Both the position numbers and the translations under genes were made by a program. Shown one piece after another: positions 1 through 64,000 of a stretch of 64,000 nucleotides of DNA. The notes below the pieces were generated by a model. That model saw only the letters and a program-made list of their open reading frames with translations, did no database searches and was not told where the DNA came from. The stretch comes from Collimonas arenae (GTDB lineage: Bacteria; Pseudomonadota; Gammaproteobacteria; Burkholderiales; Burkholderiaceae_D): positions 3,906,001 through 3,970,000 of the forward strand of contig NZ_CP009962.1 in the NCBI RefSeq assembly GCF_000786695.1, read 5' to 3'. The first letter of the stretch is position 1. Every line of letters starts with the position of its first letter.

Positions 1-224
1 CAAATGAATTATTTAGCTATTTCGATACTTATTTAGATATTGATAAATAGAAAGGATGATTAATCCGAACAGCCTTTCGCCGCTATTCATAAGAGAATAA
101 ATACCGAAGCCAGTGTAAAAACACTTGGCCAAGCTTACTAATCACTTTTTTAGCACAACTGATATCCATTTCAATATCAGTCATGAGATACAAACATGCA
201 TTTTGGTGAAGTAGCGCCAGCGAT

Positions 225-1124
225 TCAGGACCAGCCGCGGCAAAAAGCCAGGAATTGCATCAATCGTAGCGAGAGGATTTTGTGTTTGCTATGGATCAGG
301 TAAAAATGCCGGTGCAATCTGGGTAACGTGGTGTTCAAGGCCACCAGCCGTCCGCTTTGCAGGAAATCGGCGACAACTGCCTGCGACAGGCAACTGAGGC
401 CGAGTCCGGCGGCAGTCGCATGCTTGATCGCTTCTGAATTACCGAATTCGCAGCTTTGCCGCAGGTGATGCAGGTGCGGCAGCAAGGCTTGCTCAACTGC
501 TTCGCGGGTGCCGGAACCAGGTTCACGCAGCAGCCATTCAGCTTCACGCAATTGCGCCACGCCAATCTTCTTGTCGCCGCGGATATCTTTTACGATCGGA
601 TGCTCTGGCGAACTGACGATCAGCAGTTCATCCAGTATCCATGGTTCAACCTGCAGACCAGGCGCGTGACAAGGCCCTTCAATCAGGCCGACATCAACTT
701 CAAAGTTGACCACGGCGGCAACGATATCGGCGGTATTGGCGATCGTCACCCGCACTTGCAACTCGCTATGCTGCCCGCGATAGGATGCGATCAGCGATGG
801 CAGCAGATAGCTGCCGATGGTGGTGCTGGAGCCAATCTGCAAACCGCCACCCTGCGCCATGCCTGGCAGCAGGAATTGCTGCTCGATGGTCTTGGCGGCA
901 TCCACTACCTGCGCCGCCTGCGGCAACAATAAACGGCCGTTGTCGTTAAGGATCAGACGCTTGCCGACACGGTCGAACAAACGGCAATCAAGCAAATTCT
1001 CCAGCTCATTCAATGCGGCGCTGGTGGCGGATTGCGATAACGCGACCTGATCGGCTGCTGCAGTAGTGCTGCCGGATTGGGCTACCGCCAGGAATATTTG
1101 TAGTTGTCGGATGGTAAGACGCAT
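225..1124 (-). CDS. yeiE: LysR-family transcriptional regulator, YeiE-like
   Basis: A 299-residue LysR protein. The winged-helix DNA-binding domain covers roughly residues 3-62 (it starts RQLQIFLAVAQSG and includes the LSQSATSAALNELE recognition helix region), and the effector-binding domain covers about 90-295. The open frame extends upstream to 1208, but family members begin at the MRLTIRQLQ sequence, so the start at 1124 is chosen. It is divergent from a YeiH-type transporter gene, the same arrangement as yeiE-yeiH in enterobacteria, where YeiE has been linked to sulfite stress. The YeiE identity rests on this context and on general similarity, so it is weaker than the family call. Confidence 0.9.
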   Translation of the reverse strand: MRLTIRQLQIFLAVAQSGSTTAAADQVALSQSATSAALNELENLLDCRLFDRVGKRLILNDNGRLLLPQAAQVVDAAKTIEQQFLLPGMAQGGGLQIGSSTTIGSYLLPSLIASYRGQHSELQVRVTIANTADIVAAVVNFEVDVGLIEGPCHAPGLQVEPWILDELLIVSSPEHPIVKDIRGDKKIGVAQLREAEWLLREPGSGTREAVEQALLPHLHHLRQSCEFGNSEAIKHATAAGLGLSCLSQAVVADFLQSGRLVALNTTLPRLHRHFYLIHSKHKILSLRLMQFLAFCRGWS

Positions 1125-1190
1125 CGTAGTTTGGCTTAGGTTAAGGAGACAGAGCATGGGTTTTAATCGCAGAATGCGACCTACCCACAA

Positions 1191-1220
1191 AACAGGTTGA
1201 TTATACAAAATTAATCTGTT
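1191..1220. promoter_or_regulatory. Candidate LysR operator between yeiE and yeiH
   Basis: The divergent gap holds an interrupted dyad: GATTA at 1199-1203 and TAATC at 1212-1216, flanked by AACAG at 1191-1195 and TGTT at 1217-1220. LysR regulators normally bind AT-rich dyads of this kind in the gap between themselves and the target. No binding data; the call is by position and symmetry. Confidence 0.4.
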
Positions 1221-1297
1221 TTTCTTTTAAACCTCAGTTAAATATAGTGGTTTCCATAGCGACGCATTTCAACGCCGCATCAAGATTGGAGCCCATA

Positions 1298-2398
1298 GTG
1301 AGCACCTCGACTCTGGCAAGCACAGCCCAAATTCCCAAAACAGGTTCACCACTGCCAGCCAACTTGGCAGGCATAACCCTGAGCGCCATGATCGCAGCGG
1401 CCGCCATCGCTGCAGCCAAAATCGACTGGCTGCAGGCGCATGGCTTCAGCGCCCTGACGCTGGCGATCATCATCGGCATGCTAGTCGGCAATCTAGGCTA
1501 TCGGCGGATAGCGCCGGCCTGCGGGCCGGGCGTCAATTTTTCCAAACAAAACCTGCTACGCCTGGGCATCATCCTGTATGGCTTCCGCCTGACTTTCCAG
1601 GATATCGGCCATGTCGGCCTGAGCGGCGTCCTGATTGATGCGTTGGTACTGTGCTCGACTTTTGGCATGGCGCTGCTGCTAGGCACCCGCCTGTTCAAGC
1701 TCGATCGCAATACCGCCATGCTGATCGGCGCCGGTAGTTCCATCTGCGGCGCGGCGGCGGTCATGGCAACCGAACCGGTACTGCGCGCCCAGCCGGCACA
1801 GGTGACGGTGGCTGTGGCGACCGTGGTGGTATTCGGTTCGCTGGCGATCTTCCTCTATCCGCTGTTGTATCAATTGAATCTGCATTGGCAGTTCCTGGCG
1901 TCGTCGCCGCTGGCATACGGTATATATACCGGCTCGACGGTACATGAAGTGGCCCAGGTAGTCGCTGCCGCCCGCGCCATCAGCCCCGATGCCGCCAACA
2001 CCGCAGTCATCACAAAGATGGTGCGGGTGATGATGCTGGCGCCGTTCCTGATGTTGTTGTCGGCTTATGTGGCAAAAAAATCGGCAGGCGCGAAGAATGC
2101 CGGCGGCGCAGAAAAACATGGCGCCGGCCGCCTGGCGATTCCCTGGTTTGCATTCGGTTTTGTCGCGGTGGTGGCGCTCAATTCACTGGCCCTGCTGCCC
2201 CACACGCTGGTAGCACAGGTCAACGATGCAGATAACGTATTGCTGGCAATGGCGATGGCTGCGCTGGGCATCTCAACCCATTTTTCATCGATACGCACCG
2301 CGGGCATTAAACCCCTGTTGTTTGCCGCTTGCCTGTTCGGCTGGCTGATCGTAGCTGGTGCGGCCATCAACACTGTGGTGCTACGCCTGTTTGCCTGA
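1298..2398 (+). CDS. yeiH: YeiH/UPF0324 family putative anion (sulfate/sulfite) exporter
   Basis: An integral membrane protein of the UPF0324 (YeiH) family, about 366 residues, with 9-10 hydrophobic segments. Family hallmarks seen are [29 protein letters not shown] and [19 protein letters not shown] at 1298 has GGAG at 1288-1291 in good register and is preferred; another in-frame GTG at 1247 has no ribosome binding site. The family is annotated as putative sulfate exporters, but the substrate is not established from sequence. The divergent LysR gene is the likely regulator. A short stretch rich in Ala, Lys and Gly near residues 263-280 looks like a cytoplasmic loop. Confidence 0.9.
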
Positions 2399-2416
2399 TC
2401 TGCAGAAACAACATCC

Positions 2417-2453
2417 GAACGGCCCGGCAAGGAAACTCCCTGCCGGGCCGTTC
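2417..2453. terminator. Hairpin between convergent yeiH and alcohol dehydrogenase genes
   Basis: Perfect 13-bp GC-rich arms, GAACGGCCCGGCA (2417-2429) and TGCCGGGCCGTTC (2441-2453), with an 11-nt loop. It sits in the 61-bp gap between convergent genes, so it can act in both directions. There is no U-tract on either side. Confidence 0.7.
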
Positions 2454-2459
2454 GTTCAA

Positions 2460-3527
2460 TCAGGCGGCTGCCGCCTCTTTAGGCAATGACGCCATATCAA
2501 TCACAAAGCGATATTTGACGTCGCTCTTCAGCATTCTCTCGTAGGCCTGATTGATATCCTGGATAGCGATCATTTCGATATCCGAGACAATGCCGTGTTC
2601 GGCGCAGAAATCCAGCATTTCCTGCGTTTCCTTGATGCCGCCGATCAGGGAACCGGCCAACGTGCGCCGTTTCATGATCAGGTTGAAGACATTCGGCGAC
2701 GGATGCGCCTCTGCGGGAGCGCCTACCAGCGTCATGGCGCCATCGCGTTTCAGCAGATTCAAAAACGCGTCCAGATTGTGCGGGGCTGCGACGGTATTGA
2801 GGATGAAATCGAAACTGTTGGCGTGCTGCGCCATCTGCGCGTCATCTTTCGAAATCACCACTTCGTCGGCCCCAAGCCTCAAGGCATCGTCAATCTTGCC
2901 GGGCGAAGTAGTAAACAACACCACATGCGCGCCCATCGCGTGGGCGATCTTGACGCCCATGTGGCCGAGGCCGCCGAGCCCGACGATGCCAACCTTGTGG
3001 CCCTTGCCGACTTTCCAATGGCGCAACGGCGAGAAGGTGGTGATCCCAGCGCACAGCAACGGCGCCGCTGCCGCCGGATCGAGCTTGTCCGAGATGTGCA
3101 GGACAAATTTCTGGTCGACCACGATATTACTGGCGTAGCCACCGAAAGTGACGCCACCGCTATGTTTATCGCCCGCATTGTAAGTGCCGACAAAACCGTT
3201 TTCGCAATATTGCTCCAACCCTTCGGCGCAGCTCGGACAGTGCTGGCAAGAATCGACCATACAGCCGACGCCGGCCAGGTCGCCTGCCTTGAACTGCGTG
3301 ACCTGGTCGCCGACCTTGATCACGCGGCCGACTATTTCATGGCCTGGCACTGCCGGATAGACGGTGTTGTGCCATTCGTTGCGCGCAGTATGCAAATCGG
3401 AGTGGCAGACTCCGCAAAACAGGATTTCGATCTGAACATCATGGGGCCCCGGCGAACGGCGGTCAAAGGCGAACGGCGTCAAAGGCGTGTGCGCATTATG
3501 CGCGGCATATCCTACGGCTTTCAGCAT
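2460..3527 (-). CDS. Zinc-dependent NAD(P)-linked alcohol/aldehyde dehydrogenase (CAD/YahK type)
   Basis: A 355-residue medium-chain dehydrogenase that likely reduces aldehydes or oxidises alcohols in the cytoplasm. Catalytic zinc ligands are Cys41 (GVCHSD), His63-Glu64 (PGHE) and Cys159; four structural-zinc cysteines are Cys94, Cys97, Cys100 and Cys108. The cofactor loop GLGGLGHMG lies at 183-191. The start at 3527 is preceded by AAGGA; the frame upstream to 3620 has no family similarity. This subgroup (cinnamyl alcohol dehydrogenase-like, similar to E. coli YahK) usually prefers NADPH and has broad aldehyde specificity, so no exact substrate is given. It is a stand-alone gene. Confidence 0.95.
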   Translation of the reverse strand: MLKAVGYAAHNAHTPLTPFAFDRRSPGPHDVQIEILFCGVCHSDLHTARNEWHNTVYPAVPGHEIVGRVIKVGDQVTQFKAGDLAGVGCMVDSCQHCPSCAEGLEQYCENGFVGTYNAGDKHSGGVTFGGYASNIVVDQKFVLHISDKLDPAAAAPLLCAGITTFSPLRHWKVGKGHKVGIVGLGGLGHMGVKIAHAMGAHVVLFTTSPGKIDDALRLGADEVVISKDDAQMAQHANSFDFILNTVAAPHNLDAFLNLLKRDGAMTLVGAPAEAHPSPNVFNLIMKRRTLAGSLIGGIKETQEMLDFCAEHGIVSDIEMIAIQDINQAYERMLKSDVKYRFVIDMASLPKEAAAA

Positions 3528-3849
3528 GACATTTCCTTTTTCATATGTGGGACGGCAATTCTGGAACGCTTGGAAATCGCTGCAGAGGCGCTCAGTACCT
3601 GATGTTATCGCGCCCAGCAAAGCTTTGCTGGCAGCAACGGATGTACCAAAGCGGCGCGATCAATGTCAGCAGCGAGATACCACTATACGCCAACACGAAT
3701 AAATCATATGTTTAGTCATAAATGTCATAAACCACTGTCAAAAAACAACATAAGTGACCAACGTCATTCAATTTCAAAATATTTTCAAAAAACTTCCAAA
3801 AAATAAGTGCATTTTTCTTATTGCTTGGTAATATCTAGCCCGTCCAGAC

Positions 3850-3879
3850 AGTAACAATTAGTAACAATAGTAACTAATT
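3850..3879 (+). promoter_or_regulatory. Direct GTAAC repeats upstream of the porin gene
   Basis: Three copies of AGTAACAAT/AGTAACTAAT start at 3850, 3860 and 3869, so the GTAAC core recurs about once per helical turn on the same DNA face, 60-90 bp before the porin start. OmpR-type response regulators bind such direct repeats at porin promoters; the assignment is inference. The rest of the 3528-3940 gap is AT-rich with no gene. Confidence 0.4.
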
Positions 3880-3940
3880 ATTTCTATCCGCTTCTAGCCG
3901 GACACCAGGATAAATTACTTATAAATATCAAAGGGAAGAA

Positions 3941-5053
3941 ATGAAAAAGACCGTATTCGCACTAGTCGCCCTCGGCCTGATCGGCGCCAATGCACACGCT
4001 CAAAGCAATGTCACGATCTATGGCGTGATCGACACCAGCCTCACCTACACCAGCAAGGTCGGCCCGAAGAACAATAGCCGCTTCAGCGTTGATTCCGGCG
4101 ACCTCTCGACCTCCCGTATCGGATTCAAGGGCGTAGAAGACTTGGGCGGCGGCTTGAAAGCGATTTTCCAACTGGAAAACGGCTTCAATGCGGACGACGG
4201 CTCTTTCGGCACTGCCAGCACCCTGTTTGACCGTAAATCGGTAGTTGGCCTGTCAGGCGGATTCGGCACCGTCACCATCGGTCGTCAAACCGATTTCCTG
4301 GAAGATATCGGCAACAAGTACACCTCGGTGCAAACCTTCGGCGGCAACGGCGTCAAAGGCGGCCACTTCAACAACCTGGACCGCATCTCGGGCTCGCGCA
4401 CCAACAATTCGATCCGCTACGACAGCAGCAATCTGAGCGGCTTTACCGGCAGCCTGTTCTATGGCTTTGGCGAAGTGGCCGGCCAGACTTCCGCAGGCCA
4501 GGCCTTTGGTCTCGGCGGCAACTACGCCAACGGCCCGTTCGGCATCGGCCTGGCTTATTTCCAGACCAAGCTGGCGGCTGACGCCCTGCCAAGCAAGGCT
4601 GGCGATACCGACCTCAAGACATTCACTCTGGGCGCCAGCTATCAAGCCGGCCCGGCCAAGATCTACGGCGCATGGTCGCAAACCAAACGTCCGCTGGCGA
4701 CTGCACAGACAGCAACCGGCCTGGTCAACATCACTACTGCTACCAAAGCCAACATCTTCGATCTGGGCGTGGATTATTCCCTGTCGGGTAACCTGCACCT
4801 GCTGGCCAGCGTGATCTATGACCGCGCCGACATCAGCCGCAAGACCACCGGCTCGACCAAGGGCAAGACAACCCAGCTGAACCTGGGCGTCGACTACTTC
4901 CTGTCGAAGCGCACCGATCTGTACGCCATGTACAGCAACCAGCGCGCCAACGACATCAACAATCCAGGCGTGATCAATGGCGCATACAGCAATGCGCCGG
5001 CGGACGACAGCAGCCAGAACGTCTTGCGCGTCGGCCTGCGTCACAAGTTCTGA
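3941..5053 (+). CDS. Outer membrane porin, Gram-negative type (Burkholderia/Neisseria family)
   Basis: A 370-residue general diffusion porin of the outer membrane. Residues 1-20 form a Sec signal peptide (MKKTVFALVALGLIGANAHA) followed by the mature start QSNVTIYGVIDTSL, which is the typical first beta strand in Burkholderiales porins. The middle contains the SRIGFKGVEDLGGGLKAIFQLE segment in two adjacent strands and later alternating aromatic strands; the chain ends in VGLRHKF with the terminal Phe recognised by the BAM complex. A ribosome binding site AAAGGGAAG precedes the ATG. The 5' region is long and repeat-bearing, suggesting osmotic or nutrient control. It is followed directly by a strong bidirectional terminator. 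Confidence 0.96.
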   Translation: MKKTVFALVALGLIGANAHAQSNVTIYGVIDTSLTYTSKVGPKNNSRFSVDSGDLSTSRIGFKGVEDLGGGLKAIFQLENGFNADDGSFGTASTLFDRKSVVGLSGGFGTVTIGRQTDFLEDIGNKYTSVQTFGGNGVKGGHFNNLDRISGSRTNNSIRYDSSNLSGFTGSLFYGFGEVAGQTSAGQAFGLGGNYANGPFGIGLAYFQTKLAADALPSKAGDTDLKTFTLGASYQAGPAKIYGAWSQTKRPLATAQTATGLVNITTATKANIFDLGVDYSLSGNLHLLASVIYDRADISRKTTGSTKGKTTQLNLGVDYFLSKRTDLYAMYSNQRANDINNPGVINGAYSNAPADDSSQNVLRVGLRHKF

Positions 5054-5090
5054 TGTCCTGACGGGTAGACAGTAGTTACCTGCAGGAATA

Positions 5091-5120
5091 AAAAAAGGGG
5101 AAACATTGTTTCCCCTTTTT
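5091..5120. terminator. Bidirectional rho-independent terminator, porin/rpiA
   Basis: Stem GGGGAAAC (5097-5104) and GTTTCCCC (5108-5115) with a 3-nt loop, flanked by an A-run on the left and a T-run on the right. It serves both convergent genes. Confidence 0.9.
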
Positions 5121-5142
5121 CTTTTAAGAATCCTGGCTGCGC

Positions 5143-5823
5143 TTAGAACGTAAGCGTCTTCACACCGTCAGGCGTGCCCAGCAAACAGACGTTAGCGCCC
5201 TGCTGCGCAAACAGGCCGACCGTCACCACGCCGGTGATCTGGTTGATTTGCCGCTCCAGCTCCACCGGATCGGTAATCTTCAGGTCGACTAGATCGATAA
5301 TCACATTGCCATTGTCGGTAATCAGCGGAATTCCATCCTTGAAACGCAGGCGCGGCTCGCCGCCAAACTTGATCAGCTTGCGCGCCACGACTGCCTGCGC
5401 CATTGGGATCACTTCAATCGGCAGCGGAAACTTGCCCAGCACTTTGACCAGCTTGGAACCATCGGCGATACAAATGAATTTCTCGGCCACCGAGGCAACG
5501 ATTTTTTCGCGCGTCAACGCCGCGCCGCCGCCCTTGATCATCGCTCCTTGGGCTGTGATTTCATCGGCGCCGTCAACGTAGACCGGCATGGTCGCGACCT
5601 GATTCAGGTCATACACTTCGATGTCATGCGCGCGCAGGCGGGCAGCGGTCGCTTCGGAGGACGCCACAGCACCCTTGATGCGGTGCTTGATCTTGGCCAG
5701 CTCATCAATGAAGAAATTGGCGGTGGAGCCGGTGCCGACGCCGACAATCTGGCCGTCGACCACGTATTTAATTGCTTCGCGGGCAACAGCTTGTTTAAGT
5801 TGATCCTGGGTCATGGCAGTCAT
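5143..5823 (-). CDS. rpiA: Ribose-5-phosphate isomerase A
   Basis: A 226-residue enzyme of the non-oxidative pentose phosphate pathway interconverting ribose 5-phosphate and ribulose 5-phosphate. Family motifs are GTGSTA (30-35), SSEATAARL (55-63), DGADE (84-88) and [11 protein letters not shown] (97-107), which carry the phosphate-binding loop and the catalytic acid/base region. The length is normal for the family. An internal Met at residue 4 (5814) is an alternative start. It is convergent with the porin gene, sharing its terminator. Confidence 0.98.
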
Positions 5824-5905
5824 GGCGATGTCTTGAAAGAGAGAAAACCGCTATTTTAACCAATCGACGGCCCACTCTCCCAAATCAATCACCGCTTCCA
5901 GCTTG

Positions 5906-7672
5906 TCAGTGCTTTTCGTCAGGCTGCTCTTCCAGCGTTTCGCGCAAAGCAATCTGCAGCCTGGAGTGCAGTTTGACAAAGCGCTGCCATAGCACCACCA
6001 CCAGTATGGCGGCGACCACCAGAACCAGAATCAGCAGATTGGTCGGCGGCAGGATACGGCTGCTGAGCGCTGTGATCATCAGTATGATGCCGATGATCGA
6101 CACCACCGGAATCACTTCCGCAATCACGCGCCGCACTGCATGATTGTAGGAGCCGGCCCATTCCGGCTTGACGCTGATTTCCGCCAGCAGCATGCTCAGC
6201 GCGTGCAATTTGCGATAAGTCGCAATCAGGAAAGGCAGCGACAACAGGAGCGCCCCGCCCCACACGATCGCATCCTGAATCTGCGGATCCGCCACCCAGG
6301 CCGACATGCTGCCGCCCAGCGTCTCGGCAAAATAGCCGCCGACAATGAAGATCGCGGCGACCAGCGCGAGGTTCACCACGACCTGTAGCAGGATACGGCG
6401 GATTATCCGCGACAATTCGGCGCGGTCGCCCTGCGGTTGCAAGCTGGCGAGCCAAGTCGAGTACATGCCGAAGACTGCCGATAATTTTTCTGGCATGGCT
6501 TGCGCCAGGCGGCTGGAAAGGGGGTCGGCCAGCTTGATCAGATAAGGTGTCAGCAAGGTGGTTACTGCCGATACCGCTACGACCGTCGGATACAGAAAAT
6601 CGCTAGTCACCTTGAGGCTGACGCCCAGCGCGGCGATGATGAATGAAAACTCGCCAATCTGCGACAGACCCATGCCGACCCGCATCGAGGTACGGCCGTC
6701 CTGTCCGGACAAAAAGCTGGCGAGACCGCAGCTGAAGACCTTGCCAAGCACCACCGCAATCGTGATCACTGCAATCGGCAGCCAGTACTGCGCCAGGATG
6801 GATGGATTGAACAGCAAGCCGATCGCTACGAAGAAAATCGCGCTGAACATATCCCGAACCGGCTCGATCAGGCGCTCGATCTGATGCAAGTGGCGCGACT
6901 CCGCCATCACCGCACCGATCAGGAAAGCGCCGAGCGCCACGCTGTATTCCATTTTCATGACTAGCAGGCAAAACCCGAAACACAGGCCGAGCACAGTCAC
7001 CAGCAGCATTTCCTTACTCTTGAAGCGGGCCACATAATCCAGCAGGCGCGGCACGATCAGGATCCCGGCCACCAGCGATACGATCATGAACAAGACCAGT
7101 TTGCCGATCGTGACCATGGCGTCGCCGGCATCTACCGAACCGCTGGTCGCCACGCCCGACAGCAAGGCGATCATGCCGATCGCCAGCACGTCTTCGACGA
7201 TCAGGATGCCGAAAATCAGTTGCGCAAACTTCTCGCGCTTCATGCCCAGTTCATCGAGCGCTTTGACGATGATGGTGGTGGAAGACACCGACAGCATGGC
7301 GCCGAGGAATACCGCATCCATTTGCTTCCAGCCAAAATAGATGCCGATTTCGTAGCCCACCCACAGCATCAGCGTAATCTCCGCCAGCGCCGCAACGAAC
7401 GCGGTAGCGCCGACTTTGGCCAGCTTCTTCAGGCTGAATTCAAGCCCTAGCGAAAACAACAGGAAGATGACGCCAAGCTCCGCCAGGATCTGGATCGTGC
7501 GCTCATCGGTAATCAGGGAAAACGGCGGCGTATGCGGCCCGATGATGACGCCGGCGACAACGTAGCCGAGCACGACCGGTTGCTTGAAACGGTTGAACAG
7601 CACCGTCACAACGCCGGCGATCAGCATGATCACGGCAAGGTCTTGAATGAAGGTTTCTACTGCGTGGTGCAT
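5906..7672 (-). CDS. CPA2-family monovalent cation:proton antiporter (Kef-like)
   Basis: A 588-residue membrane antiporter of the CPA2 family (Na+/H+ exchanger domain, PF00999). The N-terminal part has the Kef-type sequences GYVVAGVIIGP (36-46) and ELGVIFLLFSLGLEFS (65-80), then about a dozen membrane segments to residue ~400. A second hydrophobic block occupies roughly 450-560. The usual C-terminal RCK/TrkA-N nucleotide-binding domain of KefB/KefC is absent; instead the protein ends in a short charged tail. The start MHHAVETF at 7672 matches the family, while the open frame upstream does not. K+ or Na+ specificity cannot be read from sequence. Confidence 0.92.
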   Translation of the reverse strand: MHHAVETFIQDLAVIMLIAGVVTVLFNRFKQPVVLGYVVAGVIIGPHTPPFSLITDERTIQILAELGVIFLLFSLGLEFSLKKLAKVGATAFVAALAEITLMLWVGYEIGIYFGWKQMDAVFLGAMLSVSSTTIIVKALDELGMKREKFAQLIFGILIVEDVLAIGMIALLSGVATSGSVDAGDAMVTIGKLVLFMIVSLVAGILIVPRLLDYVARFKSKEMLLVTVLGLCFGFCLLVMKMEYSVALGAFLIGAVMAESRHLHQIERLIEPVRDMFSAIFFVAIGLLFNPSILAQYWLPIAVITIAVVLGKVFSCGLASFLSGQDGRTSMRVGMGLSQIGEFSFIIAALGVSLKVTSDFLYPTVVAVSAVTTLLTPYLIKLADPLSSRLAQAMPEKLSAVFGMYSTWLASLQPQGDRAELSRIIRRILLQVVVNLALVAAIFIVGGYFAETLGGSMSAWVADPQIQDAIVWGGALLLSLPFLIATYRKLHALSMLLAEISVKPEWAGSYNHAVRRVIAEVIPVVSIIGIILMITALSSRILPPTNLLILVLVVAAILVVVLWQRFVKLHSRLQIALRETLEEQPDEKH

Positions 7673-7817
7673 GGGCAAGCTTTCCGAATAGAAGAGGCAG
7701 CTATTAGGGAGGCGCACAAACAGAAGCGACGCTTGCAGCGCCGCCATGCAAGGCAGTGAGGGATACGGCATGACAAACAGCGCGACAATTTTCGCGCTTG
7801 GTTTTCTTGCAACACTA

Positions 7818-7849
7818 TATGCTATCGAATATTTATTTTCAATAGCATA
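7818..7849. promoter_or_regulatory. Interrupted palindrome upstream of the antiporter gene
   Basis: TATGCTAT (7818-7825) and ATAGCATA (7842-7849) form perfect 8-bp arms around a 16-nt AT-rich spacer, about 150 bp before the antiporter start. It could be an operator or a small hairpin in the leader. No regulator is suggested. Confidence 0.3.
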
Positions 7850-7892
7850 ATAATTTTATGCCGTGATGTGAAACGATGTGGCGCTGCTCAAC

Positions 7893-7937
7893 GTGAGTCG
7901 CGCGGTCGTGAGCCGCTCGATCGCGAGCCGCTCAATC
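7893..7937. repeat. Three tandem 15-bp repeats overlapping the def stop codon
   Basis: The units are GTGAGTCGCGCGGTC, GTGAGCCGCTCGATC and GCGAGCCGCTCAATC. The last unit contains the def stop codon (7932-7934). Because 15 is a multiple of three, copy-number change would preserve frame. Confidence 0.7.
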
Positions 7938-8468
7938 GTCGTGATTAGGATCCAGCTCCGGGAACAGGACTTCGGTGTAGCCGAAACGCGTGAAGTCCTT
8001 GATACGCATCGGATACAAGATGCCGTTCAGGTGATCGCACTCGTGCTGCACCACGCGCGCGTGAAAACCATCGACGTCACGGCTGATAGGCACGCCAAGC
8101 TGGTCGACACCCTCGTAGTGCAGCTGGGTCCAGCGCGGCACCACGCCACGCAGGCCGGGTACTGACAAACAACCTTCCCAGCCGTCCTCAAGCTCTTCCG
8201 ACAAGGGGCGCAGGACCGGATTGATCAGGACAGTCTCCGGCACCGCCGGTGCCTCCGGATAGCGAACGTTGTTCTTGAAACCGAAGATCACCAGTTGCAG
8301 ATTGACGCCTATCTGCGGCGCCGCCAGACCGGCGCCGTTGACGGCGTGCATAGTGTCGAACATGTCGGCGATCAGGTTCTCCAGTTCCGGCGTGCCGAAA
8401 GCTGTCACGGGCTCGGCTTGCCGCAGCAGGCGCGGATCGCCCATCTTCAGGATCTCACGAACGGTCAT
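7932..8468 (-). CDS. def: Peptide deformylase
   Basis: A 178-residue metalloenzyme that removes the formyl group from the N-terminal methionine of new proteins. All three family motifs are present: GAGLAAPQ (45-52), EGCLS (98-102) with the metal-ligand Cys100, and HECDH (142-146) with the two His ligands and the catalytic Glu. The C-terminal end, [10 protein letters not shown], falls in a small tandem repeat. No fmt gene is adjacent, unlike the def-fmt pair of many genomes, so this may be a second deformylase copy. Confidence 0.97.
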
Positions 8469-8501
8469 GGTCTTGGCCTCTGGTTTATCTAGTCTATTTA
8501 A

Positions 8502-8581
8502 GAGGCTGTTGCAAAATTAACCTGGCGTTGTTACGTCGGAGCGGCCATCCGCGCCTAGCCATCTGTGTTCGCAACAGCCTC
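8502..8581 (+). repeat. Dispersed palindromic element, copy 1 (80 bp)
   Basis: It begins GAGGCTGTTGCAAAA and ends TTCGCAACAGCCTC, with inverted terminal repeats of 11 bp. A TAA trinucleotide lies directly on both sides (8499-8501 and 8582-8584). Interior sequence CTGGCGTTGTT, ACGTCGGAGCG and GCCTAGCCATCTGTG is shared with the copies at 35209 and, inverted, at 40754. It has no coding capacity. It lies between def and galU. Confidence 0.85.
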
Positions 8582-8589
8582 TAAGCAGT

Positions 8590-12705
<4,116 letters not shown>

Positions 12706-13063
12706 TCTGCTAATGCCTTAATAGCCAACGCTGCCATGTTACCGGCGCATGTGCTTGAAATATGAATCTGCGATTGAAACCGTGGTCTGGTCATTGATTA
12801 AATCCGAGGAAAAAACACTTCTAAAATAATTGTCAGTGACCGCGTGAATATGCATCCCCTGCCGAAATCCAGTTTATTTTTATAAAAACAATACTAGTAT
12901 TACTGCATATGACCTCAACGTAAAATTATTGAGACATTTTTTTACAATATATTGCATTACGGCTATTAAATCAGCTTATTGTTGCCGCAAAAAGTTGTCA
13001 AGCTACCCAAGCTGCCGACGCTTTCCGTTCATTGGCGCTCCAGATCTCCCATCGGATATCAGT
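12706..13063. other. 358-bp intergenic region between smc and the zipA-like gene
   Basis: AT-rich, with short A/T runs around 12875-12960, and no supported gene. It is long for a gap inside a co-oriented gene string, so it probably holds the zipA-ligA-galU promoter. No promoter could be placed with confidence. Confidence 0.5.
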
Positions 13064-16000
13064 TTATGCGGCAACGGGATCGCTGGCAAAACTTCTGGCC
13101 GCTTCCATATCCACCGCAACAATCCGCGACACACCCTGCTCTTGCATGGTCACGCCGATCAGCTGCTGCGCCATTTCCATCGCAATCTTATTATGCGAAA
13201 TGAACAGGAACTGTGTGTTAGTTGACATACGCTTGACCATATTGCAGAAACGCTCGGTATTGGCGTCATCCAGCGGCGCATCAACCTCGTCCAGCAAGCA
13301 GAACGGCGCCGGATTCAGCTGGAACATCGAGAACACCAATGCCGTCGCGGTCAGCGCCTTTTCACCACCCGATAGTAAATGAATCGTTGCATTCTTTTTG
13401 CCCGGTGGTTGCGCCATCACCTGCACGCCGGAGTCGAGGATTTCATCGCCGGTCATGATCAACCTGGCCTGGCCGCCGCCGAACAGAATCGGGAATAGCT
13501 CGGCAAAGTGATGATTGACCTTGTCGAAAGTATCTTGCAGCAGGTCGCGGGTTTCCTTGTCGATCTTGTGGATCGCGTCCTGCAAAGTGTTGATGGCTTC
13601 GGTCAAGTCAGCGTTTTGCGCATCCAGGAAATTCTTGCGCTCGGATGCCTGCGCCAGCTCGTCCAGCGCCGCCAGGTTGACAGCACCCAGGCCGGCAATG
13701 GCGTTGGTCAGGCGGGTAACTTCGCCTTGCAGGTACGATGGCCGCATTTCCGATGTCAGCTTTTCGCTCAGCGCAGCTTCATCCGCCTGGGCTTCGAGTA
13801 GCTGCTGCACATATTGTTCCTGATTCAGACGCGCGGCCTGCTCTTTCAGCTGCAACTCCATGATACGGTCGCGCTGCGGTTGCAGGCTGCGTTCGGCTTG
13901 CAGGCGAGTTTCCTCATGCTGGCGCAAATTCTGCGAGACCTGGTCCAGTTCGTGGCGAGTATCGGCCAATGCGCGTTCCTGCTCGCTGCGCTTGTCCAGC
14001 AAATCTTGCAAACCGGCTTGCGCCGCCTGGTCGTCCAGGCTTTCCAGTTCAAGGTGGCCCTGCTGCATGTTGGCGAACAACTGCGCCGCCTGCTCCAGCG
14101 CGGTGGCGATGCTGCGCTTGAGTTCTTCGATCTTGTTGCGATGGGATTTCTCGGCGAACTCCGCCTCCTGCGCGGCCCGCTCCATTTCACGCAGGCGCTG
14201 GCGGGCGTCGTTCAGTTGCTGTTCCTTGCCCAGATAATCGGTTTGTCCGTCTTCATGCTTTTCCTGCAATTCGGCCAGTTCCATGTCGAGCTGCTCGAAC
14301 TTGGCTTCCGATTCCATCTTGATTTGCTGCTGCTCGCTTTCCTGCGCGGCGATTTCAGCCAGGTCGGCAGCAATCTGCGAGCTGCGCTGGTTAAAGCGCT
14401 CCTGCAACTCGGACAATTTCATGACATCGATCTGCAAACCGTGCACGGCCTGCGTCAAGCCGGTATGCCGCAACCGCATTTCCTGCAAGCGCTGGGTGGC
14501 TTGCGACAGGGCCGCTTCGGCCCGCACCGAGCGTGAACGCGCCTCATCGGCCAGCATCTGCTGGGCACGCAACTGTTTGGTGATGTTTTCGATTTCCTGC
14601 TGGCGCGCCAGCATGCCGTCCTGCTCCGAATCCGAGGCATAAAAACGCACGCCGGTCTTGCTGATCACATGCCCCTGGCGCGTCACAAAGCTGGCGCCCA
14701 GCGGCAATTTGCCGCGCTCGGCGAAGGCCGTCACAGTATCGTCGGCAGCGTAGAAATTGTGCAGCCAGTCCTGCATCAACACCCGCAAACCCGGATCGTT
14801 CAACTGCAACAGATTGAGGAACGGTTTCAGGCCGGCAGGCGCATCGACAGGCGCAGTGGACGCTACGCCATTTGGTGAAAACAAGGCCAGCTTGGCTGGC
14901 GGCGCATCGTTGAAAAAGGCCTTCGCCCAATCCAGGTTGGACATTTCCAGCGCCGAAGTACGCTCGCGCAGGACCGACTCCAGCGCGGTTTCCCAGCCAC
15001 CGTCGATATGCAGTTTTTGCCACAGGCGCGGCAATGCAGCCAACTCGTGCTTTTCAAGCCAAGGCTGTACCTTACCCTCGGTCTGCACGCTCTCCTGCAA
15101 TTGCTTGAGCGCGGCAAGACGCGCTTCCAGCTGGGCGTTATTGGCGCTTTCTGTATTGACTTGCTGCTGCGCGTTACGCCGCTCCTCTTCCAGACGCGGC
15201 TGCTGTTCCTGCAGCTCTTCCAGCTGCATGCCTACTTCTTCCAGCCCGGCCTGCTTTTCTTCCAGCTGCATACGCAGATTGGTCAGATGTGCATTGTCGG
15301 GCAGGTTCAAGCCGTTCTTTTCCTGCGACAACCGCTCGCGGCGGCCGGTCAGGCCATTCAGGATATTCGAAGCATTGCGCTGATGGGTCGATTCGAGTTC
15401 GATCTGCTGCTGGATCTGCATGATCTTGGCGCGCGACTCGGTACTCTTCAGCTGCGCTTCTCGCCAACGCTGCTCCAGCGCCGGCAACTGATCGTTATGT
15501 TGCTGCGAGGCTACCTGCGATTGTTCGACGCGCGCCATCAGCTCTTCCAGATGCATCTCGGCTTCCACCAGATCGTCCTGGAATTGCGTACCCTGGCGCT
15601 GCCATTGATCGCGCTGCGCGGTCAATGAATTGAGTTGCGACTGCAAGCGGTTACGCGATTCGATGACGAACTTGATCTGCGCTTCCAGGCTGCCGATTTC
15701 AGAGTTGGTCTGGTACAGATGGCCTTGCGCCTGATGCATGCGGTCGCCTGCCGCATAGTGCGATTGCCGCATATGTTCCAGCTCGGTTTCCACATGACGC
15801 AGCTTGGCGGTCTGCTCTTCCAAGTCGGTTTGCGCCTTTTCAATTTCGCGGAAGAATTTTTCCTGCTCGGCTTTGGCTTCATTCTTGCGCAACAGCCACA
15901 ACAATTTCTGCTTCTCTTCCTGGTCGCCTTGCAGCTCATGGAATTTTTGCGCGACCGCAGCCTGCGATTGCAGCTTTTCCAGATTCGCGTTCAGTTCGCG

Positions 16001-16594
16001 CAAGATGTCTTCGACCCGCAGCAAGTTATCGCGGGTGTCGTTCAGGCGATTTTCGGTTTCGCGGCGACGCTCCTTGTACTTGGACACGCCAGCGGCTTCT
16101 TCCAGGAAAATCCGCAACTCTTCAGGGCGCGCCTCGATGATGCGGGAAATCATACCCTGGCCGATGATCGCGTAAGCGCGCGGGCCTAGTCCGGTGCCGA
16201 GGAAGATATCCTGGATATCGCGGCGGCGTACCGCCTGGTTATTGATGTAATACGTAGAAGTGCCGTCGCGCGTCAAGGTGCGCTTGACGGCGATTTCGGC
16301 GTACTGGCTCCATTGGCCCGCAGCTTTACCGAGGCTATTGTCGAACACCAGCTCGACCGAAGAACGGCCAGCCGGCTTACGGTGAGAAGAGCCGTTGAAA
16401 ATAACGTCCTGCATCGACTCGCCGCGCAGCTCGGAAGCCTTGGATTCACCCAAGACCCAGCGCACCGCATCGATGATATTGGACTTGCCGCAACCGTTAG
16501 GCCCCACCACACCGACCAGCTGGCCCGGGACCTGGAAATTGGTAGGGTCAACGAAAGACTTGAATCCCGATAATTTAATGGAAGTTAAACGCAC
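13064..16594 (-). CDS. smc: Chromosome segregation protein SMC
   Basis: A 1176-residue SMC ATPase that, with ScpA and ScpB, compacts and segregates the chromosome. Walker A GPNGCGKSN is at 31-39; the long coiled-coil arms run to a hinge at roughly 515-640; the C-terminal head carries the signature LLSGGEKAL (1073-1081) and Walker B FCLLDEVDAPLDD (1098-1110). A GTG at 16594 gives the conserved start MRLTSIKLSGFKSF; the open frame reaches a TTG at 16615, but that adds a non-conserved septapeptide. There is no good ribosome binding site before the GTG. A mini-ORF and terminator-like hairpin lie 55-100 bp upstream. Confidence 0.98.
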   Translation of the reverse strand: MRLTSIKLSGFKSFVDPTNFQVPGQLVGVVGPNGCGKSNIIDAVRWVLGESKASELRGESMQDVIFNGSSHRKPAGRSSVELVFDNSLGKAAGQWSQYAEIAVKRTLTRDGTSTYYINNQAVRRRDIQDIFLGTGLGPRAYAIIGQGMISRIIEARPEELRIFLEEAAGVSKYKERRRETENRLNDTRDNLLRVEDILRELNANLEKLQSQAAVAQKFHELQGDQEEKQKLLWLLRKNEAKAEQEKFFREIEKAQTDLEEQTAKLRHVETELEHMRQSHYAAGDRMHQAQGHLYQTNSEIGSLEAQIKFVIESRNRLQSQLNSLTAQRDQWQRQGTQFQDDLVEAEMHLEELMARVEQSQVASQQHNDQLPALEQRWREAQLKSTESRAKIMQIQQQIELESTHQRNASNILNGLTGRRERLSQEKNGLNLPDNAHLTNLRMQLEEKQAGLEEVGMQLEELQEQQPRLEEERRNAQQQVNTESANNAQLEARLAALKQLQESVQTEGKVQPWLEKHELAALPRLWQKLHIDGGWETALESVLRERTSALEMSNLDWAKAFFNDAPPAKLALFSPNGVASTAPVDAPAGLKPFLNLLQLNDPGLRVLMQDWLHNFYAADDTVTAFAERGKLPLGASFVTRQGHVISKTGVRFYASDSEQDGMLARQQEIENITKQLRAQQMLADEARSRSVRAEAALSQATQRLQEMRLRHTGLTQAVHGLQIDVMKLSELQERFNQRSSQIAADLAEIAAQESEQQQIKMESEAKFEQLDMELAELQEKHEDGQTDYLGKEQQLNDARQRLREMERAAQEAEFAEKSHRNKIEELKRSIATALEQAAQLFANMQQGHLELESLDDQAAQAGLQDLLDKRSEQERALADTRHELDQVSQNLRQHEETRLQAERSLQPQRDRIMELQLKEQAARLNQEQYVQQLLEAQADEAALSEKLTSEMRPSYLQGEVTRLTNAIAGLGAVNLAALDELAQASERKNFLDAQNADLTEAINTLQDAIHKIDKETRDLLQDTFDKVNHHFAELFPILFGGGQARLIMTGDEILDSGVQVMAQPPGKKNATIHLLSGGEKALTATALVFSMFQLNPAPFCLLDEVDAPLDDANTERFCNMVKRMSTNTQFLFISHNKIAMEMAQQLIGVTMQEQGVSRIVAVDMEAARSFASDPVAA

Positions 16595-16647
16595 GTTATC
16601 GACTGTTCTTATCAAAGTCGGCGAAAAAGCTGCCGCACTACTTCACA

Positions 16648-16701
16648 CTATAAAAAACGAGGAAAAACCTCGCAGGAGGTCGCCATCATAACATTCCACC
16701 T
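16648..16701 (-). promoter_or_regulatory. Candidate smc leader: 13-codon ORF overlapping a terminator-like hairpin
   Basis: On the minus strand an AGGTGG ribosome-binding sequence (16696-16701) precedes ATG at 16689. The frame reads MMATSCEVFPRFL and stops at 16648. Its codons cover a hairpin with CGAGG/CCTCG arms (16658-16662 and 16668-16672), and a run of six T residues follows. The arrangement resembles a translation-sensitive attenuator. The stem is only 5 bp, so function is uncertain. The rest of the smc/dapC gap (16702-17012) contains one TATAAT box (16943-16948) facing dapC and no gene. Confidence 0.4.
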
Positions 16702-17012
16702 CGCCATATATGCGATCTGAATGCCTGCAAATGGCGGCTAACGATGGAAAATGTGATTGTTACTTTATCAGCAGATTTGTGCACCCGACATTACCCGCAT
16801 AGGAAAGGCAGGCGCCACAGGTTTGTGGCCGGACTTATCGAAAAAGTTCAAGAAGACAATGGAAAGCGCAAAAAGCCGACGAATCTGCTTTTTACGACCT
16901 GTCGGAGGCGCGATACGGACAATCAAACAGGCCACTTCTGTATATAATGCAAACAGCATATTCGCAGCAGTTTTCCCCATTCCATCGTTGTTATTCATCC
17001 GTCATCAATCAC

Positions 17013-18215
17013 GTGAATCCATTACTTGACCGGCTGCAGCCCTATCCGTTTGAAAAATTGCGCGCATTATTCGCCGACGTCACGCCCAATCCGGCGTACA
17101 AGCCGATCAGTCTCGGCATCGGCGAACCGAAACATCCGACGCCTAAATTCATCCAGCAAGCGCTGAGCGACAACCTGAACGGCCTGGCCAGCTATCCGAG
17201 CACCATTGGCGCAGAACCTTTGCGCGCTGCCATCGCTGGCTGGCTGGAACGCCGCTACGGCTTGCCGCCACTAGACCCGGCGACGCAGATCCTGCCGGTC
17301 AACGGCTCGCGCGAAGCGCTGTTTGCGCTGGCGCAGACTGTGGTCGATCCGGCGCAAAAAGATGCGCTGGTCATGTGCCCGAATCCGTTCTATCAAATCT
17401 ACGAAGGCGCCGCTTACCTGTCCGGCGCCCAGCCTTATTTCGTCAATTCCGATCCCGCCCGCAACTTTGCGCCGGATTATCGCAGCGTGCCGGACGATGT
17501 CTGGCCGCGGGTCAAGCTGCTGTATTTGTGCTCGCCGGGTAATCCGACCGGCGCCGTGCTGTCGCTGGAAGACTGGAAAGAATTGTTTGCGCTGTCGGAC
17601 CGGCACGGCTTCGTGATCGCCGCCGACGAATGCTATTCCGAGATTTATTTCAAGCCGGAGGCGCCCTTGGGCGGCCTGCAAGCGGCCAATATACTGGGCC
17701 GCAGCGGCTATCCGCGCCTGATCGCTTTTTCCAGCCTGTCAAAGCGTTCCAATGTGCCTGGCATGCGCTCCGGCTTTGTCGCCGGCGATGCCGCCATCCT
17801 CAAGAAATTCCTGCTGTATCGTACCTATCACGGCGGCGCCATGAGCCCGCCAGTGCAAGCGGCTTCGGTCGCCGCCTGGAACGACGAAACCCACGTCGTC
17901 GAAAACCGCGCCAAATACATGGCGAAATTCCAACAGGTCACCCCTGTACTGCAAACCCTGCTGGACGTTGCCCTGCCCGACGCCGGTTTTTATCTATGGG
18001 CAAAAGTAGATAAACTGACAAACATCTCCGATACTGACTTCGCCAAGCGGCTGTATGCCGAATATAATGTAACGGTATTGCCCGGCAGCTATCTGGCGCG
18101 CGACGCCCATGGCAGCAATCCGGGACAGCAACGGATCCGCATGGCGCTGGTGGCGGAAGTCGATGAGTGCCTGGAAGCAGCGCAGCGGATTGCGGCGTTT
18201 TGCCGGGGCCTTTAA
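17013..18215 (+). CDS. dapC: Succinyldiaminopimelate transaminase
   Basis: A 400-residue fold-type I PLP aminotransferase of the succinylase branch of lysine/meso-diaminopimelate synthesis. It transfers the amino group from glutamate to N-succinyl-2-amino-6-ketopimelate. The PLP lysine is Lys244 in SSLSKRSNVPGMRSG; SPGNPTG is at 174-180, AADECYSE at 203-210 and a C-terminal RIRMALV segment holds the carboxylate-binding Arg. The GTG start at 17013 gives the conserved MNPLLDRLQPYPFEKL; an in-frame ATG at 16947 adds non-conserved residues. dapD follows 150 bp downstream and dapE is 2.7 kb further, which supports the assignment. Confidence 0.95.
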   Translation: MNPLLDRLQPYPFEKLRALFADVTPNPAYKPISLGIGEPKHPTPKFIQQALSDNLNGLASYPSTIGAEPLRAAIAGWLERRYGLPPLDPATQILPVNGSREALFALAQTVVDPAQKDALVMCPNPFYQIYEGAAYLSGAQPYFVNSDPARNFAPDYRSVPDDVWPRVKLLYLCSPGNPTGAVLSLEDWKELFALSDRHGFVIAADECYSEIYFKPEAPLGGLQAANILGRSGYPRLIAFSSLSKRSNVPGMRSGFVAGDAAILKKFLLYRTYHGGAMSPPVQAASVAAWNDETHVVENRAKYMAKFQQVTPVLQTLLDVALPDAGFYLWAKVDKLTNISDTDFAKRLYAEYNVTVLPGSYLARDAHGSNPGQQRIRMALVAEVDECLEAAQRIAAFCRGL

Positions 18216-18367
18216 TTCTTTAACGCTTAACCAAACAGCGGCATTGAAGATTTGCGCGTAGCGCGGCTTTCTTGCTTGCGGTTGATCTTACGTATTGCAC
18301 CATGACGATCCATTTGCAACGCCGTCATGGTCAAATCCATTTTTGAACTTTCATTTAGCGACTAATC

Positions 18368-19195
18368 ATGACTCAATCTCTGCAAGCATTTATCGACCAA
18401 GCCTGGGAACAGCGTACCGAATTTTCCCCGAAAACTGCACCCGCCGATGTCCGCGAAGCGGTCGCCAAAGTCATCGCCGAACTCAACCAGGGCAGCTTGC
18501 GCGTGGCCGAGAAAATCGACGGCAACTGGGTCGTCAACCAATGGATCAAGAAGGCCGTGCTGCTGTCGTTCCGCCTGGAAGACAACCTGCCGATGCCGGC
18601 CGGCGAGAACATGCAGTTCTACGACAAGGTGCCAACCAAGTTCGCCAACTACACCGCTGAAGATTTCGCCAAGGGCGGTTTCCGCGTCGTGCCGCCGGCA
18701 GTGGCGCGTCATGGCAGCTTCATCGGCAAGAACGTGGTGCTGATGCCTTCCTATGTCAACATCGGCGCCTATGTCGATGAAGGCACCATGGTCGACACCT
18801 GGGCTACCGTCGGCTCCTGCGCGCAGATCGGCAAGAACGTCCACCTGTCCGGCGGCGTCGGCATTGGCGGCGTACTGGAACCGATGCAAGCCAACCCGAC
18901 CATTATTGAAGACAATTGCTTCATCGGCGCTCGTTCGGAAATCGTCGAAGGCGTGATCGTTGAAGAAAACTCGGTCATCTCGATGGGCGTCTACATCGGC
19001 CAGTCGACCAAGATCTACGACCGCGCTACAGGTGAAGTCACTTACGGCCGCATCCCTTCGGGTTCGGTAGTTGTTTCAGGCAGCCTGCCTTCGGCCGATG
19101 GCAAGTACAGCTTGTATTGCGCCGTGATCGTCAAGCGCGTCGACGCCAAGACCCGCGCCAAGACCGGCATCAACGAACTGCTGCGCGAAGCCTGA
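18368..19195 (+). CDS. dapD: 2,3,4,5-tetrahydropyridine-2,6-dicarboxylate N-succinyltransferase
   Basis: A 275-residue trimeric acyltransferase that uses succinyl-CoA to open tetrahydrodipicolinate in the lysine pathway. A helical N-terminal domain (about 1-100) is followed by left-handed beta-helix hexapeptide repeats from [32 protein letters not shown] through VSMGVYIGQ (about 115-230), with the typical extended loop around [16 protein letters not shown]. The length is exactly that expected. It lies between dapC and dapE. Confidence 0.98.
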
Positions 19196-19213
19196 TTCGT
19201 TGTAAAGCTTTGA

Positions 19214-19269
19214 GGGGCAGAGTTTGCGGGTTGCCAAGGCAAGCCTTGCTGCCAATGCAGCACTGCCCC
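19214..19269. other. Structured intergenic palindrome after dapD
   Basis: GGGGCAG (19214-19220) pairs with CTGCCCC (19263-19269) and encloses an inner AAGGC/GCCTT pair and a GCTGC/GCAGC pair. It lies 18 bp after the dapD stop and has no U-tract, so it may be a processing or weak termination structure. Confidence 0.4.
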
Positions 19270-19378
19270 TGCCAAGATGTGTGAATTACAAAGAAAGAAG
19301 GCAGGACCGGCCGCGCCAAAAGCGCTGTAGGCTATCCAAGTCTTCGACATAATAATATTTCTGCACCGAGGAGTTTTT

Positions 19379-20524
19379 ATGGCAATGGATCGCTTGTTTC
19401 AGCTGATGCAGGAGAAAGAGGCGTCGGACATGTTCTTGGCGCCCGGCTCGCCGATTCACCTGAAGATCAAGGGCCAGATGGTCCCGGTCAACCAGCAAAG
19501 CATGGATGACAACACTATCCTTCTTCTGCTGAAAGAAGTGCTGCCGGCCGAACGGCTGCAAGAACTGGACCGCAACAATGAATTGAATCTTGGTTTGCCG
19601 GTGGCCGGCGTCGGCAGTTTCCGGCTGTCGGCGTTCCGCCAGCGCGGCAGCATCTCCGCCGTGATTCGTTATATCCCGTACGAGATTCCGCCGTTTGAAG
19701 AACTGCGCCTGCCGCCGGCGCTGCTCGAACTGATCGGCCGCAAACGCGGCCTGCTGCTGATTGTCGGCTCGACCGGATCCGGCAAATCCACCACCATCGC
19801 GTCGATGCTGGACTATCGCAACAAGACCCAGGCAGGCCATATCCTGACGCTGGAAGATCCTATCGAATTCCTGTTCCAGAGCCACCGCTCGATCGTCAAC
19901 CAGCGCGAAATCGGTAGCGACACCACCGACCTCAACGGCGCACTGAAGAATGCGTTGCGACAGGCGCCGGACTGCATCCTGATCGGCGAAATCCGCGACA
20001 AAGCCACCATGTCGGCCGCCCTAGCCTATGCCCAGTCGGGCCATCTGGTGGTGTCGACGCTGCACGCCAACAACACGTATCGCGCACTGAACCGTATCAT
20101 CAGTTTCTATCCGATGGAAAACCGACCCGCACTGCTGGAAGACTTGGCGTCGACCCTGGCCGCGATTGTCTCGCAGCGCCTGGTCACCACCACCGAAGGC
20201 AAGCGTACTCCAGCAGTGGAAATCATGCTGAACACGCGCCACGTTTCTGAACTGATTGAAGAAGACAACATCAGCCAGATCAAGGAGGCGATGGAAAAAA
20301 GCCTGGCGCCCGGCTCGCAGACTTTCGAGCAAGCGCTGATGCAATTGATTGCGGATGGCGTCATTACCCAGGACGAAGCACTGGAACATGCGGATTCGCC
20401 GAGCAACCTTTACTGGCTGATCAATAACCATACACCGAGCTCGAAGAAGAATGCGGTGCCGGTGATCCCAGAGCCTGAGCGCGTAGAAGGTGCAACCTTC
20501 ACCGAGTTCACACTGGATTTATAA
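19379..20524 (+). CDS. pilU: PilT/PilU-type type IV pilus retraction ATPase
   Basis: A 381-residue hexameric secretion ATPase that powers pilus retraction (twitching). Walker A GSTGSGKST is at 130-138, the Asp box/Walker B CILIGEIRD at 199-207 and the His box GHLVVSTLHANNT at 221-233. The N-terminal PAS-like domain occupies 1-100. It reads closer to PilU than PilT because of the MDRLFQLMQEKEASDMFL start and the extended C-terminal tail (about 340-381), but the two are hard to separate without alignment. It sits alone among dap genes with no other pil gene in view. Confidence 0.88.
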   Translation: MAMDRLFQLMQEKEASDMFLAPGSPIHLKIKGQMVPVNQQSMDDNTILLLLKEVLPAERLQELDRNNELNLGLPVAGVGSFRLSAFRQRGSISAVIRYIPYEIPPFEELRLPPALLELIGRKRGLLLIVGSTGSGKSTTIASMLDYRNKTQAGHILTLEDPIEFLFQSHRSIVNQREIGSDTTDLNGALKNALRQAPDCILIGEIRDKATMSAALAYAQSGHLVVSTLHANNTYRALNRIISFYPMENRPALLEDLASTLAAIVSQRLVTTTEGKRTPAVEIMLNTRHVSELIEEDNISQIKEAMEKSLAPGSQTFEQALMQLIADGVITQDEALEHADSPSNLYWLINNHTPSSKKNAVPVIPEPERVEGATFTEFTLDL

Positions 20525-20560
20525 AACATCCTCATCATCCGTAGCGACAGTATCTCATTT

Positions 20561-22112
<1,552 letters not shown>

Positions 22113-22142
22113 CTCACTCGCACAAAGGTACTTATCGCTGGC

Positions 22143-23720
22143 ATAAAAGACATCGTTGAACAAGCCTACGACGCCACGTCATACACCTCCCATCCGTTCA
22201 AAGCCACCGCGCCAGAGCATCTGGCGGCGGTCGCTACCCTGTTCAACCTGACTCCGCCGCGCACAGAGAATGCGCGCGTGCTGGAACTGGGTTGCGCTGC
22301 CGGCGGCAATCTGATTCCTCATGCGCAGCGGCATCCCGGCGGCCACTATGTCGGCGTAGACCTGTCCGAGGTACAAATCGACGCCGGTCAGCAACGGCTC
22401 GCCGCGCTGGGTCTGACAAATATCAACCTGCACCATATGAGCATCAGCGACATCGGTCCGGCCCTGGGCCAGTTCGACTACATCGTTTGCCATGGCGTGT
22501 ACAGCTGGATGTCGCCGCAGGTGTAAGACGAGATTTTGCGTGTATGTGCAGAGAATTTGGCCTCCGACGGGATAGCCATCATCAGCTACAACACCTATCC
22601 GGGCTGGAAATTCAAGGAAGTGGTGCGGGAGGCGATGCTGTTCCGCGGCAAAAACCATGAAAAGCCGCAAGACAAGCTAGCGCATTCCCGCGGCACGTTC
22701 AATTTCATGCACGAGGTGTCGAGCAAGGGCAGCGTCCTCCACCAGGTGTTGGAACAGCACGCCGGCGCGCTCAACGGCCAGTTCGACGATTACTATCTGC
22801 TGCATGAATATCTGGAGCCGTGCAACGGGCCTTGCTGTCTGAGCGAATTTGCGGCGCGTGCACAGCGGCACAAACTGGGCTATCTGGCCGATGCCGAAAC
22901 GCAATCTATGTTTGTCAGCAATCTTGGCAGCAACGTCGCCGATCCCCTGCTGCGTGAATGCGGAAACGACCAGGTGGTGCTGGAACAATACATGGATTTC
23001 CTGAGTAACTGCCAGTTCCGCCACACCCTGCTGGTGCACGCGAAACAGCAAAGCCAGATCCGCTATATGCTCAATTCGGGCAGGCTGGCGCTATTGCACC
23101 ATGCTTGCGCGGTCGATAGCGGTACTGCGACGATCGCTCATGACGATACGGAGCAGGCACTCACCCTCAACGGCCAGCAGCTAGTCATCAAAGGCCGGAT
23201 CAACAAGCTTGCCTTGCAACTGCTGGGCGAACGCTTTCCGGCCACCATGCACGTGCCGGAACTGGTAAGCGCCATTCGCCAACGCCTGCAACAACGCTAG
23301 GACAGCGACACCGAGATGATCACCCAACTGATGGAGGTGCTGGTGATACGCGGCGCTGTGAATTTTCGCGTGCAAGCGCTGGACGTTGCCCCTGCCGTTG
23401 CCGAACAACCGCTCGCCCTGGCGTTCGCCCGTGCAGACCTGACCCTGGCCCCGAACGCCGACACCACCAATCTCTGGCACCAGGGAGTACGTCTGAACAT
23501 CATCGAGAAAATCCTGCTGCCCAAGTTGGATGAAAATCATACTCAAGAGCAACTGATAGCGCATATCTTGCAGAAAGAGCAGCAAAACACCCTGGAGTTC
23601 AAGCACAAGGAAGGCCACCGCTTGACCGATCCGCAAGCCTTGCAGGAAGCTGCCGCCGAACATGTCGGCAATGCCCTGCGCGCACTCAGATATAATGCGC
23701 TATTAATCAATCCCCGATAA
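22143..23720 (+). pseudogene. Broken SAM-dependent methyltransferase with regulatory domain
   Basis: One reading frame runs from about 22143 to 23720 and is interrupted by TAA at 22524-22526 and TAG at 23298-23300, with no frameshift. Before the first stop it reads as a class I methyltransferase (ARVLELGCAAGGNLIPHA, VGVDLSEVQI). After it, DEILRVCAENLASDGIAIISYNTYPGWKFKEVVREAM continues the fold, then the methyltransferase regulatory region (PF10119-like) and a C-terminal part. No ATG, GTG or TTG precedes the conserved start KDIVEQAYDATSYTSHPF; an ATA stands at 22143. The homologue would be about 525 residues. Each stop is one C-to-T step from a Gln codon. Likely recently inactivated. Confidence 0.85.
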
Positions 23721-23931
23721 TTTGGGGTTAAATCGATACAATACCAGGCTAAATAGCCGGGTTCGCCCCATTCTGCCCGGCATTTCCGATAGAATCCGCC
23801 TGACACATTTTTTGGCTCTGGCTGTAACTCTGCGAGTAAGCAGTTGACAGTTGAGGCCGAGTTGCCCTGACAGCGTAATCCACCACGTTGCGACAACTCC
23901 TGATCTATCCCGCACATACGACAATCGCGCC

Positions 23932-24816
23932 ATGACACCACAATCCTTTACCACTATCCGCGACCTGCTGCGCTATGCAGTGACCCGTTTCAATACCGCC
24001 GGTCTGTTTTTCGGCCATGGCAGCAGCAATGCGCTGGACGAAGCGGCCTATTTGATCCTGCATACGCTGAAGCTGCCGCTGGACAAGATCGAACCTTTTT
24101 TCGATGCGCGCCTCCTGCCGCATGAAATTGAAGCCGTCTTGCAAGTAATTGAAAAGCGCAGCGTCGACCGCCTGCCTGCCGCCTATATCACCAACGAAGC
24201 CTGGCTCGGCGAATACCGTTTCTATGTCGACCAACGCGTGATCGTGCCGCGTTCGTTCATCGCCGAGTTGATCCCCGACCATTTCTCGCCGTGGCTGCAA
24301 GAGCCGGCGACGGTCAGCAACATCCTGGAACTGTGCACCGGCTCCGGCTGCCTGCCGATCATGCTGGCTGACGCCTTCCCTTCTGCCCACGTCGACACAG
24401 CGGACATCTCCGCCGATGCGCTGGCAGTGGCGCGCCGCAACGTGGACGAATATGAATTGCAGGACCGCATCACGCTGATCGAATCCGATTTGTACAGCAA
24501 GGTGCCAGCCAAGAAATACGACCTGATCGTCACCAACCCGCCTTATGTGAACTCAGGCTCGATGGGCAAGCTGCCGCCGGAATACCTGCGCGAGCCGCAA
24601 ATCGCCCTGGCAGGCGGCAGCGACGGCATGGACCTGGTACGCCAGATCGTGGCCGGCGCCAAACAGCGTCTGACTGCTAACGGCGTGCTGGTGGTTGAAA
24701 TCGGCAATGAACGCGCTTTCGCCGAAGCCGCGTTCCCGAACCTGGAAATGACCTGGGTCTCGACCAGCGCCGGCGACGACATGGTGTTCCTGCTGACCGC
24801 CGACCAGCTGCCGTAA
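23932..24816 (+). CDS. prmB: 50S ribosomal protein L3 N(5)-glutamine methyltransferase
   Basis: A 294-residue class I methyltransferase that methylates a glutamine of ribosomal protein L3. An N-terminal helical domain precedes the SAM-binding motif I LELCTGSGC (132-140); the substrate motif NPPY is at 202-205 and is followed by VNSGSMGKLPPEYLREPQIALAGGSDGMDLV, which matches PrmB rather than PrmC. The start at 23932 is chosen because the upstream extension to 23851 is not conserved. It is separated from the broken methyltransferase by about 210 bp of non-coding sequence. Confidence 0.95.
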   Translation: MTPQSFTTIRDLLRYAVTRFNTAGLFFGHGSSNALDEAAYLILHTLKLPLDKIEPFFDARLLPHEIEAVLQVIEKRSVDRLPAAYITNEAWLGEYRFYVDQRVIVPRSFIAELIPDHFSPWLQEPATVSNILELCTGSGCLPIMLADAFPSAHVDTADISADALAVARRNVDEYELQDRITLIESDLYSKVPAKKYDLIVTNPPYVNSGSMGKLPPEYLREPQIALAGGSDGMDLVRQIVAGAKQRLTANGVLVVEIGNERAFAEAAFPNLEMTWVSTSAGDDMVFLLTADQLP

Positions 24817-24904
24817 GCCTGTAACGCTTTATCCAAGATCTCAAGACCTGCATGCGGTTCGCTGACGCATGCATGGCCATTCATTCAGCAAGTAGATAGT
24901 AGAC

Positions 24905-26908
24905 ATGATACGTTTTCAACAAGTTTCCCTGATGCGCGGCATTAAGCCATTGCTCGACAATGTCGACGTCACCCTCAATCCGGGCGACAAGATCGGCCTG
25001 ATCGGCGCCAACGGCGCCGGCAAGTCCAGCCTGTTCGGACTGCTGCGCGGGGAGCTGCATGCCGACCTCGGTGACATCGACTTCCCGTCGAAATGGCGCA
25101 TGGCTTACGTCGCCCAGGAAACTCCGGCGCTGGATCGCCCTGCGATCGAATACGCCATCGATGGCGACGTCACCCTGCGCCGGCTGGAAGAAGAACTGGC
25201 CTTCCTGGAAAGCGAACCGGAAAGCACCTCCAACGGCATTTTGATCGGCGAGCTGTATAGCGCGCTGGCCGACGCCGATGCCTACACCGTGCGTTCGCGC
25301 GCCGAACAATTGCTGACAGGCCTTGGCTTCTCGCTGGCGCAAATGGAACAACCGGTGGCCAGCTTCTCCGGCGGCTGGCGCATGCGCCTGAATCTGGCGC
25401 AGGCGCTGATGTGCCCGTCCGACCTGCTGCTGCTCGATGAACCGACCAATCACTTGGACCTGGACGCCATTATCTGGCTGGAAGACTGGCTCAAGCGCTA
25501 CCCTGGCACCCTGATCATCATTTCCCATGACCGCGACTTCCTCGACGGCGTGGTGAATGTCATCGTGCATATCGACGAACGCAAGCTGAAGCGTTATTCC
25601 GGCAATTATTCCTCGTTCGAGCGCCAACGTTCGGCGCAGCTGGAACTGGCTGCCGGCACCCTGGAAAAGCAAATGCGCCAGCGTGCGCATCTGGAATCGT
25701 TCATCAACCGCTTCAAGGCGCAGGCAAGCAAGGCACGTCAGGCACAAAGCCGGATGAAGGCGCTGGCCAAGATGGAAGAACTGGCGCCGTTACGCGCCGC
25801 CGCTGAATTCTCTTTCGAATTCCGGGTGCCGCTGAGCGCGCCGAACCCCCTGCTGGTGATGGAAGATGTGAGCGCCGGCTATCGCACTGAAAGCGAAACC
25901 AGCCACGAAGTCACAGAAAAAGTCATCGTTTCCGGCATCAATTTCTCGCTACAGATTGGTCAGCGCATCGGCTTGCTGGGCGTCAATGGCGCGGGTAAAT
26001 CGACGTTCATCAAGACCATCGCGGAAGAACTGAAGCCATTGCGCGGCGATGCCCAGTTCGGTAAAGGTTTGTCGATCGGCTATTTTGCCCAGCATCAGGT
26101 CGAAATGCTGCGTCACGACGAATCGCCGCTGTGGCACATGGGTAAAATTGCGCCGACCACGCGTGAGCAGGAATTGCGTAATTTCCTCGGCAGTTTCAAT
26201 TTCAACGGCACCATGGTGACCAGTTCAATCAAGCCATTTTCCGGTGGTGAAAAAGCCCGCCTGGCGCTGGCGCTGATCGTCTGGCAACGGCCTAATCTGC
26301 TGCTGCTGGATGAACCGACCAACCATCTGGACCTGGAAACCCGCGAAGCCTTGACTATGGCGCTGGCGCAGTTCGAAGGCACACTGGTGCTGGTGTCACA
26401 TGATCGCCATCTGTTGCGCGCCACCACCGATCAGTTCATCATTGTCGCCGACGGCAAGGTGCAGCCGTTCGACGGCGATCTGGACGATTACAAGGACTGG
26501 CTATTCAAGACCAAGCTGGCGGCGAAGAACAGCGCCACCGATGCGGCCCTGCCAAAAGCCAGCAGCAAGGCCAAGATCGCCAGCGCAGTAGCGCCGGCGG
26601 CTCCGGTTGTCGACAACGCCGACCGCCGCGAACAAAAGCGGCAGGAAGCGGAAACGCGGCAAAAGCTGGCGGCGCAGAAGAAGCCTATCGAATCACGCAT
26701 CAAGCGCCTGGACGAGCAGATCGCCAAGCGTACCGCGCAAAAGAACACGGTCGACACCCGCCTGGCTGATCCGGAAATCTATGATAAAGACAAGAAGAAG
26801 GAATTGGCGACGCTGCTGACCGATCAGGCGTTTTACGCCAAGGAACTGACGCAACTGGAGGCCGAATGGCTGGAACAACAGGAAGCGCTGGAGCAACTGG
26901 GCAACTAA
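24905..26908 (+). CDS. ABC-F family ATP-binding protein (YheS/Uup type)
   Basis: A 667-residue soluble protein with two ABC ATPase domains and no membrane segments, hence of the ABC-F ribosome-associated class. The first domain has Walker A GANGAGKSS (34-42), signature SFSGGWRMRLNLAQA and LLLLDEPTNHLDLDA. The second has GVNGAGKST (about 359-367), FSGGEKARLAL and LLLLDEPTNHLDLET. A linker of about 80 residues joins the domains, and a C-terminal Lys/Glu-rich coiled coil covers about 575-660. The architecture matches YheS, thought to help stalled ribosomes. The next gene starts inside its 3' end. Confidence 0.95.
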   Translation: MIRFQQVSLMRGIKPLLDNVDVTLNPGDKIGLIGANGAGKSSLFGLLRGELHADLGDIDFPSKWRMAYVAQETPALDRPAIEYAIDGDVTLRRLEEELAFLESEPESTSNGILIGELYSALADADAYTVRSRAEQLLTGLGFSLAQMEQPVASFSGGWRMRLNLAQALMCPSDLLLLDEPTNHLDLDAIIWLEDWLKRYPGTLIIISHDRDFLDGVVNVIVHIDERKLKRYSGNYSSFERQRSAQLELAAGTLEKQMRQRAHLESFINRFKAQASKARQAQSRMKALAKMEELAPLRAAAEFSFEFRVPLSAPNPLLVMEDVSAGYRTESETSHEVTEKVIVSGINFSLQIGQRIGLLGVNGAGKSTFIKTIAEELKPLRGDAQFGKGLSIGYFAQHQVEMLRHDESPLWHMGKIAPTTREQELRNFLGSFNFNGTMVTSSIKPFSGGEKARLALALIVWQRPNLLLLDEPTNHLDLETREALTMALAQFEGTLVLVSHDRHLLRATTDQFIIVADGKVQPFDGDLDDYKDWLFKTKLAAKNSATDAALPKASSKAKIASAVAPAAPVVDNADRREQKRQEAETRQKLAAQKKPIESRIKRLDEQIAKRTAQKNTVDTRLADPEIYDKDKKKELATLLTDQAFYAKELTQLEAEWLEQQEALEQLGN

Positions 26909-27735
26909 GCCTGAGCATTATCGGAGGTGGTAAAGTCGGCCAGACCTTGGGCCGGCTTTGGCATCGCCAACAGGTTTTTTCTCTGCTCGACGTACTGAAC
27001 CGCTCAAGCGACAGCTCCCGCCACGCATGCGCCTTCATCGGCGCCGGCGATGCAGTCGCATCGTACGCCGACCTGCGTCAAGCCGATGTATTCCTGATTG
27101 CCGCCGGCGATGACCAGATCGCAGCTTGCTGCAGTGCCCTCGCCGCTGCCGGCAAACTACGACCAGGCAGCATCGTGTTTCATTGCAGCGGCGCGCTGTC
27201 ATCGCTCGAACTAGTTTCTGCCTCCGAACTCGGTGCAGTAGTCGCCAGCATCCATCCGATTCGCAGTTTTGCTTCGCCGCAGCAAGTGGCCGATCATTTT
27301 TCAGGCACCTGGTGCGGCAGCGAAGGCGACGCCGCCGCTCTCGCCGTTTTGGGCCTGGCATTCAACGCAATCGGCGCACAACTGGTCGAGATACAACGCG
27401 ACCAGAAGACCCTGTACCACGCAGCGGCCGTATTTGCCTCCAATTACCTGGTGACGTTGATCGACGTCGCCCAGCAAGCATATGCCGCTGCCGGCATTGC
27501 GCCCGAGCTGGCGTTAAAAATGATCGAACCGCTACTCATCGAAAGCGCAGCCAACGCCTTCCGCCTCGGCCCAGCTGCCGCCCTCACCGGCCCCATTGCG
27601 CGCGGCGACCTAGCGACGGTGACGCGCCAGCATCAAGCCGTACAGCAGTGGCAGCCGCAAGTCGCCGCACTGTATGAGCAATTTGCGCTCCTCACCACGG
27701 ACCTTGCCGGACGCAAGAAAAACGGGCAATCGTAA
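26866..27735 (+). CDS. Rossmann-like and DUF2520 domain protein
   Basis: A 289-residue protein with an NAD(P)-binding Rossmann segment (LSIIGGGKVGQTLGRLW, about 15-32) and a helical DUF2520 domain in the C-terminal half (YHAAAVFASNYLVTLIDVA onward). The shape resembles short reductases such as pyrroline-5-carboxylate or ketopantoate reductase, but no substrate is known for the family. The ATG at 26866 lies 43 bp inside the ABC-F gene in another frame; the conserved domain begins only after about residue 13, so a later start is possible. Coupled expression with the ABC-F gene is likely. Confidence 0.88.
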   Translation: MAGTTGSAGATGQLSLSIIGGGKVGQTLGRLWHRQQVFSLLDVLNRSSDSSRHACAFIGAGDAVASYADLRQADVFLIAAGDDQIAACCSALAAAGKLRPGSIVFHCSGALSSLELVSASELGAVVASIHPIRSFASPQQVADHFSGTWCGSEGDAAALAVLGLAFNAIGAQLVEIQRDQKTLYHAAAVFASNYLVTLIDVAQQAYAAAGIAPELALKMIEPLLIESAANAFRLGPAAALTGPIARGDLATVTRQHQAVQQWQPQVAALYEQFALLTTDLAGRKKNGQS

Positions 27736-27919
27736 ATAGCGTAGTATCACTGCTAACTGAAAAAAATCTAGAATGCAAAGACAATAAGTGCATATAGAAT
27801 GGAAAAAGCTTCATTTTACGTTTGCCCGCAAACCGCTTAACATAGTCGTCACTAGTGGGCTGTAACCGTCCACTAACAACAACCCGTGCTTGTCTGCGCC
27901 CTCAACCAAAGGATAAAAA

Positions 27920-28723
27920 ATGGCCACAACACTGTCAAAACTCAGCAAAATAGCAGCGGCGATCCTGATCACCAGCGTGACGCTGAATGCCTTCGCAGCG
28001 GATCTGCTCGATACCGTCAAATCCCGCGGCACCTTGAAAGTGGCCATGGAAGGCAACTACCCGCCGTTCAACTTCAAGGACCCGAAAAGCGGCGAGCTGA
28101 CAGGTTTTGAAGTTGACGTCGCAAAACTGCTGGCGGCCAAGCTGGGTGTGAAACCGGAATTCACGACGACGGAATGGAGCGGTATCCTGGCAGGCCTCGG
28201 CGCCGGCAAATACGATGTCATCCTGAACCAGGTTGGCATTACCCCAGAGCGTCAGAAGGCCTTCGATTTCTCGCAGCCGTATACCTTTTCCAGCGCACAG
28301 CTGATCGTCCGGAAAGACGAAAAGCGCAGTTTCCCAACACTGGAATCGCTGAAGGGTTACAAGCTCGGCCTGGGCCAGGGCACCAACTTTGAACAGAAAG
28401 CCAAGGCTGTCTCCGGCATCGATGTCAAAACCTATCCTGGCTCGCCTGAATACCTGGCCGATCTCGCCAGCGGCCGTATCGATGCAGCCTTGAATGACCG
28501 CCTGCTCGTCGGTTATCTGCTGAAAAGTTCGAATCTGCCTTTGAAGGCCGGCGCCACTTTCGGTGACATCGATAAAATCGGCATTCCTTTCCAAAAAGGC
28601 AATCCGAAATTCCAGGCTGCCTTGAATAACGCGCTGGATGATATCCAAAAAGACGGCAGTTTCAAACAGGTGTCATTCAAATGGTTCGGCTTTGATGTTA
28701 GCAAAGCGCCAGCGGCGCAGTGA
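27920..28723 (+). CDS. Polar amino acid ABC transporter substrate-binding protein (cystine-type)
   Basis: A 267-residue periplasmic binding protein. A Sec signal peptide occupies 1-26 (cleavage after NAFA), followed by DTVKSRGTLKVAMEGNYPPFNFKDPKSGELTGFEVDVAKLLA, the family 3 solute-binding start, and later GTNFEQKAKA and FQKGNPKFQAALNNALDDIQKDGSF. These features resemble cystine/cysteine-binding proteins such as FliY/TcyA; the ligand is inferred only by resemblance. A strong hairpin terminator separates it from the permease gene, which would raise the binding protein level above that of the permease. Confidence 0.93.
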   Translation: MATTLSKLSKIAAAILITSVTLNAFAADLLDTVKSRGTLKVAMEGNYPPFNFKDPKSGELTGFEVDVAKLLAAKLGVKPEFTTTEWSGILAGLGAGKYDVILNQVGITPERQKAFDFSQPYTFSSAQLIVRKDEKRSFPTLESLKGYKLGLGQGTNFEQKAKAVSGIDVKTYPGSPEYLADLASGRIDAALNDRLLVGYLLKSSNLPLKAGATFGDIDKIGIPFQKGNPKFQAALNNALDDIQKDGSFKQVSFKWFGFDVSKAPAAQ

Positions 28724-28754
28724 CATAATTCGCGCTACACTTCAGTTAAACCAG

Positions 28755-28785
28755 ACATCCCCGCCCATTGCGGGGATGTTTTTTT
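28755..28785 (+). terminator. Rho-independent terminator/attenuator between binding protein and permease
   Basis: Ten-bp arms ACATCCCCGC (28755-28764) and GCGGGGATGT (28770-28779), a 5-nt loop and a run of T residues to 28785. The same-strand permease starts 32 bp later, so partial read-through is expected. Confidence 0.92.
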
Positions 28786-28816
28786 AAGCTAAAGATCTAG
28801 GTTTAACAGAGACCAT

Positions 28817-29479
28817 ATGGAATTACTGGATTTGCTGCAGCAGGCGGCACCGACCTTGTTCCGCGGAGTCGGCTATACCTTGATATTCGCAGTGGCGTCG
28901 ATGCTGGGCGGTTTACTGCTCGGCTTCCCGCTCGCTATTGCCCGTATCGTGCCGTCACGCTGGGCGCAATGGCCTGCCACCGTATACGTCAGTCTGATGC
29001 GCGGCACGCCGCTACTGGTGCAAATCTTTGTCATCTATTATGGTCTGCCGAGCATTGGCATCAGTTTTTCGCCATTGACGGCAGGTATCCTGGCGCTCAG
29101 CCTGAATGCCGGCGCCTATCTGTCGGAAAGCCTGCGCGGCGCGATTCTAGGGGTGCATACCGGACAATGGGCCGCCAGCTATAGTATCGGCCTGAATTAC
29201 TGGCAAACCCTGCGCTATGTCATTATCCCGCAGGCGATCCGGATCGCAGTGCCGTCGATGAGCAACACCCTGATCAGCCTGATCAAGGATACCTCGCTGG
29301 TATCGGTCATCACCGTGACCGAACTGATGCTAGCCACCAAGGAAGTGATTGCGGTGACCTTCCGGCCGCTGCCGCTGTATCTGGCGGCAGCCGCTATCTA
29401 CTGGTGCCTGAGCATGTGTTTCGAACGCTTGCAAATCCGCCTGGAGCGCAAGCTCGGGCAGGCGCATAAATCAAACTAG
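28817..29479 (+). CDS. Polar amino acid ABC transporter permease
   Basis: A 220-residue inner membrane permease of the His/Glu/Cys family (HisM type) with five hydrophobic segments. The ATPase-contact EAA loop is seen as GAILGVHTGQWAASYSIGLNYWQTLRYVIIPQAIRIAVPSM (about 111-152), and the start LLQQAAPTLFRGVGYTLIFAVASMLGG is typical. It partners the binding protein upstream. No ATP-binding subunit follows; the next gene is convergent ppk1, so the ATPase must be encoded elsewhere or shared. Confidence 0.94.
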   Translation: MELLDLLQQAAPTLFRGVGYTLIFAVASMLGGLLLGFPLAIARIVPSRWAQWPATVYVSLMRGTPLLVQIFVIYYGLPSIGISFSPLTAGILALSLNAGAYLSESLRGAILGVHTGQWAASYSIGLNYWQTLRYVIIPQAIRIAVPSMSNTLISLIKDTSLVSVITVTELMLATKEVIAVTFRPLPLYLAAAAIYWCLSMCFERLQIRLERKLGQAHKSN

Positions 29480-29500
29480 CGGGCTGCAACAGCCCACTAG
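29476..29500. terminator. Hairpin between permease and ppk1
   Basis: CTAG-C-GGGCTG (29476-29486) pairs with CAGCCC-A-CTAG (29490-29500) around a 3-nt loop. It has no U-tract but sits between convergent genes. A related imperfect palindrome, CTAGTGGGCTG followed by CGTCCACTA, lies at 27852-27875, upstream of the transporter pair. Confidence 0.5.
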
Positions 29501-29515
29501 CAATCAGGTTTGCGG

Positions 29516-31570
29516 TCAAAACCGCGACAGCAAATCGATCTGGCTCACCAGCGGCGTATCGTCGCCAGGATTGGCGCGCTGGTAGCTTCCCTCGCTATCC
29601 ATATCCCAGGCCGATGCATTGTCTTGCAAATGCACCAGTAAACTCTCCTCGATCACGCGGCGCTTGAGCTTGCTGTCCAGGATCGGGAACGCCGTTTCGA
29701 TGCGTCGGAACAGGTTACGATCCATCCAATCGGCACTCGACAGCATCACATGTTCTTCGCCGTCGGCATAGAAATAAAACACACGGTGATGTTCCAGGAA
29801 GCGGCCGATGACGGAACGCACCTTGATGTTTTCCGACAGGCCAGGCACGCCCGGCTGCAAGGCGCAGACGCCACGAATCAGCAGCTGGATCTTGACCCCG
29901 GCCTGGGAGGCCAGATACAACGCTTCAATCACGGTCGGCTCCAACAAGGCGTTCATCTTGGCGATGATGTAGCCCTGCTTACCAGCTTTGACGGCGTCGA
30001 CTTCTTTCTGGATCGCATGCAGCACATTGGCATGCAAGGTGAACGGCGATTGCCATAAGCGTTTGAGCGGAACCTGCTTGCCAAAGCCGGTCAATTGCTG
30101 GAACACGTTATGCACGTCTTCGCAGATCTTGTCGTCATTGGTCATCAAGCCGAAATCGGTGTAGAGGCGCGCGGTTTTCGGATGATAATTGCCGGTGCCG
30201 AGGTGCACGTAGCGTTTCAGCTTAGTATGCTTGGCGTGGCGCTTGCGGCGCACGATCAGCAGCATCTTGGCATGTGTCTTGTAGCCGAACACGCCATACA
30301 CTACGTGGGCGCCGACCGCCTCCAGCTTGGCGGCCCAGCCGATATTAGTTTCTTCGTCGAAGCGCGCCATCAGCTCCAGCACCACCGTGACTTCCTTACC
30401 GTTCTTGGCAGCTTGCATCAACGCACTCATCAATGGCGAATCATTACCGGTGCGATAAATGGTCTGCTTGATGGCAAGTACGTCGGGATCGATCGCAGCC
30501 TGCTGCAGTAACTCCAGCACCGGCTGGAAACTTTCGTAGGGATGGTGCAGCAAAACGTCGTTCTGGTCGATGATATCGAATACCGATGCGCCTGTGACAA
30601 AGGCTTTCGGCAGCACCGGCGAATGCGGAGTGAACTTCAAATCAGGACGGTCGACCAGATCTGGCAAAGGCATCAGACGCACCAGATTGACTGCGCCGTT
30701 GACACGATAGCAGTCCGCCGGCGTCAAGCCATTTTGATTCAGCAGGCGCTGCACCAGTGAAGCCGGTGTACCATCGGCCACCTCCAGTCGCACCGCATTG
30801 CCAAGCTGACGCGTCGGCAGCTCACCCTGCAAAGCCAGCCGCAAATCGGTCACCTCATCTTCGTCGACAAACAAGTCGCTGTTGCGGGTAACGCGGAACT
30901 GATAGCAGCCACCGATCGACAATCCTGGAAACAGCTCACCGACAAAACGCTGCATGAAACTACTCAACAACACAAAGCCGTAAGGATGACCCGACAGATG
31001 TTCCGGCATCCGCACCAGGCGCGGCAGCACCCGCGGCGCCTGCACGATGGCGAGTTCGGTTTCACGGCCGAACGCATCCTTGCCGCTCAGCTTGACGGCG
31101 AAATTCAAACTCTTGTTCAGCACGCGCGGAAACGGATGGGCCGGATCGAGCCCGATCGGCGTCAGTACCGGAAGCAACTCTGTCTTGAAAAATTCATGAG
31201 CCCAGGCCGTCTGCTCCTCAGTCCACTCTGATTCCTGATAGAACGCAATACCCTCGGCATTCAGCGCCGGCAGCAACACTTCATTGAACAGCGCGTATTG
31301 GCGCGCCACCAGTTTCTGTGCACGCTCGCTGATGGTGCTGTAAGCATGCTGCAGCGACATGCCGTCGGGAGTCACGCCATCCACCGCGACCCGGATCTGC
31401 TCCTGCAGGCCAGACATGCGAATCTCCGAAAATTCGTCCAGGTTACTGCTGGTGATACAGACAAAGCGCAGCCGTTCCAGCAAGGGCACCATAGGATCTT
31501 CGGCCTGGGCCAGGACCCGCTCGTTAAAGGCAAGCACGCCGAGTTCGCGATTGAGCAATGGAAAAGTCAT
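29516..31570 (-). CDS. ppk1: Polyphosphate kinase 1
   Basis: A 684-residue membrane-associated kinase that polymerises ATP gamma-phosphate into inorganic polyphosphate. The domains appear in order: N-terminal helical domain with NRELGVLAFNERVLAQA, the head domain, and two phospholipase-D-like C domains. The autophosphorylated His is expected at His433 in GYKTHAKMLLI; the second conserved His region is FLEHHRVFYFY (about 590-600). The IKQTIYRTGNDSPL segment (about 367-380) belongs to the ATP tunnel. It is not beside ppx or the pst/pho genes here. A Pho-box-like promoter lies about 80-115 bp upstream. Confidence 0.98.
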   Translation of the reverse strand: MTFPLLNRELGVLAFNERVLAQAEDPMVPLLERLRFVCITSSNLDEFSEIRMSGLQEQIRVAVDGVTPDGMSLQHAYSTISERAQKLVARQYALFNEVLLPALNAEGIAFYQESEWTEEQTAWAHEFFKTELLPVLTPIGLDPAHPFPRVLNKSLNFAVKLSGKDAFGRETELAIVQAPRVLPRLVRMPEHLSGHPYGFVLLSSFMQRFVGELFPGLSIGGCYQFRVTRNSDLFVDEDEVTDLRLALQGELPTRQLGNAVRLEVADGTPASLVQRLLNQNGLTPADCYRVNGAVNLVRLMPLPDLVDRPDLKFTPHSPVLPKAFVTGASVFDIIDQNDVLLHHPYESFQPVLELLQQAAIDPDVLAIKQTIYRTGNDSPLMSALMQAAKNGKEVTVVLELMARFDEETNIGWAAKLEAVGAHVVYGVFGYKTHAKMLLIVRRKRHAKHTKLKRYVHLGTGNYHPKTARLYTDFGLMTNDDKICEDVHNVFQQLTGFGKQVPLKRLWQSPFTLHANVLHAIQKEVDAVKAGKQGYIIAKMNALLEPTVIEALYLASQAGVKIQLLIRGVCALQPGVPGLSENIKVRSVIGRFLEHHRVFYFYADGEEHVMLSSADWMDRNLFRRIETAFPILDSKLKRRVIEESLLVHLQDNASAWDMDSEGSYQRANPGDDTPLVSQIDLLSRF

Positions 31571-31649
31571 GTTCCGGTCAGTAGAGTGAGCTAGGGGATG
31601 GACGATTAACAGCCTGCATTATTAGCATATTACCAATAATGCCTTAACG

Positions 31650-31683
31650 ATTGTAAGGATGCAATGTGACGCGGGAATGACAA
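31650..31683 (-). promoter_or_regulatory. Candidate Pho box and -10 element of ppk1
   Basis: On the minus strand, TTGTCAT (31683-31677) and GCGTCAC (31672-31666) are 11 bp apart start to start, as in PhoB direct repeats (consensus CTGTCAT). A TACAAT -10 box (31655-31650) follows after 10 bp. The start codon of ppk1 is 80 bp further. Matches are 6/7 and 5/7; no binding data. Confidence 0.45.
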
Positions 31684-31751
31684 ACGAAAAAGGGAATGAG
31701 ATACGCAACCGCATGAAACCGGCCGCGTATACAAGGAAATTGAAAACCCGA

Positions 31752-32480
31752 TTAGCGCAAATTGCTATGGATCGGCGCCAGCATATCGTGCACGCCGTGC
31801 GTCATCAGCACCAGGAACGTTAGCAGCGCCAGATAGTAGAACGCATACGTCATCTTTACGGAAGGCTCGATGCCATAATAACGCTGGTTTTCCGGACTGC
31901 TGGCATCGTAGTTCCAGGCCCGCTTCAGTTGCGGCAAGGCGAGAATGACTACCACGATCAACAGGGGCGTCGGCTGGTAGACGAACAAGGCAAGCAGCAC
32001 AGGAACGCCGGCAAACCAGATGCGCGGAGACAGCACCGCAGTGATGCGTCCGCCGTCAAAAGGCGACATCGGGATCATGTTGAACAAGTTCAGAAAAAAA
32101 CCGGCGTACGACAAGGCAAGCAGCAGGTTACTGTCGTACTGGCGCGCGACAAAGTAGCAGACCAGCGCTCCCGCCGTACCGACCAATGGCCCAGCCAGGC
32201 CAACATAGGCTTCTGTTTCCGCATCGTGCGGCATATCTTTCAACTGGATCCAGGCACCGACAAACGGGATGAAGGTTGGTGCACCTACAGCCAGGCCGCG
32301 CCGCTGCGCGGCCAGGTAGTGCCCTGCTTCATGCACGAACAACAACAGCACGAAACCGACAGCGTAACGCCAGCCGTAGAACATCGCATAGACCGCGATC
32401 GATAGCAGCATGGTGCCGGAAGTAGTCAGGATCTTGCCAAATTTCAGGCCTCCCAACAATAGTAATAACAATTTAATCAT
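31752..32480 (-). CDS. Site-2 protease family (M50) membrane metalloprotease
   Basis: A 242-residue integral membrane protein with the zinc motif HEAGH (50-54) in FVHEAGHYLAAQRRGL and the second M50 motif NLFNMIPMSPFDGGR (131-145), whose Asp142 completes the metal site. There are about six membrane segments and no PDZ domain, so it belongs to the short FtsH-independent S2P group rather than RseP. Such proteases cut transmembrane substrates inside the membrane; the substrate is unknown. The gene begins 11 bp after the DUF2167 gene, so the two are probably one operon. Confidence 0.92.
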   Translation of the reverse strand: MIKLLLLLLGGLKFGKILTTSGTMLLSIAVYAMFYGWRYAVGFVLLLFVHEAGHYLAAQRRGLAVGAPTFIPFVGAWIQLKDMPHDAETEAYVGLAGPLVGTAGALVCYFVARQYDSNLLLALSYAGFFLNLFNMIPMSPFDGGRITAVLSPRIWFAGVPVLLALFVYQPTPLLIVVVILALPQLKRAWNYDASSPENQRYYGIEPSVKMTYAFYYLALLTFLVLMTHGVHDMLAPIHSNLR

Positions 32481-32491
32481 GGCCCGCGCCG

Positions 32492-33511
32492 TCAGGTATG
32501 ATTTGCCGGATCATTGGCTTCGGCCGGACGTTCAGCTTTAGTGTCGGGCGTAAGTTGCGGAAACTGTGGGGGCGCAAACGGCGACGATTCCGTTTCAACC
32601 GGGTTGACTGGCACCGGTGCAGGTTTCGGTTCACGCTTGAAGAATCGCTTGATGGCTGCGCCGAAGGCGAACACCGCCAGCAGGCCGATCTTGAAGAATT
32701 TTGCAGCAAAAGCCGCAATGACTGCGATCAAGCCAATTTTCTTGGCCGCTACCCCAACCACCAGAGCGGCCAGGCCATATTCCGCGACATGGTCGGTCGA
32801 CGCCTTGAAATCTGCATAACGCTTGCCTTGGTGATAGTCGATGGCAGCCAGAAGACTGTTTGCGATTGGCTTGTCCAGCGCAAGGGACGACAGGGCAGTT
32901 ACCATGGTCAAGGTGAGATAGCCGTCGCGGCCAAGCGCCAGGGTGCGATAGTTCACGCCAGTTTTATCATCATTGGCCATCGCACCCTTGTCATGAATGA
33001 TCAAGGACCATACCAGGCGATGGGTGGTCGAATCGTAGGCGGGAGCTTCCGCCCAGCCACCTACTTCAATCTCGGGGATGCCGCGCTCCTTACGACTTGC
33101 ATTCCCTTGCTCGGTCCCCTCTCGCAAGCTCTGCAACATGTCGTCGGCCTTCCAGTCGCGGGCATCGTCATCTCGAACATAGCCTTCTTTCTTGTATTCA
33201 ACGGTGGCAAACCAGTCGCCATTTTTAGCCGTGGGGACAATTACGCCCAGCAGCGACTTGTCGTCGATAACGTTGCCGACTGCACGCAAATAGCGCGCAG
33301 CGGCGGAGGACGGAACAAAGCCATAACCTTGGGGCAAAGAAAAAGTAGCCTGGTCACCGAGCGCGATCTTGCTCGGTCCTTCCACCAAAACTTTATTTGC
33401 CTCAGCCGCCGCTGCTTTAATCTCAGCCTGGATTTCGGCGGTCTGAGCTGCGCAGGTCGCCGCGATAAATGTAGCCGCAAGCGCAATCAGGATTTTTCTC
33501 AGGATATTCAT
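32492..33511 (-). CDS. DUF2167 family membrane protein
   Basis: A 339-residue envelope protein. A signal peptide occupies about 1-22 (MNILRKILIALAATFIAATCAA). The family body includes ALGDQATFSLPQGYGFVPSSAA, WFATVEYKKEGYVRDDDARDWKADDML and GGWAEAPAYDSTTHRLVWSL, followed by two or three hydrophobic stretches (about 255-300) and a Pro-rich cytoplasmic or periplasmic tail. DUF2167 proteins have no assigned function. The start at 33511 is preferred; the frame upstream to 33589 lacks similarity. It is coupled to the M50 protease gene 11 bp downstream, suggesting a shared role. The upstream gap (33512-33768) has no recognisable gene. Confidence 0.9.
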   Translation of the reverse strand: MNILRKILIALAATFIAATCAAQTAEIQAEIKAAAAEANKVLVEGPSKIALGDQATFSLPQGYGFVPSSAAARYLRAVGNVIDDKSLLGVIVPTAKNGDWFATVEYKKEGYVRDDDARDWKADDMLQSLREGTEQGNASRKERGIPEIEVGGWAEAPAYDSTTHRLVWSLIIHDKGAMANDDKTGVNYRTLALGRDGYLTLTMVTALSSLALDKPIANSLLAAIDYHQGKRYADFKASTDHVAEYGLAALVVGVAAKKIGLIAVIAAFAAKFFKIGLLAVFAFGAAIKRFFKREPKPAPVPVNPVETESSPFAPPQFPQLTPDTKAERPAEANDPANHT

Positions 33512-33768
33512 GGCTTTATCGATATTAGAGTGTCGGGAATTTTTCTGTCGATTGCCGGTAAAGGCGTCTATGGCATCCAGCAATAACACCGGCCGGGACG
33601 CATTGACTTTTCAACAAAACAGCAGCCACTTTAATATCATAAAATCGACACGTATTGCCGTATTGCATCCTAAATAATGAATGAATTCACAATATTTATT
33701 AATCCTGTACAACAGTCTACCGTTTTAGCAAACCAATTCCGGTTCGACAATTTGTGCTTGAAGCACAT

Positions 33769-33801
33769 AAAAAAAGCCTGCGGAATCAAATTCTGCAGGC
33801 T
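33769..33801 (-). terminator. Rho-independent terminator of the gntP-type gene
   Basis: On the minus strand a stem AGCCTGCAGAAT/ATTCCGCAGGCT with one mismatch pair (33801-33775) is followed by a run of seven T residues. It lies 33 bp after the permease stop. Confidence 0.88.
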
Positions 33802-33833
33802 GTATACGGTTGATGCGACAAGCTTGGGATAAA

Positions 33834-35186
33834 TCAGATCACAGTAGCCAGACCCAAAGTAAGCAGCAAAGCCACCACCGAAATAATGGTTTCGCACACC
33901 GTCCAGGTCTTGAAGGTTTCCGTCACGGTCATATTGAAGTACTCCTTCACTAGCCAGAAGCCGCCGTCATTCACATGCGACAGGATCAGCGAACCGGCGC
34001 CGGTTGCCAGTACCATCAATTCCGGCCGGACCGCGACAGTGCCGGCAGTGACGATCGGCGCCACGATACCGCAAGCGGTGGTCATGGCGACAGTCGCCGA
34101 ACCGGTGGCAACCCGGATCAGCGCCGCCACGAACCAGCCCAGCAGCAATGGTGACAGATGCGCATTATTGGCCACTTCGACAATCGCCTTGGAAACGCCG
34201 CCGTCGATCAGGATACGGCCAAAGCCGGCACCGGCGCCGACGATCAACGTGATGCCTGCAATAGGCGCCAGGCATTCAGTCGTGAATTTGAGAATGGCTT
34301 CACGGTCAAAGCCGCGTGACTTGCCAAAGGTATAGAAACTCACCAGTGTACCGATCAACAGTGCGATCACCGAATTGCCCATCAGGCGCATGAAATCATT
34401 GGCGAAGGTTTTTGGCGTGAAGAAGTAATCGGCCCAGCTGCCCAGCAGCATCAGCACGACTGGCAACAAGATGGTGGCGACAGTAATGCCAAAGCCTGGC
34501 AATTCACGAGCCGTACGCTCTTCCACAAATTGCGCAATCAATGGATTGTCAGGATTAGGAACAACGAAGCGGCTGATCAGCTTGGCAAACAGCGGACCGG
34601 CAATGATGGCCGTAGGGATGCCGACGATCAGTGCGTACATGATGGTGCGGCCAATATCGGCGTTATAGGCAGTGACGGCAAACAGCGCAGCAGGATGCGG
34701 TGGAATCAAACCATGCACCACCGACAAACCGGCAACCATCGGGATACCAACCATGATCATGTTGGTGCCGGTACGCTTGGCGACGTTAAAGGCGATTGGA
34801 ATCAGCAATACGAAACCGACTTCAAAGAATACTGGCAAGCCGACGATCAGCGCCACGACCATCATGGCCCAATGCACCCGCTTGGGACCGAAGACGCCGA
34901 TCAGCGTATTGGCGATACGTTCAGCGCCACCCGACTCGGCCATCATCTTGCCAAACATAGTGCCCAGACCGACCACCAGTGCAATATGCCCCAACGCGCC
35001 GCCGACCCCGGTTTCATATGATTTGACGATGCTCGCCATCGGCATGCCCACCACCAGGCCAAGAATCACCGATACCACGATCAGTACGATGAACGGATTC
35101 ATCTTGAACTTGGCGATCAGCACCACCAATGCGATCACTGCAATCACTGCGTAAAGCAGCAACAGATTTCCTTGAACCATCTCCAT
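33834..35186 (-). CDS. GntP-family gluconate-type permease
   Basis: A 450-residue, roughly 12-14 segment permease of the GntP family, which imports gluconate and related sugar acids (DsdX, a D-serine carrier, belongs to the same family). Typical segments are GLGTMFGKMMAESGGAERIANTL, GLPVFFEVGFVLLIPIAF, GLSVVHGLIPPHPAALFAV and GSLILSHVNDGGFWLVKEYF. An AGGAGG sequence 5 bp before the ATG at 35186 fixes the start; the preceding TTG at 35189 is less likely. It is last in the RpiR-deacylase-RidA string. Its 310-bp 5' gap is filled by two palindromic elements that may split its transcription from ridA. Confidence 0.95.
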   Translation of the reverse strand: MEMVQGNLLLLYAVIAVIALVVLIAKFKMNPFIVLIVVSVILGLVVGMPMASIVKSYETGVGGALGHIALVVGLGTMFGKMMAESGGAERIANTLIGVFGPKRVHWAMMVVALIVGLPVFFEVGFVLLIPIAFNVAKRTGTNMIMVGIPMVAGLSVVHGLIPPHPAALFAVTAYNADIGRTIMYALIVGIPTAIIAGPLFAKLISRFVVPNPDNPLIAQFVEERTARELPGFGITVATILLPVVLMLLGSWADYFFTPKTFANDFMRLMGNSVIALLIGTLVSFYTFGKSRGFDREAILKFTTECLAPIAGITLIVGAGAGFGRILIDGGVSKAIVEVANNAHLSPLLLGWFVAALIRVATGSATVAMTTACGIVAPIVTAGTVAVRPELMVLATGAGSLILSHVNDGGFWLVKEYFNMTVTETFKTWTVCETIISVVALLLTLGLATVI

Positions 35187-35208
35187 CAAATCCTCCTATG
35201 TTTGCTTA

Positions 35209-35308
35209 GAGGCTGTTGCAAACACATCTGGCGTTGTTGCTCCTCCTAGCCGTACTAATCGTACTGTCTTCGTCGGAGCGCCTAGCCATCTGTGTTTGCA
35301 ACAGCCTC
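35209..35308 (+). repeat. Dispersed palindromic element, copy 2 (100 bp)
   Basis: The ends are GAGGCTGTTGCAAACACA and TGTGTTTGCAACAGCCTC, an 18-bp perfect inverted repeat, flanked on both sides by TTA (35206-35208 and 35309-35311). The interior shares CTGGCGTTGTT, CGTACTGTCTTCGTCGGAGC and GCCTAGCCATC with the other copies. It lies 23 bp upstream of the gntP-type start codon. Confidence 0.88.
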
Positions 35309-35324
35309 TTATATTTTATAAACG

Positions 35325-35421
35325 GGACTTACGCAAAACGGCCCTGACCGCGAGCATCTCCTGACTGATCTTTGCATGATCTTCGTCGATGCGTCTTGCC
35401 ACGACGATTTTGCGTAAGTCC
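35325..35421. repeat. Second type of palindromic element with GGACTTACGCAAAA ends (97 bp)
   Basis: Perfect 14-bp terminal inverted repeats, GGACTTACGCAAAA (35325-35338) and TTTTGCGTAAGTCC (35408-35421), enclose about 70 bp without coding capacity. The ends resemble insertion-sequence termini. No other copy was noticed in this window. Confidence 0.75.
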
Positions 35422-35496
35422 TGATAAATATTCAGATCGCGATACAGCCTGGATGAATACCACACTGCACCGCCCAACGCCGTTAGCCTTGATCGA

Positions 35497-35880
35497 CTAT
35501 TTTTTATAGGCGATGCAATCTACTTCCACCTTGCAGTCGACTACCATTGCCGATTGCACGCAGGCGCGCGCAGGCGGATTGGCGCCGAAATATTCCTTGA
35601 ACACCTTGTTGAAGGATTGAAAATCGCGGGTATCGTCAAGCCAGACGCCGCAACGTACTACGTGTTCCGGACCATACCCGGCTTCCTTCAGGATCGTCAG
35701 CACGTTCTGGATAGTCTTGTGCGACTGGGCGACAATACCACCGTCGATTACTTCGCCATCCACCATCGCCACCTGGCCGGACACATACAGCCAGCCATCG
35801 GCCTCCACCGCGCGCGCGAATGGCAGATGCTGGCCGCCGGTTCCTGAACCACCTTCAACACCATATCGTTTGATTGTCAT
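35497..35880 (-). CDS. RidA family enamine/imine deaminase
   Basis: A 127-residue RidA/YjgF protein that hydrolyses reactive enamine or imine intermediates made by PLP dehydratases. The conserved Arg105 (NPPARACVQSAMV) and the C-terminal strand VEVDCIAY are present. Start MTIKRYGVEGGSGTGGQHLPFARAVEADGWLYVSGQ is typical of the subgroup found with D-aminoacylases. It starts 25 bp after the deacylase gene. In this cluster its likely partner is the PLP dehydratase-like enzyme at 38500. Confidence 0.95.
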   Translation of the reverse strand: MTIKRYGVEGGSGTGGQHLPFARAVEADGWLYVSGQVAMVDGEVIDGGIVAQSHKTIQNVLTILKEAGYGPEHVVRCGVWLDDTRDFQSFNKVFKEYFGANPPARACVQSAMVVDCKVEVDCIAYKK

Positions 35881-35905
35881 AACTACTCCTCAGAAAAAAT
35901 AAAAC

Positions 35906-37423
35906 TCAACTTGCGACGGTGGCACGAACACCAGCCTGTCGCGCCAGGAAACGCCCTGCCCGCAATTCTGTCGGCGCCTTTTCCGCACCACCAAGATAAG
36001 ACAACGCGCCATTCACCCAAACTGCTTCAATACCTTCAGCCGGCTGCATCGGATCCGCAAAAGTCGCGGCGTCACGCACCGTCTCCGGATCGAACAACAC
36101 CAGGTCGGCCCAATAGCCTTCGCTCACCAGGCCACGTTCGGTCAAGCCAAAACGCTCTGCAGACAGGCCTGTCATCTTGCGGATCGCGACAGTCAATGGA
36201 AACAGCTTTTGTTCGCGGCTGTAATGGCCGAGCACCCGCGGAAATGCGCCCCACAGGCGTGGATGCGGCAAGGGATCATTGGGCAAGCCATCCGAACCGA
36301 CCACAGTCGCCGGATGACTCAGGATGCGATTAACGTCATCGTCTTGCATGCAGTGATAGACCGCGCCTGCCGGTTGCAAGCGGCGCGCCGCTTCCATCAG
36401 GTCAACCTTCCATTCGGCGGCGATGTCAGCCAGCATCTTTCCGCCCATCGCTGGCTGCGGCTCCGACCAGGTCACCATGATGTCGATGGTATCGGTTACC
36501 TGTTTCAAATCCAGTGTGGAAGAGCTAGCGGTGTAGGGATAACAGTCGCAACCAACCGGCTGGTAACGTTGCGCCTGCTCCAGCGCCGCCAGCACTTCGC
36601 TGCTGCGGCCCCAGTTTTCGACGCCGGCGCATTTCATATGCGAGATCACCACCGGCACCCTTGCGTGTTTGCCGATGCGAAAGGCTTCATCCATGGCTTC
36701 CAGGATATCGGCGAACTCGCTACGAAGATGCGTCGCGTAGATCGCACCGGCTTCGGCCAGCGGCTCGGCCAGCGCCAGCACTTCCGAGGTCGGCGCCATG
36801 ATCGCATTGCCATAAGCAAGACCGGTGCTGAGGCCCAGCGCGCCGTGCGCAAGCGCTTCGCGCAACTGCACGCACATGGCAGCGATTTCACTATCGCTGG
36901 CGGCACGGTCGAGGCGGTCCATCTGGTTGCTGCGCAACGCCGTGTGGCCAATCAGCGCAGCCACGTTGATCGATGGCCGGGCGAGGTTGACGGCTTCTAC
37001 ATAGGAGGCGAAAGTGGGATAGCTGAACGCGCTCGCTTCGCCCAGCAGGTTCATCGGATCGGGTGGCTCTGCCTTGAGGCTGACCGGCGCAGCGCTGATG
37101 CCGCAATTGCCGACCACTACGGTGGTGACGCCTTGCGACAGCTTGGGTAACATCGCAGGCGTGCGAATGACGTTCGTGTCGTCATGCGTGTGGACGTCGA
37201 TAAAACCGGGGCTCAGCACCTTGCCTTTTCCATCGATTACCTGCCGCGCATGCCAACCGAGCAATGCGCCATCGCTGGCGATCTGCAGGATGCGGCCGCC
37301 ATCGAGCGCAACGTCGGCTGCAAACGGCGCGCTGCCGCTGCCATCGATCACGGACACGTTGAGAATCAAGGTGTCGCATTGACGTATCGCTACCTGGCCA
37401 TCCGTATTTATTTCATTGCTCAT
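35906..37423 (-). CDS. N-acyl-D-amino-acid deacylase family amidohydrolase
   Basis: A 505-residue amidohydrolase of the D-aminoacylase family. The metal site starts with GFIDVHTHDD (74-82, His78 and His80), and the family Cys107 occurs in VVGNCGIS; later ligand regions are YATHLRSE, VISHMKCAG and VVGSDGLPNDPLPHPRLWGAFPRVLG. D-aminoacylases remove N-acyl groups from N-acyl-D-amino acids; a D-configured N-acetyl amino-sugar acid such as N-acetyl-D-glucosaminate has the same reacting group. The neighbouring sugar-acid permease and KDG-kinase-like gene favour that substrate by inference. It starts 1 bp after the regulator's stop codon. Confidence 0.93.
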   Translation of the reverse strand: MSNEINTDGQVAIRQCDTLILNVSVIDGSGSAPFAADVALDGGRILQIASDGALLGWHARQVIDGKGKVLSPGFIDVHTHDDTNVIRTPAMLPKLSQGVTTVVVGNCGISAAPVSLKAEPPDPMNLLGEASAFSYPTFASYVEAVNLARPSINVAALIGHTALRSNQMDRLDRAASDSEIAAMCVQLREALAHGALGLSTGLAYGNAIMAPTSEVLALAEPLAEAGAIYATHLRSEFADILEAMDEAFRIGKHARVPVVISHMKCAGVENWGRSSEVLAALEQAQRYQPVGCDCYPYTASSSTLDLKQVTDTIDIMVTWSEPQPAMGGKMLADIAAEWKVDLMEAARRLQPAGAVYHCMQDDDVNRILSHPATVVGSDGLPNDPLPHPRLWGAFPRVLGHYSREQKLFPLTVAIRKMTGLSAERFGLTERGLVSEGYWADLVLFDPETVRDAATFADPMQPAEGIEAVWVNGALSYLGGAEKAPTELRAGRFLARQAGVRATVAS

Positions 37424-37424
37424 C

Positions 37425-38306
37425 TCAATCTCCCAACGGCTCGCGGCTGCTGCCGCCGCGATGCGTATCCAGTGTGAACTTCAGACGTCGCAGCAGTTCC
37501 TGGCTGCGGTCCTTTTGCAACAGCGCCAATTCAGTCATCAGCACATCCAGCGCCATCATCATGGCGTAGCGCGACGACGATGGCTTGAAAATAAAATCTG
37601 TTTCCATCGACTTCAGTGGCAACAGCACATCGGCCATCGCCGCCAGCGGCGAACCCAGCGCGGTGATCGCCACCAGCCGTACGCCATATTCCCTGGCCAC
37701 CGCACAACTGGCGTTCAGTTCAGCCACGTTGCCGGTGGTAGAGAGGACCAGCACCACATCGTTCTTGTCAGAGGTCGCTGCGACCATTTTCTGCAGCATG
37801 GCGTCGTGATAGGTTGCCACCGGCCGGCCCAGACGCACCAACCGGTAACGCGCCTCATCAGACAGCATAGTCGAGCCGCCTCCCATACCAAAGGCATAAA
37901 TCATGCGCGCCTGCAGTAACGCCTGCGCTGCCTGCCGCAACGTTTCCTGATTCAGCAAACTGCGATTCACTTCCAGCACCTTGTGGATATCGGCGTACAC
38001 CAGGTCGACGATTTGCGGCAGCTCATCCTCCGCAAGCGCATTCTCGGTCCGCAAAAAGCGCTGGCCGATAGCTGCCGCCTGCGCCAGATTCATCTTCAGC
38101 TCGCGCACGTCGCGGCAGCCGATAGCCTTGGCAAAACGGGTAACGCTAGCTTCGCTGACGCCGGCCTGCCTGGCCAGGGTCTGGATGCTGGCGCTGGCGG
38201 CGAACGGCAAGTCGCCCAGGATCGCCTGCGCTACCTTTTGCTCGGCCTGGCGCAACAGACTGCTGCGCTCGGCGATGCGCGACACAATATCGAAGGGATG
38301 ATTCAT
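37425..38306 (-). CDS. MurR/RpiR family transcriptional regulator
   Basis: A 293-residue regulator with an RpiR-type HTH domain (about 1-77, containing SIQTLARQAGVSEASVTRFAKAIG) and a sugar-phosphate-binding SIS domain (about 125-250, IYAFGMGGGSTMLSDEARYRLVRLG and VVLVLSTTGNVAE). The ATG at 38306 has a GGAG 4 bp upstream; the frame opens earlier at a TTG (38339). SIS regulators respond to phosphorylated sugars; HexR, a relative, responds to KDPG. A perfect palindrome lies in the divergent gap, and the gene leads the deacylase-RidA string. Confidence 0.95.
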   Translation of the reverse strand: MNHPFDIVSRIAERSSLLRQAEQKVAQAILGDLPFAASASIQTLARQAGVSEASVTRFAKAIGCRDVRELKMNLAQAAAIGQRFLRTENALAEDELPQIVDLVYADIHKVLEVNRSLLNQETLRQAAQALLQARMIYAFGMGGGSTMLSDEARYRLVRLGRPVATYHDAMLQKMVAATSDKNDVVLVLSTTGNVAELNASCAVAREYGVRLVAITALGSPLAAMADVLLPLKSMETDFIFKPSSSRYAMMMALDVLMTELALLQKDRSQELLRRLKFTLDTHRGGSSREPLGD

Positions 38307-38416
38307 GCGCTCCACGAAGTGCTCCGAGACGTGTTCCAATGGTTATACCGCAGGGCCAGTCAAAGTTATCATATCAATCACAACAAGAAAGTGATGTGAC
38401 GACAAGCTGAAATTCT

Positions 38417-38433
38417 ATGTTACTTTGTAACAT
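38417..38433. promoter_or_regulatory. Perfect 17-bp palindrome, candidate RpiR operator
   Basis: ATGTTAC TTT GTAACAT is fully symmetric and lies 67 bp before the PLP-enzyme start and 111 bp before the regulator start. It overlaps the likely -35 region of a promoter with TATAGT (38442-38447) as -10. The form resembles HexR-type sites (TGTAATTAAATTACA). Confidence 0.65.
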
Positions 38434-38499
38434 GCTTTTAATATAGTAAATTCAAGGATATGATTACGTCAAATGAATTATGACGGAGGAGAATTGAAT

Positions 38500-39801
38500 A
38501 TGAATGTTACAAACAATCACGGCAGCATCGATAGCCTGGCCATCAGCCCTTTGAACAAAGGACTTGGTGCATTTCAGCAGCCCGTGACTGCCGCAGAGAT
38601 CAAGGCGTTGAACTGGAACCTGCTGCGCGAAGACCTTAGCCTGCCTACAGCTGTGCTCTACGAAGAGCGCATGAATCACAACCTGCAGTGGATGCAGCAG
38701 TTCGTCAGCGAATACGGCGTCAAGCTGGCGCCGCACGGCAAAACCACCATGGCGCCCAAGCTGTTCGCGCGCCAACTGGCTGGCGGCGCCTGGGGCATCA
38801 CGCTGGCCACCGCGCATCAGACCAAGGTCGCCTATCAGCACGGCGTACGGCGCGTGATCATGGCCAATCAACTGGTCGGCAAACAAAACATGGCGATCAT
38901 CGCCGATTTGCTGGCGGACCAGTCGTTTGAATTCTGCTGCCTGGTCGATTCGGCCGACGGCGTCGATCAACTGGGCGCCTTCTTCCAGGCACGCAAGCAA
39001 CAATTGCATGTGCTGCTGGAACTGGGACCTGACGGCGGCCGCACCGGCATCCGCAACCCGCAACAGCAAGCCGCAGTGTTGGAAGCGCTGGCGCGCTGGC
39101 CCGACAATATCGTCCTGGCCGGCGTCGAAGTCTACGAAGGCGTGCTGAAAGAAGAAGCCGACATTCGCGGCTTTTTACAGCACGCCGTCGCCTGCACCAA
39201 GCAACTGGCCAAGGATGGCCGCTTTGCCGCCCGCACCGGAGGCGCGGCCGCACGGCCGGTAATCCTGACCGGCGCCGGTTCGGCCTGGTACGACGTGGTC
39301 GCCGAGGAATTCGCCAAGACCGAGATCGGCCTGCCGCTGGATGTGGTACTGCGGCCCGGCTGTTACCTGACGCATGACGTCGGCATCTATCGCGCGGCGC
39401 AGGCGCAAATCCAGACGCGTAATCCGATCGCCCGCAAAATGCGCACCGAGCTACAGCCAGCCTTGCAGTTGTGGGCTTACGTACAGTCGATTCCTGAAGC
39501 AAATAAAGCCATCATCGCGCTCGGCAAGCGTGACGCCGCGTTTGATGCCGGCCTGCCTTTACCTGCCGCGCATTACCGGCCCGGCAATCCCGCGCCAGAC
39601 ACAACGCCGGCGCACTGGCAACTGACCGGCATGATGGACCAGCATGCTTATCTGCAAATTAAAGAAGACGACGATATCAAAGTCGGCGACATGATCGGCT
39701 TCGACATTTCACACCCTTGCCTGACCTTCGACAAGTGGCGTCAGATTGCCGTGGTCAACCCGCAGCATCAAGTAATCGACGTGATCCAGACTTTCTTTTA
39801 A
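38500..39801 (+). CDS. Fold-type III PLP enzyme, D-serine dehydratase/D-threonine aldolase-like (amino acid deaminase)
   Basis: A 433-residue alanine-racemase-fold PLP enzyme. The PLP lysine is Lys81 in APHGKTTMAPKLF. The C-terminal D-serine dehydratase-like domain (PF14031) ends with the zinc-ligand pair His405 and Cys407 (SHPCLTFDKW), as in eukaryotic-type D-serine dehydratase. This family eliminates the beta-hydroxyl of D-3-hydroxy amino acids to give ketoacids and ammonia; D-glucosaminate has this structure and would give 2-keto-3-deoxygluconate. GGAGGAG about 8 bp before the ATG at 38500 fixes the start over the upstream frame at 38473. It is followed 31 bp later by the kinase. Confidence 0.92.
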   Translation: MNVTNNHGSIDSLAISPLNKGLGAFQQPVTAAEIKALNWNLLREDLSLPTAVLYEERMNHNLQWMQQFVSEYGVKLAPHGKTTMAPKLFARQLAGGAWGITLATAHQTKVAYQHGVRRVIMANQLVGKQNMAIIADLLADQSFEFCCLVDSADGVDQLGAFFQARKQQLHVLLELGPDGGRTGIRNPQQQAAVLEALARWPDNIVLAGVEVYEGVLKEEADIRGFLQHAVACTKQLAKDGRFAARTGGAAARPVILTGAGSAWYDVVAEEFAKTEIGLPLDVVLRPGCYLTHDVGIYRAAQAQIQTRNPIARKMRTELQPALQLWAYVQSIPEANKAIIALGKRDAAFDAGLPLPAAHYRPGNPAPDTTPAHWQLTGMMDQHAYLQIKEDDDIKVGDMIGFDISHPCLTFDKWRQIAVVNPQHQVIDVIQTFF

Positions 39802-39832
39802 TTTTGACTTCCGTACTGTAGCGAGCAAAGCA

Positions 39833-40753
39833 ATGACTATTGATATCCTGGCCTATGGCGAAGCAATGGTGGAATTCAACCAGCGCGCCCATGATGCACG
39901 CATGTATTTGCAGGGCTTCGGTGGCGACACTTCCAATTTTTGCATAGCCGCAGCCCGCCAGGGCGCGCGCAGTGGTTATATCAGTGCGCTCGGCCACGAC
40001 CATTTCGGCGACAAGCTGCGCGCACTGTGGCAGACTGAAGAGGTCGACGCAAGCCACGTGTCCAGCGATGCAAGCGCCGCTACCGGAGTGTATTTCGTTT
40101 CGCACGACCAGAGCGGTCATCACTTCGACTACCTGCGCGCGGGTTCCGCCGCCAGCCGCTACACCAGTGCGCAACTGCCGCTGGCGGTAATCGCTGCGGC
40201 CAAGGTGCTGCACCTGTCCGGCATCAGCCTGGCGATCAGCGCCTCGGCCTGCGACGCCGGCCTGGCGGCAATGGCGCATGCGCGCAAGCATGGTGTGAAG
40301 ACTTCGCTGGACACCAATCTGCGGTTGAAACTCTGGCCGCTGGAACGAGCCCAGGAAAAAATGCGCCAGGCGTTTGCGCTGTGCGATATCTGCCTGCCTA
40401 GCTGGGACGACATCAACGCCCTCACCGGCCTCGACGACCGCGATGCGATTGTCGATACGCTGCTGTCCTACGGTATCGGCCTGATCGCTTTCAAGCTCGG
40501 CGCCGAAGGCTGTTATGTCGCCACCGCCAAGGAACGGCGGCTGGTACAGCCCTACAGCGTGGAAGCGGTAGACGCCACCGGCGCCGGCGATTGCTTCGGC
40601 GGCGCCTTCATTGCACGCATAGTGGCCGGTGACGATCCATTCAAGGCCGCGCGCTACGCCAATGTCTGTGCAGCCTTGTCGACAACCGGCTACGGCGCGG
40701 TGGCACCGATTCCGCGTGCGGCGCAGGTTGAAGAAATACTGGAATTAAACTAA
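39833..40753 (+). CDS. PfkB-family sugar kinase, 2-dehydro-3-deoxygluconokinase-like
   Basis: A 306-residue ribokinase-family kinase. The substrate motif is GFGGDTSN (28-35), as in KDG kinases, and the catalytic anion-hole motif DATGAGD is at 247-253 with Asp253 as base. FDYLRAGSAASRY (about 103-115) also fits the KdgK group. It would make 2-keto-3-deoxy-6-phosphogluconate for the Entner-Doudoroff aldolase. Its stop codon TAA (40751-40753) is also the left flank of palindromic element copy 3, so that element inserted exactly at the stop. No aldolase gene is nearby. Confidence 0.92.
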   Translation: MTIDILAYGEAMVEFNQRAHDARMYLQGFGGDTSNFCIAAARQGARSGYISALGHDHFGDKLRALWQTEEVDASHVSSDASAATGVYFVSHDQSGHHFDYLRAGSAASRYTSAQLPLAVIAAAKVLHLSGISLAISASACDAGLAAMAHARKHGVKTSLDTNLRLKLWPLERAQEKMRQAFALCDICLPSWDDINALTGLDDRDAIVDTLLSYGIGLIAFKLGAEGCYVATAKERRLVQPYSVEAVDATGAGDCFGGAFIARIVAGDDPFKAARYANVCAALSTTGYGAVAPIPRAAQVEEILELN

Positions 40754-40933
40754 GAGGCTGTTGCGAACACAGATGGCTAGGCGCTCCGACGAAGACAGTA
40801 CGAGTAGTACGACAAAGAGGGTGTAGCGGGGGTTTCAGACGACATTGTCGTCTGCCCGCGGAACGGCCCGGGCTTGCAAGCCCGTGCGCGCCCTGCAAGG
40901 GCAACCAACGCCAGGTGTGTTTGCAACAGCCTC
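40754..40933 (-). repeat. Dispersed palindromic element, copy 3 (180 bp, inverted)
   Basis: Read on the minus strand it begins GAGGCTGTTGCAAACACACC and ends GTGTTCGCAACAGCCTC, with TAA flanking on both sides (40751-40753 and 40934-40936). It carries the same interior as copy 2 plus about 80 bp containing nested palindromes: CAGACGAC/GTCGTCTG (40837-40856 region), CGGGCTTGCAAGCCCG and GCCCTGCAAGGGC. It separates the kinase from a convergent MocR gene. Confidence 0.87.
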
Positions 40934-40942
40934 TAAGGCTTG

Positions 40943-42439
40943 TTACGCCACACGCACCCGGCCCGCCAGCAAATCTTCGACAATTTCTCCCAGTCGCTTT
41001 ATGCCGTACTCGATCCGAGGCGAAAACGGTTGGCCGCAACTGAGCCGCAGAAAGTGATTGAAACGGTTCGAGTTGGAAAACATCAGGCCGGGGGCGATCT
41101 TGATCCCTTCTTTCAATGCTGATTCAAACACCGCTTTCGATGAAAGTTGCGCAGGTAGTTCCACCCATAGCAAAGCACCACCATCCGGCACATTGATACG
41201 GGTGCCGACAGGGAAATGTCGCGCAATTGCGTCTGCGGTGCGAGCCCGCTGCAATCGCAAAGCGTCGCGCAAACGGCGCAGATGACGCTCGTATGCAGCC
41301 GATGCCATAAAGTCGGCGGCGGCAATCTGCGACCATTCTTCATTAGCGCGCGTATGTGCAAATTTCAGCATTTCGAGCCGCGCCTGCCAGCGGCCGCCAG
41401 CCATCCAGCCCAGCCGCATCCCCGGTGCCAGCACTTTATTCAGCGACGCACAATAAATCACATTGCCGCTGCGATCCCAGGATTTCAAAGCCCGCGCCGA
41501 GCTTGTCTCCGGCACAAGGCCGCTATACGAGTCGTCTTCGATCAGCGCCATGCCATGTTCTTGGCACAGCGCTACCAGTTGTGCCTTGTGTTCGTCGGGC
41601 ATGATGCTGCCGAGCGGATTTTGCAAGTTCGGCACCAGCACCAATGCCTTGATATCGGGATAGGTTTGCGACGCCAGTTGCAGCGCTTCTATCGATATGC
41701 CGGTACGCGGGCTGGTCGGAATTTCCAGCGCACGCATGCCCAGGCTTTCCAGCACCTGCAGCAAGCCGTAGTAAGTGGGCGACTCGACCGCGACGGTATC
41801 ACCGGCCTGCGCTACGGCACGCAGCGCCAGGTTGATCCCCTCAATGCAGCCGTGGGTGACGATCACCTCTTCCGGCGCCATCTTGATGCCGATTGCCAGG
41901 CTGCGCTTGGCGAGAACTTGCCGAAAGGCTGGATTGCCGCGATGGGACATCATGCTGGTCAAGACCTGTGGCTGCTTGCGCAAGGTACGGATTGCCGCGT
42001 TTTTCAGAGCCTCCACTGCATACAACTCGGGGGCACAACTGGCGCCGCTCAAATCAAGCGTCACGCTGGCGCCATGTCCCTGGGCGATAACTCCTGAGAC
42101 CCGCTCATGGATCCCTGCATACTGCGCTGACATGAGGGCCGGCATGGTTGACAGATTCGGCTCTTCCGCCAGCGCCATGCGCCGTGCGGGCAACACGAAA
42201 TAGCCAGAGCGTGGCCGCGCTTCCAGCCAGCCGTCTTGCTCCAGGTAACGCAGCGCTTGCAACGCGGTCGACAAGCTGACCTGGTGTTGCTGCATCAGGT
42301 CGCGCACCGAGGGCATACGCTCGCCCGGCGCCAGCGTATTGGATTGAATCGCCGCTAGGTAATGCCCGGCCAACTGGCGGTATAGCAACTGCGGCGTAAC
42401 AGATTGGGACGGCGAAAGCGACAAGGGAGATTTTCTCAT
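40943..42439 (-). CDS. MocR-type GntR regulator with aminotransferase domain
   Basis: A 498-residue fusion of a GntR winged-helix domain (about 15-82, LAPGERMPSVRDLMQQHQVSLSTALQALRYLEQDG) to a fold-type I aminotransferase domain. The PLP-binding lysine is Lys335 in ASLNKVLAPGMRLGW; NLQNPLG (about 271-277) and EDDSYSGL (301-308) also follow the fold. MocR proteins use PLP or amino compounds as effectors and often control a divergent gene, here the small DUF2917-like gene at 42629 with a 189-bp gap. The target is unknown. Confidence 0.93.
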   Translation of the reverse strand: MRKSPLSLSPSQSVTPQLLYRQLAGHYLAAIQSNTLAPGERMPSVRDLMQQHQVSLSTALQALRYLEQDGWLEARPRSGYFVLPARRMALAEEPNLSTMPALMSAQYAGIHERVSGVIAQGHGASVTLDLSGASCAPELYAVEALKNAAIRTLRKQPQVLTSMMSHRGNPAFRQVLAKRSLAIGIKMAPEEVIVTHGCIEGINLALRAVAQAGDTVAVESPTYYGLLQVLESLGMRALEIPTSPRTGISIEALQLASQTYPDIKALVLVPNLQNPLGSIMPDEHKAQLVALCQEHGMALIEDDSYSGLVPETSSARALKSWDRSGNVIYCASLNKVLAPGMRLGWMAGGRWQARLEMLKFAHTRANEEWSQIAAADFMASAAYERHLRRLRDALRLQRARTADAIARHFPVGTRINVPDGGALLWVELPAQLSSKAVFESALKEGIKIAPGLMFSNSNRFNHFLRLSCGQPFSPRIEYGIKRLGEIVEDLLAGRVRVA

Positions 42440-42628
42440 GGCGATGGTTGAATTGCTTTAGTGTGAATCATTGGCGGAAAACGAAACAGATACAGATTAA
42501 AGCAAAATGGACGATAACAGATCTGCCAAAATCCTATCTGTTGCGCCACGTTCAGGGCATCTCTGTGCCTGTTTCGATAGTACGAGGGGGATTACGCTGG
42601 AGCCATCTCTTTGAACAAGGAAAACGCG

Positions 42629-42985
42629 ATGAACTCCCCCGACAGCAACACCGCCAGGATCCAGCTTGGCCATGATCGCAGCAATATGTTCTATGCCAGC
42701 CGCGGCACAGCCATCGTATCTTTGCAGGGCAATATCCTGATCGCCGAAGCGGCCAGCCACCTGGTCGATATCACCGTCGCCAACCGCGCCCTGATCGCCG
42801 AGGGAGATTGCCATGTGATACAGCGCGGTGGCTGGGTCCGCTTGTGTGCGCAAGGAGGCGGTAAGGCGACCGGCCTGATAATTTTACCGACAAGAAATTT
42901 TCTAGGCTCGCTCCTGGCCCGCTGGCTACGTCGGGGCAACACCTCTACACATCCGGCAAACCGGACTGAGGCCATTGAATCATAG
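42629..42985 (+). CDS. Small DUF2917-like protein
   Basis: A 118-residue protein with a central beta-rich stretch (YASRGTAIVSLQGNILIAEA and GDCHVIQRGGWVRLCAQGGGKA) reminiscent of DUF2917, a small cupin-like fold common in Burkholderiales, and a basic C-terminal tail. An AAGGA precedes the ATG at 42629 by 7 bp; the frame opens at a TTG at 42611. It is divergent from the MocR gene and is followed about 107 bp later by chaC. Function unknown; the family match is from memory of the pattern. Confidence 0.7.
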   Translation: MNSPDSNTARIQLGHDRSNMFYASRGTAIVSLQGNILIAEAASHLVDITVANRALIAEGDCHVIQRGGWVRLCAQGGGKATGLIILPTRNFLGSLLARWLRRGNTSTHPANRTEAIES

Positions 42986-43092
42986 ACAATCTACGGCAAA
43001 CAGTGTGCCAACTGCTACATATCCAAGGGTTGGCACGCCGCGATACAGCAAAGCACTTGTTGCAAAACCCCGATCTGGCTTATTCTGTACGC

Positions 43093-43779
43093 ATGAGTAT
43101 CACGCGTGAAGATCTTGAACAGGACCGCCTCCGAAGCATCCTGGATAACACTCCTATTGCAGCTGCCCTGCTGTCAGAAGCAGCGCTGGAAGCCTCGTGG
43201 CGCGCCGCTCTAGCGTCGCTGCCGGATCCCAATGGCGATGTCTGGCTATTCGGCTACGGCTCGCTGATCTGGAATCCGATGGTGGAGTACAGCGAACGGC
43301 TGCCGGCCATGCTATATGGCTATCACCGTGGCTTCTACCTGTACTCCCGCATCAACCGCGGCACCTGGGATAACCCGGGACTGGTGCTAGGCCTGGATCG
43401 CGGCGGCTCCTGCCAAGGCATCGCCTTCCGGATTCCCGCCATCAGCATAGAAACCGAACTGAAGATGTTATGGCGCCGCGAAATGCTGACCGGCGCCTAC
43501 ATCCCGCGCTGGCTACCCATGCAACTCAACGGCAAAACCGGCCCCCGCATCAAAGCCCTGGCCTTCGTCATGAACCGCCAGCACGAAAGCTACGCAGGCC
43601 GTCTGCCAGACCCGACAGTAGTGTCCTATTTACGCGATGCGTGCGGCCTATATGGGCCGGCCAGAGATTATTTACGGCATACGCTAGAGGGACTACTGAA
43701 AGAAGGCTTCGAAGATCCATATCTAGCAAGACTATGGGCGCAGCTAGAATCCCGCCAAAATCCTTCAACAGAAAAATAA
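43093..43779 (+). CDS. chaC: ChaC-type gamma-glutamylcyclotransferase
   Basis: A 228-residue glutathione-specific gamma-glutamylcyclotransferase that cleaves glutathione to 5-oxoproline and Cys-Gly. The signature WLFGYGSLIWNP is at 51-62 with the YGSL substrate loop at 55-58, and the catalytic Glu is expected in the LKMLWRREMLTGAY segment. Start MSITREDLEQDRL at 43093 is chosen; the open frame goes back to 43003. The family in E. coli is named from a Ca2+/H+ antiporter neighbour, absent here. Confidence 0.93.
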   Translation: MSITREDLEQDRLRSILDNTPIAAALLSEAALEASWRAALASLPDPNGDVWLFGYGSLIWNPMVEYSERLPAMLYGYHRGFYLYSRINRGTWDNPGLVLGLDRGGSCQGIAFRIPAISIETELKMLWRREMLTGAYIPRWLPMQLNGKTGPRIKALAFVMNRQHESYAGRLPDPTVVSYLRDACGLYGPARDYLRHTLEGLLKEGFEDPYLARLWAQLESRQNPSTEK

Positions 43780-43794
43780 TCCCACCACCGGTTT

Positions 43795-43842
43795 TGAAGT
43801 TGATTTTGACGTTGAAGTGGAAGTTGACGTTGCTTTTGAAGT
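43795..43842 (+). repeat. Degenerate hexanucleotide tandem repeat
   Basis: Eight consecutive hexamers related to TGAAGT: TGAAGT, TGATTT, TGACGT, TGAAGT, GGAAGT, TGACGT, TGCTTT, TGAAGT. It starts 16 bp after the chaC stop codon. Confidence 0.75.
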
Positions 43843-43861
43843 GCTCCGCATTGAGAACTTG

Positions 43862-43953
43862 CCAAAAGAGGCGCGTGACGGTCGGGAATTGTGAGACACA
43901 TGTCTGAGCGTAGCGAGTTTGTGTCTCACCCGACTGGCACGCGCCTCTTTTGG
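43862..43953. repeat. 92-bp nested inverted repeat (cruciform-forming)
   Basis: Outer arms are perfect 16-bp repeats, CCAAAAGAGGCGCGTG (43862-43877) and CACGCGCCTCTTTTGG (43938-43953). Inside are GTGAGACACA (43891-43900) and TGTGTCTCAC (43920-43929) around a GAGCGTAGCGAG loop. The structure could terminate chaC transcription; the loop motif looks like a dispersed betaproteobacterial repeat. Confidence 0.8.
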
Positions 43954-44147
43954 GGACCTGACCGCAGGGAAGGCAAGGGCTTTGCGATCGCCTTCTTTTT
44001 GGTTATGTTTTCTTGCGCCCGGCCAGGGGGCGAAGCAAGAAAAAGTGACTAGCTGCCGGGCTACCCCCGGCTTGCATCCACGGAGTAGCAACCGTTTCAA
44101 GTAACGACGACCGAACATCAAATACCAACGCACGTACTCCGTGGCAC
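43954..44147. other. Repeat-rich non-coding stretch between chaC and leuA
   Basis: Contains TTTTCTTGC (44008-44016) facing GCAAGAAAA (44035-44043), a GCCGGG/CCCGGC hairpin near 44055-44071, and CCACGGAGTA (44078-44087) facing TACTCCGTGG (44135-44144). A 61-codon frame (43919-44104) passes through these palindromes and is judged not to be a gene. Confidence 0.6.
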
Positions 44148-44209
44148 GTTAAATGGGGTCGGAGTAATTTTCGCAAAAGCCGCGAAAAAAAACTCCGACC
44201 CCATTTAAC
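44148..44209. repeat. 62-bp hairpin repeat with GTTAAATGGGGTCGGAGT arms
   Basis: The 18-bp arms GTTAAATGGGGTCGGAGT (44148-44165) and ACTCCGACCCCATTTAAC (44192-44209) are perfectly complementary, with a second inner pair TTTTCGC/GCGAAAA. Hairpins ending in GGGGTCGGAGT and its complement are, from memory, common in proteobacterial genomes as REP-like elements mobilised by RAYT transposases; none is present here. It lies 41 bp beyond the leuA stop and could act as its terminator. Confidence 0.8.
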
Positions 44210-44250
44210 TATGTGCGCGGCGACTCACCGAACAGCTCCGGCCAAGAAAA

Positions 44251-45801
44251 TTACAACTGCGGATTCAGCTTCTCCGACTTGGAATGCAATTTATTCAGTG
44301 CAGACAGATACGCCTTAGCCGACGCCACCACAATATCCAAATCCGCGCCAACACCATTAACGATCCGCCCAGCCTTGGACAAACGCATAGTCACCTCCCC
44401 CTGCGACTGCGTACCAGTAGTAATCGCATTCACAGAAAACAACAACAACTCCGCACCACTGGCAACCTTGGTTTCAATCGCATTGACAATCGCATCCACC
44501 GGCCCGTTGCCCTCCCCCGCGCAATTCGACTCCTTACCATCAATCGAAAACACCACCTGCGCAGCAGGCCGTTCACCAGTTTCCGAATGCTGCGACAAAG
44601 AGACAAAACGATAAAATTCCTGGTCATGCGACTGCTGCTCTTCCGACACCAGCCCGATGATATCTTCGTCAAAGATTTCAGATTTTCGATCCGCCAGCTC
44701 TTTGAAACGCGCAAAGGCCGCATTGACTTCAGTTTCCGACTCCAACACGATGCCAAGTTCTTCCAGGCGTTGCTTGAACGCATTGCGACCAGACAGTTTG
44801 CCCAACACAATCCTGTTGGCGCTCCAGCCCACATCTTCGGCACGCATGATTTCATAAGTATCGCGCGCCTTCAGCACGCCATCCTGGTGAATACCCGAAG
44901 CATGCGCAAAGGCATTGGCACCGACAACAGACTTGTTAGGCTGCACCGCAAACCCGGTGATCTGCGACACCAGCTTGGAAGCCGGCACGATTTGCGTCGT
45001 ATCGATGCCAATATCGAGATTGAAATAGTCGCGCCGCGTCCGCACCGCCATCACGATTTCTTCCAGCGCCGTATTGCCGGCCCGTTCGCCCAGGCCATTG
45101 ATGGTGCACTCCACCTGACGCGCGCCGCCGATCATGACGCCCGCCAATGAATTCGCCACCGCCATGCCCAGATCGTTATGGCAATGCACCGACCAGATCG
45201 CCTTGTCCGAGTTAGGAATCCGCTCGCGCAAAGTCCGCAGCATATGACCGTATAGCTCAGGCACGCCATAGCCGACAGTGTCGGCGAAGTTGATCGTGGT
45301 CGCACCTTCCGCAATCACGGCTTCCAGCACGCGACACAGAAAATCCATGTCGGAACGGCTACCGTCTTCCGGACTGAATTCAACGTCGTCGGTAAATTTG
45401 CGGGCAAAGCGCACGGCTTGCTTCGCTTGCTCGAACACCTGGTCCGGCGTCATGCGCAGCTTCTTTTCCATGTGCAGCGGCGAGGTTGCAAGAAAGGTGT
45501 GAATTCGCTTGCGCTCGGCTGGTTGCAGGGCTTCTGCTGCGCGCGCAATATCCTTGTCGTTGGCGCGCGACAGGGAGCACACGGTGGAATCCTTGATGAT
45601 ACCGGCGATGGCCCTGATCGCCTCGAAGTCACCCGGCGAAGCGGCGGCAAACCCGGCTTCGATCACATCGACCTTCATCCGCTCCAGTTGCCGGGCGATA
45701 CGGATTTTTTCATCCTTGGTCATCGATGCCCCGGGCGATTGTTCGCCGTCGCGCAAGGTGGTGTCGAATATGATCAGTTTTTCGGGCGAGTTGGCTGCCA
45801 T
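44251..45801 (-). CDS. leuA: 2-isopropylmalate synthase
   Basis: A 516-residue enzyme making 2-isopropylmalate from acetyl-CoA and 2-ketoisovalerate, the first step of leucine synthesis. The catalytic start [12 protein letters not shown] is at 13-24, the metal-binding [13 protein letters not shown] is in the TIM barrel (about 205-217), and the C-terminal regulatory domain for leucine feedback covers about 390-516. The ATG at 45801 has a GGAG 6 bp upstream. It lies downstream of ilvBNC, psd, pssA and a LysM gene on one strand. Confidence 0.98.
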
Positions 45802-45885
45802 GCTGTGCTCCAGATTGGTCTTGTGAATCATCAATTTTAAAGACTTTGGCGACTTGCGGCATAAAAATAACAAATCGACAGACGT

Positions 45886-45914
45886 AAAAAAACCGCCCGG
45901 AGTACAACGGGCGG
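45886..45914 (-). terminator. Rho-independent terminator of the LysM gene
   Basis: On the minus strand CCGCCCG (45914-45908) pairs with CGGGCGG (45899-45893) and is followed by seven T residues. It sits 21 bp after the LysM stop, upstream of leuA, so leuA probably has its own promoter or depends on read-through. Confidence 0.88.
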
Positions 45915-45934
45915 CTTGTTTTGGTTCCCGGCTA

Positions 45935-46414
45935 TTAGGAAAGCGGCGGAATACGCAGCTTCTGGCCCGGATAAATCAGGTCCACGCTTTTCAGCATTGG
46001 CTTGTTGGCTTCAAAAATGGCTTGGTACTTGTTCGGATCGCCATAGAATTGCTTGGAAATCTTCGACAGGTTGTCGCCGCTAACCACGTCATACCATTGC
46101 GATTCATCGGTAGCAGCTGCAACGGTCAGATTATCATTAACATTACTGACATCCTTGACATTGCCACAGCACAAAACAATCTTTTCACGGGTTGCCTGAT
46201 CCGGCGCTTCACCACTGACTGTGACCGCGGAGGAAGCAGCATCGAAAGCGATCGTCAAACCGCTGGTGTCAATGCCTTGTGTGCCGACATAGGTCTTGAT
46301 CGCGTCTGCTGCGGCATTTTGCAGTTCTTCGACGTTTGGCGCTGCCGCCACTTCTTCCGGCTTGTGTCCCAGCAGCTTTTCACCCGCGTCTTTAAAAAAA
46401 GAAAGTAATCCCAT
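45935..46414 (-). CDS. BON and LysM domain protein (YgaU/Kbp-like)
   Basis: A 159-residue protein with a BON domain (about 30-92, ending [25 protein letters not shown]) and a C-terminal LysM domain (about 106-157, [32 protein letters not shown] and PGQKLRIP). It has no signal peptide. The architecture is that of E. coli YgaU/Kbp, a cytoplasmic K+-binding protein, so K+ sensing is possible but inferred. Start [16 protein letters not shown] at 46414 is canonical for the family. Its own terminator follows. Confidence 0.94.
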
Positions 46415-46546
46415 TTTTTTCTCCGGTAGTAGTTGAACAACGATGATGCCACTAGCTTCGCTACAGTGCTGCTTCAAAAGTAAGGTTTAACAACATTTAA
46501 CCTTACCTATATTTCACTGGCATGACCAAGCACTGGCTTCTATCGC

Positions 46547-47419
46547 TTAGTCCTTATCGTCGTGCTCAAGTTCCGTTTGCACGATACTGACTGGCTTGCC
46601 TTTGAACCAGCGCCAGAAATACACGCCGAACCCCGACAAACCATACAGCACGAACAGGCCGAACAATACCTTTGACGGATCGCTGAAAATCGCCACCAGC
46701 GCCAGCACCACCAGGAATGCGGCAATGAACGGCATCGGCTTGCGCAGATTGATATCCTTGAAGCTGTAGAAAGGCACGTTGCTGACCATTGTCAGGCCGG
46801 CGTACAAGGTGATCGCCCAGGCTGCCCAGCTCAGGGATGTACCCTGGAATCCGAGATCGTCCATCAGCCATACAAAGCCTGCCACCAACGCTGCCGCAGC
46901 CGGGCTGGGCAACCCCTGGAAGTAACGTTTGTCGACCACCGCAATATTGGTGTTGAAGCGCGCCAGGCGCAAGGCGCCGCCAGCGCAATACACGAAAGCC
47001 GCCAGCCAGCCTAGCTTGCCCATCCCACGCAAGGACCACTCATAGACCACCAGCGCCGGCGCGGCGCCAAACGACACCATATCGGAGAGACTGTCATACT
47101 GCGCGCCGAATTCACTCTGGGTATTGGTCAGCCGTGCTACGCGGCCATCGAGGCTATCCAGCACCATCGCCGCGAAAATCGCGATGGATGCCTGGTCGAA
47201 GCGCAGGTTCATCGCCATTACGATGGCATAGAAACCACAGAACAATGCTGCTGTGGTGAAGGCATTCGGCAACAGATAGATGCCGCGCCGCCGGCGTACC
47301 GGCGGGTGGATATCTTCTTCATTCAGGTATTCGCTGCGCTCGGCGGTTTTGTACGGGCGCAGCGCCTTGGGGAACTGTGCGACGTTACTCTTCGCTTTAC
47401 GGCGCTTGAATGTGGCCAT
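46547..47419 (-). CDS. pssA: CDP-diacylglycerol--serine O-phosphatidyltransferase
   Basis: A 290-residue membrane enzyme that makes phosphatidylserine from CDP-diacylglycerol and serine. The CDP-alcohol phosphotransferase motif is complete: Asp91-Gly92, Ala95-Arg96, Gly105, Asp109 and Asp113 in LDGRVARLTNTQSEFGAQYDSLSD. About eight hydrophobic segments follow an N-terminal basic tail. It lies 82 bp downstream of psd, which uses its product, so both steps of phosphatidylethanolamine synthesis are encoded together. Confidence 0.97.
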   Translation of the reverse strand: MATFKRRKAKSNVAQFPKALRPYKTAERSEYLNEEDIHPPVRRRRGIYLLPNAFTTAALFCGFYAIVMAMNLRFDQASIAIFAAMVLDSLDGRVARLTNTQSEFGAQYDSLSDMVSFGAAPALVVYEWSLRGMGKLGWLAAFVYCAGGALRLARFNTNIAVVDKRYFQGLPSPAAAALVAGFVWLMDDLGFQGTSLSWAAWAITLYAGLTMVSNVPFYSFKDINLRKPMPFIAAFLVVLALVAIFSDPSKVLFGLFVLYGLSGFGVYFWRWFKGKPVSIVQTELEHDDKD

Positions 47420-47501
47420 GTAAGTTCCGTTTCAATCAACTCTAATTACAAACAACGACTGTACAAACAATGTTGCAAACATCAACTTTCCGCCGTGTCT
47501 T

Positions 47502-48146
47502 TTAGAACTCGGCCAGGATAGTTTCGGTGGCGGACACTTTGTCGCCGACTGCAACCTTCGGGGTGGCGGTCAGCGGCAGGTACACGTCCACGCGCGAACC
47601 GAAGCGAATGAAGCCGTAGCGCTGACCGCGCGTCAAGACATCGGCGGCCTTGACGTAGCACAGGATACGGCGCGCAATCAGGCCGGCGACCTGGACGCAC
47701 GTCACAGTCTGGCCATTGTCGGCGGTAATCACCAAGGCATTACGTTCATTTTCCACCGATGCTTTGTCCAGATCGGCATTGACGAACTTCCCCGCGAAAT
47801 ATTGTACTTTTTCAATCTTGCCGTCGACCGGTGCGCGATTCGAATGGACGTTGAACACATTCATGAAAACGCTGATCTTCAGGGCTTCGCGATTGGCGTA
47901 AGGATCCATGGTTTTTTCAACAACCACGATCCGGCCATCCGCAGGCGACAGCACAGCAGCAGGATTTTGCGGAATCACGCGGCCCGGATCGCGAAAGAAT
48001 TGCAATACGAATAAAGCAATAATCCAGAATGGCAGTGACCATGCCACGGAAAAAAACGTGACCAGCAGTGCGACCGCAAAGGTGATGCCCAAAAACGGCC
48101 AACCCTCGCGGGCGATAATAGGATGGGGGTAATTATTCAACTGCAC
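47502..48146 (-). CDS. psd: Phosphatidylserine decarboxylase proenzyme (short type)
   Basis: A 214-residue pyruvoyl-dependent decarboxylase that converts phosphatidylserine to phosphatidylethanolamine. The self-cleavage site is the Gly183-Ser184 pair in [11 protein letters not shown], which becomes the pyruvoyl group. Two N-terminal hydrophobic segments (about 18-45) anchor it. [18 protein letters not shown] is typical of the short Psd class found next to pssA in betaproteobacteria. Tandem 16-bp repeats lie directly upstream. Confidence 0.97.
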
Positions 48147-48164
48147 TCCGGATTATTTTGAGAA

Positions 48165-48196
48165 TTAGTGGATTGATACATTAGCGGATTGATACA
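48165..48196. repeat. Two tandem 16-bp repeats upstream of psd
   Basis: TTAGTGGATTGATACA (48165-48180) is followed immediately by TTAGCGGATTGATACA (48181-48196), differing at one position. It lies 19 bp before the psd start on the minus strand, so it would be in the leader or promoter. The remaining gap (48197-48484) shows no gene. Confidence 0.7.
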
Positions 48197-48484
48197 TGAC
48201 GGAACTGAGAGCGTGGCTATTCTAGTCGAGCGGGAAATAAATGTAACCTGCTGCATGGCGATTACTGCATGCTCAAGGCCAAACCGCCAGCCGCTGTGCC
48301 GCTTGATGATCAAGATACGCGGTAAGAAATAAATCAACGCCGCAGACCGTCAGCATGATACTAGATGATCTTGGGCATTGTATAAAAAGACCAAGCTTCT
48401 CGCTCGATTTTATTGACGTAGATAAATATAGTCAGAGATATATTTGCAATACAACAAGAAATCAGAGGTTTCTTGCTAAAACAT

Positions 48485-48511
48485 GGTCGGGTTCGCATGT
48501 GTAACCCGACC
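48485..48511 (-). terminator. Hairpin after the small lipoprotein gene
   Basis: GGTCGGGTT (48485-48493) and AACCCGACC (48503-48511) form perfect 9-bp arms, 37 bp after the lipoprotein stop codon on the minus strand. The following U-tract is weak. Confidence 0.6.
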
Positions 48512-48547
48512 TGTACACACTTGGCAGACAACAACCCGGACTTTCGC

Positions 48548-48745
48548 TTATTTCTCCTGCTCTTCTTCCGCCGCCCGGTTTCTGTCTTGGGCATCCTGCA
48601 ACTGCTTCTCCACCCCTTTTGCCTTTTCCAGCGCATCCGTCTGGGTTTTGAATATCTGCGGCGGCGGGGCCGAAGGTTTACAGCCGGCCAGCGCTAGTAC
48701 AGCGCCGGCGGCCAGACTCAGGCAAAAAACGGAAGAGCGCATCAT
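48548..48745 (-). CDS. Small lipoprotein
   Basis: A 65-residue protein starting MMRSSVFCLSLAAGAVLALAGCKPSAPPP. The lipobox LAGC puts the lipidated Cys at about residue 22. The mature part is a short Pro linker and a charged helix (about 33-65, DALEKAKGVEKQLQDAQDRNRAAEEE), which could form a coiled coil. Its ATG overlaps the TGA of the SIMPL gene (ATGA), so the two are translated together. A second ATG directly follows the first. Function unknown. Confidence 0.85.
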   Translation of the reverse strand: MMRSSVFCLSLAAGAVLALAGCKPSAPPPQIFKTQTDALEKAKGVEKQLQDAQDRNRAAEEEQEK

Positions 48746-49503
48746 TTGAAGCGAACTTTGCCAACCACGCGCATGTTCAAGGTGGTTTCGCCTGGCTCGA
48801 AGCTAGGCTCTTCTACCGGGGCAGCTTCAGCCATGGAGGCTGCACGCATCATCATTGCCTTGGGTGCCGGCGAAGAATCCTGTGCATAGTTACCGGAACC
48901 TTCGAAATCAACTGTATCCAGCACGGCATCTGCGGGATTGCGCCCCATGGCGTGGGCGATCGATGTGATCCGCTCAGTCAGGTTCTGATAAGTCGCAGCG
49001 ATACGCTGGTCATCCAGTTTTTTGCTGGTAGCGTCGCTCAAGCCGAAGTACAAGCCGTTCAGGCCCAGCACGCTTTGCACTGCCGCCACTGTCTTCGGCA
49101 GATTGTTGAGATTGGTGGTGGTGGCGTCCAGATACTGTCCGACGCGCCAGCCGGTTGGCTGGCGTGGCTTGTTGGCGCTGCCGCGTGGCTGCGGCTGGTC
49201 TTCCGGATAGACGGGATACGTATAGTAGCCACGCGTTTGCAGAATCGCCTGCGGATCCTGGCGTTTCAGGATGTCGGTACCCTGCTTCATCTTGACGTTG
49301 ACGCGGGATGCTGCGGCGGCCTTATCCTTGTCTTGCTCTTCCACGTTGAAGGTGATCCTGACCTGATCGTTGGTGTGCTTGACTTCGCCGAAGGCAGGCA
49401 CTATCACCAGAGTGCCGCTGGTCGGCGGCAGGGCTTGCGCCTGGGCGGCGAAACCGGTGGCGGCAAACAGGGATGACAACATCAATTTGCGTGATCGCGA
49501 CAT
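48742..49503 (-). CDS. SIMPL (DUF541) domain periplasmic/outer membrane protein
   Basis: A 253-residue exported protein with a signal peptide (about 1-23, MSRSRKLMLSSLFAATGFAAQAQA) and a SIMPL/DUF541 domain over most of the mature chain, including the VRITFNVEEQDKDKAAAASRVNVKMKQGTDIL start, the TTNLNNLPKTVAAVQSVLGLNGLYFGLS centre and a NMRVVGKVRFK end. The ATG at 49503 has GGAG 6 bp upstream; a nearby TTG at 49515 is not needed. Relatives are linked to envelope or oxidative stress, but no activity is known. It overlaps the lipoprotein gene. Confidence 0.88.
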   Translation of the reverse strand: MSRSRKLMLSSLFAATGFAAQAQALPPTSGTLVIVPAFGEVKHTNDQVRITFNVEEQDKDKAAAASRVNVKMKQGTDILKRQDPQAILQTRGYYTYPVYPEDQPQPRGSANKPRQPTGWRVGQYLDATTTNLNNLPKTVAAVQSVLGLNGLYFGLSDATSKKLDDQRIAATYQNLTERITSIAHAMGRNPADAVLDTVDFEGSGNYAQDSSPAPKAMMMRAASMAEAAPVEEPSFEPGETTLNMRVVGKVRFK

Positions 49504-49668
49504 ATTCTTCTCCAAGAAAAAATGGAGCGCTACTCGAAGTGCGCCCCAAAAGCTGTTAATTTACAGACCACCCTTCGATTATATTCTGTCAATTTAGTTC
49601 GATGACAATGTTGCCTGTTGTCAGAATCAATTGCAATACAGAAAAAACTAGTGGCAACCAGGCAGCAA

Positions 49669-50622
49669 TTATTTTTTTTCAGGGGGAACGCCGCGCGCAT
49701 TGCGCCCCATGCGACTCTTGAACTCCGCCAGATTATCGGAAGTGTCCATGCCTGCAGCAACCGCATCGTATTGATAGGGTTCCAATTTCTCGCCGCAATG
49801 TTTGCAAAACAGCGAATCCGCTTCATGCCCCTCGGTCAGGCAATGAGCGCAGGTGCGGGTGGTCGGCGTGCCCTTCATCATGGTCATCGCCAGTTCCACA
49901 CCGACGATCCCGGTCGGCAAGGCGATAATGCCGTAGCCCATCAGCATGGCGCAGGATGTGATCAACTGGCCCACCGGCGTTTTCGGATGGATGTCGCCGT
50001 AACCGGTGGTGGTCAAGGTCACAATCGACCAGTACATGCCGACCGGGATGCTGGTGAAGCCGTTTTCCGGCCCTTCGATCACGTACATGATGGTGCCCAG
50101 GATCACGCTCATGATCAGCACCGCGCCAAGAAACACCAGAATCTTGTGGCGGCTGTTGCGCAGCGCCTGCCACAAGACCTGCGATTCGTCGAAATAGCGC
50201 GGTAGCTTCATCACACGGAATACACGCAACATGCGCAGCAGCCGGACATCGATCAGGAAATGGAATTCAGGCAGCAAAAATGCCAGGTAGGTTGGCAGAA
50301 TCGATAGCAGGTCGATGACGCCGAACAGACTCAAGGCATAACGCAAAGGCCGCTTGACACACAACAGACGCACTACGTATTCGATCGTGAACAAAATCGT
50401 GAACAGCCACTCAAGCGCATTCAACACCAGGAAATCACGTGCGCGCACGGTGCCGACGCTATCGATGATCACCGTCGCCACGCTCAGCACGATGATGATC
50501 AGCAAAGCGGTGTCGAAACGCCTTCCTGCTCTAGTATCCGCTTCGAAAATGATCGTGTAGAGCCGCTCGCGCCAACCGCGATCAGGTTTGCCGAACCTGC
50601 TGCCTATAGTGTTAGTTACCAT
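49669..50622 (-). CDS. Voltage-gated-type potassium channel with C-terminal zinc ribbon
   Basis: A 317-residue six-segment K+ channel. The voltage sensor S4 is visible with Arg at 127, 130, 133 and 136 (DVRLLRMLRVFRVMKL), and the selectivity filter TTTGYGD is at 204-210 between S5 and S6. Unusually the cytoplasmic tail carries a four-Cys zinc ribbon (Cys258, Cys261, Cys273, Cys276; CAHC and CKHC). The ATG at 50622 has AGGG upstream; a TTG at 50643 is an alternative. It is oriented like ilvC but separated from it by a strong terminator. Confidence 0.93.
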   Translation of the reverse strand: MVTNTIGSRFGKPDRGWRERLYTIIFEADTRAGRRFDTALLIIIVLSVATVIIDSVGTVRARDFLVLNALEWLFTILFTIEYVVRLLCVKRPLRYALSLFGVIDLLSILPTYLAFLLPEFHFLIDVRLLRMLRVFRVMKLPRYFDESQVLWQALRNSRHKILVFLGAVLIMSVILGTIMYVIEGPENGFTSIPVGMYWSIVTLTTTGYGDIHPKTPVGQLITSCAMLMGYGIIALPTGIVGVELAMTMMKGTPTTRTCAHCLTEGHEADSLFCKHCGEKLEPYQYDAVAAGMDTSDNLAEFKSRMGRNARGVPPEKK

Positions 50623-50693
50623 ATTCCCTAGAAAATCACCCAATTACCAACGCCACAATCTAAACAATGAACGATTGTGGGTCAAGAAAGTAA

Positions 50694-50718
50694 AAAAGGA
50701 CGGCAATGCCGTCCTTTT
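50694..50718 (-). terminator. Rho-independent terminator of the ilvBNC operon
   Basis: AAAAGGACGGC (50694-50704) and GCCGTCCTTTT (50708-50718) form perfect 11-bp arms, with a T-run continuing on the minus strand. It lies about 170 bp after the ilvC stop and 72 bp before the channel gene. Confidence 0.92.
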
Positions 50719-50740
50719 CATCAAATCAAGAAAGATTTAA

Positions 50741-50785
50741 TCAATTTTTGGATTGATCAACCATCTTGTTTTTCTTAATCCAAGG
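50741..50785 (-). pseudogene. Diverged remnant of an ilvC 3' end
   Basis: On the minus strand these 45 bases encode [14 protein letters not shown] and a TGA stop, exactly the last 14 residues of the intact IlvC encoded 106 bp upstream. Nine of the 14 codons differ from ilvC, all at third positions, and the stop is TGA instead of TAA. The reading frame is not open further upstream in any IlvC-like way. The interval between the two ends (50786-50891) contains hairpins (CGCAAAG/CTTTGCG and AAGCGC repeats). Confidence 0.85.
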
Positions 50786-50891
50786 CAGGCTGGACGGGGT
50801 TTCGCAAAGCACTGCTTTGCGCCGTCCTGCCCAGCAAGCGCCTACAAGCGCTTGTTGCGTGATGCCCGATGGTTAATCAATAAAGCTCTGA

Positions 50892-52470
<1,579 letters not shown>

Positions 52471-52472
52471 GA

Positions 52473-54200
52473 TTACAGATCCTCCGAACCGAGCAGCATT
52501 TCAGTCAAGCCCTTGCCCGCCTTGACCATCGGCCAGACGTTTTCGGTTTGATCCGTAATGAAATTCATGAATACCAGCCTGTCCTTCATGCCGAATGCCT
52601 CTTTCAACGCGCCGTCGACGTCGGCCGGATTCTCGATCTTCATGCCGACGTGGCCGAACGATTCTGCCAGCTTGGTGAAGTCCGGCAGCGAATCCATGTA
52701 GGACTCGGAGTAGCGCGAACCGTAGTCGATCTGCTGCCACTGACGGACCATGCCGAGGAAGCGGTTATTCAGCAAAATGATCTTGGGCGTCAAATGATAT
52801 TGCTTGCAGGTGGCGAGTTCCTGGATACACATCTGGATCGATGCTTCGCCGGTGATGCAGGCCACGGTTGCACCCGGATTGGCCATCTGCACGCCCATCG
52901 CATACGGCAAGCCGACACCCATGGTGCCCAGGCCGCCGGAATTGATCCAGCGACGCGGCTTGTCGAAGCCATAGTACTGCGCCGCCCACATCTGGTGCTG
53001 GCCGACATCCGAGGTGATGAACGCATCGCCATCGGTGATCTGCCATACTTTCTGCACCACGGACTGCGGCTTGATGACTTCTTTCGAATCGGTAAATTTG
53101 AGGCAATCGCGGCCGCGCCATTCCTCGATCTGCTTCCACCAGTTGGACAAGGCCGCTGTGTTTTGCCGTGCTTCGGCCGCATCCAGCTGCGCCAGCAATT
53201 CCTGCAGCACATCCTTGACGTTGCCAACGATAGGAATATCGACCTTGACGCGCTTGGAAATCGACGATGGATCGATGTCGATATGGATGATCTTGCGCGA
53301 CACTGAAGTGAAATTCTTCGGATTGCCGATCACGCGGTCATCGAAACGAGCGCCGATGGCGATCAGCACGTCACTGTTCTGCATCGCCATGTTGGCTTCG
53401 TAGGTGCCGTGCATGCCTGGCATGCCGACAAATTTGTCGCTGGACGAACGGTAACCGCCGAGACCCATCAAAGTGTTGGTGCATGGGTAACCCAGGCGAT
53501 CAACCAGCTTGTTGAGCTCTGGCGCAGCATTCGCCAGGATCACGCCGCCGCCGGCGTAGATCATCGGACGTTCAGCAGTCAGCAACAGTTGTACGGCCTT
53601 GCGGATCTGGCCTGAATGGCCCTTGTCCACCGGCTTGTACGAACGCATCTCGACTTCCTTCGGATACTCGAAGACGTGCCGGTGCATGGTGATGTCTTTT
53701 GGGATATCCACCAGCACTGGGCCGGGACGGCCGGTGCTGGCGATAAAAAACGCTTTCTTGATGGTCGCCGCCAAATCCTTGACGTCCTTGACCAGGAAGT
53801 TGTGCTTGACGCAAGGGCGTGTAATACCGACTGTGTCGCATTCCTGGAACGCATCTTCGCCGATCGCATAGGACGGCACCTGACCCGAAATCACCACCAT
53901 CGGGATCGAGTCCATATAGGCCGTGGCCAGGCCGGTCACCGCATTGGTGACGCCGGGACCGGACGTGACGATTGCCACGCCAACCTTGTTCGAGCTGCGA
54001 GAATAGGCATCGGCTGCGTGAATCGCAGCTTGCTCATGTCGTACCAGGATATGCTGGAATTTTTCTTGCTGGAAAATGGCGTCGTAGATGTACAGCACGG
54101 CACCACCGGGATAACCGAACACGTGTTCGACTCCCTCTTCCGCCAGGCAGCGCACGAGAATTTCCGCGCCGGTGACAGGCAAGTTTGTGTCTTTGCTCAT
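52473..54200 (-). CDS. ilvB: Acetolactate synthase large (catalytic) subunit
   Basis: A 575-residue TPP- and FAD-dependent enzyme condensing two pyruvates, or pyruvate with 2-ketobutyrate. The catalytic Glu is Glu56 in RHEQAAIHAADAYSR and the glycine-rich FGYPGGAVLYIYDA is at 28-41. The TPP/Mg motif reads TGEASIQM...LLNN (450-479) where many family members have GDGS, so Asp452 is replaced by Glu. The FAD region GMPGMHGTYEANMAM is normal. It is first in the ilvBNC operon and has a promoter candidate about 320 bp upstream. Confidence 0.98.
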   Translation of the reverse strand: MSKDTNLPVTGAEILVRCLAEEGVEHVFGYPGGAVLYIYDAIFQQEKFQHILVRHEQAAIHAADAYSRSSNKVGVAIVTSGPGVTNAVTGLATAYMDSIPMVVISGQVPSYAIGEDAFQECDTVGITRPCVKHNFLVKDVKDLAATIKKAFFIASTGRPGPVLVDIPKDITMHRHVFEYPKEVEMRSYKPVDKGHSGQIRKAVQLLLTAERPMIYAGGGVILANAAPELNKLVDRLGYPCTNTLMGLGGYRSSSDKFVGMPGMHGTYEANMAMQNSDVLIAIGARFDDRVIGNPKNFTSVSRKIIHIDIDPSSISKRVKVDIPIVGNVKDVLQELLAQLDAAEARQNTAALSNWWKQIEEWRGRDCLKFTDSKEVIKPQSVVQKVWQITDGDAFITSDVGQHQMWAAQYYGFDKPRRWINSGGLGTMGVGLPYAMGVQMANPGATVACITGEASIQMCIQELATCKQYHLTPKIILLNNRFLGMVRQWQQIDYGSRYSESYMDSLPDFTKLAESFGHVGMKIENPADVDGALKEAFGMKDRLVFMNFITDQTENVWPMVKAGKGLTEMLLGSEDL

Positions 54201-54520
54201 TTACTAGATCCTTTCAAGGTCCATTGGAAATTGATCGGATGCTCTTTCCTGACGAAATGGCGAAGCGTATCAGTGCTACGGCGTCCCTTCTTTGTGCGAT
54301 CACGTCATTCCGTTGCGTAGCCGTAGATACGATTCAAAATGGCGCTAAACGCTACTCGTTCAGCCGAATTTCCTGCTTACGCTGTTACCTGATTCTCGCG
54401 CTTGTGGCACGGGTTAGAGCAAACAGCTTACAAATATGTAGCATGCCTTCCGTTGAACAACATCTTGAGTCGTCAGCGAAAAGACTATGGTTGCACTCCA
54501 GGATGCTGAAGTGGATAGCT

Positions 54521-54549
54521 ACCATAATCCGTAGTTTCAATTCGGTCAA
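54521..54549 (-). promoter_or_regulatory. Candidate sigma-70 promoter of the ilvBNC operon
   Basis: On the minus strand TTGACC (54549-54544) is followed after 17 bp by TATGGT (54526-54521). This would give a 5' leader of about 310 nt before ilvB. A 19-codon frame in the leader (54444-54385) contains Leu, Ile, Leu, Leu and Ile, but no terminator hairpin was found, so attenuation is not supported. The rest of 54201-54825 has no gene. Confidence 0.45.
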
Positions 54550-54825
54550 GCCAAATTGCATGAAATCCGCTTTAAATCATGTCTTTTGCTGTAGTTTTGC
54601 CCACAACACCCGCCTTTTTTGCTAGGATTCGGCCAGTCTCGAAATTAATCCTAAGCCATTGTTTATCAAGGCAATGGTAAAAACAGATTTCAGGCAGAGG
54701 CCAAGGACGGCTAGCATAAACGAGCCTGCGCCGGGGGTTTATTCCAGGCGTCGCCGTATACCGGCGGCAAGGCAGTATCTTGAACCAAAGCAGTAGCCAG
54801 TTAATGACCGAATCCGCCGCAAAGC

Positions 54826-55395
54826 ATGGCCACAGATAAAGAACTTTCCGACTTTCTTGAAAACGTCGAACGCCGGGCTTTCAAGCAGGCGGTTTACGCT
54901 GTCCGCAAGGATGAGTCTGCGCTGGACATCGTCCAGGACGCCATGATCAAACTGGCGGAAAAATATGGCGACAAACCGGCTGCAGAACTGCCGATGCTGT
55001 TCCAGCGCATCCTGCAAAACACAATCCATGACTATTTCCGCAGGGAAAAAGTACGCAATACCTGGGTCAGCCTGTTTTCCAGCATGGGGCATAACAATGC
55101 CGACGACGAAGACTACGACGTCCTGGAAACTTTCGAATCGCCGGAAGATTCGCAAGCCACGGAATCCAGCGCCAGTAAGCTTGAGCGTGAGCAAATTCTT
55201 AATATGATCGATCAGGAAGTACAGAAGCTCCCGGCGCGTCAACGGGAAGCCTTCCTGATGCGTTATTGGGAGGACATGGATGTTGCCGAGACCGCGGCCG
55301 CAATGGGATGCTCGGAAGGCAGCGTAAAGACGCACTGCTCTCGCGCAACGCACACTCTGGCGCTATCGCTCAAGGCCAAAGGAATCAGCTTATGA
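54826..55395 (+). CDS. ECF-type RNA polymerase sigma factor
   Basis: A 189-residue sigma-70 family factor with region 2 (about 15-85, containing ALDIVQDAMIKLAEKYG and PMLFQRILQNTIHDYFRREKV) and region 4 (about 130-182, LPARQREAFLMRYWEDMDVAETAAAMGCSEGSVKTHCSRATHTL). The two are joined by an acidic linker. It belongs to the ECF group that is followed by DUF3619 and DUF3106 genes in Burkholderiales. The next gene overlaps it by 4 bp (ATGA), suggesting an operon encoding the factor and its controller. The promoters it serves are unknown. Confidence 0.95.
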   Translation: MATDKELSDFLENVERRAFKQAVYAVRKDESALDIVQDAMIKLAEKYGDKPAAELPMLFQRILQNTIHDYFRREKVRNTWVSLFSSMGHNNADDEDYDVLETFESPEDSQATESSASKLEREQILNMIDQEVQKLPARQREAFLMRYWEDMDVAETAAAMGCSEGSVKTHCSRATHTLALSLKAKGISL

Positions 55396-55838
55396 ACACT
55401 AAAGAAATCAACTTCGCTTTCAAGGTGCGGCACGCACTGAATGAAAACCTGGACAGCTTGCCGACGCCGGCCGTCGACCGCCTGGCTGCTGCACGCAAGG
55501 CTGCGCTTGCGCGCAAGAAAAAAGACGCGCCGACGCGGGTGTTGGTGCGCCAGGGCGTGCTCGCCGGCCATGCTGGTAATTTCGCGGGTAACTTCTTTAA
55601 CCACCGCCTGTCCTGGCTGACCCGTATCGGCGTCGCTGCGCCAATACTGGTTGGCGCGATATTGTTGTCGGGCCTGTATCAATTCGAACAGCAACACCGG
55701 ATTGCGGCTGCTGCCGATATCGATGCCGCCGTGTTATCTGATGAATTACCGCCTTCGGCCTATCTCGACCGCGGCTTTAGCGCTTATCTTGCGCAACAGC
55801 AAGAACCACAACAAGACACGACTCAGCAAGAGCAATGA
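55392..55838 (+). CDS. DUF3619 family single-pass membrane protein
   Basis: A 148-residue protein with a basic N-terminal cytoplasmic half (KVRHALNENLDSLPTPAVDRLAAARKAALARKKK), one membrane segment at about 77-95 (LTRIGVAAPILVGAILLSGLY) and a short acidic, Gln-rich periplasmic tail. The architecture, N-in cytoplasmic region plus one span directly after a sigma factor, is that expected of an anti-sigma factor, but no zinc-binding anti-sigma motif is seen. It overlaps both neighbours by ATGA. Function inferred only from position. Confidence 0.9.
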   Translation: MNTKEINFAFKVRHALNENLDSLPTPAVDRLAAARKAALARKKKDAPTRVLVRQGVLAGHAGNFAGNFFNHRLSWLTRIGVAAPILVGAILLSGLYQFEQQHRIAAAADIDAAVLSDELPPSAYLDRGFSAYLAQQQEPQQDTTQQEQ

Positions 55839-56566
55839 CCCTGACCACCTATTCGAATCCGGCTGAACGCAAGGCGACAGCGAGCAAACAGAATGGCGGC
55901 GCCAGGCGTTTGATCGGTGCCGCATTTGCTTTGCTGATCAGCGGTGGCGCTGTACTGGCAGTGCTCGGACCGGCTGCACCGTCCCATGCTGCCGACATCA
56001 GTGAGCTCCCCCTCAAAGCGCCCAAGATGACCAAGGTGGCTGGCAATGCCGCCGCACCCAATTGGGTGGAGCTGACGGCATTGCAACAGCATATCCTGGA
56101 GCCGCTGGCGCCGGATTGGGACAATCTGAAACCGTCCACGCGCAAGAAATGGCTCGAGATCAGTGGCCGCTACGTCAAGATGACTCCTGCCGAACAGGAA
56201 AGGCTTCAAGCCAGGATGCGCGGTTGGGTCACCCTGACCCCGGAACAACGCCGTATCGCCCGTGAAAATTATGCACGCGCCAACAAACTGGATACCGAGC
56301 AAAGAGCATTGCGCTGGCAGCAATATCAGCAATTATCCGAAGAACAAAAGAAAGAACTGGCCGAACAGGCCACGCCACGACATAAACGGGTAACCACTCT
56401 GCCACCTGCCGCATCGATCAAACACAAGCTGACGGCACCAGCCCAGCCAGCGTCGCAGAAAAATGCGGAACAAACTGCAGTGATCGCACCGGCTGCGGCA
56501 ACTGCGATATCCGTCACGCCGCCTGCGCCTGTGCCGACACCTGCGCCAGCGTCCACCGCGAAATAA
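55835..56566 (+). CDS. DUF3106 family exported protein
   Basis: A 243-residue protein with an N-terminal hydrophobic segment (about 23-48, likely signal anchor) and the DUF3106 body containing repeated helical units: LTALQQHILEPLAPDWDNLKPSTRKKWLEISGRY, MTPAEQERLQARMRGWVTLTPEQRRIARENYARA and QYQQLSEEQKKELAE. These resemble small heat-shock-like or Spy-like helical repeats with a T/L-P-E-Q pattern. The tail is Ala/Pro-rich. It overlaps the DUF3619 gene by 4 bp. Function unknown. Confidence 0.9.
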   Translation: MTLTTYSNPAERKATASKQNGGARRLIGAAFALLISGGAVLAVLGPAAPSHAADISELPLKAPKMTKVAGNAAAPNWVELTALQQHILEPLAPDWDNLKPSTRKKWLEISGRYVKMTPAEQERLQARMRGWVTLTPEQRRIARENYARANKLDTEQRALRWQQYQQLSEEQKKELAEQATPRHKRVTTLPPAASIKHKLTAPAQPASQKNAEQTAVIAPAAATAISVTPPAPVPTPAPASTAK

Positions 56567-56571
56567 GCATT

Positions 56572-57129
56572 TTGAATCATTCCGCGTCGCCCGTCGCCAG
56601 TAAAACTTCTATTGAGCAACAAACGCCCTCATTGAAACGCCGGTTTGGCAGCATCATGTATGAATCGATGCTGTTATTTGGCATTTTGTTTATTTCGGGG
56701 TGGATTTTTTCTACCCTGCTACAGCAACGCAGTGCCCTTTATCTGCGCCACGCTCAGCAGGCTTGGCTGTTCCTGGTGCTGACAGCGTATTTTGTCTGGT
56801 GCTGGAGCCATGGCGGCCAAACCCTGGCCATGAAAACTTGGCGCATCCGCCTGGTCAACCGCGACGGCAGTACGGTCAAGGCTGGCCGCGCAGTGCTGCG
56901 CTTTCTTCTTAGCTGGTGCTGGTTTTTGCCGGGACTTGCCTTGGCCTGGGCGCTTGGCGCGCATGCCTGGATGCTGGTCTGGGTGCCGATGGCCAATTTC
57001 ATTCTCTGGTCCATGACGATTTATCTCGATCCCCAACGCCAGTTCCTGCACGACAGGATCGCCGGCACCAAGCTGGTCAACATGGCGGAAATCACCACTC
57101 CAGCCGGCAAGCATAAGTGGTATCACTAA
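56572..57129 (+). CDS. RDD family membrane protein
   Basis: A 185-residue integral membrane protein of the RDD family, named for conserved Arg and Asp residues. It has three or four hydrophobic segments (ESMLLFGILFISGWIFSTL, AWLFLVLTAYFVWCW, LSWCWFLPGLALAWALGAHAWMLVWVP) and the late motif FLHDRIAGTKLV. It starts with TTG at 56572, 5 bp after the DUF3106 stop, with a poor ribosome-binding site, so translation is probably coupled. Function unknown. A bidirectional terminator follows. Confidence 0.9.
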   Translation: MNHSASPVASKTSIEQQTPSLKRRFGSIMYESMLLFGILFISGWIFSTLLQQRSALYLRHAQQAWLFLVLTAYFVWCWSHGGQTLAMKTWRIRLVNRDGSTVKAGRAVLRFLLSWCWFLPGLALAWALGAHAWMLVWVPMANFILWSMTIYLDPQRQFLHDRIAGTKLVNMAEITTPAGKHKWYH

Positions 57130-57138
57130 GCCGTTATC

Positions 57139-57164
57139 AAGCCGCTGATTGAAGCGGCTTTTTT
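57139..57164 (+). terminator. Rho-independent terminator of the sigma factor operon
   Basis: AAGCCGCT (57139-57146) and AGCGGCTT (57153-57160) with a 6-nt loop and a T-run. The convergent DUF455 gene stops inside its T-run. Confidence 0.9.
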
Positions 57165-58008
57165 ATATCTCCTGCTGCAATGCCAGCAACTCCTGCTCTG
57201 AAAAGCCAGCCGCTCTCCTAGCCTCCAGATTGAACGGACCGCGCAATATCGGCGCCTTGTATTGCACTGCCAAAGCGGCAAATGTCGCCAGCGGCTCCAG
57301 TTGCCGCTCTTGGCAAAGCCAGCCATACCAGCGATTGCCGATCGCTACATGGCCGATCTCATCGCCTAAGATAATGTCGATGATCGCCGCTGCCGGCTCG
57401 TCCCCGGCCTGCGCCAGCTTGGCGCGAGTACGCGGCGACGCATCCAGCCCGCGTGCTTCCATCATGCGCGGCACCAGCGCCATCCTGGCCACGATGTCGT
57501 GACTGGTTTTTTCCGTCAGCTCCCACAAGCTGTTATGCGCAGAGAAATCGCCATAGGCGAAGCCCAGAGTGCTCAAATGCGTTGCCAAAAGGCAAAAATG
57601 ATAAGATTCTTCCTTTGCCACACGCAGCCAGTCGGCATAATAATCAGGCGGCATGCCGCCAAATCGCCAGATGGCGTCCAGCGCCAGGTTGATGGCGTTG
57701 AATTCGATATGCGCCAGTGCGTGAATCATAGCGGCACGCCCTTCTACCGAAGCCATGGAACGATGCTCGACTTCGCGCGGCGGCACCAGCGACGGTTGCG
57801 GCGGACGTCCGGGTATGCTGGCGACGGCAGTCAGCATGACATCGGCGTCAAGCGTCATGTCGCCAGCGCTCCATGCCGCGGCCATCGCTTCAACCGCGGC
57901 GACTTTAGTTGCAACATCGGCCTCGCACAGGCATTGCAAGGCGACCGAACGCAGCTCGGCCTTGACCGCGCTATCTGCTGCAAAGCGAGAATCAGACGAA
58001 TGGTTCAT
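57163..58008 (-). CDS. DUF455 family ferritin-like protein
   Basis: A 281-residue all-helical protein of the DUF455 family (ferritin-like). Di-iron candidate residues appear as ALAHIEFNAINLALD (Glu and His in helix 1, about 103-117) and VAKEESYHFCLLATHL (EExxH, about 135-150), with later Glu/His in IILGDEIGHVAIGNRWY. Start MNHSSDSRF at 58008 is the internal Met matching the family. Some relatives hydroxylate tRNA or are MiaE-like, but that is not established here. Confidence 0.9.
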   Translation of the reverse strand: MNHSSDSRFAADSAVKAELRSVALQCLCEADVATKVAAVEAMAAAWSAGDMTLDADVMLTAVASIPGRPPQPSLVPPREVEHRSMASVEGRAAMIHALAHIEFNAINLALDAIWRFGGMPPDYYADWLRVAKEESYHFCLLATHLSTLGFAYGDFSAHNSLWELTEKTSHDIVARMALVPRMMEARGLDASPRTRAKLAQAGDEPAAAIIDIILGDEIGHVAIGNRWYGWLCQERQLEPLATFAALAVQYKAPILRGPFNLEARRAAGFSEQELLALQQEI

Positions 58009-58103
58009 GTTGACAGCGGTAAAATGGCGGCAAGGTTGAAAAATCGGAATATGGACATATTTACAGACATTGATTAACGGCATCCAGCATTTTACGGAGA
58101 TTT

Positions 58104-58628
58104 ATGGCCATCTACCAATTGGGTGAACATGCCCCCGACATCGCGCCGTCAGCTTATATTGCGCCATCCGCCAACCTGATCGGCAAGGTCAGGGTCGAAG
58201 CCGACGCCAGCGTCTGGTTCGGCGTCACGATTCGCGGTGACAATGAATTGATCACTGTCAGCCAGGGCAGCAATGTGCAAGAAAGCAGCACATTGCATAC
58301 CGACATGGGTTTTCCGTTGATGATAGGCAAGAACGTCACCATCGGCCATCAAGCAATGCTGCATGGATGCACCATCGGCGACGGCGCCCTGATCGGTATC
58401 CAGGCAGTGATACTGAATGGCGCCAAGATCGGCAAGAATTGCCTGGTCGGAGCCGGTGCGCTGGTCACCGAAGGCAAGGAGTTCCCCGACAATTCGCTGA
58501 TAATTGGTTCGCCTGCCAAAGTGGTGCGCACCTTAAGCGAGCAGGATGTCGCCGCCCTTGCAGGCAACGCCGCACACTACATCGAACGCGGGCAGGAATA
58601 CAAGGCCAGGCTCAAGCAAATCGGCTGA
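58104..58628 (+). CDS. Gamma carbonic anhydrase family protein
   Basis: A 174-residue left-handed beta-helix protein with hexapeptide repeats from about 18 to 145. The three zinc-binding His residues of gamma carbonic anhydrases are conserved as His65, His82 and His87 ([10 protein letters not shown] and [15 protein letters not shown]). It closely follows the YrdA type, in which carbonic anhydrase activity is often weak, so it may instead be an acyltransferase-like protein. It is a single gene, divergent from DUF455. Confidence 0.93.
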
Positions 58629-58675
58629 TCGCAAATAATTGGCAGGCAATAAACAGAAAATAAGTGGATAACGAT

Positions 58676-59632
58676 ATGGACGTAACAAAGATAGCGGAAA
58701 CTGGCGATAACGACTCGCTGCAGAAATTCATGGTGGAAAATGCGGCGGTGCGTGGCGAACTGGTGGAATTGTCGACTACCTGGCAACAGGTGTTGACACA
58801 TCATCACTATCCGAAGCCTGTCACCGTGCTACTGGGGGAAATGATGGCTGCGGCGGCACTCATGTCGGCCAACCTGAAGTTCAACGGCGTCATCGTCATG
58901 CAAATTCACGGCGATGGCCCGATCCGCCTGCTGGTGGCCGAGTGCGATTCGCAACTTCGCATGCGTGCTACGGCCAAACTCGCTCCCGACGCCGTGATCG
59001 ATGACGACGCAGGCATGTCGCAGCTGGTCAACCTGAATGGCCAGGGACGCTTCGCGATCACGCTCGACCCGCAGGACAAGATGCCCGGCCAGAAGCCGTA
59101 TCAGGGTATCGTTCCGCTGGATGGCGACAGTATTGCGACCGTCATAGAGAACTACATGCTGCGCTCGGAGCAGCTGGATACCAAGCTGTGGCTGGCGGCG
59201 GACGACAAGGTTGCCCGTGGCTTGCTGCTGCAGAAATTGCCGAATCATGGCGGCATCGATGCACCGGTTAACGATGATATGGAAACCTGGAATCGTTTCA
59301 TGGCGCTGGGCGGCACTTTGCAACCGAAAGAAATGCTGGCGACCGATATCCAAACGCTGATGCGGCGCCTCTTCTGGGAGGAAAGCATTCGTGTTTTCGA
59401 ACCGCAGCAACCTAGTTTCCAGTGCAACTGCTCGCGTGAAAAAGTCGGCAATATGCTGAAAATGCTGGGGGAGCCTGAAATCGAGGAGGCTCTGGCCGAT
59501 TTAGGCAAGCTGTCCGTGGATTGTGATTTCTGTGGCCAGCATTATGAATTCGACAAAGTCGATTGCGCCCACCTGTTTGCCACCGAAGCTCCGGTCGAAG
59601 CGCTACTGCCTACTGGGACCAGCAAGCACTAA
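58676..59632 (+). CDS. hslO: Redox-regulated molecular chaperone Hsp33
   Basis: A protein of about 318 residues that is activated by oxidation and holds unfolded proteins. The C-terminal redox switch is complete: Cys250-X-Cys252 (FQCNCSREK) and Cys283-X2-Cys286 (VDCDFCGQHYEF), which bind zinc when reduced. The N-terminal domain has GEMMAAAALMSANLKFNGVIVMQIHGDGPIRLLVAEC. A GTG at 58664 would give 4 more residues; both starts are possible. It is followed by a strong hairpin. Confidence 0.97.
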   Translation: MDVTKIAETGDNDSLQKFMVENAAVRGELVELSTTWQQVLTHHHYPKPVTVLLGEMMAAAALMSANLKFNGVIVMQIHGDGPIRLLVAECDSQLRMRATAKLAPDAVIDDDAGMSQLVNLNGQGRFAITLDPQDKMPGQKPYQGIVPLDGDSIATVIENYMLRSEQLDTKLWLAADDKVARGLLLQKLPNHGGIDAPVNDDMETWNRFMALGGTLQPKEMLATDIQTLMRRLFWEESIRVFEPQQPSFQCNCSREKVGNMLKMLGEPEIEEALADLGKLSVDCDFCGQHYEFDKVDCAHLFATEAPVEALLPTGTSKH

Positions 59633-59637
59633 AACAA

Positions 59638-59673
59638 ACGGCGCGCCATTATTTCTACATAATGGCGCGCCGT
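59638..59673. terminator. Hairpin between hslO and ftsB
   Basis: Perfect 15-bp arms ACGGCGCGCCATTAT (59638-59652) and ATAATGGCGCGCCGT (59659-59673) with a 6-nt loop, between convergent genes. No long U-tract. Confidence 0.75.
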
Positions 59674-59720
59674 AGTTCCAGGCAATTATTGTTTCTTTTG
59701 TCCTGTAGAAATTGGACGAA

Positions 59721-60101
59721 TCAATGTTGCGGTTTCTTGGCCCGTTCCTCCGGCACTGCAACCGCCACCGTTTTCTCCACGGCAGTCAGTTCTGGATTCG
59801 GCGGTGCCGGCGCATCGGCCGGATTACCGTTTGGATCGAGAATCTGGATAAAAATCTCATCCTGCTTGATCATGCCCAACTCAGTCCGCGCACGTTCTTC
59901 AACTGCGCCGGTACCCTCTTTCAAATCATGGACTTCCGAATCCAGCTTGGCGTTGCGAGCCTTTAATTCGGCGACCTTGTCGTGTGCAGTATGTACCTGC
60001 TGATCCATATCCCAGACGCGCAGCCAACCGCCCTTGCCTAGCCAGAGCGGATACTGGACAAGCAACAGAAGGAGAGTCAGGCAAATTGCAATTAGGCGCA
60101 T
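59721..60101 (-). CDS. ftsB: Cell division protein FtsB
   Basis: A 126-residue bitopic divisome protein that forms a complex with FtsL and FtsQ. A membrane segment covers about 4-20 ([19 protein letters not shown]), then a coiled coil covers about 32-70 ([31 protein letters not shown]), then [23 protein letters not shown], the conserved FtsB end. The Ala/Pro-rich tail of about 35 residues is longer than in E. coli FtsB. It lies downstream of eno, as in other betaproteobacteria. Confidence 0.95.
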
Positions 60102-60146
60102 CGATTGTATGGGATTACTTGAAACTTCCTGCCAGTCAATGGAATT

Positions 60147-60181
60147 CAGGGTAATTCATCGCATAACGATCAATTACCCTG
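60147..60181. other. Hairpin in the eno-ftsB gap
   Basis: CAGGGTAATT (60147-60156) and AATTACCCTG (60172-60181) are perfect 10-bp arms. A TGCCAGTCA sequence occurs on both sides (60130-60138 and 60180-60188). It could attenuate transcription from eno into ftsB. Confidence 0.5.
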
Positions 60182-60189
60182 CCAGTCAT

Positions 60190-61506
<1,317 letters not shown>

Positions 61507-61595
61507 TTAAAACCATTTGCGGGGACAAGGTTCATGCGGCGCCGCATCCTGGTATAGCGGCAGCCATATAGTCATCCTCGTCCAGCCTCAAGCAA

Positions 61596-62450
61596 TCAAC
61601 CGAAATTGCTTTCGATAAAGCCATTCTTTTTGACGACCCGGTCCAGGTCTATCATGGTCGACAACAATTCTTTGATGCGTCCCAGCGGCACCGCGTTCGG
61701 GCCATCCGATTTGGCTTCGGCCGGATTCGGATGGGTTTCCATGAACACACCTGACACGCCGACTGCAATCGCTGCGCGCGCCAATACCGGCACGAATTCG
61801 CGCTGGCCGCCGGAGGTGCTGCCCTGGCCGCCCGGCAATTGTACCGAGTGAGTGGCATCGAACACCACCGGGCAACCGGTTTCGCGCATGATCGCCAGTG
61901 AGCGCATGTCGGATACCAGGTTGTTGTAGCCGAACGATGCACCACGTTCGCAAGCCATGAAATTATCTTCCGGCAAGCCAGCTTCGCGTGCAGCAGCGCG
62001 CGCTTTGGCGATGACGTTGATCATGTCGTGCGGCGCCAGGAACTGGCCCTTCTTGATATTCACCGGCTTGCCGGACTGCGCGCAAGCATTGATGAAATCG
62101 GTCTGGCGGCACAGGAAAGCCGGCGTCTGTAAAACGTCGACCACTGCTGCCACCGGCTTGATTTCATCAATTTCATGAATATCGGTCAGCACCGGCACGC
62201 CGATTTGCGCTTTGACTTCGGCCAGGATCTCCAGCCCCTTGTCCATGCCGAGACCGCGGAACGACGCGCCGGACGAACGGTTAGCCTTATCGAAAGACGA
62301 TTTGTAAATGAAATTGATGCCCAGCTCGCTGGTGATCTCTTTCAGTTTGCCGGCGGTATCCAGCGCCATCTGGCGCGATTCGATCACGCACGGACCGGCG
62401 ATCAGGAAAAACGGCTGATCCAGACCAATGTCAAAGCCACAAAGTTTCAT
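61596..62450 (-). CDS. kdsA: 3-deoxy-8-phosphooctulonate synthase
   Basis: A 284-residue TIM-barrel enzyme that condenses phosphoenolpyruvate with arabinose 5-phosphate for lipopolysaccharide Kdo synthesis. [11 protein letters not shown] (15-25), [12 protein letters not shown] (about 49-60), [25 protein letters not shown] and [11 protein letters not shown] are family landmarks. It lies between pyrG (9 bp) and eno (122 bp), a common arrangement in proteobacteria. Confidence 0.99.
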
Positions 62451-62459
62451 GCTTTTTCC

Positions 62460-64000
<1,541 letters not shown>

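Follow-up and report, generated by a model that had tools for sequence, protein, structure and literature searches.

Positions 33834–40753 of the window, the 64,000-nt stretch of Collimonas arenae DNA analyzed here (GCF_000786695.1, contig NZ_CP009962.1, positions 3,906,001–3,970,000), raise the question of what a divergent gene cluster degrades whose enzymes carry the family names of D-amino acid metabolism. A sequence-only reading had proposed catabolism of N-acetylglucosaminate (GlcNAc1A) via glucosaminate and KDG to KDPG. A route of this kind, comprising deacetylation, PLP-dependent deamination and a KDG kinase, was shown experimentally for the ong genes of Pseudoalteromonas prydzensis (PMC9537276, cited here and below from the part of its text available to us). 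Sequence comparison, active-site residues, a promoter palindrome and published strain phenotypes support the proposed path, and we consider it highly probable that the cluster is a self-contained module of the ong type for GlcNAc1A catabolism.

Gene content and conservation of the locus

All six genes that the reading had assigned to two divergent strings were found as ORFs, accompanied by three further elements:

33834–35189, minus strand: GntP-family permease (Pfam GntP_permease, 536 bits)
35209–35308, no strand: palindromic repeat element with GAGGCTGTTGCAAAC arms in the RidA-GntP gap (from sequence)
35497–35880, minus strand: RidA-family protein of 127 aa, OngD counterpart (Pfam Ribonuc_L-PSP, 88 bits)
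35906–37423, minus strand: N-acyl-D-amino-acid-deacylase-type amidohydrolase, OngB counterpart (Pfam Amidohydro_3, 139 bits)
37425–38339, minus strand: MurR/RpiR-type repressor, OngR counterpart (Pfam HTH_6, 56 bits; SIS, 60 bits)
38418–38432, no strand: proposed OngR operator TGTTACTTTGTAACA (palindrome TGTTA-N5-TAACA, conservation)
38443–38472, minus strand: likely sigma-70 promoter of the repressor-deacetylase-RidA-permease operon (TTGACG, 18 bp, TACTAT)
38473–39801, plus strand, proposed start 38500: fold III PLP enzyme, OngC counterpart (Pfam D-ser_dehydrat, 70 bits; Ala_racemase_N, 33 bits)
39833–40753, plus strand: PfkB sugar kinase, proposed KDG kinase (Pfam PfkB, 184 bits)

The arrangement is not a matter of chance, since 15 of the 17 loci found by means of the deacylase in named genomes (Collimonas, Glaciimonas, Herbaspirillum and Cupriavidus basilensis) keep the full six-gene set in the same divergent layout, one of them (L022) with the deacylase match split into two pieces; the other two, L019 and L023, lie on contig fragments that hold three and four of these genes, respectively. 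Five further genomes of the same genus gave six matches each (L080, L083, L085, L090 and L091), the RpiR match being interrupted in L085 and a stop sign lying inside the PLP-enzyme match in L083, and seven other same-genus regions were left uncounted because we took them to be named loci already in the list. The palindromic repeat element at 35209–35308 is outside the pathway. A MocR/PdxR-type regulator gene (40943–42439) was left out as a cluster member: 11 of the 17 loci have it close to the kinase end, L013, L021 and L022 lack it, and L017, L019 and L023 end before its place.

Proposed deacetylation and deamination steps

The window deacylase is 53% identical to the crystallized PpOngB (PDB 9kb1/9kb3, PMC12017989), which, at 543 bits, outscores every D-aminoacylase chain as a match (D-aminoacylase, 460 bits; N-acyl-D-glutamate deacylase, 395 bits). 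PDB 9g5m, deposited as ‘amidohydrolase family protein’ and with a printed start that by eye is that of the Klebsiella deacylase of L069, gave 688 bits. The window protein agrees with PpOngB at each of the 13 metal, catalytic and acetamido/carboxylate positions and at six of the seven other pocket positions (A193, E226, A256, S290, S292 and Q298 in PpOngB numbering, with S292 and Q298 corresponding to Ser302 and Gln308 of the window protein); the seventh, Gly348 in PpOngB, is Cys358 in the window protein and also a Cys in the Vibrio ong-region protein. Contacts to the C3–C6 hydroxyls of GlcNAc1A have been reported for E226, S290, S292 and Q298, and S292 and Q298 are present in all 120 homologs listed (of 7998 matches). 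The D-aminoacylase pocket is described as having Thr at 292, Leu or Arg at 298 and hydrophobic residues at 193 and 256 (PMC12017989), in contrast to Ser, Gln, Ala and Ala at 292, 298, 193 and 256 of the window deacylase. In a tree, the window protein belongs to a 17-row set with PpOngB that is split from the D-aminoacylases at 100/99; OngB as a single clade is weakly supported (49/19), since one Pantoea protein placed within these rows has a pocket unlike that of OngB. The conserved residues, whose function was demonstrated in PpOngB, thus suggest GlcNAc1A as the substrate, from which the OngB-like zinc amidohydrolase would take off acetate to leave glucosaminate.

The PLP enzyme is 44% identical to OngC of Pseudoalteromonas sp. 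CF6-2 and is the single match in the whole genome when that OngC serves as query. We place its start at the ATG at 38500, which is Met10 of the listed ORF and has GGAGGA just upstream (by eye). Provided that this start applies, the sequence-only reading had numbered Lys81 and the zinc ligands His405/Cys407 correctly; in the numbering of the long ORF, the HGKT lysine is residue 90 and the His and Cys of SHPC are residues 414 and 416, all of which are kept. The enzyme would remove ammonia from glucosaminate, yielding KDG. RidA is 66% identical to the RidA proteins of the CF6-2 and Klebsiella ong clusters, and the PPAR arginine is kept in all three. The RidA gene is required in vivo, with a role called unknown in the available text of PMC9537276; because OngC can form KDG and ammonia in vitro in the absence of RidA (same source), we grade the RidA step as drawn in the sequence-only reading as plausible, RidA probably aiding the enamine/imine step.

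Kinase and permease

Among NCBIfam models, the kinase scores best against KDG/KDGal kinase (190 bits; cut-off, 400), and the protein stays below every curated cut-off compared. With the CF6-2 kinase it shares 27% identity; a kinase is absent from the locus in four of 19 regions of a wider comparison (L054, L055, L056 and L068). In Cupriavidus metallidurans, a KDPG aldolase gene follows the kinase gene; the C. arenae genome, in which the sequence-only reading had advised looking for such an enzyme, has two KDPG-aldolase-family genes. We infer that the PfkB enzyme converts KDG to KDPG, which an aldolase encoded elsewhere would cleave to pyruvate and glyceraldehyde 3-phosphate.

The permease reaches 497 bits against TIGR00791, above the cut-off of 292.75; it remains below the cut-offs of the gluconate equivalogs and, with 328 bits, far below that of the DsdX model (618). 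GntP proteins 74–98% identical to it are encoded in the same position in related loci, and in Gemmatirosa a GntP of 68% identity immediately adjoins an OngB, these two being the only cluster components in that 19-kb region. No ortholog of the SSS importer OngIT was found, the best genome match to the CF6-2 symporter being 29% identical over 170 residues. Judged from its position, the GntP permease would be the importer of GlcNAc1A in place of OngIT.

Repressor and proposed operator

The repressor is 48% identical both to CF6-2 OngR and to the RpiR protein of the Klebsiella cluster. In the divergent promoter region, 15 of the 16 related loci share TGTTA-N5-TAACA, L008 departing by one change; in the window, the palindrome lies 10 bp downstream of the putative sigma-70 promoter as judged by eye from an alignment of related loci. 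At up to one mismatch, TGTTACNNNGTAACA occurs at one place in the whole 5.64-Mb genome, namely the proposed operator, versus 13 places for a backwards-pattern control; since matches at this level arise by chance, the case for the operator is built on conservation, not on the genome count. CF6-2 has two exact TGTTA-N5-TAACA sites (0.001 expected) between the receptor gene and ongC, and the receptor and ongC promoters are repressed by OngR in P. prydzensis (PMC9537276), the available text of which gives no OngR binding site. No match to the operator was obtained in the Vibrio ong region or in that of Gemmatirosa. On the model of the deletion and RT-qPCR results in print, OngR may act as a repressor at the single palindromic site that lies between the two divergent operons and be released by GlcNAc1A. 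A wider regulon found no support: with no second site in the genome at up to one mismatch, and none in the 20-kb stretches around the LPMO and chitinase genes, control of these genes by the repressor is not supported.

Substrate and its source

That the cluster frees D-amino acids by its deacylase and deaminates D-serine or D-threonine by its PLP enzyme, with GntP as a DsdX-like D-serine importer and an unrelated kinase, is suggested by the family names, by the closest solved structure to the PLP enzyme (‘D-serine deaminase’ 3gwq, 596 bits), by the DsdX score and by the in vitro activity of published OngC on D-serine and D-threonine (PMC9537276). We nevertheless regard this as very improbable: Ala193, Ala256, Ser292 and Gln298 are of the GlcNAc1A deacetylase type, no N-acetyl-D-amino acid tried with PpOngB gave detectable activity (PMC12017989), the DsdX score misses its cut-off by far, and a KDG-type kinase, joined in C. 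metallidurans by the KDPG aldolase, is part of the cluster. In Biolog tests, moreover, D-serine was used by one of ten Collimonas strains and D-glucosaminate, which is the deacetylated acid and not GlcNAc1A itself, by nine of ten, Cal35 being negative (PMC11288634, in its available part), although 14 of the 15 genomes sampled from the genus have the deacetylase. Since the pocket is altered in some sister clusters, the substrate probably differs within the family, and another epimer of the 2-acetamido aldonic acid might be the true one here. The identity of the four C3–C6 hydroxyl contacts in the window protein and the glucosaminate use on record make this scarcely probable as well.

GlcNAc1A is the C1-oxidized terminal sugar left on the polymer by chitin-active AA10 monooxygenases, and the search for an AA10 gene proposed along with the pathway was successful: the genome has one CBP21-like LPMO gene (233 bits against CBP21; His22 aligns with residue 1 of mature CBP21; signal peptide judged by eye), and GH18, GH3, an amidohydrolase and a SIS protein are encoded together in one region. 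GH20 hexosaminidase gave no match in the genome, so that GH3 or some other enzyme would have to free GlcNAc1A from oligomers. In 31000–44000, there is no ORF of TonB receptor size besides one of 684 aa, which we take to be polyphosphate kinase. Compatible with the same chemistry, the module could serve environmental glucosaminate or N-acetylglucosaminate, obtained by scavenging or from periplasmic sugar oxidation, with little tie to chitin oxidation by the cell itself. In favor of this stand the missing hexosaminidase and receptor genes in the cluster, the lack of operator sites near the LPMO and chitinase genes, the use of D-glucosaminate itself in the genus, and the 34 of 48 sampled family genomes with a close deacetylase (at least 75% identity, a threshold set by us) that have no AA10 match. 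Against it, AA10 matches, fragments included, are commoner with the cluster (14/48) than without (18/344; Fisher p = 2.5e-6, kinship ignored), an AA10 gene adjoins the cluster in two of the five deacetylase-bearing g15 genomes (G054 and G077), and C. arenae has LPMO and chitinase genes of its own. We hold such a weak tie to be possible but rather doubtful; AA10 co-occurrence was rejected as a means of settling the source, because of those 34 genomes. For the GlcNAc1A module we lean, by a narrow preference, toward GntP carrying N-acetylglucosaminate and toward a compact six-gene unit for the oxidized monomer; it would be widespread among Collimonas, Glaciimonas, Herbaspirillum and Cupriavidus, bacteria that for the most part have no LPMO themselves and would feed on the sugar acid from chitin oxidation by others.

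If this is true, the oxidative chitin route, described mainly from marine Gammaproteobacteria in the available text of PMC9537276, reaches soil and plant-associated bacteria (Collimonas, Herbaspirillum, Glaciimonas and Cupriavidus) with its own importer, and many genes annotated as D-aminoacylase, amino acid deaminase or GntP permease gain a testable substrate. The candidate OngR operator is easily tested.

Comparison with known systems

The ong cluster of P. prydzensis ACAM 620 shares with the window an RpiR-type repressor, a D-aminoacylase-like deacetylase, a fold III PLP deaminase, a 127-aa RidA and a PfkB kinase. Genes were compared one by one with Pseudoalteromonas sp. CF6-2 (L071), only PpOngB being from ACAM 620 itself; the CF6-2 cluster has the repressor-deacetylase-RidA order of the window and a promoter palindrome of the same type. 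Deacetylase, PLP enzyme, RidA and repressor match their CF6-2 counterparts with 44–66% identity (E <= 1e-50), and by the published definition (at least four co-occurring ong homologs, >30% identity, E < 1e-5; PMC9537276) the window locus counts as an ong cluster through OngB, C, D and R. It differs from the published cluster in its GntP permease, where the marine cluster has an SSS symporter, in its divergent kinase, which forms a separate string with the PLP enzyme, unlike in P. prydzensis, and in lacking the GH20 hexosaminidase and TonB receptor of the marine cluster. The Klebsiella ong-type cluster (L069) likewise has a PLP deaminase divergent from the deacetylase (64% identical), RidA and RpiR, but an SSS symporter, a 2-dehydro-3-deoxygalactonokinase and a linked 2-dehydro-3-deoxy-6-phosphogalactonate aldolase (as annotated). 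Alcaligenes faecalis D-aminoacylase 1m7j, 49% identical to the window deacylase, has the fold family and metal site in common, whereas its pocket differs (Phe193, Met256, Thr292 and no Gln at 298). The marine route to which the sequence-only reading had referred matches the published ong cluster. Its suggestion that a betaproteobacterial version with GntP, RidA and RpiR would be new needs trimming: RidA and the RpiR-type repressor are not new because both are in the published cluster, and the betaproteobacterium Achromobacter piechaudii was already named as having the complete pathway (PMC9537276).

Gene content and layout

All six open reading frames claimed by the sequence-only reading (33834-40753) are present as described, profile searches agree with the families it assigned, and its residue numbers for the PLP enzyme are correct provided that translation begins at the ATG at 38500, which is preceded by GGAGGA. 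The repressor and deacetylase genes abut (37425/37423), 25 bp separate the deacetylase and RidA genes, and the 307-bp gap between the RidA and permease genes contains two palindromic repeat elements. Among the named genomes, the complete six-gene set was found in the same layout in 15 of 17 loci, the other two being contig fragments. We infer the substrates of all cluster proteins, and a role for RidA, along a route from N-acetylglucosaminate (GlcNAc1A) via glucosaminate and KDG to KDPG.

Palindromic repeat elements in the window
8502-8581, palindromic repeat with GAGGCTGTTGC arms
35209-35308, palindromic repeat in the RidA-GntP gap, GAGGCTGTTGC arms
35326-35420, another palindromic element of the RidA-GntP gap, GACTTACGCAAAA arms
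40754-40933, palindromic repeat with GAGGCTGTTGC arms, immediately downstream of the kinase stop codon

Genome-wide, the 15-base arm GAGGCTGTTGCAAAC recurs in 59 exact copies, frequently arranged as inverted pairs with a spacing of about 85 or 164 bases; the GACTTACGCAAAA-armed element was not seen in the RidA-GntP gap of C. humicola.

Identity of the deacylase

Compared with solved structures, the window deacylase scored 688 bits against 9g5m, 543 against PpOngB (the crystallised GlcNAc1A deacetylase), 460 against the A. faecalis D-aminoacylase and 395 against an N-acyl-D-glutamate deacylase. Entry 9g5m is deposited as 'amidohydrolase family protein', and its printed start is, as matched by eye, that of the Klebsiella deacylase of region L069. 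PMC12017989 gives the GlcNAc1A-binding residues and those setting GlcNAc1A deacetylases apart from D-aminoacylases; at 20 of the 21 positions mapped from it, the window protein is identical to PpOngB (counting the position given there as Cys79, which is Pro in both the printed chain and the window), and the sole difference is Gly348, replaced by Cys358. The diagnostic pair Ser292/Gln298 is kept in the window protein and in 120/120 aligned homologues, the best 120 of 7998 matches. In a 25-row tree, the window deacylase, which is 93% identical to that of C. humicola, grouped with PpOngB in a set of 17 rows that separates from D-aminoacylases and sister proteins at 100/99. OngB as a single clade was poorly supported (49/19), owing to a Pantoea protein that carries Thr292/Arg298. 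This plasmid-encoded deacylase (L073:8992-10437) falls near the OngB rows as a contrasting case: it is 58% identical to the window protein, yet has Thr292/Arg298/Met348, and its stretch also has D-amino-acid genes and an ABC transporter.

Sister clusters occur within the family at L062:164-10345, L063:189-11221 and L061:3000-10697 (genera g32, g42 and g40). Their OngB-like deacylases are 51-55% identical to the window protein with an altered pocket (Phe193, Thr292, Tyr298, Gln348), and they are accompanied by an OngC-like PLP enzyme (40-41%), RidA and ABC or MFS transporter genes; a DGOK-type 2-keto-3-deoxygalactonokinase and an SDR dehydrogenase are encoded in L062 and L063, a KDPG-type aldolase in L061 and L063. 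They look like catabolic clusters for a different acetamido sugar, perhaps GalNAc by way of galactosaminate, that undergoes oxidation inside the cell. A protein of about 400 residues adjoins the SDR (L062:3316-4572; L063:4679-5875), both copies being alike by eye; that of L062 matched no Pfam family at E 0.01, and a comparison with solved structures brought up nothing noteworthy (best E 0.08). A second OngB-like gene in a same-genus genome (L064:8948-16891, G175; 52-53% identity, Tyr193/Thr292/Tyr298) adjoins RpiR regulator and ABC sugar-transporter genes, on a contig whose length is not that of the contig with the genome's ong cluster.

Promoter palindrome and regulation

When the divergent promoter region of the window was aligned with those of 16 related loci, TGTTA-N5-TAACA was exact in 15 of the 16, with one change in L008; the Collimonas form is TGTTACAAAGTAACA, and most Herbaspirillum loci have TGTTAGTAAATAACA. 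A TTGACG-18-TACTAT-like promoter directed at the repressor operon lies upstream of the palindrome in most aligned loci (L013 being an exception). A second set of 19 regions, sharing several genomes with the first, had the exact palindrome in 13 (10/12 same-genus, 3/7 others); the four g15 regions L054-L057 carry it with two changes relative to TGTTACNNNGTAACA. At no more than one mismatch, TGTTACNNNGTAACA occurs at a single place in the 5.64-Mb genome, the window cluster. The reversed control pattern, itself palindromic, occurs at 13 places (with a count of 13 for either strand); such matches therefore arise by chance, and the uniqueness of TGTTACNNNGTAACA argues only against further sites. 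The inducer is, like the substrates, putative.

Beyond these loci, Pseudoalteromonas sp. CF6-2 has two exact TGTTA-N5-TAACA sites between its TonB receptor gene and ongC, where base composition predicts 0.001; these correspond to the promoters repressed by OngR in P. prydzensis, as described in PMC9537276. The C. metallidurans region has one palindrome, and in Klebsiella TGGTACTTTGTACCA precedes the RpiR gene; no match was found in the Vibrio and Gemmatirosa regions. In the same-genus genome G143, the RpiR gene (L085:7891-8768) matches as two overlapping pieces with a stop and looks interrupted; its AA10 match also contains a stop.

Chitin, aldolase genes and growth phenotype

Both genes that the earlier reading proposed to seek were found: one AA10 monooxygenase (233 bits; His22 aligns to mature CBP21 residue 1) and two genes of the KDPG aldolase family (242 and 101 bits). 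In C. metallidurans, the kinase gene is followed by a KDPG aldolase gene above the curated eda cut-off. Of three GH18 matches above cut-off, two are weak and one, at 296 bits, is strong; the strong one has GH3, amidohydrolase and SIS-domain genes nearby, a region that looks like a hydrolytic chitin cluster. The genome has two GH3 genes and, genome-wide, no GH20; any route cutting oligomers to monomers is likewise putative.

Near the cluster, an AA10 gene was found in two of five deacetylase-bearing g15 genomes (G054, G077), beyond the ChaC gene that adjoins the PLP gene, the kinase gene being absent there. The G077 protein has GbpA domains in a domain scan; that of G054 is equal to it in length. 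Among 392 sampled family genomes, 48 had the deacetylase at 75% identity or more (our own threshold), and AA10 matches, including a few fragments or matches with a stop, occurred in 14/48 versus 18/344 others (Fisher p = 2.5e-6, uncorrected for kinship). Since 34/48 carriers had no AA10 match, many must obtain the sugar acid elsewhere.

In the Biolog GN2 data of PMC11288634, from a panel without GlcNAc1A, D-glucosaminic acid was positive in nine of ten Collimonas strains, Cal35 being negative for it and for D-gluconate too; D-serine was positive in 1/10 and GlcNAc in 10/10.

Comparison with known ong clusters

The CF6-2 order, as annotated, is TonB receptor / PLP deaminase - RpiR - D-aminoacylase - RidA - SSS symporter - sugar kinase - GH20, and the P. 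prydzensis operons in PMC9537276 agree with it.

Identity of window proteins to CF6-2 counterparts
RidA, 66%
Deacetylase, 55%
Repressor, 48%
PLP enzyme, 44%
Kinase, 27%

The CF6-2 symporter and GH20 had no match among the window cluster proteins; in the genome, the symporter's best match was only 29% across 170 residues, and the CF6-2 PLP enzyme found the window gene as its single match (46%). Four genes (RidA, deacetylase, repressor, PLP enzyme) are thus clear counterparts; the kinase is a PfkB enzyme broadly like that of CF6-2, and the GntP permease replaces the SSS symporter.

The pathway and its repressor are already published (PMC9537276), and the Fig. 6 legend there includes one betaproteobacterium, Achromobacter piechaudii. 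Listings of open-licence papers showed none that describes the pathway with GntP or its presence in Collimonas. GntP and Burkholderia do not occur in the main text of PMC9537276. GntP occurs together with OngB in Collimonas, Glaciimonas, Herbaspirillum and Cupriavidus; Gemmatirosa, of another phylum, has divergently placed GntP (68% identical to the window) and OngB (65%), with nothing matching the PLP enzyme, RidA or kinase within the 19 kb compared. The Klebsiella, Vibrio and Pseudoalteromonas regions examined carry the SSS symporter, whereas the window has GntP instead. Compared with the marine ong system, the window would share its chemistry, repressor and operator type; it has a different predicted importer, a divergent kinase and a smaller gene set.
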